A DNA stretch of 34,175 nt from the IMG/VR virus record IMGVR_UViG_3300046011_009943, positions 1-34,175 of that record. One strand, written 5' to 3'. The first letter of the stretch is position 1. The number at the start of each line of letters is the position of its first letter. Both the position numbers and the translations under genes were made by a program. The notes beneath the pieces are model-generated. The model was given only the letters and a program-made list of their open reading frames with translations. It searched no databases and was not told the DNA's origin. This DNA comes from a virus. Positions 1 through 34,175 of this stretch are shown piece by piece.

Positions 1-1
1 A

Positions 2-594
2 CCACAGGGTCCCATTGGACCAATAGGACCTATTGGACCATCAGGACCACAAGGTCCCATTGGACCTATCGGACCTATTGGACCATCAGGACCTACAGGA
101 CCACAGGGTCCCATTGGACCAATAGGACCTATTGGACCTATCGGGCCATCTGGACCGCAAGGTCCCATTGGACCTATCGGGCCATCTGGACCGCAAGGAC
201 CGATAGGACCTATCGGACCCATTGGACCATCAGGACCTACAGGACCACAGGGTCCCATTGGACCAATAGGACCTATTGGACCATCAGGACCACAAGGTCC
301 CATTGGACCTATCGGACCTATTGGACCTATCGGACCCATTGGACCATCAGGACCTACAGGCCCACAAGGTCCTATCGGACCAATTGGACCCATTGGGCCA
401 TCTGGTCCAACTGGACCACAAGGTCCCATTGGACCTATTGGTCCGATTGGACCATCAGGACCACAGGGTCCAATCGGTCCTATCGGACCATCAGGACCAC
501 AAGGACCAATTGGACCCATTGGTCCTATCGGACCATCAGGACCACAGGGACCAAGAGGTCCTACAGGACCACAAGGTGCACAAGGCGTTGCAGG
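2..594 (+). repeat. Collagen-coding DNA repeat block 1
   Basis: About 66 consecutive Gly-X-Y triplets are encoded by near-identical 9-bp units such as GGACCTATT, GGACCATCA and GGTCCCATT. They assemble into higher-order cassettes of the type GPQ-(GPI)2-5-GPS, optionally GPT. The cassettes recur with different numbers of GPI units. This is the pattern expected of repeat slippage or recombination under selection for the collagen frame. The block continues beyond the left edge. Confidence 0.9.
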
Positions 595-1669
595 CATCTC
601 CTCATATGTTGGTTATTGGTATGTTAATAGCACAGCCGGAGCTAATCCTGCTTCGGGGGAAATGTCATTTAATGAAACCGATCCTACTTTAGTAACTGAA
701 ATAGAATTACATGATGAAGAAGCCGCAGTATATACCAATGTAGGAGCAGTATTAAATTCTGTTACTGTAGGTTCTATTCTAAAATTATTTTGGGATGTTG
801 ATCCTTATTCAACGCAATTCTTTTATACTGTTAACAGTATAACAGACAATACAACCTATGTAAGATACGGCGTTTCATTTCTTAGTGGTCCTAGCCCATT
901 TACGTTCGTTGATACACAAAGTTATTATTGTGGTTTCGATTTTAAGGGTAATCGGGGGCCACAAGGACCAACTGGACCAACTGGTCCACAAGGACCCATT
1001 GGTCCAATTGGCCCTATTGGCCCATCAGGACCAACAGGTCCACAGGGTCCTATTGGACCAATTGGTCCAATAGGACCATCAGGTCCACAAGGTCCCATTG
1101 GACCTATCGGGCCATCCGGACCACAAGGTCCAATCGGACCTATTGGACCATCAGGTCCTCAGGGACCATCAGGACCAACAGGACCACAAGGTCCATCAGG
1201 TCCACAGGGACCAGCAGGACCATCAACAACAATTAACGCTACAGATGACACATCAACAGCAGCGGATCATTATCCAGTTTTTGTTGCCGCTGTAGGATCT
1301 AATCAAACGGCAGAAGCTTCCAGTACGAAACTTTATTTCAGACCGAGTACAGGCACACTGAACGCCACAATCTTCAACACATTATCTGATATAAACAACA
1401 AAGAAAATGTGGCAACCATTGAAGATTCACTAAATAAAGTTTTAAATTTGCGTGGTGTAAGTTTTAATTGGAAAGAAACTAAAGAAAAATCCATTGGTGT
1501 AATCGCTCAAGAAGTAGAACAAGTTATACCAGAGATCGTTCAGACAAATGAAAAAGGTATAAAATCTGTTTCATATGACAGCATTATCGGGCTGTTGATC
1601 GAAGCAATCAAAGATCAACAAAATCAAATAAATAATTTAACGGATATTATAAAGGAGCTTAAAAAATGA
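2..1669 (+). CDS. Collagen-like phage fibre with C-terminal S74 intramolecular chaperone (5' partial)
   Basis: The reading frame is open from base 2, so the gene starts before the window; the ATG at 662 is internal. Numbering residues from base 2, residues 1-198 are Gly-X-Y triplets rich in GPI, GPQ, GPS and GPT. Residues 199-315 form a non-collagenous domain, and 319-406 a second triplet block. The C-terminus matches the peptidase S74 family that trimerises and then cleaves itself from phage fibres. Ser462-Asp463 followed by Lys467 reproduces the Ser/Lys dyad spacing of five, predicting cleavage just before Ser462. [16 protein letters not shown] segment and a terminal coiled coil ([18 protein letters not shown]) are typical of the family. 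It is probably a trimeric tail fibre or whisker on the virion. Its stop overlaps the next start (ATGA). The domain calls are firm; the exact virion location is inferred. Confidence 0.88.
947..1225 (+). repeat. Collagen-coding DNA repeat block 2
   Basis: About 30 Gly-X-Y triplets use the same unit vocabulary as block 1, so the two blocks of one gene share homology on either side of a unique 350-bp segment. Recombination between them would remove the intervening globular domain. Confidence 0.85.
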
Positions 1670-1980
1670 CAGTGTATGCAAATCTTGTTGACGGTGAACT
1701 GAAAGGTGTTTACGATCTGATTCCAAAAGAATGGGAAGGGATTGATAATTTTCATCTAAAGTGTAAAGTCGATGAAAACTTTATGAAAGAAAATGGATTT
1801 GTTAAGATTGTAAGAGACACAACACCTTTTAATTCAGAAACTCATAAAATGTCCGATTTTCCATGGTACACAGTGGAAAACGGTGAAGTTATTGAACATC
1901 GAGACATTCTAGAAATTCCTGTTGCGCCTTCAGAACCACTTGAAGAAGAAACTCCTCCAGAGCAGCCTCCACAAGGATAA
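1666..1980 (+). CDS. Small protein downstream of the fibre gene, unknown function
   Basis: A 104-residue protein overlaps the fibre stop by four bases and has a good Shine-Dalgarno (AAGGAG about ten bases upstream), so it is translationally coupled to the fibre. Residues 1-85 look like a compact soluble domain. The last 20 residues are rich in proline and glutamate ([12 protein letters not shown]), which suggests a flexible acidic tail. There is no signal peptide or membrane segment. I do not recognise the family. Small genes directly after a phage fibre gene are often fibre chaperones or fibre-associated structural proteins, and that position is the only hint to its role. Confidence 0.7.
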
Positions 1981-1992
1981 GTGTTCATATAA

Positions 1993-4900
1993 ATGCCCAC
2001 CACAAGTTTCAGAGTTTCTGGTGCCGACTTAGACACGCTGTTTGAGCCCATAGGTGTCACTTCAAAAAGAGCCGATGTAAGTTATACGGTCGGAGGCACC
2101 GACATTTCTAACTATTATTATAGTGTAACAAACGGCGGCACTCCATTTGGTACAACCAACATGCAGGCCGGCACTGTAGATATCGGTACATTGTTTGCTG
2201 CGGCAGGGTCAGTTGTAACTGATAAATTTTTATATGTTTGGGGTAGAAATAATGTTGGGCAATTAGGAAGCGTTCCGGCAGGTTTTTCTGCTTTTAATAG
2301 TTGGATTGCGATAGGCGGAGGTAGACAACATGCGGTTGCAATACGTTCCGATGGGCTTTTATTTACTTGGGGGCGAAACACTTTTGGGCAATTAGGTGAC
2401 GGTACCACTACGACCAGATCAAGCCCAGTTCAAATTGGAACAAGTTCTTGGACAAGTGTAAGTGGAGGGCTTTCACATACAGCAGCAATACGTTCCGATG
2501 GAATGTTGTTTATTTGGGGAAATAACAACCATGGGCAATTAGGGCAAGGTAATACGAGTAATGCATCTAACCCAGTTCAGGTTGGAACCAGTTCATGGAC
2601 TGCTGTAGAGGCAGGAAAATACCACACAGCAGCAATACGTTCTGACGGTGGATTATTTACCTGGGGACTCAACGCCGACAACATGCTAGGCTTAAGTTCT
2701 GATTTTGTAACAACAATTTTTAGTTGGACTTCTATAAGTGCTGGATCATCACATGCTGCGGCAATTCGTTCAGATGGATTATTATTTACTTGGGGAAATA
2801 ATATTTACGGGCAATTAGGTAATGGAAATTTTACAACTAATAATCCTATAACATTAGGAACAGTTTCACCAGTACAAATAGGATCAAGCTCATGGACGGC
2901 GGTAAGTTGTGGTTATAGGCATACAGCAGCAATACGTTCTGACGGTGGATTATTTACTTGGGGTTTTGGTAGTAGCGGTCAATTAGGGCAAGGTAATGCA
3001 ACAAGTAGATCAAGCCCGATTCAAGTTGGAACAAGCTCTTGGACAAGTGTAAGCGCAGGAGGTAATCACACCGCAGCAATACTGTCTGGAGGAGGATTAT
3101 TTACTTGGGGTGATAACGTTTATGGAAAATTAGGGCAAGGTAATACAACAAACAGATCAAGCCCAATTCAGGTTGGAACAAGCAGTTGGACAAGTGTAAG
3201 CACAGGGCGTAATCACACCGCAGCAATACGGTCTGAAGGAGGATTATTTACTTGGGGGAGAAATAACAACGGGCCACTTGGGCAAGGTGTTACAACAGAC
3301 CTTTCCAGCCCAGTTCAAGTTGGAGCAAGCAGTTGGACCTCAGTGAGTGCGGGCACTTCTTTTACCGCAGCAATACGTTCTGACGGTGGTTTATTTACTT
3401 GGGGAGTAAATAGTGATGGGCAATTAGGGCAAGGTAATATAACAAACAGATCAAGCCCAATTCAAGTTGGAACAAGCTCTTGGACAAGTGTAAGCGCAGG
3501 TAATCAAAACACCCTTGCAATACGTTCTGGTGGTGGTTTATTTTCTTGGGGAAGAAATAACCTTGGGCAACTCGGGCAAGGTGTTACAACAAGCCGTTCT
3601 AGCCCAGTTCAAGTTGGAACAAGCATTTGGACTTCAATTAGCGCAGGAGGTGTTCTTAACATTTCGTTAGGTATTTTATCTAATGGGTTATTATATTCCT
3701 GGGGAAACATTCAGGGTCCTTTAGGTATAGGAGAGGGACTGAACACTAATTTTTTTGAAAATAAAAGCAGTCCCGTTTTAATAGGAAATAATGGTAATAC
3801 TTTATATAGCCCAGTTCAAATTGGAACAAGCTCTTGGACAAGTGTAAGCGCAGGAGGTTATCACACCGCAGCAATACGGTCTGAAGGAGGATTATTTACT
3901 TGGGGGAGAAATATCATTGGGCAACTCGGGCAAGGTGTTACAACAAGCCTTTCTAGCCCAGTTCAAGTTGGAACAAGCAGTTGGACTTCTGTAAGTTGTG
4001 GGTATCAACAAACTGCCGCAATACGTTTTCAAGGAGGACTATTTACTTGGGGGCTTAATAATCAAGGTCAATTAGGGCAAGGTAATGCAACAACTAGATC
4101 AAGCCCGATTCAAGTTGGAACAAGCTCTTGGACTTCTGTAAGTTCGGGTGTTGAACACATGGTAGCAATACGTTCAGATGGATTATTATTTTCATGGGGT
4201 AGAAATAGTGACTATGGCCAATTGGGTCTAAATGATTTAACAAACAGATCAAGCCCAATTCAATTACAATTTTCTTCTTTTACTATAGCAAAAGCGTTCG
4301 GGTCATTTTCATCAGCAGTAACACCAAACAACATCTTATTTGCCTGGGGAGCGAATAACTATGGCCAATTAGGGCAAAATAATACAACAAGTAGATCAAG
4401 CCCGACTCAAGTAGGAAATCAGCTTATAAATCTCAGTAGCCCTGTTCTATTAGGAACAAGCTCTTGGTCATTCATAAGTTCTAGCCCAAGCCACATGGCA
4501 GCAATACGCTCCGATGGGCTTTTATTTACTTGGGGTAGAAACAACTATGGGCAATTAGGTAATACCAATTTACTAGACTTATCAAGCCCAGTTCAAGTTG
4601 GAACAAGCAGTTGGACATCTGTAAGTCTCGGAGAGAATCATACCGTTGCAATACGTTCCGATGGAGCTTTGTTTACTTGGGGGCTTAATAATGTTGGGCA
4701 ATTAGGTACAAGCGATATCTTTAGTTGGACCTCTATAAGCGCAGGTATTTATCATACTTCAGCAATTCGATCTGATGGAAAACTATTTGCATGGGGTCGA
4801 AACAGTCAAGGCCAATTAGGGCAAGGTGATATGGTAAATCGATCTGCCCCAGTGTTAATAGGTATGAGTTCATGGACAAGTGTAAGTGCAGGAGGTAATC

Positions 4901-6444
4901 ACACCGCAGCGATACGCTCCGATGGGCTTTTATTTACTTGGGGTAGAAACGATTATGGAACTTTAGGAGACGGAACTATACTACCTAAATCAAGCCCTGT
5001 ATTGATAGGATCAAGTTCATGGACAAGTGTAAGTGCAGGGTCTTCTTTTACAACAGCAATACGTTCTGACGGTGGATTATTTACTTGGGGTAGAAACGAC
5101 TTTGGGCAATTAGGGCAAGGTGTTACAACAAACCTTTCCAGCCCAGTTCAAGTTGGAACAAGCAGTTGGACCTCAGTGAGTGCGGGAAATGGAATATCTG
5201 TTCCGCAGGTTCATGCAATACGTTCTGATGGTGGTTTATTTTCTTGGGGAAGAAATATCTATGGGCAATTAGGGCAAGGTAATACAACAAACAGATCAAG
5301 CCCAGTTCAGGTTGGAACAAGCAGTTGGACCTCTGTAAGTGCAGGAAATTCACATTCAGCAGCAATACGTTCTGACGGTGGATTATTTACTTGGGGTAGA
5401 AACAACTATGGGCAATTAGGGCAAGGTAATACAACAACCAGATCAAGCCCAGTTCAGGTTGGAACAAGCAGTTGGACCTCAGTGAGTGCAGGAGACAGAT
5501 TTACCTTAGCGGTTAGAAATGATAATAAATTACAAGCGTGGGGAAGAAACTTTAACGGGCAATTAGGGCAAGGTGCTACAACAACGATTTCAATTCCAAC
5601 TAATGTTGGAACTAGTTCATGGACAGTTGCAAGCGCAGGCCTGAGTTTTTCAGCAGCAATACGCTCCGATGGGCTTTTATTTACTTGGGGAGGAGACTCT
5701 TATGGTAGATTAGGGCAAGGTAGTACAGCAACATTATTCAGCCCCGTTTTAATCGGAAACAGTTTATCATTTCAAAATTCTCCAACTCAAATTGGAACTA
5801 GTTCATGGACAGTTGCAAGCGCAGGCCTGAGTTTTTCAGCAGCAATACGGTCTGAAGGAGGATTATTTACGTGGGGATTTAACAACAATGGGCAATTAGG
5901 GCAAGGTAATGTAACAAACCTCTCTAGCCCAGTTCAAGTTGGAACGAGTTCTTGGACAGCAGTGAGTTGTGGTTTATATTTTACTTCGGCAATACGTTCT
6001 GATTCGGCTTTATTTGCATGGGGCAGTAATGTTAATGGCCAATTAGGGCAAGGTAATACAACTAATCGTTCTAGCCCAGTTCAAGTTGGAACAAGCAGTT
6101 GGACCGCAGTAAGCATAGGAAATATACACACCTTAGCAATACGTTCAGATGGAGGTTTGTTTAGTTGGGGTTTAGGTAATAACGGCCAATTGGGGCAAGG
6201 TAACACATTAGCACTTTCTAGCCCAATTCAGATTGGAGCAAGTTCTTGGACAGCAGTGAGTGCTAAAATTACTTCATCCTTTGCAATAAGATCCGATAAA
6301 GCATTATTTTCTTGGGGATTAAACGCTAACGGCCAATTGGGGCAAGGTAATACAACAACTCGTACAAGCCCTATTCAAGTTGGAGTAAGTCAATGGACGA
6401 ATGTTAGTTCCGGTGGGGAGGCCACATCAGCACTAAAGACATAA
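1993..6444 (+). CDS. Giant RCC1-repeat beta-propeller protein, putative tail adhesin (paralogue 1)
   Basis: This 1483-residue protein has an N-terminal domain (about 1-75) shared with the next gene, followed by 28 RCC1-type blades of about 49 residues. The blade consensus is LFTWGRNNYGQLGQGNTT, then SSPVQVGTSSW, then TSVSAGNHTAAIRSDG. RCC1 domains fold as seven-bladed propellers, and 28 is four times seven. Linkers lacking the SPVQVG strand lie at about residues 91-105, 233-245 and 904-913. Linkers with a doubled SPV strand lie at about 593-612, 802-821 and 1250-1268. These behave as opening and closing points of inserted propellers (see findings). No signal peptide is present, consistent with a virion part rather than a secreted protein. 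The start follows a weak AAGGAT Shine-Dalgarno and has the same TAAATGCCCAC context as its paralogue. A role in host binding is inferred from its place beside a fibre gene. Confidence 0.88.
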   Translation: MPTTSFRVSGADLDTLFEPIGVTSKRADVSYTVGGTDISNYYYSVTNGGTPFGTTNMQAGTVDIGTLFAAAGSVVTDKFLYVWGRNNVGQLGSVPAGFSAFNSWIAIGGGRQHAVAIRSDGLLFTWGRNTFGQLGDGTTTTRSSPVQIGTSSWTSVSGGLSHTAAIRSDGMLFIWGNNNHGQLGQGNTSNASNPVQVGTSSWTAVEAGKYHTAAIRSDGGLFTWGLNADNMLGLSSDFVTTIFSWTSISAGSSHAAAIRSDGLLFTWGNNIYGQLGNGNFTTNNPITLGTVSPVQIGSSSWTAVSCGYRHTAAIRSDGGLFTWGFGSSGQLGQGNATSRSSPIQVGTSSWTSVSAGGNHTAAILSGGGLFTWGDNVYGKLGQGNTTNRSSPIQVGTSSWTSVSTGRNHTAAIRSEGGLFTWGRNNNGPLGQGVTTDLSSPVQVGASSWTSVSAGTSFTAAIRSDGGLFTWGVNSDGQLGQGNITNRSSPIQVGTSSWTSVSAGNQNTLAIRSGGGLFSWGRNNLGQLGQGVTTSRSSPVQVGTSIWTSISAGGVLNISLGILSNGLLYSWGNIQGPLGIGEGLNTNFFENKSSPVLIGNNGNTLYSPVQIGTSSWTSVSAGGYHTAAIRSEGGLFTWGRNIIGQLGQGVTTSLSSPVQVGTSSWTSVSCGYQQTAAIRFQGGLFTWGLNNQGQLGQGNATTRSSPIQVGTSSWTSVSSGVEHMVAIRSDGLLFSWGRNSDYGQLGLNDLTNRSSPIQLQFSSFTIAKAFGSFSSAVTPNNILFAWGANNYGQLGQNNTTSRSSPTQVGNQLINLSSPVLLGTSSWSFISSSPSHMAAIRSDGLLFTWGRNNYGQLGNTNLLDLSSPVQVGTSSWTSVSLGENHTVAIRSDGALFTWGLNNVGQLGTSDIFSWTSISAGIYHTSAIRSDGKLFAWGRNSQGQLGQGDMVNRSAPVLIGMSSWTSVSAGGNHTAAIRSDGLLFTWGRNDYGTLGDGTILPKSSPVLIGSSSWTSVSAGSSFTTAIRSDGGLFTWGRNDFGQLGQGVTTNLSSPVQVGTSSWTSVSAGNGISVPQVHAIRSDGGLFSWGRNIYGQLGQGNTTNRSSPVQVGTSSWTSVSAGNSHSAAIRSDGGLFTWGRNNYGQLGQGNTTTRSSPVQVGTSSWTSVSAGDRFTLAVRNDNKLQAWGRNFNGQLGQGATTTISIPTNVGTSSWTVASAGLSFSAAIRSDGLLFTWGGDSYGRLGQGSTATLFSPVLIGNSLSFQNSPTQIGTSSWTVASAGLSFSAAIRSEGGLFTWGFNNNGQLGQGNVTNLSSPVQVGTSSWTAVSCGLYFTSAIRSDSALFAWGSNVNGQLGQGNTTNRSSPVQVGTSSWTAVSIGNIHTLAIRSDGGLFSWGLGNNGQLGQGNTLALSSPIQIGASSWTAVSAKITSSFAIRSDKALFSWGLNANGQLGQGNTTTRTSPIQVGVSQWTNVSSGGEATSALKT
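2230..6435 (+). repeat. RCC1-coding tandem DNA repeats, 28 units of about 147 bp
   Basis: Units recur at about 147-bp intervals and keep long identical words such as AGCCCAGTTCAAGTTGGAAC and GGTGGATTATTTACTTGGGG. Some neighbouring units differ at only a few positions, pointing to recent duplication or gene conversion. Unit length is disturbed only at specific linkers, which are shorter or longer by roughly 30-50 bp. Confidence 0.9.
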
Positions 6445-6447
6445 ATA
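6440..6447 (+). promoter_or_regulatory. Late promoter-like CATAAATA
   Basis: The octamer differs from the T4 late consensus TATAAATA in the first base and overlaps the stop codon of the first RCC1 gene. It lies 43 bases before the second RCC1 start, a distance that allows a leader of about 38 bases. Confidence 0.5.
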
Positions 6448-6490
6448 TAATGGTATCCTCTTAAATTAATAACATTAAACGAAAAAATAA

Positions 6491-9400
6491 ATGCCCACTA
6501 CAAATTTCAAAGCTAATGGTGTCGATTTAGATTTATTATTTGAGCCTATAGGAGTAACAGCCAAAAGAGCCGATGTAAGGTATAAAGTCGGAGGCACTGA
6601 TATTTCAAACTATTTCTATGATGTAAGTAGTGGTGGCACAGCTTTTGGTACAACAAATTTTAAATTCACGAGCGTGGATATCGGTTCAATGTTTGCGGCT
6701 GCGGGCAGTGTAAGCTATAGTTCGTTTTTATATACTTGGGGAAACAATAGTGATGGACAATTAGGGTATGATATTTTAACACAACCTTATAGCTGGACTA
6801 CAATCGGTGGAGGCAACGGGCACACAGTAGCAATACGATCGGATGGTTTACTTTTTACTTGGGGCGACAACGATAATGGGCAACTAGGGCAAGGAAATAC
6901 AACGAGTAGTTCAAGCCCAATTCAGGTTGGAGCAAGTAGTTGGACCTCTGTAAGTGCAGGAAATTCACACTCGACGGCAATACGTTCAGATGGAGCTTTG
7001 TTTACCTGGGGAAGTAATAATTTTGGGCAACTTGGGCAAGGCAATCTTACAGATAGGTCAAGCCCAGTACAGATTGGAACAACAGAATCTTGGAGTGTAG
7101 TAAACGCTGGGCAATATCATACCGCCGCAATAAGAAACACTGGATCTTTATACACTTGGGGAATTAATTCTACTGGTCAATTAGGGCAAGGTACTACAAC
7201 AAACCTATCAAGCCCAGTTCAAGTTGGAACCAGTTCTTGGACCTCTGTCAGCGCCGGGCTTTTTCATACAGCAGCAATACGAAACACTGGGGCGTTGTTT
7301 ATTTGGGGTAGAAATCTCTCTGGTCAATTAGGGCAAGGAAACACATCGGACGCTTCCAGCCCAGTTCAAGTTGGAACCAGTTCTTGGACCTCTGTTAGTG
7401 CCGGGAATGAGCACACAGCAGCAATACGAAACACTGGGGCGTTGTTCACTTGGGGATTAGGTAACGCTGGAAGATTGGGGCAAGGAAATACAACCAATCT
7501 TTCTAGCCCAGTTCAAGTTGGAACAAGTAGTTGGAATTTAGTTAGCGCAGGAGATATACATACTGCCGCAATACGTTCCGATGGTGCACTTTTTACATGG
7601 GGTTTTAATAATATAGGGCAACTAGGTCAAGGTGACACGATCAACACTAACAGCCCAGTTCAAGTTGGAACAAGTAGTTGGACATTTGTAAATGCATCAA
7701 AAAGAGAAAATACTTTTGCAATAAATTCAAATAGTTTATTATTTGCTTGGGGAAGAGGTGGTTCTGGAGAATTAGGTATAAATTTAGCTTCCTCACGTTC
7801 TAGTCCAGTTCAAGTAGGTAATAATATATTGTTTTCCAATTCTTTACCTGCTCAAGTTGGAACAAGCTCTTGGACAAGTGTAAGCGCAGGTAATTATCAC
7901 ACAACGGCAATTCGATCTGATGGTAGATTGTTTGCATGGGGCAGAAATACTGCTGGTCAATTAGGGCAAGGAGATAAAACAAACCGTTCCAGCCCAGTAC
8001 AACTAGGAACTAGTTCGTGGACATCGGTTGATGCAGGAAAATTACATAGTGCGGCAATACGTTCTGATGGAGCACTTTTTACATGGGGTACAGGATATTT
8101 TGGAGAACTCGGGCTTTCAGGAACACAAATTTATAGTTGGACAGCAGTTGCAGGCGGAACTTTTCATATGGCAGGAATTCGCTCCGATGGTTTACTGTTT
8201 ACATGGGGCAGCAACACTGCTGGAGAATTGGGTCAAGGTGACACGATCAACACTAACAGCCCAGTTCAAGTTGGAGCAAGTTCGTGGACAACAGTCAGTG
8301 CCGGAAATTACCATACCGCAGCAATACGTTCCGATGGAGCTTTGTTTACTTGGGGAGCAAACCCTTCTGGTCAATTAGGGCAAGGTAGTACAACAGCACG
8401 TTCTAGCCCAGTTCAAGTTGGAACAACCGAATCTTGGACAACAGTCAGTGCTGGTAGAAGTCATACAGCAGGAATACGTTCAACAGGAGGATTGTATACG
8501 TGGGGAGCAAATAGTATTGGTGAATTAGGGCAAGGTAGTACAACAGCACTTTCTAGCCCAGTTCAGGTTGGAGCGAGTAATTGGACCACAGTCAGTGCCG
8601 GAGGTTATCATACCGCTGCAATACTTTCAGGGGGCGGATTATTTGCCTGGGGAAGAAATGTATGGGGTCAATTAGGGCAAGGTAGTACAACAGCACTTTC
8701 TAGCCCAGTTCAGGTTGGAGCGAGTAATTGGACCACAGTCAACGCATGTTTTGAACATACATTAGCAATACGTTCGGATGGAGCTTTGTTTAGTTGGGGT
8801 AACAATGGTTCTGGCCAATTAGGGCAAGGTAATACAACTAATCGTTCTAGCCCAGTTCAAGTTGGAGCGAGTTCTTGGGATTCTATTATAAAAGGACCAA
8901 TAGCGCGTTCAGCAGCAATAAGTTCTGATAAAAGATTGTTTACATTTGGTCCTAATTCTTCAGGAGAATTAGGAATAAACATTATAGCAAGCCGTAGTAG
9001 CCCAACATTGGTAGGAAATAATCCTATCAATACATTAAGCCCAGTTCAGGTAGGAACAAGTTCTTGGACAGTAGTTTCTGCTGGTTTGGAAACAACCTTC
9101 GCAATAAGAGAGGACAGTCTTTTGTTTGGTTGGGGTGCAAACAATAATGGGCAATTAGGGCAAGGCAATACAACAGGTCTTTCTAGCCCTGTTCAAATAG
9201 GATCAAATAGTTGGAACTCAGTCAGTGCAGGTGGTGCACACACCGCAGCAATAAGGGCTGATAGCCTTTTATATACTTGGGGGCGCAATCTTAGTGGTCA
9301 ATTAGGGCAAGGTAGCACCACTGACATCTCTAGCCCAGTTCAAGTCGGAACAACGGAATCTTGGATATCGGTCAGTGCTGGATATCTTCATACAGCAGGA

Positions 9401-9700
9401 ATAAGATCAAATAATCTTTTGTTTACTTGGGGGATTGGTAGTTATGGGCGCTTGGGTCAAGGAAATACAAATAATCTTTCTAGCCCAGTTCAGGTTGGAA
9501 CAAGCAGTTGGACCTCAGTGAGTGCTGGGCATCAGCATACAGCAGCAATACGTTCTGACGGTGGATTATTTACTTGGGGTTCTGGTAGTAGCGGCCGATT
9601 AGGGCAAGGTGTTACAACAAACCTTTCCAGCCCAGTTCAAGTTGGAGCAAGTAATTGGATACTAGTTGATACAGGAAGAGATTTTACAGTAGCACGTTAA
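6491..9700 (+). CDS. Giant RCC1-repeat beta-propeller protein, putative tail adhesin (paralogue 2)
   Basis: This 1069-residue protein is a tandem paralogue of the preceding gene. Residues 1-78 match the N-terminal domain of paralogue 1 (shared motifs LFEPIGVT, KRADV, VGGTDISNY, FAAAGSV), followed by 20 RCC1 blades. Short linkers lie at about residues 92-103 and 538-550, and doubled-strand linkers at about 437-456 and 836-855. Bracketing these gives propellers of 7, 7 and 6 blades. The C-terminus stops at FTVAR, in the middle of a blade, so the first LYTWG strand after the N-terminal domain probably closes the outermost ring. There is no signal peptide. No clear Shine-Dalgarno precedes the ATG, although a late promoter-like site does. 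It is likely a second adhesin or a partner subunit of paralogue 1; the function is inferred. Confidence 0.87.
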   Translation: MPTTNFKANGVDLDLLFEPIGVTAKRADVRYKVGGTDISNYFYDVSSGGTAFGTTNFKFTSVDIGSMFAAAGSVSYSSFLYTWGNNSDGQLGYDILTQPYSWTTIGGGNGHTVAIRSDGLLFTWGDNDNGQLGQGNTTSSSSPIQVGASSWTSVSAGNSHSTAIRSDGALFTWGSNNFGQLGQGNLTDRSSPVQIGTTESWSVVNAGQYHTAAIRNTGSLYTWGINSTGQLGQGTTTNLSSPVQVGTSSWTSVSAGLFHTAAIRNTGALFIWGRNLSGQLGQGNTSDASSPVQVGTSSWTSVSAGNEHTAAIRNTGALFTWGLGNAGRLGQGNTTNLSSPVQVGTSSWNLVSAGDIHTAAIRSDGALFTWGFNNIGQLGQGDTINTNSPVQVGTSSWTFVNASKRENTFAINSNSLLFAWGRGGSGELGINLASSRSSPVQVGNNILFSNSLPAQVGTSSWTSVSAGNYHTTAIRSDGRLFAWGRNTAGQLGQGDKTNRSSPVQLGTSSWTSVDAGKLHSAAIRSDGALFTWGTGYFGELGLSGTQIYSWTAVAGGTFHMAGIRSDGLLFTWGSNTAGELGQGDTINTNSPVQVGASSWTTVSAGNYHTAAIRSDGALFTWGANPSGQLGQGSTTARSSPVQVGTTESWTTVSAGRSHTAGIRSTGGLYTWGANSIGELGQGSTTALSSPVQVGASNWTTVSAGGYHTAAILSGGGLFAWGRNVWGQLGQGSTTALSSPVQVGASNWTTVNACFEHTLAIRSDGALFSWGNNGSGQLGQGNTTNRSSPVQVGASSWDSIIKGPIARSAAISSDKRLFTFGPNSSGELGINIIASRSSPTLVGNNPINTLSPVQVGTSSWTVVSAGLETTFAIREDSLLFGWGANNNGQLGQGNTTGLSSPVQIGSNSWNSVSAGGAHTAAIRADSLLYTWGRNLSGQLGQGSTTDISSPVQVGTTESWISVSAGYLHTAGIRSNNLLFTWGIGSYGRLGQGNTNNLSSPVQVGTSSWTSVSAGHQHTAAIRSDGGLFTWGSGSSGRLGQGVTTNLSSPVQVGASNWILVDTGRDFTVAR
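6725..9697 (+). repeat. RCC1-coding tandem DNA repeats, 20 units of about 147 bp
   Basis: The units are of the same family as in the preceding gene. Some stretches are shared almost verbatim between the two genes: 9600-9646 matches 5110-5156, and 9541-9607 closely matches 2929-2995. This indicates exchange between paralogues. Confidence 0.88.
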
Positions 9701-9707
9701 CTATAAT

Positions 9708-9715
9708 TATAAATA
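9708..9715 (+). promoter_or_regulatory. T4-type late promoter TATAAATA
   Basis: An exact match to the T4 late promoter octamer lies between the RCC1 gene and the glycan module, 23 bases before the ATG at 9739. In T4 such sites are read by host polymerase carrying gp55, with gp33 and the sliding clamp. It would drive the glycan genes late, together with virion genes. Confidence 0.72.
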
Positions 9716-9738
9716 CTATTTTTATATGGTGAATAATC

Positions 9739-10779
9739 ATGCATTTGATAGATCAACAATTAAATTTAATGATACGTGGAAGATTTGATGAGGCTTGGAA
9801 AATAGCCGAAGAACTTGAAAGAATCGATCCTAATAATCCCAGATCAAAGTTTAATCGAGGATGGTTTTTAATAAACCAAGGAAAATGGCAAGAAGGTTTT
9901 CAGTGCCTTGAATATGGAAGATCACTTAGTGTTTACGGTAGCGGCAAACTAAACACAACTAAGCCCATATGGGATGGATCTTCGTTACAAGGTAAAAGCG
10001 TAATCATAAATTTAGAAGCAGGTTATGGTGACAATATTATGCAAGCCAGGTTTGCCACTGAAGTTATGTTGCGAGGAGGTAAAGCAATACTTTGCTGTGA
10101 TAAAACAATTCATTCCTTGTTCAATAGAATTCCAGGCGTAGAAAAGTGTATTGTTCTTGATGAAGTGTCTTCAACTTATCACGACTTCTGGATACCAGGT
10201 TTTAGTTGTAGTTGGTTATTCGGGCACACTGTAGAAAATTTTCCAAATGAGCCCTACATTTTCGCTCGTCAAGAAAGTGTTGAAATTTGGAAATCAATAT
10301 TAAGCACAAAGAAAATTAAAATTGGAATTCGTTGGAGTGGAAATCCAAAGTTCGAACACCAACAATTCAGAATTTTTCCACCAGAATTATTAATCAATCT
10401 CTATAAAAACAGAGAACATATACAATTCTATTCATTACAAAGAGATAATGATATAAGAGAATTGCCTGAGGAAATTTTTGATTTGCAACACGTTTTAATT
10501 TCATGGGAAGATACTGCGGCTTGTATTGAAAATTTGGACTTGGTCATTTCTTCATGCACAAGCATTGCACATCTTTCAGGTGCAATGGGTAAACCTACGT
10601 GGGTTATCGTACCAATATTACCATATCACCCTTGGGCGTATGGTGACAGACATAGCCCATGGTATTCAGAAGAAACGGTGGTTTTTAGGCAAAAAAAGTT
10701 CAGTGCTTGGAAAGATATTTTCGAACAACTAAGTACAGAACTTAACGATAAATTTCCTGCACCTAAAAAAGAAGCATAA
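9739..10779 (+). CDS. TPR-containing glycosyltransferase, heptosyltransferase (GT9)-like
   Basis: This is a 346-residue soluble protein. Residues 1-60 contain TPR-like helices (ADP-type repeat EAWKIAEELERIDPNNP, then RGWFLINQGKWQEGF). A nucleotide-sugar transferase fold follows, with a LEAGYGDNIMQARF motif near residue 95 and, near residue 270, the conserved SSCTSIAHLSGAMGKPTWV block. That block resembles the donor-binding region of GT9 ADP-heptose transferases and related TPR transferases. It opens the glycan module behind an exact late promoter and is a paralogue of the gene at 12784. Given the HldD and RfaE-like genes downstream, an ADP-heptose donor is plausible but not proven. The acceptor is unknown. 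Confidence 0.78.
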   Translation: MHLIDQQLNLMIRGRFDEAWKIAEELERIDPNNPRSKFNRGWFLINQGKWQEGFQCLEYGRSLSVYGSGKLNTTKPIWDGSSLQGKSVIINLEAGYGDNIMQARFATEVMLRGGKAILCCDKTIHSLFNRIPGVEKCIVLDEVSSTYHDFWIPGFSCSWLFGHTVENFPNEPYIFARQESVEIWKSILSTKKIKIGIRWSGNPKFEHQQFRIFPPELLINLYKNREHIQFYSLQRDNDIRELPEEIFDLQHVLISWEDTAACIENLDLVISSCTSIAHLSGAMGKPTWVIVPILPYHPWAYGDRHSPWYSEETVVFRQKKFSAWKDIFEQLSTELNDKFPAPKKEA

Positions 10780-10782
10780 ATA
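10775..10782 (+). promoter_or_regulatory. Late promoter-like CATAAATA
   Basis: The octamer overlaps the stop of the first glycosyltransferase and lies 28 bases before the sulfotransferase ATG. It has one mismatch to TATAAATA and the same layout as the site at 6440. Confidence 0.5.
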
Positions 10783-10810
10783 TTTTTTTTACATATAATT
10801 GGAGTTAGTT

Positions 10811-11605
10811 ATGAAAACATTGCACTTTATTTCTGGGCTTCCTCGTTCTGGTTCAACCTTAATCACAAATATACTAAAACAAAATCCTCAAATTCACGGT
10901 GAAGCGGTGACTTCATTGTCTTCTATTATTGGTACAGTGAATGCAAGTTGGGATAATTTTGAGACAAATCAAGAATATAATAATCAAAAAGCAAAAGTTG
11001 GTGTGCTTTCTGCCATTCTACAGGGATATTACAATCACATAGACAAACCTATTATCTTTGATAAAGATAGAGGATGGGTTTCATTACTGCCACTAGTTGA
11101 AGCGGTTTTACAAAGGCAGATAAAAATGATTATTTGCGTAAGAAATCCAGCAGAAATACTCTCTAGTTTTGAAAGATTAAGAAAAGAAAATCCTTTATAT
11201 TTTACTCGGGTAGATAAAGCTCTCAGAGAAGGATCAAATATTGCATCAAGAGCTTATTATTATGCAGGCCCAGAAGGTCCATTAGGGCTTTCACATAGAA
11301 ACATTAAAGATGCTATTGTAATGGGATATCAAGATCGATTTTTATTTGTTGATTACAATAGATATTGTAGTACCCCTAAAGCTCAAACAAAAAGAATTTA
11401 TGAATTCTTTGAATTGCCATATTTTGAACATGATTTCAAAAACATTACTCAAGAAGAAAATTACAACGATTTGGCTATTGGATTACCCGAACTACATAAA
11501 GTAAAATCTGAAGTGAATAGAACAACAGTCAATTGTGTTGAATATCTCGGGCTTGAATTGTATGAACAATACAATAGAGAAATTTTTTGGAATCCTTGGA
11601 TTTAA
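10811..11605 (+). CDS. Sulfotransferase family protein
   Basis: A 264-residue protein begins MKTLHFISGLPRSGSTL. The SGLPRSGSTL loop (residues 8-17) is the 5'-phosphosulfate-binding motif of PAPS-dependent sulfotransferases. The VRNPAEILSSFERL segment (around residues 110-124) fits the 3'-phosphate-binding motif, with Arg and Ser contacts. I chose the ATG at 10811 rather than a TTG twelve bases upstream because that TTG overlaps the GGAG Shine-Dalgarno. The product would transfer sulfate from PAPS to a sugar or protein hydroxyl. The APS kinase encoded at 16850 could help supply PAPS. The substrate is unknown, but it is surrounded by sugar-modifying genes, so a glycan acceptor is most likely. 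Confidence 0.82.
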   Translation: MKTLHFISGLPRSGSTLITNILKQNPQIHGEAVTSLSSIIGTVNASWDNFETNQEYNNQKAKVGVLSAILQGYYNHIDKPIIFDKDRGWVSLLPLVEAVLQRQIKMIICVRNPAEILSSFERLRKENPLYFTRVDKALREGSNIASRAYYYAGPEGPLGLSHRNIKDAIVMGYQDRFLFVDYNRYCSTPKAQTKRIYEFFELPYFEHDFKNITQEENYNDLAIGLPELHKVKSEVNRTTVNCVEYLGLELYEQYNREIFWNPWI

Positions 11606-11611
11606 TCTATT

Positions 11612-12193
11612 ATGTCATATGAAATGCGAAAAGCCGTCACTCGGCGGTTAAATGATTCCAGAGTTCTCAGAGAATATTTCGTAGGCAATGGTATAGATAT
11701 AGGTGCAGGAAACGATAGTTTGAATTTTTATAAAGAATTTTTTCCATTAATAAATTCTGTTTTATCATGGGATGTGGATCAAGGTGATGCACAATATCTC
11801 TCAAACATAAAAGATAATACTTTCGATTTTGCTGTTAGCAGTCACTGTTTAGAACATTTATTAGATCCACAAATTGCGCTTCACAACTGGATTAGAGTTG
11901 TTAGAAGAAAAGGTCACCTCGTCATTACCGTACCTGATGAAGATTTATATGAGCAACGTAGGTGGCCTTCTTTCTTTAATAGTGATCATAAGCATTCGTT
12001 TACAATAGCAAAAGATAAATCTTGGTGCCCCAAAAGTGTCAACATTCTGGAACTATTGCAAAAAGAAATTAATTCAATTAAAATAAAAAAAATAGAGTTA
12101 TTAGATACTCTTTTCTTTAAAGAGATTTCACCGACAGATCAAACTCAATTTTGTTCTGAAAGTGCAATAGAAATAGTGATACAAAAATTATGA
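11612..12193 (+). CDS. SAM-dependent methyltransferase (type 11-like)
   Basis: A 193-residue class I methyltransferase. Residues 27-33 (GIDIGAG) form the SAM-binding motif I, an acidic residue follows in LSWDVDQGD, and FDFAVSSHCLEHL is the typical type 11 motif IV region. The N-terminus has a short helical cap. It starts six bases after the sulfotransferase stop and its own stop overlaps the next ATG, so the genes are co-translated. It is only distantly similar to the two methyltransferases at 12190 and 14016, which are closer to each other. Methylation of a sugar in the same pathway is the likely role. Confidence 0.78.
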   Translation: MSYEMRKAVTRRLNDSRVLREYFVGNGIDIGAGNDSLNFYKEFFPLINSVLSWDVDQGDAQYLSNIKDNTFDFAVSSHCLEHLLDPQIALHNWIRVVRRKGHLVITVPDEDLYEQRRWPSFFNSDHKHSFTIAKDKSWCPKSVNILELLQKEINSIKIKKIELLDTLFFKEISPTDQTQFCSESAIEIVIQKL

Positions 12194-12771
12194 AAATAAA
12201 TTTAGGCTGTGGGTACAATAAAAAACCAGGTTTTATCAATGTTGATAAAGATCCAAGATGTCAACCAGATTTACTTTTCGACTGTGAAAAAGAATGGCCC
12301 ATAGAAACTTCAACCGTTGAAGAAATGTACATTTTTCACACCCTTGAACATCTTGGTGAAACCGTGGAAAAATTTATAATACTCATGAAAGAAATGTATA
12401 GAGTGAGCAAAAACGAATGCGTTTGGAAAATTACTGTCCCCCATTATAATTCAGACATTTTTCATATCGATCCCACACACGTTAGGAAAATTTGCCCAAC
12501 GACCATGAGAATGTTTGATCAGAACGACAATATCAGAGACATAAAAGAAGGAGGTCATTACACCAAACTTGGTCTAATGTATAATATTGATATCGAAGTT
12601 GTAAAGGATATATTTTATTTGAGTGAACCCTGGAACACCTATGCATCCTCAAATCAAAAAAGTAGTGAAGAAATAAATTTTGCGGGCAAACATTATAATA
12701 ACATTGGAGGAGACATTTACATTGAGTGTCGGGTTCACAAACCTCAAAGAGGTTTAAATTTCAAATTTTGA
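12190..12771 (+). CDS. SAM-dependent methyltransferase, paralogue of the 14016 gene
   Basis: A 193-residue protein begins MKINLGCGYNKKPGFINVD, the motif I of short methyltransferases found in sugar-modification clusters. IFHTLEHLGE (around residues 49-58) is the motif IV equivalent. The central blocks KEMYRVS, DPTHVRKICPTTMRMFDQ and YIECRVHKP align closely with the gene at 14016, so the two are duplicates within the module. The start overlaps the upstream stop (ATGA). Its substrate is unknown; O-methylation of a glycan intermediate fits the context. Confidence 0.77.
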   Translation: MKINLGCGYNKKPGFINVDKDPRCQPDLLFDCEKEWPIETSTVEEMYIFHTLEHLGETVEKFIILMKEMYRVSKNECVWKITVPHYNSDIFHIDPTHVRKICPTTMRMFDQNDNIRDIKEGGHYTKLGLMYNIDIEVVKDIFYLSEPWNTYASSNQKSSEEINFAGKHYNNIGGDIYIECRVHKPQRGLNFKF

Positions 12772-12783
12772 TGGTGTATATAC

Positions 12784-14019
12784 ATGAGCAATCTCAACAT
12801 AGAATTAATCAAAGTTAGCTCCTTAGAACAAGAGGCGAAATTTCTTTTTGAAAGAAAAAAATACAAAGAATCCGCTCAGTTGTTATCTAGATTTTTGAAA
12901 GAACAAAAAAATCCAGTTATACTAAACAACATTTACATGAATTTGAGAATGTGTTATTTCTTTGCAAATGATGTACCTAATGCATTGAATATTCTAGAAA
13001 AACAAGAAGAGCTGCCAATACAACATGAATGGACCATAAAAAGAGATAAAGCAAATTATCTGCGCTATATGAATCGGCATGACGAAGCATATGAAGTTGT
13101 GAAAACAATCGAAGATGAAAAAACAAGATACTTAGCATGGAGTTGGTTTGAACATAAAAATGGAAATGTCCGTGCCGCTTTCGAACTGATTGAGAAGTCC
13201 AGAAAGAATCATGTTTACTGGTTGTTCAAACTACCAGATTATAAATACACTTTTTGGAATGGTCAGCATGCCGAAAATCTAGTAGTTTTGGCAGAATCTG
13301 GGTTCGGAGACCAAATTATTTTTTCAAGATGGTTACCATTATTAAAAACTCTATGTCAAAATGTGTATTATGATGGCAAAGCACTATCTCCTACCTTTTG
13401 TAGGGTTTTCAACATTAAAGATATAAGCTCTTGGAAAGAAACAAAAAGTATTCACGCAGTTCCCATTATGAGTTTAGCTTATCATCTTTCAGTGGAAAAA
13501 CCTGACCCTATCAAATATCTAAACTGTGAATTAAATATAAAAAAAAGGTACGACGAAGAATTTCCAAAAAAACAACTACGAATAGGGCTTTGCGTCCAAG
13601 GAGACAAAACACATATTGAAACAAATTTGAGAACTTTACCATTAAAGGAAACTGTGGATCATTTAATAAAATTTGGTGAAGTTGTCAATTTAGAAAAAGA
13701 CGTAATTGAAAAGGATTCTAGAGTAAAATATATACCTTTTGAAACTTGGGAAGATACTCTTGCATTATTGGACACCTGTGATATTATAGTAACCTGTGAT
13801 ACAGGTGTATCACATGCGGCCGCAAGCATGGGTAAAACTACGATAGTGTTAATGCATGCCGCTGCATATTTTACATGGAATCATAATGAAGATATGAGCA
13901 AAACTATTTGGTATGAAAATGCTTGGTGTATTCACCAAGATTTACCTTGCGATTGGAAAGGCTCTTTAAATAAATGTGAACAATTAATTTCTGATTTGAT
14001 TGAAAAGGAAAAAATATGA
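12784..14019 (+). CDS. TPR-containing glycosyltransferase (second copy)
   Basis: A 411-residue protein. Residues 1-150 are helical TPR-like repeats. LAESGFGDQIIFSRWLPLL (about residues 172-190) matches the GD-I-F-R block of the gene at 9739, and CDIIVTCDTGVSHAAASMGK (about residues 336-355) matches its donor-binding block. It is therefore a paralogue with a longer repeat region. No Shine-Dalgarno is evident before the ATG, which follows the previous stop by 12 bases. Its stop overlaps the next methyltransferase start, so glycosyltransferase-methyltransferase pairs recur in this module. It presumably adds a second sugar; donor and acceptor are unknown. Confidence 0.76.
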   Translation: MSNLNIELIKVSSLEQEAKFLFERKKYKESAQLLSRFLKEQKNPVILNNIYMNLRMCYFFANDVPNALNILEKQEELPIQHEWTIKRDKANYLRYMNRHDEAYEVVKTIEDEKTRYLAWSWFEHKNGNVRAAFELIEKSRKNHVYWLFKLPDYKYTFWNGQHAENLVVLAESGFGDQIIFSRWLPLLKTLCQNVYYDGKALSPTFCRVFNIKDISSWKETKSIHAVPIMSLAYHLSVEKPDPIKYLNCELNIKKRYDEEFPKKQLRIGLCVQGDKTHIETNLRTLPLKETVDHLIKFGEVVNLEKDVIEKDSRVKYIPFETWEDTLALLDTCDIIVTCDTGVSHAAASMGKTTIVLMHAAAYFTWNHNEDMSKTIWYENAWCIHQDLPCDWKGSLNKCEQLISDLIEKEKI

Positions 14020-14621
14020 TTACTCCCGAACACAAAAAATTAAATATGGGTTGTGGCTTTAAAAAATTATTTGATCATTGGAACGTGGACTTCGAAGCAA
14101 AATGTAATCCCGATCAAGTTCTAGATTTAGAAGAAACACCATGGCCATATGAAGATGATTTTTTTGAAAAGATTACAGCCGACAACATTCTTGAACATCT
14201 TGGGCAATCACCAAGAAAATTTACAAGTATCATCAAAGAAATGTATCGAGTGAGCCGTGATCAAGCAGAATGGTATATTAATGTACCTCATCATAGGTGC
14301 GATTTACACTGGGATGATTACACACATGTTAGAGTGTTGACACCAAAAACTTTTCGAATGTTTGATCAATCTGCCAATATTGATTCGATTAGAAGAGGGT
14401 TAAGTGATAGCACTTTCGGTATTATGCACGATGTTGATTTAGAAGTCTATGATGTTACATATAATTTAGTAGGATATTGGAAAGATTTACTACAAGAAGG
14501 AATGTTAGGAGGTAAACAACTTGATATCAATCTAAACACTATGTCTAATGTTTGCGAATCTGTAAACATTTTCATTCGTGTGCATAAACCAGGAAGATTT
14601 AAAGACTACCTTTCATCATGA
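14016..14621 (+). CDS. SAM-dependent methyltransferase, paralogue of the 12190 gene
   Basis: A 201-residue protein with KLNMGCGFKK as motif I and NILEHLGQ as the downstream acidic/His motif. It shares KEMYRVS, THVRVLTPKTFRMFDQ and a terminal IRVHKPGR with the gene at 12190, so the pair arose by duplication. An AAGGA Shine-Dalgarno precedes the ATG, which overlaps the upstream stop. Its stop overlaps the next ATG (ATGA), so it is part of one tight operon. It probably methylates a different position or a different sugar than its paralogue; that is inference. Confidence 0.77.
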   Translation: MITPEHKKLNMGCGFKKLFDHWNVDFEAKCNPDQVLDLEETPWPYEDDFFEKITADNILEHLGQSPRKFTSIIKEMYRVSRDQAEWYINVPHHRCDLHWDDYTHVRVLTPKTFRMFDQSANIDSIRRGLSDSTFGIMHDVDLEVYDVTYNLVGYWKDLLQEGMLGGKQLDINLNTMSNVCESVNIFIRVHKPGRFKDYLSS

Positions 14622-15028
14622 TTAAAATTTTTGTCAATGGTACTTTTGATGTGCTACATCCTGGGCACATGGCTTTACTTAAAACAGCAAAAAAATTAGG
14701 CACTTATCTAATGGTATCTATCGATTCCGATGAACGAGTTAGAGAAAAAAAAGGAATCGATAGACCCTTTAACGATGAAATAACTCGCCAGTGTATTTTA
14801 GAAAATATTAAATGGGTTGATAAAGTTACCATTTTTAATACTGATGATGAATTAAAAAGCTTGATTAAAGATTATTCTCCAGATATAATGGTAATTGGTT
14901 CCGATTGGAAAGGTAAAAAAATTATTGGTTTTGAATATGCTAAACAATTTGTATTCTTTGATAGAGACCCTCGCTACTCAACGACAAAAATCCTTGAAGA
15001 TTTTATTAATAGGAGACAGTTGTGTTGA
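14618..15028 (+). CDS. rfaE2: RfaE2-like nucleotidyltransferase (HldE C-terminal domain alone)
   Basis: A 136-residue protein with the cytidylyltransferase-like signature VNGTFDVLHPGH (residues 5-16), where HPGH is the HxGH nucleotide-binding motif. SIDSDERVREKKG, DIMVIGSDW and the C-terminal YSTTKILEDF (compare the STT-K/N-I ending in HldE) match the D-glycero-beta-D-manno-heptose 1-phosphate adenylyltransferase half of HldE. In enterobacteria this is fused behind the kinase; here it is a separate gene placed before the kinase. It would join AMP to heptose 1-phosphate. Glycerol-3-phosphate cytidylyltransferase is a relative, but the adjacent RfaE1-like kinase and HldD favour the heptose role. 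Confidence 0.83.
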   Translation: MIKIFVNGTFDVLHPGHMALLKTAKKLGTYLMVSIDSDERVREKKGIDRPFNDEITRQCILENIKWVDKVTIFNTDDELKSLIKDYSPDIMVIGSDWKGKKIIGFEYAKQFVFFDRDPRYSTTKILEDFINRRQLC

Positions 15029-15725
15029 CGAATATCATTATGGCTCATGTGATAAATTAAGCCCAGAAGCCCCTGTTCCAATTTTTAAGTTCAAAAGAAA
15101 AGAACAAAAAAATGGAATGGCAAGTAATGTCAAAAATAATCTTGAAGCTTTGGGTGTGGAGGTCATTTCATATCTCAGCAAAGAATCAAAAAAGATACGT
15201 TACATCGATGAAAAATCAAATCAACACCTGCTTCGTATAGATGAAGACATTGTTTCGGAACCTCTTAAAACTAACATAGATTTACCAAAAGATATTGATG
15301 GTATCGTTATCTCCGATTACGAAAAGGGCTTTGTTTCATATGAGTTGATTGGAGAAATTATACAAAGATATTCACCAAAAATACCCATTTATATCGACAC
15401 CAAAAAAAGAGACCTACAAAAGTTTAAAAATTGTTTTATTAAGATAAATGAATTTGAGTATTCGAATCGTGTATCAGATGGGCAGGATGTCATAGTAACT
15501 TTTGGTTCTTCACACGTACAATATAAAAATAAAAAGTTTTCAGTACCAAAAATTAAAGCGTTTGATGTTTGCGGAGCAGGAGACACATTCCTCTCCGCTT
15601 TTTCTTTTGCGCATCTACTTTCAAAAGACATAGATATTGCAATTGAATTTGCAATCAAGGCCTCGTCAATTACTATTCAACATGTTGGAGTTTACTCTCC
15701 AGATTTAGGAGAAATATTATGCTAA
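14994..15725 (+). CDS. rfaE1: RfaE1-like PfkB-family heptose kinase, shortened
   Basis: KILLIGDSCVDEYHYG and SPEAPVPIFK match the N-terminus of the HldE kinase domain. HLLRIDED corresponds to the substrate region, and FDVCGAGDTF carries the PfkB anion-hole and catalytic Asp. It would phosphorylate heptose 7-phosphate at C1. I place the start at the TTG at 14994, giving MKILLIGDS as in the family; in-frame ATGs at 14895 and 14925 would add unrelated residues inside the upstream gene. The start overlaps that gene by 35 bases in another frame and has no clear Shine-Dalgarno, so coupling or frameshifting is possible. At 243 residues it is short for this kinase (about 310); the missing part lies after GMASNVKNNLEALGVEV, where the usual GxD lid region is absent. 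Activity therefore needs testing. Confidence 0.8.
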   Translation: MKILLIGDSCVDEYHYGSCDKLSPEAPVPIFKFKRKEQKNGMASNVKNNLEALGVEVISYLSKESKKIRYIDEKSNQHLLRIDEDIVSEPLKTNIDLPKDIDGIVISDYEKGFVSYELIGEIIQRYSPKIPIYIDTKKRDLQKFKNCFIKINEFEYSNRVSDGQDVIVTFGSSHVQYKNKKFSVPKIKAFDVCGAGDTFLSAFSFAHLLSKDIDIAIEFAIKASSITIQHVGVYSPDLGEILC

Positions 15726-16066
15726 AAATTGAAAAAGGATGGGGGCGAGAACTCATCTGGGCAGACACAGAAAAATATTGTGGAAAGTTTTTGAAATTTA
15801 ATAAAGGTGGAGCTTTCAGTATGCACTTTCATGCAGAGAAAGATGAAACGTGGTACGTACTTGAAGGTAAATTTGTTTTAAAAACAATTGATACTGAGAA
15901 TGCCGAAATAAGTGAACAAATTTTAAATGTCGGAGATACTTGGCGAAATAAAATTTTGGAACCCCATCAACTGATTTGTGTAGAAGAAGGTACAATTATA
16001 GAAGTAAGTACCAAAGACAATTATCAAGATAACTATAGAATTCTCCCAGGAGATAGTCAGAAATGA
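15719..16066 (+). CDS. Cupin protein, mannose-6-phosphate isomerase type II-like
   Basis: A 115-residue single-domain cupin. GWGRELIWADTEKYCGKFLKF is followed by MHFHAEKDETWYVLEGK (about residues 35-51), the H-x-H-x-E metal-binding cupin motif. LNVGDTWRNKILEPHQL supplies the second motif and its histidine. The pattern is that of the cupin domain in type II phosphomannose isomerases. A TAGGAG Shine-Dalgarno lies inside the end of the kinase gene, which it overlaps by seven bases. It sits between the kinase and the HldD epimerase, so it may isomerise a sugar phosphate in the same route. Whether it replaces the missing GmhA isomerase is speculative. Confidence 0.72.
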   Translation: MLKIEKGWGRELIWADTEKYCGKFLKFNKGGAFSMHFHAEKDETWYVLEGKFVLKTIDTENAEISEQILNVGDTWRNKILEPHQLICVEEGTIIEVSTKDNYQDNYRILPGDSQK

Positions 16067-16890
16067 TTCTTGTTACTGGGTACAAAGGATTCATTGGTAG
16101 TTTTTTAGTTCATAGACTAATTCAATTAAATTATCGAATACGTTGTTTTGAATGGGGTGATAAATTAAATCTAGACGGTGTAAAAACCGTCATGCACCTA
16201 GGTGCTATCTCATCAACAACCGAAAAAGATGTTGAAAAAGTTCTGACACAGAACTATGACTTTTCGGTCGAACTGCTCAATTTGTGTATCGAAAATAAAA
16301 TAGATTTACAATATGCATCCTCAGCTTCAGTGTATGGCTTGAACAAAGAATTTAATGAAAATTCTTCTGTTGACCCTAGAACTCCTTACGCATGGTCTAA
16401 ATACCTATTTGAAAGACAAGCAAATAAAGCTATACAACAAAAAGTAGGAATTACAATACAAGGTTTTAGATATTTTAATGTATGGGCAGAATTTGGAGAA
16501 GATCATAAGTTAAACCAATCTAGCCCTTACTTCAAATTTCTCAAAGAAGCGAGAGAAACAAATTACATAACATTGTTCAAAAAAAGTGAGAACTATAAAA
16601 GAGATTTTATTTACGTTGATCAAATCATAGATTTACATTTAAAATTTTTACAAATAAAAGAAAGTGGTATTTGGAATTTTGGTACTGGTAAAGCTAAATC
16701 TTTTTTGCAAGTAGCAAGAGAAGTGAACTCTTTATATCCTTGTCAGTTCAAAACAATTAAAATGCCAGAACAATTAGTGAACTCGTATCAAGAATACACC
16801 TGTGCTGATATGAAAAAAACTAATTCTACATTAAAATTATGGGGGCTTTATGAAGAAGATATTGATTATGGGCCTGCCTGGAGCAGGTAA
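16063..16890 (+). CDS. hldD: ADP-L-glycero-D-manno-heptose 6-epimerase-like (HldD)
   Basis: A 275-residue extended SDR enzyme. GYKGFIG (residues 6-12) is the Rossmann GxxGxxG loop, YASSASVYG contains the catalytic Ser region, and Tyr109/Lys113 form the YxxxK motif (YAWSK). SSTTE, GFRYFNV, SENYKRDFIYV and FGTGKAKSF match HldD closely, more than they match generic epimerases. It would convert ADP-D-glycero- to ADP-L-glycero-D-manno-heptose. It is shorter than bacterial HldD (about 310) because the segment after the first Rossmann strand is compressed. A good Shine-Dalgarno (AGGAGAT) and an ATGA overlap with the cupin gene support the start. Its 3' end overlaps the APS kinase gene by 41 bases. 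Confidence 0.85.
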   Translation: MILVTGYKGFIGSFLVHRLIQLNYRIRCFEWGDKLNLDGVKTVMHLGAISSTTEKDVEKVLTQNYDFSVELLNLCIENKIDLQYASSASVYGLNKEFNENSSVDPRTPYAWSKYLFERQANKAIQQKVGITIQGFRYFNVWAEFGEDHKLNQSSPYFKFLKEARETNYITLFKKSENYKRDFIYVDQIIDLHLKFLQIKESGIWNFGTGKAKSFLQVAREVNSLYPCQFKTIKMPEQLVNSYQEYTCADMKKTNSTLKLWGLYEEDIDYGPAWSR

Positions 16891-17704
16891 AACTTTTTTT
16901 GCAGAAAAACTAAAAATTTATTTGGAAAAAAACGGCGGGCTACACAATATGCCCATTGAAAGAATGCCTTCGTTAGAAAGTGCTCCAAAAACCTATAAGT
17001 TTACAGTTCAATGGTTTAATGCCGATGAAGTAAGAAAAAAATATAATGATTGGGATTTCAGTCGAGAAGGAAGAATTAGACAAAGTTTAAGAATGGCGGA
17101 GTTTGCAATGAAGTGCCAAGCGGATTTTGTCATTTGTGATTTTGTGGCTCCTCTTCCAGAAATGCGTCACAACTTTAAGGCTGACTGGACAATCTGGATG
17201 GACACAATTGATGCAGGTAGGTATGAAGACACCAATAAAGCTTTCATTTCTCCAGATATTTACGACTTCCGTATTACGGAACAGAATGCAGAAAAATGGA
17301 TACCATTTGTAGGAGATAAAATTTTAGCAAATCAGCGTAGACCTGTTTTCGATTGGAAAAAAGAAACTGTTCAAATGCTAGGTAGGTGGCAGCCATGGCA
17401 TCAAGGGCACAGGGCATTATTTGAAAGAGCTATCAAGAAAACTGGGCAAGTTGTCATACAAATTCGTGACTGTCAAGGCTGGCAAGGCAGCAATCCTTTT
17501 GCTATCGAACAGGTTGAAAATTATATTCGTAGAGATTTAGACGCTCTGTACCAAGGGCAATACGAAATACAAGTGGTACCCAACATCGTAAATATTACCT
17601 ATGGGCGAGATGTGGGTTACAAAATAGATCAAGAAGTTTTTGACGATAATGTTCACACGATTTCTGCTACCAAAATAAGAAAAGAAATGGGTTTTGATAA
17701 ATAG
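16850..17704 (+). CDS. APS kinase fused to an HxGH nucleotidyltransferase
   Basis: A 284-residue two-domain protein. Residues 1-150 match adenylylsulfate kinase: Walker A GLPGAGKT (8-15), then FNADEVRKKYNDWDFSREGR and RQSLRM, with WTIWMDTI before the lid region. Residues 172-284 form a separate nucleotidyltransferase with GRWQPWHQGH (178-187) and ISATKIRKEM near the end, resembling NadM-type NMN adenylyltransferases. The first domain would make PAPS from APS. The second could be an NMN adenylyltransferase or, since ATP sulfurylase belongs to the same superfamily, could make APS. The latter would feed the sulfotransferase at 10811, but that is a guess. The ATG lies inside the hldD end (41-base overlap). 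It is the last gene of the glycan module. Confidence 0.8.
   Translation: MKKILIMGLPGAGKTFFAEKLKIYLEKNGGLHNMPIERMPSLESAPKTYKFTVQWFNADEVRKKYNDWDFSREGRIRQSLRMAEFAMKCQADFVICDFVAPLPEMRHNFKADWTIWMDTIDAGRYEDTNKAFISPDIYDFRITEQNAEKWIPFVGDKILANQRRPVFDWKKETVQMLGRWQPWHQGHRALFERAIKKTGQVVIQIRDCQGWQGSNPFAIEQVENYIRRDLDALYQGQYEIQVVPNIVNITYGRDVGYKIDQEVFDDNVHTISATKIRKEMGFDK
17696..17703 (+). promoter_or_regulatory. Late promoter-like GATAAATA
   Basis: The octamer spans the stop of the APS kinase gene and lies 30 bases before the gp13 start. It has one mismatch to TATAAATA and marks the beginning of the neck-terminase block. Confidence 0.5.
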
Positions 17705-17733
17705 GTGAATAACTACCAAAATAAGGTTCAAAA

Positions 17734-18510
17734 ATGCCTTCCGTAACAAATAGATCAACTTTTAAAGACTACTGTCTACGCAGGCTTGGATTTCCTACAA
17801 TCGAAATTAATATAGATGACGACCAAGTCGAAGATCGTATAGACGATGCCCTTCAATACTGGCAGGACTACCACTTTGATGCGCTTCAAAAAGTTTATTA
17901 CATCAAAGCACTTAATACAACGGATATGTCCAACAAATATATCAATTTGGACCCTTCCGTAACGTTGGATTCAAGTGGAAATACTGTAAACATTATCGGT
18001 GTTACTCGAATATTTCCTATAAACGATTCAATCAATCAAAACAATATGTTTGACTTACGCTATCAGCTTAGATTGAACGAACTCTATGACTTTACATCAG
18101 CATCTTATATTAATTATACGCTTACGATGCAGCACTTGAGGTCATTGGAACTTATGTTTACAGGAGAAGTTCCAATTAGATTTCAAAGACATATGCATAG
18201 ACTTTATTGTGATTGGGGATGGGGTACAGCAGTTAATTCTGGTACAGTAATTATTGCAGAGTGTTATGCATTGATTCGCCCACAAGATTTCATTTCAGTT
18301 TGGAATGACCGATGGTTAAAAGAGTATGCTACAGCTTTAATCAAAAGAACTTGGGGTAATAACCTCAAAAAGTTTGCTGGTGTACAACTTCCAGGAGGAG
18401 TTGTTCTTAATGGGCAAAAAATATTCGATGAGTCCATCGAAGAAATCAAGGCTCTTGAAGAAGAAATGCAGAGCAAATATGAACTTCCAGTGGACTTCTA
18501 TCTAAACTAA
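17734..18510 (+). CDS. gp13: Neck protein gp13
   Basis: A 258-residue homologue of T4 gp13 (309 residues), which with gp14 forms the neck joining head and tail after packaging. Recognisable blocks are the N-terminal FKDYCLRRLGFPTIEINIDDDQVEDRIDDALQYWQDYH and the C-terminal WLKEYATALIKRTWGNNLKKF, followed by an LPGGVxLNGQKI segment. A modest AAGG Shine-Dalgarno precedes the ATG. Its stop overlaps the gp14 start by one base (TAATG). The order 13-14-15-16-17-18-19-20 that follows is the T4 order, which supports the name. Confidence 0.9.
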   Translation: MPSVTNRSTFKDYCLRRLGFPTIEINIDDDQVEDRIDDALQYWQDYHFDALQKVYYIKALNTTDMSNKYINLDPSVTLDSSGNTVNIIGVTRIFPINDSINQNNMFDLRYQLRLNELYDFTSASYINYTLTMQHLRSLELMFTGEVPIRFQRHMHRLYCDWGWGTAVNSGTVIIAECYALIRPQDFISVWNDRWLKEYATALIKRTWGNNLKKFAGVQLPGGVVLNGQKIFDESIEEIKALEEEMQSKYELPVDFYLN

Positions 18511-19382
18511 TGGCTACGAATCTATATTTTAATAATTTCAACTCTTCACCAGAACAAAGACTGGTCGAAGACTTGATGATTGAAACCATTAAAATAAATG
18601 GTGTTGATTGCTATTACATTCCAAACATAAACGAAGAAGCAAGAGACCTATTATACGGTGAAGACCCACTAAAAAAATTCACTGCTGCATATCCGTTAGA
18701 ACTTTACATAACAAACGTTGATGGTTACGAAGGTGAAAGAGAATTCTTCTCAAAGTTTGGGCTTGAAATACGTAACAATATGTCAATCATCATATCAAAA
18801 AGATCCTTTTCTCGATGGGTGCCACAGACATATGTAAGACCCAGAGAAGGTGATTTGATTTACATACCATTTTTTGCACAAACTGGTGAAATGTATGAAA
18901 TCAAATATGTAAATTTCTCTGAGGCTTTCTATGTATTAGGTAATAAGTATCCATTTTTCTATAAGCTTGAGTTGGAGAAATTCAAGTATTCACAAGAGAC
19001 CATTGATGTTGGTATTCCAATTATCGATGATCTTGTTGCACAAGATGCATATTCAATAGAACTTGACGTTAACATTGCGACAGGTAACGGTAACTTTATA
19101 CAAGGTGAGTCTGTACATAACACAGCAAACACAGTGTATGGTACAGTAACTTACTGGGATTATAGTGAAGCAAAGTTGAGAGTTACCGATATCTATGGAA
19201 CTTTCGCTAACAACATGCTTCTGCGTGGAAATACAAGCAACGCCTCTTATACCACAGCAAATACTCCTGATCCATTAAAAGATAATGAAATCAGAGAAAT
19301 GTATGATAACAAAATTATTCAAACAGAAGCCGACGTTATCATCGACACATCAGAATCAAATCCTTTTGGTAGAATATCATGA
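18510..19382 (+). CDS. gp14: Neck protein gp14
   Basis: A 290-residue homologue of T4 gp14 (256). The N-terminal part has the conserved EQRLVEDLMIETIKINGVDCYYIP, followed by YGEDPL and FSKFGLEIRN. Residues about 190-255 form an inserted beta-rich domain starting GNGNFIQGESV, which resembles a domain at the end of gp15 (see findings). It acts in the neck with gp13. The stop overlaps the gp15 start (ATGA). Confidence 0.9.
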   Translation: MATNLYFNNFNSSPEQRLVEDLMIETIKINGVDCYYIPNINEEARDLLYGEDPLKKFTAAYPLELYITNVDGYEGEREFFSKFGLEIRNNMSIIISKRSFSRWVPQTYVRPREGDLIYIPFFAQTGEMYEIKYVNFSEAFYVLGNKYPFFYKLELEKFKYSQETIDVGIPIIDDLVAQDAYSIELDVNIATGNGNFIQGESVHNTANTVYGTVTYWDYSEAKLRVTDIYGTFANNMLLRGNTSNASYTTANTPDPLKDNEIREMYDNKIIQTEADVIIDTSESNPFGRIS

Positions 19383-20383
19383 CAATTGGATACTCTTATC
19401 ATAGAATAATCAGAAAAATGATTGTCGCATTTGGCGATCTTTTCAATCAAATTAATTTAGTACGTTATGATGATAATGGGCAAGAACTTGAACATTTTCT
19501 GGTTCCCATTCTATATGGTGGAAAAGAAAAATACGTTTCAAGACTTGAAGGTGATCCAAACTTAGATAAAAAAGTTCAAATCACATTACCCGTTATGTCA
19601 TATGAAATGACTAACATGTCATATGATGCAGGTAGGAAACTAAACACAAATCAAAGAATAATTTATCCAGGTGATGCGTCAACAACAACTCTTGCAGTAT
19701 GGAATCCAGTACCTTTTGATTTCGATTTTTCGCTCTATTTGTATGTCAGAAATTTTGAAGATAGCGCACAAATAATTGAAAAGATTATACCATATTTTGC
19801 TCCCGATTATACAGTTTCAGTTAATTTAATACCTGAAATGAACCTTGTAAAACAGTTGCCAATCATAATGAAAGATATTACTCATGATATTGACTATGAA
19901 GGTAACTGGGAAAGTAATGTTAGAACAATTATTTGGACACTTAATTTCACCATAAAAGGTTACATATATGGTGCGATAAGTGAGCCTAAAATCATCAGGA
20001 CCTCAATAACAAATATTTTCGACGATAACTCTTTAAAAAATAAAAACATTACAGCAACAATGAGCGCCGGTGGAAACGGAAATTATAAGTATAATGAAAT
20101 TGTATATCAAGGTTATTCTTATGAAACTGCCACAGCTACGGCAAATGTGTCAAATTGGTTGCCTGCTACAAGACAACTTCAAATCAATAAATTGAATGGT
20201 CATTTTGTAGCCGGGCAAAATGTTATAGGATCAAGCACAAATTCAAATTGGGTCGTTTCTTATTTCTCAGAAAATTCTTCCAACCTTGTAAACATCACCA
20301 TTACTCCAAATCCATCGAATGTTATTCTACCAAATAATTACACTTACACAACAGTGATAACTGAATATCCTAACACATTATAA
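19379..20383 (+). CDS. gp15: Tail terminator / sheath stabiliser gp15
   Basis: A 334-residue homologue of T4 gp15 (272), the hexamer that caps the tail and binds the neck. The N-terminus (GYSYHRIIRKMIVAFGDLFNQI) and the ILYGGKEKYVSRLE and ITLPVMSYEMTNMSYDAGRKLNTNQ blocks are typical. Residues from about 231 to the end are an extension absent from T4, starting GGNGNYKYNEIVYQGYS, a beta-rich module similar to the one inserted in gp14. It overlaps the gp14 stop by four bases. Confidence 0.9.
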   Translation: MTIGYSYHRIIRKMIVAFGDLFNQINLVRYDDNGQELEHFLVPILYGGKEKYVSRLEGDPNLDKKVQITLPVMSYEMTNMSYDAGRKLNTNQRIIYPGDASTTTLAVWNPVPFDFDFSLYLYVRNFEDSAQIIEKIIPYFAPDYTVSVNLIPEMNLVKQLPIIMKDITHDIDYEGNWESNVRTIIWTLNFTIKGYIYGAISEPKIIRTSITNIFDDNSLKNKNITATMSAGGNGNYKYNEIVYQGYSYETATATANVSNWLPATRQLQINKLNGHFVAGQNVIGSSTNSNWVVSYFSENSSNLVNITITPNPSNVILPNNYTYTTVITEYPNTL

Positions 20384-20385
20384 AC

Positions 20386-20808
20386 ATGTCAAACTTTGAA
20401 AAAAATATGTCTGAAATATTTGATGTATCGGCAAAAGTTATTGAAAAACCATCTTTACCTATTGCTACAGAATCAATCATTTCAAAAGGGCTTGAACTAG
20501 ACCTTGATGCTGATTATCGAGAATCAAGACAAACATACAAAGAATTAATTGAAAAAGGTAATCAAGCAATTGATCACCTTCTGGCTATTGCTTCTGAGAC
20601 GGAACATCCAAGAGCATTTGAAGTTGTTGCCACACTTATCAAGAATACCTCCGAAGCAAATGAAAAACTTCTCAACATGCAAAAACTTATGCGTGAAATG
20701 AAAGGTATGAAAAATTCAGAATCAAAAGTTACAGTTGATAAAGCTATCTTTGTTGGTTCAACTTCCGAACTGTCTAAACTAATCAAGGGTAAAAATGCCA
20801 TTGATTAA
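20386..20808 (+). CDS. gp16: Terminase small subunit gp16
   Basis: A 140-residue protein in the gp16 position, directly before gp17. It has a flexible N-terminus, then SRQTYKELIEKGNQAIDHLLAIASETEHPRAFEVVATLI, and a helical oligomerisation core. This matches the T4-type small terminase (164 residues), which recognises DNA and stimulates the gp17 ATPase. It overlaps gp17 by 14 bases and carries the gp17 Shine-Dalgarno (AAGGG) near its end. Confidence 0.88.
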   Translation: MSNFEKNMSEIFDVSAKVIEKPSLPIATESIISKGLELDLDADYRESRQTYKELIEKGNQAIDHLLAIASETEHPRAFEVVATLIKNTSEANEKLLNMQKLMREMKGMKNSESKVTVDKAIFVGSTSELSKLIKGKNAID

Positions 20809-22450
20809 TAAAGACTCATACAGGGACAATCCACTCCTAAAACGAGCCGGTGTAGAACTTTCTTACACGGAAGAACAAGTTCAAGAATACATCAAGTGTT
20901 CACAGGATCCTGTGTATTTTTCCGCAAAATATATCAAAATTGTAAACGTAGATAAAGGTTTGATACCTTTTGAAATGTGGGATTTTCAAGAGGAAATGAT
21001 ACGTTTGTTTCATGAAAATCGTTTTGTAATTACAAAATGCCCTCGACAGGTAGGTAAAACAACCACCTCAGTTGCTTACCTTTTATGGTTAACACTTTTT
21101 ACCGACTCACAGAACATAGCCGTTCTGGCAAACAAAGGTTCTTTGGCAAGAGAGATTCTAGGTAAATATCAACTGGCATACGAAAACCTTCCAATGTGGC
21201 TTCAACAAGGTGTCGTCACTTGGAACAAAGGTAATGTTGAACTTGAAAACGGTTCTAAGATTATTGCAGCTTCCACATCATCATCTGCGGTTCGTGGGGG
21301 ATCTTTTAATGTAGTTTTCTTGGACGAATTCGCTTTCGTTCCAGCAAACATTGCAAACGAATTCTTTAACTCAGTTTACCCAGTTATTTCTTCCGGTACG
21401 ACCACAAAGATTATCATCGTATCTACACCAAACGGTATGAATCTGTTCTATAAACTTTGGATGGATGCCATTGGTAAAAAGAACGGTTACAAACCTTTTC
21501 AAATTCACTGGTCAATGGTGCCCGGAAGAAATCAGGAATGGAAAGAACAAACAATTAAAAACACTTCATTGGAACAATTCAGACAGGAATTTGAATGTGA
21601 ATTCTTAGGTTCAACCAATACTTTAATTTCAGGCTCCAAACTTGCTCAATTGGTTTATCAAGACCCGATAATTAAACATGAGTTAATTCATATCTATGAG
21701 CCACCAATCAAAGGTGATGAGGAAACGACCAAAGATCACATCTATGCAATGTGTGTGGATCCATCTGAAGGTAGAAACTTAGACAACTCGACCTTTTCCG
21801 TTTTTGATATTTCTACTGTACCGTACAAACAAGTCGCAAAATATGCAAGTTCATCAATTTCACCGATCTTATTTCCAACGGTCATATATAATACAGCAAA
21901 ACTGTACAACGATGCGTATGTTTTGGTGGAAATAAATAATACTCCACAGATAGCCGACACTTTACATCAAGATTTAGAGTATGAAAATGTGGTCAAGATT
22001 GAAACGGGAAACAAAAAAGCCCAAGCTATGGGTACAGGTTTTGGTAGAGGCATACAGCTCGGTATTAAAATGTCAAGTCAAGTCAAACGTATTGGGTGTT
22101 CGAACCTTAAAACACTAATTGAATCTGATAAACTGATAATCAATGATTTTGATACTATTTCGGAACTCACAACGTTTGTATCTACACACAACACATTCAA
22201 AGCAGAAGAAGGATCAACCGATGATTTGGTTATGACTTTGGTTATGTTTGCTTGGATGACGACACAACAATATTTTAAAGAAATAGTGAATCACGACCTT
22301 AGGAAACAGATGCAATTAGAAATGATGAATCAAAGAGATGATGAAATTCCATCATTTGGTATATACGATGACGGTAAAAATGAGAATTATCAAGTGGAAG
22401 GTGGAGATGTTTGGATGTCCAAGGATGAAGATTACAAATTCTTCGTTTGA
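20795..22450 (+). CDS. gp17: Terminase large subunit gp17
   Basis: A 551-residue packaging motor. The ATPase domain has Walker A CPRQVGKTT (residues 82-90) and Walker B VVFLDE with Asp177-Glu178, followed by IIIVSTPNGMN, the coupling motif. The C-terminal RNase H-like nuclease starts at CVDPSEGRNLDNS, where Asp322 is the first metal ligand. Further nuclease-domain segments follow (YVLVEINN, STDDLVMTLVM). It is somewhat shorter than T4 gp17 (610) but has both domains intact. It translocates DNA into the prohead at the portal and cuts concatemers. Confidence 0.95.
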   Translation: MPLINKDSYRDNPLLKRAGVELSYTEEQVQEYIKCSQDPVYFSAKYIKIVNVDKGLIPFEMWDFQEEMIRLFHENRFVITKCPRQVGKTTTSVAYLLWLTLFTDSQNIAVLANKGSLAREILGKYQLAYENLPMWLQQGVVTWNKGNVELENGSKIIAASTSSSAVRGGSFNVVFLDEFAFVPANIANEFFNSVYPVISSGTTTKIIIVSTPNGMNLFYKLWMDAIGKKNGYKPFQIHWSMVPGRNQEWKEQTIKNTSLEQFRQEFECEFLGSTNTLISGSKLAQLVYQDPIIKHELIHIYEPPIKGDEETTKDHIYAMCVDPSEGRNLDNSTFSVFDISTVPYKQVAKYASSSISPILFPTVIYNTAKLYNDAYVLVEINNTPQIADTLHQDLEYENVVKIETGNKKAQAMGTGFGRGIQLGIKMSSQVKRIGCSNLKTLIESDKLIINDFDTISELTTFVSTHNTFKAEEGSTDDLVMTLVMFAWMTTQQYFKEIVNHDLRKQMQLEMMNQRDDEIPSFGIYDDGKNENYQVEGGDVWMSKDEDYKFFV

Positions 22451-22456
22451 TAAATA
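22449..22456 (+). promoter_or_regulatory. Late promoter-like GATAAATA
   Basis: The octamer overlaps the gp17 stop and lies 49 bases before the sheath gene. It would give extra late transcription of gp18, which is needed in high copy number. Confidence 0.5.
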
Positions 22457-22505
22457 TAAGATAGGTTAATTGCCAAAGTAGTATTATAAAAACAAGGAGA
22501 TTAAA

Positions 22506-24197
22506 ATGGCATTTCAAATTTCTCCAGGCGTAAATGTATCTGAAGTCGACCTAACTACTGTCGTACCTTCAGTGTCAACTACGGCCGGTGCATTCGCTGG
22601 ACCATTTCAATGGGGTCCAGCGGGTATTAGAACTCTAGTAACAAGTGAATCTGATCTAGCCAACAAATTTGGCAATCCCGATTCAAATACTGCTGTATCG
22701 TTTTTCTCGGCAGCAAACTTTTTAGCGTATGGTAACAATCTTCAAGTTTCTCGTGCTGCAAACTCTGGTACATTAAACGCTTCTTCGAACACTGGCGTTC
22801 AAATTGCTAACGAAGACGTATATGACACTTCATATATTTCCGACTCTAACTCAATTTCATTTGTTGCACGTTATCCCGGAGCAATTGGAAACTCATTGAA
22901 AGTTTCGGTGCTTGCTTCAAACACAGGATTCTCAGCTTGGACATATAAATCATTTTTCCCGGCTGGTCCAAATACTTCTACCTATGTTGCAAATGCTGGT
23001 GGAACAAACGACCAAATGCATGTAATCGTTATCGATGAAGACGGATTGTTTAGTGGTGGTGCAAAAAATACAGTTCTTGAAGTATTTCCTTTCTTGTCAA
23101 AAGCTTCTGACGCTATCAATGATGATGGTTCATCAGCTTACTATAGAACGGTTCTAAGAGATCAATCCAGATATTTGTATGCTTTAGGTCCAGTTGACCC
23201 TGCAACAACGAGCACAACTTGGGGGCAAACAGCATCAAATAGAAGCTTTGCGCTACTTGCAGCAACAGATATTTCTCTGGCTAATGGTGCCACACAAGTT
23301 CTAACTTCAGGTGATTACACTTCTGCATTCACACAATTTTCAAATCCTGATGTTGTTGACATTTCTCTTGTTGTTACAGGAGATGCTGGTGGTTCAGGCA
23401 TTGTAAATACAGTTCAACAATATGTAATTGATAGTATTGTAAGTTCTAGAAAAGATTGCATGGCTTTCATTTCTCCGCCACAGACTGGTATCGTAGGCGG
23501 TACAACACCTTCAACAGCAATCACTTCTTGGGTAAATACCTTATCAAGAGCATCAACATTTGCTGTTGCTGACTCTGGTTGGAAATATCAGTTTGATAAG
23601 TACAATAACGTCTATCGTTGGATTCCTCTGAACGGTGACATTGCTGGGCTTTGCGTTCGTACAGACCAAACTAATGATCCGTGGTTCTCACCTGCTGGTC
23701 CAAACCGTGGAGCAATCAAGAATGTTGTCAAACTAGCTTGGAATCCAACACAAGCAGAACGTGATACAATCTATTCAATTGGTGTCAATCCGGTTGTTTC
23801 ATTCCCTGGGCAAGGCACACTACTGTATGGTGATAAAACTCTGATTACACAGCCTTCTGCATTCAGTAGAATCAATGTTCGTCGCCTGTTCATCGTCCTT
23901 GAAAAAGCCATTTCTACTGCCGCAAAGTTTTCTCTCTTTGAACTCAATGATGAATTTACAAGAGCGCAATTTGTAGCATTAGTTGATCCTTTCTTGCGTG
24001 ATGTAAAAGGGCGTCGTGGTGTCTATGACTATAGAGTTGTATGCGACACAACAAACAATACACCACAAGTTATTGACAACAATAGATTCGTTGGTGACAT
24101 TTATATCAAACCCGCAAGATCAATTAATTATATTCAGTTGAACTTTGTTGCCGTAAGAACAGGTGTTGCGTTTAGTGAAATTGTTGGTGCTGTCTAA
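22506..24197 (+). CDS. gp18: Tail sheath protein gp18
   Basis: A 563-residue contractile sheath subunit (T4 659). The N-terminus FQISPGVNVSEVDLTT is the conserved myovirus sheath start. The C-terminal domain has NVRRLFIVLEKAISTAAKFSLFELNDEFTRAQF and ends in a terminal strand (INYIQLNFVAVRTGVAFSEIVGA) used in subunit linking. A strong AAGGAG Shine-Dalgarno lies eight bases before the ATG. The shorter length suggests that one of the outer T4 domains is reduced. Confidence 0.94.
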   Translation: MAFQISPGVNVSEVDLTTVVPSVSTTAGAFAGPFQWGPAGIRTLVTSESDLANKFGNPDSNTAVSFFSAANFLAYGNNLQVSRAANSGTLNASSNTGVQIANEDVYDTSYISDSNSISFVARYPGAIGNSLKVSVLASNTGFSAWTYKSFFPAGPNTSTYVANAGGTNDQMHVIVIDEDGLFSGGAKNTVLEVFPFLSKASDAINDDGSSAYYRTVLRDQSRYLYALGPVDPATTSTTWGQTASNRSFALLAATDISLANGATQVLTSGDYTSAFTQFSNPDVVDISLVVTGDAGGSGIVNTVQQYVIDSIVSSRKDCMAFISPPQTGIVGGTTPSTAITSWVNTLSRASTFAVADSGWKYQFDKYNNVYRWIPLNGDIAGLCVRTDQTNDPWFSPAGPNRGAIKNVVKLAWNPTQAERDTIYSIGVNPVVSFPGQGTLLYGDKTLITQPSAFSRINVRRLFIVLEKAISTAAKFSLFELNDEFTRAQFVALVDPFLRDVKGRRGVYDYRVVCDTTNNTPQVIDNNRFVGDIYIKPARSINYIQLNFVAVRTGVAFSEIVGAV

Positions 24198-24203
24198 TAA
24201 ATA
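24196..24203 (+). promoter_or_regulatory. Late promoter-like AATAAATA
   Basis: One mismatch to TATAAATA; it overlaps the sheath stop codon and lies 20 bases before the tube gene. Confidence 0.45.
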
Positions 24204-24223
24204 ATAAAAAATAGGAGAAAACA

Positions 24224-24766
24224 ATGGCTTTTAACGTAACAGAGTTTAGAGCAAATCTTGTAGGAGATGGTGCTCGCCCTAACCTGTTCCAAGTCACAAT
24301 GCCTTTTCCAACATATACACAAGATGCAGTTAGTTCTTCACAAGCATTAACCTTCTTGTGCAAAAGCGCACAGCTTCCAGGCACGACACTAGGAACAGTA
24401 CCACTGTTCTATTTTGGGCGTGAATTGAAGTTTGCCGGAAACAGGAACTTTGCAGACTGGACAATTACAATCATCAATGATGAAAATTTTAAAGTTCGCA
24501 AAGCTTTTGAATCTTGGATGAATGGCATTAATTCTCATGCAGCTAACTTAAGAAACGGTTCCGCTGCAACTCCAACAGGTTATTCTGTTGACGGCAACGT
24601 CAACCAATATGGAAAAACCGGAGATGTAATTAAAGCATACAAATTTGTCGGAGCTTTTCCTGTAGATTTGTCACCTATTGATCTTGATTGGGGTTCAAAT
24701 GATTCAATTGAAGAGTTTTCTGTGACCCTAGCATATCAGTGGTGGGAATCGGCAACAACGACCTAA
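24224..24766 (+). CDS. gp19: Tail tube protein gp19
   Basis: A 180-residue tube subunit (T4 163). Features include ANLVGDGARPNLFQVTMPFP, FLCKSAQLPGTTLGTVPLFYFGRELKFAGNR and a C-terminal strand VTLAYQWWES. These are typical of the T4 gp19 family, whose hexamers stack inside the sheath. It has a good AGGAG Shine-Dalgarno. A strong hairpin follows its stop. Confidence 0.93.
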   Translation: MAFNVTEFRANLVGDGARPNLFQVTMPFPTYTQDAVSSSQALTFLCKSAQLPGTTLGTVPLFYFGRELKFAGNRNFADWTITIINDENFKVRKAFESWMNGINSHAANLRNGSAATPTGYSVDGNVNQYGKTGDVIKAYKFVGAFPVDLSPIDLDWGSNDSIEEFSVTLAYQWWESATTT

Positions 24767-24770
24767 TATA

Positions 24771-24788
24771 GAGGGGCTTTTGCCCCTC
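24771..24788 (+). terminator. Hairpin after gp19, possible terminator
   Basis: A perfect 7-bp stem (GAGGGGC / GCCCCTC) with a TTTT loop lies four bases after the gp19 stop. It is followed by ATTATGATT rather than a T run, so it may be a weak terminator or an mRNA 3'-end stabiliser that keeps tube mRNA abundant relative to the portal. Confidence 0.5.
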
Positions 24789-24816
24789 ATTATGATTAAT
24801 TTGAAAAGGAAAATCA

Positions 24817-26514
24817 ATGGCTTTTAATTTGTTCGGTTTTCAAATATCGAGACAAAAAACTGACTTACAACAGCAGTCAGAGAAAACTTTTATCGCACCA
24901 TCAAATGAAGATGGTGCGTTAACTATTTCGGCTGCTGCATATTATGGAACCTATGTTGATCTCGATGGTACCGCCAAAAACGAAGTTGAGTTGATTTCCC
25001 GTTATCGTGAAATGTCAATGCAACCAGAAATTGAATCTGCAATCGAAGATATTGTTAACGAAGCAATTGTTCAAAACGATAACGGAAAATCAATTCGATT
25101 GATACTGGATGATCTAAAGCAACCAGAAAAAATTAAGAAAGCTATCGAAGAAGAGTTCGGCATACTTCTTCGTATACTAAATTATCAAAATATGGGAACC
25201 GATATATTCAGAAGGTTCTATGTCGATGGGCGTTTATTTTACCATATTATTATCGATGAAAAAGCTCCACAAACTGGTATCAAAGAACTTCGGTATATTG
25301 ATCCAAGAAAAATAAGAAAAGTCCGAGAAGTTAAAAAACAAAAAGATGCCACGACAGCATCAGATGTAGTGTCAACAGTAAACGAATATTACATCTATAA
25401 TGATAAAGTAGTTTCTGGAACATCTTCTAGTTATGGTCCGGTTGGAACTAGGATTGCAAAAGACGCAATCATCAACGTCAATTCAGGTTTGATGGATTCT
25501 CGCCGAGCAGTTGTTCTTTCTTATCTACATAAAGCAATCAAGCCTCTCAATCAACTTAGAATGATTGAAGATGCCACGGTTATTTATAGAATTTCAAGAG
25601 CACCTGAAAGAAGAATTTTCTATATTGACGTAGGTAATTTACCTAAACTGAAGGCTGAACAATACCTTCGTGATATTATGGTCAAGTATAAAAACAAACT
25701 TGTGTATGATGCGCAAACAGGTGAAGTCCGTGACGACAGAAAATTTCTTTCCATGATGGAAGACTTTTGGCTGCCACGCCGAGAAGGTGGTAAAGGTACA
25801 GAGATCACGACATTACCTGGTGGGCAAAATTTAGGTGAATTGGAAGATGTAAAGTATTTCGAAAAGAAATTATATAAAGCACTCAATGTACCCATCTCTC
25901 GCCTTGATCCAAATCAAACCGGATTTTCGCTTGGTAGAGTTGGAGAAATCACAAGAGATGAGGTCAAGTTTTCTAAATTTGTTGACAGGTTACGACAAAA
26001 GTTTTCAGAGATATTTGATCAGTCGCTTCGCGTTCAATGCGTTCTAAAGGGTATTTGTACAGCAGATGAATTCGAAGAGTTTAAAGAACATATCTATTAT
26101 GATTTTATTAAAGACAATAATTTTGCCGAATTAAAAGAAGCAGAATTAGTCAGAGAAAGATTATCGTTGTTGGGTGCTGTTGATCCTTATGTTGGGCGTT
26201 ATTATTCAATGGAATGGATTCAAAGAAATGTTCTACGCATGACAGAGGATGATCTCAAACAAATGCGTGAACAAATTGATGCTGAAAAAGCCGCCGGATT
26301 AATTATGGATCCAATGCAGATTGCACAACAAGGGCAGGCAGAATTAGCCGCAGATACGGCAGGAGCAAAAACGGATAATGCTCCAACATCTCCTGCAATT
26401 TCAAATGCATCATCAGAATCGGGAGACACAGCAGACAATAAGCCAATTAAAGGTGATTTGAGTTTAAAAGAGTCATACAATCCAGCAATTCGTATGATGA
26501 AACGAGTGGTATAA
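24817..26514 (+). CDS. gp20: Portal vertex protein gp20
   Basis: A 565-residue portal (T4 524). Conserved blocks are YREMSMQPEIESAIEDIVNEAIV, RRFYVDGRLFYH, LRYIDPRKIRKVREV, the stem/wing region VYRISRAPERRIFYIDVGNLPK, and the crown-side LNVPISRLDPNQTGFSLGRVGEITRDEVKFSKFV. The last 80 residues are Ala/Ser/Asp-rich and probably disordered. It forms the dodecameric gate for DNA and the initiation point of the prohead. It has an AAGGA Shine-Dalgarno and no promoter of its own that I can see. Confidence 0.95.
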   Translation: MAFNLFGFQISRQKTDLQQQSEKTFIAPSNEDGALTISAAAYYGTYVDLDGTAKNEVELISRYREMSMQPEIESAIEDIVNEAIVQNDNGKSIRLILDDLKQPEKIKKAIEEEFGILLRILNYQNMGTDIFRRFYVDGRLFYHIIIDEKAPQTGIKELRYIDPRKIRKVREVKKQKDATTASDVVSTVNEYYIYNDKVVSGTSSSYGPVGTRIAKDAIINVNSGLMDSRRAVVLSYLHKAIKPLNQLRMIEDATVIYRISRAPERRIFYIDVGNLPKLKAEQYLRDIMVKYKNKLVYDAQTGEVRDDRKFLSMMEDFWLPRREGGKGTEITTLPGGQNLGELEDVKYFEKKLYKALNVPISRLDPNQTGFSLGRVGEITRDEVKFSKFVDRLRQKFSEIFDQSLRVQCVLKGICTADEFEEFKEHIYYDFIKDNNFAELKEAELVRERLSLLGAVDPYVGRYYSMEWIQRNVLRMTEDDLKQMREQIDAEKAAGLIMDPMQIAQQGQAELAADTAGAKTDNAPTSPAISNASSESGDTADNKPIKGDLSLKESYNPAIRMMKRVV

Positions 26515-26517
26515 ATA
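26510..26517 (+). promoter_or_regulatory. T4-type late promoter TATAAATA
   Basis: An exact late octamer overlaps the gp20 stop, 23 bases before the gp67-like ATG. It would start the prohead core-protease operon. Confidence 0.72.
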
Positions 26518-26540
26518 TTTAATGTTTATTGGAGAGTAAA

Positions 26541-26804
26541 ATGCCAGATGAAAATATTACTTCAGTTATTGATAATGCATTTACGGATAATGCTGTCGAA
26601 ATGAGAAATGCATTGTATAATGCAATTAATGATAAAATTTTCGCTGCTCTTGATCAGAGAAAACAAGAAGTTGCTAGAAACTTTTTAGCGCAATATGATG
26701 ATCAAGAGGATGAAAACACAGAAGAAACTGTAGAAGACGAATCAGAAGAAACTGTAGAAGACGAATCAGAAGAAAGTGTGGAAGATACCAAAGAAGAACA
26801 ATGA
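26541..26804 (+). CDS. gp67: Prohead core protein, gp67-like
   Basis: An 87-residue protein between gp20 and the protease, the place of T4 gene 67 (80 residues). The first 55 residues are helical (DNAVEMRNALYNAINDKIFAALDQRKQEVARNF), and the last 30 are almost all Glu/Asp-rich repeats, as in T4 gp67. I chose the ATG at 26541 with its TTGGAGAG Shine-Dalgarno; a TTG at 26529 overlaps that Shine-Dalgarno and is unlikely. Gp67 family proteins help shape the prohead core and are digested during maturation. Its stop overlaps the next start. Confidence 0.8.
   Translation: MPDENITSVIDNAFTDNAVEMRNALYNAINDKIFAALDQRKQEVARNFLAQYDDQEDENTEETVEDESEETVEDESEESVEDTKEEQ
26721..26786 (+). repeat. 24-bp tandem repeat in the acidic tail of gp67
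   Basis: About 2.75 copies of a 24-bp unit starting GAAGAAACTGTAGAAGAC encode EETVEDES. The first two copies are identical, so the expansion is recent or actively maintained by slippage. Confidence 0.88.
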
Positions 26805-27511
26805 AAAGTTTAAAAGATTTTCTTCAGAAACAAATAAAAGAAGACGGTTCTCCTGACACCAACGGAGACGGATTACTATCTCCTTCGGAACTGCATCAAC
26901 ATCTAGATATACAAAAAAGAGGTATGGTAGATTTGGGTGATTATGCGGCACACATAATGTTTCATGCTCATCATCCAGAATATCTTGCTCATGTAGCAGA
27001 AACTTTTAATGATGTACAAAAGAGACATGCCGCAGGTGAAGAAATGTGTGAGCATGATTCAGTTATGAAAAAAATTAAAGGTGACATGGCACTCAAAGCA
27101 ACTTCATATCCTGTTTATGAAGGAAAAGAGGGAAAAGAAAGTGAATTAGATCCTCCTGCAATGTTGGTAATGAGAAGAAAATCTATTCGACAATTTCCAA
27201 ATGGGCAGAGAGTTGCACTTTACTATGTGGACAAAATCAACAAATATGTAACCGTACCATACGAAGGTATGCAATGGGCGGCAATAAAAGAAGAAACAAT
27301 ATTTGAAAAGGTTAAACAGGTCAAAGAAAATAAAAAGCCAGTTGTTGTTGAACATTTAGACGGATCAACAACAGAAGTTACGCCAAAAGTTGCAAATGAT
27401 ATCATGCAACTCTATAAAAAAATTAATGAAACTAACAGACAAAAACTGGTCGATATGTTAGAGGCAAGTTCTAAACATTTTCAAACTATTGTAAAGTTTT
27501 CCAAGGAATAA
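26801..27511 (+). CDS. Unknown protein of the prohead operon with an EF-hand-like loop
   Basis: A 236-residue protein overlapping the gp67-like gene by four bases. Residues 19-30 (DTNGDGLLSPSE) fit the canonical 12-residue EF-hand calcium loop, with acidic or polar ligands at positions 1, 3, 5, 9 and 12 and Gly at 6. A His-rich helix follows (AAHIMFHAHHPEYLAH). The middle has a basic beta-rich segment, MRRKSIRQFPNGQRVALYYVDKINKYVTVPYE, and the C-terminus is helical. There is no signal peptide. The position corresponds to gene 68 of T4, but I do not recognise similarity to gp68. A core or capsid-associated role is inferred only from its neighbours. Confidence 0.72.
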   Translation: MKSLKDFLQKQIKEDGSPDTNGDGLLSPSELHQHLDIQKRGMVDLGDYAAHIMFHAHHPEYLAHVAETFNDVQKRHAAGEEMCEHDSVMKKIKGDMALKATSYPVYEGKEGKESELDPPAMLVMRRKSIRQFPNGQRVALYYVDKINKYVTVPYEGMQWAAIKEETIFEKVKQVKENKKPVVVEHLDGSTTEVTPKVANDIMQLYKKINETNRQKLVDMLEASSKHFQTIVKFSKE

Positions 27512-27514
27512 AAA

Positions 27515-28060
27515 ATGGCAAATCAATATTCTTATCAAGTCCTAAAAGATGAAACACAATATGCAGTCATCAAAATTACAGCAGATTTTGATGGAAGTGG
27601 TCAGGAAGACAATCTACATAGAATTCAAGCGAATACTCTGTATGGTGCATTAGCAACAAATGGTTTTCCAGTTGCGAATGTATGGGGAGGTTCTGCCAAT
27701 ACTCCTTTGCCATATTATGGATTAACCGTAAATAAAATTTGGTATGATACATATGGTACTAACGGTACTGTGCAATTATATTGGTCCAATACAGCATTTG
27801 CATCAGCCAATAGCGGAGTTCCTCTTTTGCTCTTACATGGGAACGGAGAGTATGATGCATCAGGCAGCTGGATAACAATAAGAAATCCATCAGTAGGTGC
27901 AAATAACAACGGGGACATAGGAATTTATACAAAAGGTCAAATTGCAAATTCTTCTTACACGGTTATTTTAGAATTGAGAAAAGATAATGCTTACTACCAG
28001 CGCGGGCAATTTAATGATCCTGCTGCATTTAACTATGGTGCGTATAGTCTGAAGCCGTAA
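27515..28060 (+). CDS. Unknown protein of the head operon, probable virion component
   Basis: A 181-residue protein, predicted by eye to be mostly beta strands. It is rich in Tyr, Asn, Gly and Ser (for example GGSANTPLPYYGLTVNKIWYDTYGTNGTVQLYWSN) and has no signal peptide, coiled coil or catalytic motif. An AAGGAATAAAA Shine-Dalgarno precedes the ATG. It lies between the EF-hand protein and the basic protein in the prohead operon, so a head structural or decoration role is plausible. I do not recognise the family. Confidence 0.68.
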   Translation: MANQYSYQVLKDETQYAVIKITADFDGSGQEDNLHRIQANTLYGALATNGFPVANVWGGSANTPLPYYGLTVNKIWYDTYGTNGTVQLYWSNTAFASANSGVPLLLLHGNGEYDASGSWITIRNPSVGANNNGDIGIYTKGQIANSSYTVILELRKDNAYYQRGQFNDPAAFNYGAYSLKP

Positions 28061-28061
28061 A

Positions 28062-28379
28062 ATGCTTTCACTTATAATCAAAGAAAGACTACAAAATTTA
28101 CTAGAGAATTTGTTAGAGGCTAATGTTCAGAAGATGGGGCGAACAAAAATTGTTCGCGTAAGAGTGAGAGGCGGTAAGATACAAAGGCGCAAACGATTAT
28201 CGACAGTAAAAGGTTATACTTTTAGAGGTGGTAGATTGATACGAATGTCTCCTCATGAAGTGAGAAGGCGAAAAATTGGTGCTAGACGAGCAAAAATAAA
28301 AAGAAGAAGTAAGTTAAACCAAATTTTAAGAAAAAGAAGAATGTCTCTAAGAAAAAGAGCTTCAATGGGGGTAAGATGA
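28062..28379 (+). CDS. Highly basic prohead-operon protein with a predicted gp21 cleavage site
   Basis: A 105-residue protein with more than a third Arg or Lys. Residues 1-24 form an amphipathic helix (MLSLIIKERLQNLLENLLEA), and the rest is a basic region (GRTKIVRVRVRGGKIQRRKR ... RKRRMSLRKRA). Residues 17-20, LLE followed by Ala, fit the T4 prohead protease rule of Leu/Ile-x-Glu then Ala/Gly/Ser. The protein could therefore be recruited to the core by its helix and released as a DNA-binding internal protein. It occupies the place of T4 gp68, directly before gp21. An alternative ATG at 28134 would start after the helix. It overlaps gp21 by four bases. Confidence 0.75.
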   Translation: MLSLIIKERLQNLLENLLEANVQKMGRTKIVRVRVRGGKIQRRKRLSTVKGYTFRGGRLIRMSPHEVRRRKIGARRAKIKRRSKLNQILRKRRMSLRKRASMGVR

Positions 28380-29020
28380 AACTAATAAAAGAAATAACGG
28401 AACAAGTACGTTATCTGACAGAGGAAGATAATGGAAAGAAAAATCTTTTCATTCAAGGCCCCTTTCTTGTAGCAGAAAGACAAAACAAAAATAAAAGATT
28501 GTATGAGTATGCTACGATGAAAAAAGAAGTTGATCGTTATACACAAGATTACATTAATAAGAATCGAGCATTTGGTGAATTGGGGCATCCTGATACCCCA
28601 ACAATTAATCTTGACCGCGTTTCACATATGGTTACCGGTTTGTCTGAAGATGGTACACAATGGATCGGTAAAGCAAAAATTCTTGATACTCCAATGGGTA
28701 ACATTGCAAGAAATTTGATTGAAGGTGGTGCAATGTTGGGTGTATCATCAAGAGGTATGGGTTCACTTAAAATGATCAACGGCGTAAATGTTGTTCAGCC
28801 CGACTTTTATCTTGCCACAGCGGCAGATATTGTAGCCGATCCTTCTGCTCCTGGAGCTTTTGTACAGGGCATTATGGAGGGCAAAGAGTGGATGTTAGTA
28901 GAAGGTAAATGGACAGAAGTTCACTATACAGAAGCTAGACAGCAAATTCGTAAAGCTTCAAGAAAAGAAATTGAACAAGTAAGTTTACAAATCTTCGAAA
29001 ACTTTCTTAAAAAATTATAA
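28376..29020 (+). CDS. gp21: Prohead core protease gp21
   Basis: A 214-residue homologue of T4 gp21 (212), the serine protease that digests the scaffold and trims capsid proteins. His71 lies in FGELGHPDTP and the nucleophilic Ser in GVSSRG (Ser124/125). DFYLATAADIVADPSAPGAFV supplies the third active-site region. The family is S77/S78-like, related to herpesvirus assemblins. The start overlaps the upstream stop and has a GGGGGTAAG Shine-Dalgarno. Likely substrates encoded here carry L/I-x-E sites: gp22, gp23 and the basic protein. Confidence 0.93.
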   Translation: MKLIKEITEQVRYLTEEDNGKKNLFIQGPFLVAERQNKNKRLYEYATMKKEVDRYTQDYINKNRAFGELGHPDTPTINLDRVSHMVTGLSEDGTQWIGKAKILDTPMGNIARNLIEGGAMLGVSSRGMGSLKMINGVNVVQPDFYLATAADIVADPSAPGAFVQGIMEGKEWMLVEGKWTEVHYTEARQQIRKASRKEIEQVSLQIFENFLKKL

Positions 29021-29023
29021 TAT

Positions 29024-29031
29024 TATAAATA
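29024..29031 (+). promoter_or_regulatory. T4-type late promoter TATAAATA
   Basis: An exact late octamer lies between gp21 and gp22, 30 bases before the scaffold ATG. It would allow high scaffold expression independent of the protease. Confidence 0.75.
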
Positions 29032-29061
29032 TTCCAAATACAAAACCAAGGAGATTTCTAA

Positions 29062-30258
29062 ATGGTTAAGAAGTTCAATCTATCTGAAGCTGCCGCTGAC
29101 GTTCTGAATAAAAGCATCAGTACAGCAAGAGCAAAACAGGAAGGACCATCACGCCTTCCGACTTCAGTTGTTGCCGGGCAAAAAGAAGTTGGTGACATTG
29201 GTACAGAAGTCACAAAAACTACTGATGCCGGTCCAGATGCAACGAAAGGTGTCGCAACAGCAACACCACCTGGCGCAACACCACCTGTTGGTGCTGAGCC
29301 AATGAAAAAGCTAAAAGGTCAACCTGCTGAAGCCGGTTCAGTTGAACATCCAGAAGGTAAACCTGGGCGTCAAATGATGGACAAAAACAAAGGTGCCACA
29401 TTTGAAACATATCATGAAGATGTGAAAGAAGATGAAGAAGACCTAATCGAAGAAGAAAAAGATGATGACAAAGATCATGAAGATGAAGCCAAAGATAAAA
29501 AGCTTATGGCTAAGATGATCAAGAAAAAAATGAAAGAAGATATCGACGCTCTTGTCGATGGCGAAAACCTTTCAGAAGAATTTGTTCAAAAAGCAACTAC
29601 CATTTTTGAAGCAGCAGTCATGTCTCGCGTAGAAGAAATTGCTGAAGAAATGGAACAAGAATACGCAGAACAGTTTGAAAATGCCATCTCCGAACTCAGA
29701 GAAGATTTTGCATCGAAAGTTGATGATTATCTAAACTACATGGTCGAAGAATGGATGGAAGAAAACAAACTTGCCATCGAAAGTGGATTGCGTTCAGAAA
29801 TTGTAGAAGACTTCATTGGTGGGCTACGTAATCTATTCGCAGAACACTATATCGATATTCCAGAAGAAAAGGTTGATGTAGTTGAAGAACTCACACAAAC
29901 CGTTGAAGAACTGGAAGAAAAACTAAACGAACAAATTGCTCGATCAATCGAGTTGAAAAAACAAATCAACGAGCATAAAAAGTTTGAGGCCGTGCAAGCA
30001 GTTTGCGAAGGCCTAACGCAGACTCAGGTAGAAAAGCTTAAATCACTCGCAGAGAGTGTCGAGTTTACTTCTGAGGAAGATTTCGCAGTAAAACTTAACA
30101 CACTGAAAGATGCATATGTGCCATCTTCTGTTAAGACTGCCGAAAAGTCTGCTCTAGAAGAAGGTGTCGAGGTGCCAGAAGATAAGCCAACAAAAATTTC
30201 AACTGACCCTCTCGTAGACGCCGTAGCAAGAACAATCTCAAAATCGGTATTAAAATAA
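29062..30258 (+). CDS. gp22: Prohead scaffolding protein gp22
   Basis: A 398-residue, very acidic, helical protein (T4 269). Residues 1-110 are low-complexity and Pro/Ala-rich, with no T4 equivalent that I recognise. Residues 115-150 are strongly acidic. Residues 155-330 form long coiled coils (MSRVEEIAEEMEQEYAEQFENAISELRED; VVEELTQTVEELEEKLNEQIA). Several protease sites of the Leu/Ile-x-Glu type are visible, for instance IFE before Ala and LAE before Ser. It forms the inner core on which gp23 assembles and is then digested. An AAGGAG Shine-Dalgarno precedes the ATG. Confidence 0.9.
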   Translation: MVKKFNLSEAAADVLNKSISTARAKQEGPSRLPTSVVAGQKEVGDIGTEVTKTTDAGPDATKGVATATPPGATPPVGAEPMKKLKGQPAEAGSVEHPEGKPGRQMMDKNKGATFETYHEDVKEDEEDLIEEEKDDDKDHEDEAKDKKLMAKMIKKKMKEDIDALVDGENLSEEFVQKATTIFEAAVMSRVEEIAEEMEQEYAEQFENAISELREDFASKVDDYLNYMVEEWMEENKLAIESGLRSEIVEDFIGGLRNLFAEHYIDIPEEKVDVVEELTQTVEELEEKLNEQIARSIELKKQINEHKKFEAVQAVCEGLTQTQVEKLKSLAESVEFTSEEDFAVKLNTLKDAYVPSSVKTAEKSALEEGVEVPEDKPTKISTDPLVDAVARTISKSVLK

Positions 30259-30261
30259 ATA
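30254..30261 (+). promoter_or_regulatory. Late promoter-like AATAAATA
   Basis: One mismatch to TATAAATA; it overlaps the gp22 stop and lies 29 bases before the capsid start, where T4 also has a strong late promoter. Confidence 0.55.
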
Positions 30262-30290
30262 TACCATTAATAACAATAGGAGTTACTTAA

Positions 30291-31637
30291 ATGTATCTAT
30301 CTGAAGAACTTCAAGCAAAATGGAAACCAGTTCTTGATCATCCAGAACTGGACGGAATCAAGGATCCATATCGTAAGGCAGTCACAGCAATGGTTCTTGA
30401 GAATCAATCTCAAGCCATGGCATCTGATCGCGCTCAAATGGGTATGCTTCTTGAGACAACAGGCGGACCATCAAACGTAACTGGTGCTGGTGTTCAGAAC
30501 TTTGACCCAATTCTTATCAGTCTCGTTCGTCGTGCGCTTCCAAACTTAATCGCTTATGACGTTGCAGGCGTTCAGCCAATGACAGGTCCTACAGGGCTTA
30601 TCTTCGCAATGCGCGCACGTTTTGGTGAGAATATGGCAGCAGGAACTGAAGCTTTCTACAACGAAGCTAATACACAGTTCTCTGGTATCGGTTCAAGTAC
30701 AAACCGTTTTGGTTTTGCTAACAACACCACAGGCGACACGCTCACTAACCCAGTTGGTAATGGCTTCACAACAGCCAATACATTCACAACTGGTATCGGT
30801 ATGCCAACATCAACGGCTGAATTCTTGGGTTCAAACTCAAATACAGCATTTGCTCAAATGGCATTCTCGATTGAGAAAGTGACTGTTACAGCACAAAGCC
30901 GTGCGCTCAAAGCTGAATACTCACTAGAACTTGCACAAGACCTGAAAGCAATTCACGGGCTTGATGCAGAGACAGAACTGTCAAACATTCTGTCAACAGA
31001 GATTCTTGCTGAGATCAACCGTGAAGTTATTCGTACAATCTACACTGTTGCTAAAAACGGTGCTCAGTATGGTACAACAACGGCTGGCGTTTTCGATCTC
31101 GACACAGATTCAAATGGTCGTTGGTCAGTTGAGCGTTTCAAAGGTCTGATTTTCCAAATCGAACGCGATGCTAACGTGATTGCCAAAGAAACTCGTAGAG
31201 GTAAAGGTAACGTTCTGATCGTTTCTTCAGACGTTGCTTCAGCAATGGCTATGGCTGGTGTTCTTTCTTATACGCCTGCTCTTTCTACTGATCTACAAGT
31301 TGATGACACTGGTAACACCTTTGCTGGTCTCCTGCATGGGCGTATCAAGGTTTACATCGATCCATATTTCGGTGGTTATACAAGCAATCAAGAGCTTGTC
31401 ACAATCGGTTATAAGGGTTCTTCACCTTATGACGCTGGTCTGTTCTACTGCCCATACGTTCCTCTCCAGATGGTTCGTGCGGTTGATCAGTATACGTTCC
31501 AGCCAAAGATTGGCTTCAAGACTCGTTACGGAATGGTAGCAAACCCATTTGCTGGTGGTCCAAACGCCGATCTTGGTCAGCTATATTCGAAGCGTAACAC
31601 GTACTATCGTATCTTCCGTGTCGCAAATCTTATGTAA
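30291..31637 (+). CDS. gp23: Major capsid protein gp23
   Basis: A 448-residue T4-type major capsid protein (T4 521). Conserved blocks are LQAKWKPVLDHPEL, LVRRALPNLIAYDVAGVQPMTGPTGLIFAMRARF, AEYSLELAQDLKAIHGLDAETELSNILSTEILAEINREVIR, and a terminal IGFKTRYGMVANPF. Residues 53-55 (LLE) followed by TTGG give a predicted gp21 cleavage after Glu55, comparable to Glu65 in T4. The shorter length suggests a reduced insertion domain. An AGGAG Shine-Dalgarno and a late promoter lie upstream, and a strong terminator downstream. Confidence 0.96.
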   Translation: MYLSEELQAKWKPVLDHPELDGIKDPYRKAVTAMVLENQSQAMASDRAQMGMLLETTGGPSNVTGAGVQNFDPILISLVRRALPNLIAYDVAGVQPMTGPTGLIFAMRARFGENMAAGTEAFYNEANTQFSGIGSSTNRFGFANNTTGDTLTNPVGNGFTTANTFTTGIGMPTSTAEFLGSNSNTAFAQMAFSIEKVTVTAQSRALKAEYSLELAQDLKAIHGLDAETELSNILSTEILAEINREVIRTIYTVAKNGAQYGTTTAGVFDLDTDSNGRWSVERFKGLIFQIERDANVIAKETRRGKGNVLIVSSDVASAMAMAGVLSYTPALSTDLQVDDTGNTFAGLLHGRIKVYIDPYFGGYTSNQELVTIGYKGSSPYDAGLFYCPYVPLQMVRAVDQYTFQPKIGFKTRYGMVANPFAGGPNADLGQLYSKRNTYYRIFRVANLM

Positions 31638-31666
31638 TTGATGTAGCCACCATTAAGAGTGGTTTG

Positions 31667-31693
31667 GAGGGGCCTTCGGGCTCCTCTTTTTTT
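31667..31693 (+). terminator. Rho-independent terminator after gp23
   Basis: An 8-bp stem (GAGGGGCC / GGCTCCTC, one G-U pair) with a TTCG tetraloop is followed by seven T. A smaller 6-bp hairpin (AGCCAC / GTGGTT, 31645-31664) lies just upstream. Together they end the capsid transcript, the usual arrangement after gene 23. Confidence 0.92.
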
Positions 31694-31696
31694 ATT

Positions 31697-31704
31697 CCTA
31701 AATA
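31697..31704 (+). promoter_or_regulatory. Weak late promoter-like CCTAAATA
   Basis: Two mismatches to TATAAATA, directly after the gp23 terminator and 19 bases before the next gene. The position is right for restarting transcription, but the match is weak. Confidence 0.35.
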
Positions 31705-31723
31705 ATGGACATAGGAGAAATCA

Positions 31724-32206
31724 ATGAGTGGGCTAATAACCAAACCAAAAAATACAAATCTTCTTCAACCTACCAAGTATACGGTAAGTTTTCCAGAGAT
31801 TTCAGATACAATTTACTTCTGTCAAAAAGTAAATATTCCTGGTGTCACAATAACGGAACTTACACAAGTTACACCAAATCTAGACTTATTTGTACCAGGT
31901 ACCAAAATAGCTTACGGCAATTTTGATATGGAGTTTTTAGTCAATGAAGATTTATCTTCTTGGCTATTCATACATAATTGGATGCGTGGTATCACTACAG
32001 ATATGGGGTATCGAACGCAACCAAAAGCTGAAGCCATTCTTACCGTATTTTCAAATCAAAACAATCCAAAAATTAGAATCAAATACCAAGGCATTTTTCC
32101 ATTAAGTGTATCCGATATTCAGTTTGACACAACACAATCCGCCGAAGAACATATGTATGCTACAGCATCTTTCAAAATTAATTATTTTGACATTGAAAGA
32201 TTGTGA
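31724..32206 (+). CDS. Tail-tube-like structural protein (gp19 fold; possibly gp3 or tube initiator)
   Basis: A 160-residue protein with KYTVSFPEISDTIYFCQKVNIPGVTITEL, then VPGTKIAYGNFDMEFLVNEDLSSWLFIHNWMRGI and a terminal strand YATASFKINYFDIERL. This is the pattern of the T4 gp19 tail-tube fold, so it is a distant paralogue of the gene at 24224. In T4-like phages of aquatic bacteria a tail-completion gene (gp3) often lies between gp23 and uvsY, which makes gp3 a candidate; a gp54-like tube initiator is another. A good TAGGAG Shine-Dalgarno precedes the ATG. The sigma70 promoter for uvsY lies within its 3' end. Confidence 0.78.
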   Translation: MSGLITKPKNTNLLQPTKYTVSFPEISDTIYFCQKVNIPGVTITELTQVTPNLDLFVPGTKIAYGNFDMEFLVNEDLSSWLFIHNWMRGITTDMGYRTQPKAEAILTVFSNQNNPKIRIKYQGIFPLSVSDIQFDTTQSAEEHMYATASFKINYFDIERL

Positions 32207-32215
32207 TGCTATAAT
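32187..32215 (+). promoter_or_regulatory. Consensus sigma70 promoter for uvsY-uvsW
   Basis: TTGACA (32187-32192), a 17-base spacer and TATAAT (32210-32215) with an extended TG at 32207-32208. This is a perfect match to bacterial sigma70 elements, 23 bases before uvsY. It would let unmodified host polymerase express the recombination genes early, in contrast to the late octamers elsewhere. Confidence 0.88.
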
Positions 32216-32238
32216 ATAGGTTTAACATTGGATACATT

Positions 32239-32679
32239 ATGGAAAACCTTGAACAAATAATTAAATTGTGGGATATCGATTCGAACATTGATTCAACCGA
32301 ACCTGGAAAAGAACTTCTTAAAATACCAAAGCTTCACAACAAATACCTAAAGATACTGATTTCACATAGGTTTGCAGCCAAAAAATCAAACTTTGATTAT
32401 GTTAAATTGAAAAGAATAAAAGAAGAATACTATAACGGTACACTTTCTCAAGAAGAATTGCAGGAACGAGGATGGGAACCTTTTCTACTAAATCTGAAAA
32501 CAAAGCAAGGAATTGAACGCTATATAGATTCAGACAAAGAACTAATTCGTCTCCTTGAAAAGAAAATGTATCATGATGAAGCCGTTGCGGCGTGCGAATC
32601 TATACTACAAGAATTAAAAAGCAGAACGTTTCAATTGCGAGATTATATTTCATGGGAAAGATTTATAGGTGGAAACTAA
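32239..32679 (+). CDS. uvsY: Recombination mediator UvsY
   Basis: A 146-residue homologue of T4 UvsY (137), which loads the UvsX recombinase onto single-stranded DNA coated with gp32. It has the characteristic IIKLWDIDSNIDSTEPGKELLKIPKLHNKYLKILISHR start and a basic helical middle region, ending in SRTFQLRDYISWERFIGG. It is preceded by a perfect sigma70 promoter and overlaps uvsW by eleven bases. The ATG has only a weak Shine-Dalgarno. Confidence 0.92.
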   Translation: MENLEQIIKLWDIDSNIDSTEPGKELLKIPKLHNKYLKILISHRFAAKKSNFDYVKLKRIKEEYYNGTLSQEELQERGWEPFLLNLKTKQGIERYIDSDKELIRLLEKKMYHDEAVAACESILQELKSRTFQLRDYISWERFIGGN

Positions 32680-34175
32680 TTTAATAATTAAAAAAGAAAA
32701 CGAAGCATACGTTAAAGTTCTATGCGAAAGAAGCACAGCACAAGAATTGTCTGACTATTTTACCTTCTATGTGCCCGGCTATCAATTCGTTCCTGCGTAC
32801 AGAAACAAAATTTGGGATGGGCGCATTAGATTGTATGACTTGCGTACCAATTTAATCTATCATGGGCTACTCAATTATATAGAAAGCTTTGCAATAGAAA
32901 GAAATTACACAGTCGATTATCAAGATCCTCGCCCAGATTTGACTGATGATTTTTCAGAAACTTTAGCAAATAAATTCTTTCAACAAATAGAACCGCAATC
33001 AAATAAGAAATCTCTCACTGTTGATGATCATCAAAAGAATGCTTTTTTATATGCAATGCGAAATAAGAGAGCATTGCTTGTATCACCAACAGCTTCAGGT
33101 AAATCACTTATAATTTATCTTTTGATTAGACAATTTTTGAATTATCATTGCAAAAAAGGTTTGATAATAGTACCAACAACATCACTTGTTGAACAACTTT
33201 ATTCAGACTTTAAAGATTACTCATCTAAAAACGAATGGAATGTTTCTGAAAACATACACAAAATATACGAAGGAAGAGACAAAAATACAAAACTTCCTTT
33301 GATCATATCAACATGGCAGTCAATTTACAAACAACCAAAAGAATACTTTGAGCAATTCGATTTCGTTATTGGTGATGAGGCACACCGTTTCAAAGCACAA
33401 TCATTAACTTCAATTCTTACAAATTGCATCAATGCAAAATATCGCATAGGGCTTACAGGAAGCTTAGACGGCACACATACCCATAAATTAGTCCTTGAAG
33501 GGCTTTTTGGTATTAGTGAAAAGGTTGCTACAACCAAAGAATTGATCGACAAAAAAAGATTAGCAGATTTTGAAATCAAATGTTTAGTGTTGAAACATTC
33601 AGAAGAAATCTGTGAGAAACTTAAAAAGTGTACGTACCAACAAGAGATTGAATACCTGATTCTAAATGAATCAAGAAACAAATTCATCAAAAACTTAACC
33701 ATTTCACTCAAAGGAAATACTCTCATACTCTACCAATATGTTGACAAACATGGAAAATTATTGTATGATTTGATTTGTAATTCAAACAATAATAAAGACA
33801 GACAAATCTTTTTCATTTCAGGAAAAACTGAAGTTGAAATAAGAGAAGAAGTGAGGAGTATAACAGAAAAAGAAAACGATGCAATCATTATCGCATCATA
33901 TGGCACCTTTTCTACCGGTATTAATATAAGAAACTTACATAATGTAGTGTTTGCATCTCCTTCAAAGTCTAGGATACGAAACCTGCAATCAATAGGTAGA
34001 GCATTAAGACTGGGTGATAATAAAGAAAAGGCCGTTCTGTATGATATTGCTGATGACATGAGACACGGTAATCACATGAATCATACACTCAAACACTTTG
34101 TAGAAAGAACAAAACTATATAATGAAGAGAAGTTCCTCTACAAACTATATAAAATAGGGCTCAAAAATGCAATTT
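32669..34175 (+). CDS. uvsW: Recombination helicase UvsW (3' partial)
   Basis: About 502 residues are visible before the window ends (T4 UvsW is 587), so only the C-terminus is missing. I place the start at GTG 32669, inside the uvsY end, with GGGAAAG upstream; it gives METNLIIKKENEAYVKV and no ATG is near. The N-terminal part has the UvsW-specific FVPAYRNKIWDGRIRLYD. The helicase core follows: Walker A SPTASGKS (139-146), DEAH (236-239), GLTGSL, ASYGTFSTGINIRNL and QSIGRALRLGD (440-450) with the arginine finger. It is an SF2 ATP-dependent helicase that remodels branched DNA and R-loops in recombination-dependent replication. Confidence 0.93.
   Translation, partial: METNLIIKKENEAYVKVLCERSTAQELSDYFTFYVPGYQFVPAYRNKIWDGRIRLYDLRTNLIYHGLLNYIESFAIERNYTVDYQDPRPDLTDDFSETLANKFFQQIEPQSNKKSLTVDDHQKNAFLYAMRNKRALLVSPTASGKSLIIYLLIRQFLNYHCKKGLIIVPTTSLVEQLYSDFKDYSSKNEWNVSENIHKIYEGRDKNTKLPLIISTWQSIYKQPKEYFEQFDFVIGDEAHRFKAQSLTSILTNCINAKYRIGLTGSLDGTHTHKLVLEGLFGISEKVATTKELIDKKRLADFEIKCLVLKHSEEICEKLKKCTYQQEIEYLILNESRNKFIKNLTISLKGNTLILYQYVDKHGKLLYDLICNSNNNKDRQIFFISGKTEVEIREEVRSITEKENDAIIIASYGTFSTGINIRNLHNVVFASPSKSRIRNLQSIGRALRLGDNKEKAVLYDIADDMRHGNHMNHTLKHFVERTKLYNEEKFLYKLYKIGLKNAI

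Follow-up and report, generated by a model that had tools for sequence, protein, structure and literature searches.

A phage RCC1-repeat protein that seems to carry seven-bladed propellers within the blades of other propellers, and one ring of six

P2, a 1069-residue protein encoded on the + strand at positions 6491-9700 of a viral DNA stretch of 34,175 nucleotides (the whole of IMG/VR record IMGVR_UViG_3300046011_009943, herein the window), seems to be a phage protein of Russian-doll build, with seven-bladed propellers inserted in blades of other propellers. We consider it probable that P2 is a nested RCC1 propeller protein on the phage surface and that its second inserted ring, with six blades, is short by one lost interior unit of 147 bp.

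Results

Strand Pattern of P2

P2 comprises an N-terminal domain of ~79 residues and 20 RCC1-type units of ~49 residues; a regular-expression listing had merged two units, which the strand parser split. All blades are of the RCC1 type: Pfam PF00415 matches 17 stretches with 621 bits against a cut-off of 21.7, PF25390 reaches 683 bits against a cut-off of 150, and PF13540 also matches far above its cut-off. The strand order within a blade is A (WTSVSAG), B (HTAAIRSDG), C (LFTWG..), and D (SSPVQVG), with strand D outermost. Strand D is absent from two linkers of P2 and present twice in two later ones. We parsed these patterns with a semi-Markov parser that scores each of the four strands by a position weight matrix and calls an opener where C steps to A without D and a closer where D steps to D. 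The result, o(ooooooo)oo(oooooo)oooo, gives inserted rings of seven and six blades and an outer ring of seven. A preliminary description of this DNA had placed missing-strand and doubled-strand linkers at the same sites, with coordinates that agree to within a few bases, and had proposed the same three ring sizes; counting by C strands numbers the ring-2 blades 11 through 16 instead of 10 through 15.

Along the chain (all coordinates on the + strand), the N-terminal nonpropeller domain (6491-6727; residues 1 through 79), common to the upstream paralogue P1 and to relatives such as L013, L016, L017, L042, and L044, is followed by strand C of outer-ring blade 1 (6728-6766; residues 80 through 92) and by the first linker without strand D, opener 1 (6767-6793; residues 93 through 101). 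Seven A-B-C-D blades make up inserted ring 1 (6794-7819; residues 102 through 443). The doubled strand D of closer 1 (7799-7861; residues 437 through 457) reads SSPVQVG-NNILFSN-SLPAQVG; its first copy terminates ring 1, and its second completes outer blade 1. The complete outer blade 2 and strands A-B-C of outer blade 3 (7871-8113; residues 461 through 541) lead into the second linker without strand D, opener 2 (8114-8137; residues 542 through 549), and the six A-B-C-D blades of inserted ring 2 (8138-9016; residues 550 through 842, from the parse and an AF2 fragment model). Closer 2 (8996-9055; residues 836 through 855; SSPTLVG-NNPINT-LSPVQVG) repeats the arrangement, its first D terminating ring 2 and its second completing outer blade 3. 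The remainder (9065-9697) holds outer-ring blades 4 through 7 and a C-terminal A strand with a short B strand, the velcro for outer blade 1. Outer blade 1 is hence assembled from the A and short B strands of the chain end, its own N-terminal C strand, and a D strand from closer 1. The outer ring sums to seven (1 + 2 + 4) and, as read from the sequence parse, consists of three discontinuous segments around two inserted rings, in the layout ( ) ( ).

The paralogue P1 (1993-6444, + strand; 1483 residues) parses as o(ooo(ooooooo)oooo)oo(ooooooo)oooo and has seven blades in each of its four rings; with the tuned parser, one of its blades has an unscored C strand and is counted from the B-to-D step. 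Under the first parser settings NNPITLGTVSPVQIG in P1 was called as a closer; a minimum D-D gap removed this call, and the parse of P2 was constant throughout. Agreement between the two proteins had been taken as independent support for the rule. P1 does obey it, but the outer layout o( )oo( )oooo is common to both proteins, and the phage relatives provide the better test. The third ring of P1, which occupies the same outer-ring position as ring 2 of P2, has seven blades.

A Multiple-of-Seven Rule across Related Phage Proteins

Relatives were fetched from viral contigs by alignments of P1 and P2 and parsed under identical rules. Bracket levels were counted in 22 distinct, complete, and balanced proteins (86 levels), nine of which lay outside parser training; divergent long proteins (L091, L099, L101, L107, L108, and similar) parsed too poorly to be counted. 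Of the 86 levels counted in these 22 phage proteins, 85 contain a multiple of seven blades and one does not: 80 have exactly 7, five have 14, which are two tandem rings inside one insertion, and one, ring 2 of P2, has 6. Shuffled brackets give multiples of seven at ~10% of levels. The training set yields 47 of 48 levels against a null maximum of 16 in 20,000 trials, and the nine unseen proteins yield 38 of 38, where random balanced placement gives a mean of 3.5 and a maximum of 10 (n = 1,000). P2 alone has P ∼ 0.018 under random bracket placement.

Because the requirement for balanced brackets could bias the sample, the total number of blades in complete proteins was counted as well, with L014 removed as a near-copy of L017. 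This total is a multiple of seven in 29 of 34 proteins. Three of the five nonmultiples show a gap where the parser missed a unit (L071, read by eye; L030 and L097, from gap length only). The exceptions that are left are P2 (20 blades) and L060 (46), with L014 (34) as a third. Taken together, the parses strongly support the bracket rule, both across the 22 proteins and among those outside parser training. The bacterial homologues comprised three loci only, all from metagenome-assembled genomes and all parsed without brackets.

Insertion can be repeated. The parse of L062, o(oooo(oooo(oooo(oooo(ooooooo)ooo)ooo)ooo)ooo)oooooo, shows five levels of insertion, all sevens; L062 (2000-8455) and L070 (2229-9593) both nest to five inserted levels with every ring seven, in totals of 42 and 49 blades. 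Of 31 nested openers in the inserted seven-blade rings of L013 through L111, 22 are in blade 4, where a uniform spread would place 1/7 (binomial P ∼ 1e-12, a value to be read with the sharing of openers by descent among related proteins in mind). Blade 4 is opposite the point at which the chain enters and exits the inserted ring, so insertion there would lead to an extended rod whose rings are joined by two strands each. Recursive insertion at blade 4 would, on this geometry, give a straight, extended rod of propellers.

The Missing Blade of Ring 2

Ring 2 of P2 spans 293 residues in six uninterrupted units of ~49 residues. A hidden or degenerate seventh blade was considered and rejected, as residues 550 through 842 contain no spare residues. 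Rings 1 and 2 share the opening blade type, a linker between blades 2 and 3 that is one residue longer (TTESW), and a diverged closing blade (GELGIN..ASRSSP..VGNN). Since ring 2 keeps both its opening and its closing blade, the absent blade is an interior one. Alignment of residues 461 through 904 with 32 inserted rings leaves one gap of ~49 residues; the rings were chosen for having seven blades, and the alignment accordingly reports the size of the gap and not its frequency.

The longest exact direct repeat in the P2 gene, of 72 bp, lies inside ring 2. Its first copy (8523-8594, + strand) covers the end of ring-2 blade 3 and the start of blade 4, and its second (8670-8741, + strand) lies one 147-bp unit downstream. 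The repeat shows recent exchange between neighboring units, by duplication or conversion, and marks an exchange-prone site. It was rejected as a deletion scar, since in a simple deletion the two repeats fuse into one.

Differences in unit number are seen elsewhere in the family. The contigs of L014 and L017 are 99.3 to 100% identical (the 99 to 100% range), and L014 (1285-6546) lacks 186 bp, corresponding to one blade plus a closer, that in the longer form L017 (6001-11448) are flanked by 70-bp exact direct repeats. This pair is an actual case of single-blade loss or of assembly collapse. In P1, the longest exact repeat (58 bp; window positions 5606-5663 and 5792-5849, 186 bp apart) spans the closer of the third ring and has the same geometry as the L017 repeat. 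L060 (1227-8234) and L062 are alike over most of their sequence but carry different numbers of near-identical four-blade opener modules; L060 carries an opener without a closer and is either a recombinant or a misassembly. Differences of the L014/L017 and L060/L062 types can arise from recombination or from assembly, and published work on repetitive propellers notes both sources (PMC9218822).

Ring 2 is the sole exception in 86 levels and is best explained by the loss of one unit, which was more likely real than produced in assembly. Loss is favored because every one of the other 85 levels is a multiple of seven, the corresponding P1 ring has seven blades, and a near-identical pair shows blade loss between direct repeats. 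The preliminary description had offered two accounts of the ring, recent loss of a unit or a true six-bladed propeller, and had looked to related phages for a seven-bladed counterpart. The first account gains from these comparisons; the predicted structure, uncertain exactly at the closing blade, neither shows nor speaks against a closed ring of six. P1 supplied a seven-bladed counterpart and the related phages multiples of seven at every counted level, but no close P2 orthologue with a seven-blade ring was found among the viral-contig relatives.

Structure Prediction

Full-length P2 was predicted poorly by AF2 (pLDDT 42.7, pTM 0.35; 16 loosely aligned relatives), and failure of AF2 on very repetitive arrays has been reported elsewhere too (PMC9218822). 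A fragment comprising three outer blades around ring 2, predicted with 32 ring-matched rows, reached a pLDDT of 81 and a pTM of 0.64. In this model the split blade has its A, B, and C strands, no D strand is present at the opener, and strands are formed at both copies of the doubled D after ring 2. Strands A through D fall at the parsed positions except for the A strand of the last ring-2 blade. Five ring-2 blades are confident; the sixth, without an A strand, has a pLDDT of ~50 to 60, and as the alignment gap adjoins this blade, its weakness may be an effect of the method. Modeling around residues 550 through 850, proposed earlier as a check on the ring, supports five of its blades and, given the low pLDDT of the closing blade, does not confirm closure.

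The best PDB matches of the fragment in Foldseek are UVR8 and other RCC1-like rings (TM ≤0.68 by target length, RMSD ∼17 Å). A fit of this kind is unlike that expected for one closed seven-bladed ring, and it argues mildly against capture of the split outer blade by the six blades inserted in it, but is no proof that those six close into a ring.

Genome Context

The window comes from a T4-like phage and encodes major capsid gp23, portal, sheath, terminase, and gp15; its capsid protein is closest to those of Methylophilales, Stenotrophomonas, and Pelagibacter phages (~62 to 64%). P1 and P2 are directly downstream of a collagen-like fiber gene with an S74 chaperone domain, and the T4-like structural genes lie downstream of them. 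The fiber gene, a probable tail fiber cut by the contig end (window 2-1669), consists of a collagen-like repeat array followed by the S74 endosialidase chaperone domain. RCC1 genes also follow fiber genes in the phages BUCT-ZZ01 and S-SRM01. The stretch that separates the RCC1 genes from the T4-like head/tail module (window 9739-17704) encodes a sulfotransferase, a methyltransferase, a family-9 glycosyltransferase-like protein, a cytidylyltransferase, and a sugar epimerase, a possible glycan-modification cassette.

The N-terminal domain of P2 (6491-6730) has weak relatives in hypothetical proteins of the Xanthomonas phages FoX1, 2, 3, and 5 (37% identity, E 1e-4) and is probably a virion or fiber attachment domain. 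Judging by gene context, P2 is most likely a virion-attached surface adhesin anchored by this domain. The PHROG matches of the region 1993-9700 (phrog_7220, phrog_4219, and phrog_16766) are filed under "DNA, RNA and nucleotide metabolism", which looks like name transfer; the context suggests the tail or virion surface. The activities of eukaryotic RCC1, guanine nucleotide exchange and chromatin binding, are not expected in a phage.

Discussion

From the strand pattern, the blade counts, the family-wide rule, and its single exception, we infer a folded topology, a direction of change, and a function. The seven-bladed outer ring of P2 would be split twice between strands C and D, each split holding a whole ring that runs from A to D, and the second D after each inserted ring would return to complete the split outer blade. 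Because a ring must close, the number of blades per ring would normally be fixed at seven. A seven-blade ancestor of ring 2 would then have lost an interior 147-bp unit through recombination between near-identical units in the phage. The N-terminal domain would anchor the protein to the virion beside the tail fiber, with the propeller faces binding the host surface.

The strongest competitor to loss in the phage, and a possible though distinctly less probable one, is that ring 2 has seven blades in the phage and that the assembler merged one near-identical 147-bp unit. The source is a metagenome contig, the 72-bp exact repeat stands at one-unit spacing in exactly the ring concerned, the exceptions L014 and L060 also fall in near-identical repeats, and the literature on repetitive propellers carries a warning to this effect (PMC9218822). 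Yet a typical short read is longer than 72 bp and can span the repeat, and the brackets of P2 are balanced whereas those of L014 and L060 are not.

We regard it as unlikely that ring 2 is a true, selected six-bladed RCC1 ring with a function of its own. Both of its terminal blades are intact, and propellers, engineered as well as natural, can accommodate a different number of blades (PMC6805158, PMC9218822); against this, no other six-bladed ring occurs in the 86 levels, and AF2 leaves the closing blade at low confidence. Slightly less likely still, the six inserted blades might recruit the split outer blade 3, with A-B-C before them and D after, forming a seven-bladed ring with a 3+1 closure and leaving an outer ring of six. 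The order ABC(ABCD x6)D is topologically compatible with such an exchange, and propellers commonly close by a velcro in which up to three strands are permuted (PMC6805158). Extended to the family as a whole, however, the reading would give inserted rings of eight blades and host rings with one blade too few for each insertion, where the nested reading gives seven almost everywhere, and the fragment does not fit seven-bladed rings closely (TM 0.66 to 0.68 at the RMSD given above). A plain tandem array without nesting is strongly disfavored and very improbable, for although single D strands could come and go in a repeat array, the openers and closers are balanced and 85 of the 86 levels that they enclose are multiples of seven, where random placement gives ~10%.

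If the nested reading is true, ring size acts as a checksum within the sequence: the topology can be predicted from openers and closers, and the blade count at each level shows whether a gene is intact. The family would then offer a sequence-only test of how repeat proteins gain and lose whole domains without breaking closure, and P2 a natural experiment on the tolerance of a seven-bladed fold for six blades. It would also suggest that phage proteins labeled "regulator of chromosome condensation" are modular surface rods. We put forward only tentatively the fuller picture of rod-like adhesins built by recursive C/D insertion at blade 4, the chain returning through every ring, together with a folded and working six-bladed ring in P2. 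With its poor full-length model, P2 is in any case a hard target for structure predictors.

RCC1-like propellers are the best sequence and fold matches of P2 in the PDB. RCC1 (1a12), UVR8 (4d9s), the RCC1-like domains (RLDs) of HERC proteins, and BLIP-II have in common with P2 the repeat and the four-strand blade, and their seven blades per ring agree with the counts for ring 1 and the outer ring; known RCC1-like propellers are single rings, in contrast to the rings inside blades of others, one with six blades, that are read from P2. The RCC1 proteins of the Synechococcus phages BUCT-ZZ01 and S-SRM01 have the same repeat, near tail-fiber genes, with 14 (2 × 7) and mostly 7 blades, but their rings are single or tandem only, and BUCT-ZZ01 is without openers or closers. 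WRAP and other recently amplified, repetitive propellers resemble P2 in that near-identical blades are gained and lost by recombination, and 14 blades fold as 7 + 7 (PMC6805158, PMC9218822); they are tandem and without bracket strands, whereas the P2 family is nested.

The closest likeness in plan is with DDB1 and CPSF160, in which three discontinuous chain regions contribute to one propeller (PMC5760199). These proteins have three seven-bladed rings, one built from three segments, a plan equal to the ( ) ( ) of P2 as far as the sequence layout of the latter indicates. Their WD40 repeats and C-terminal helical domain are not found in P2, which is alike in plan only and is not a member of that group. 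They keep one fixed plan with one level of insertion, unlike the phage family, in which the repeats are of the RCC1 type, the plan is variable, and insertion reaches five levels. Among the papers searched, none was found that describes phage RCC1 propellers nested in this way. An interrupted ring is already known from DDB1 and CPSF160; the repeated nesting appears to be new.
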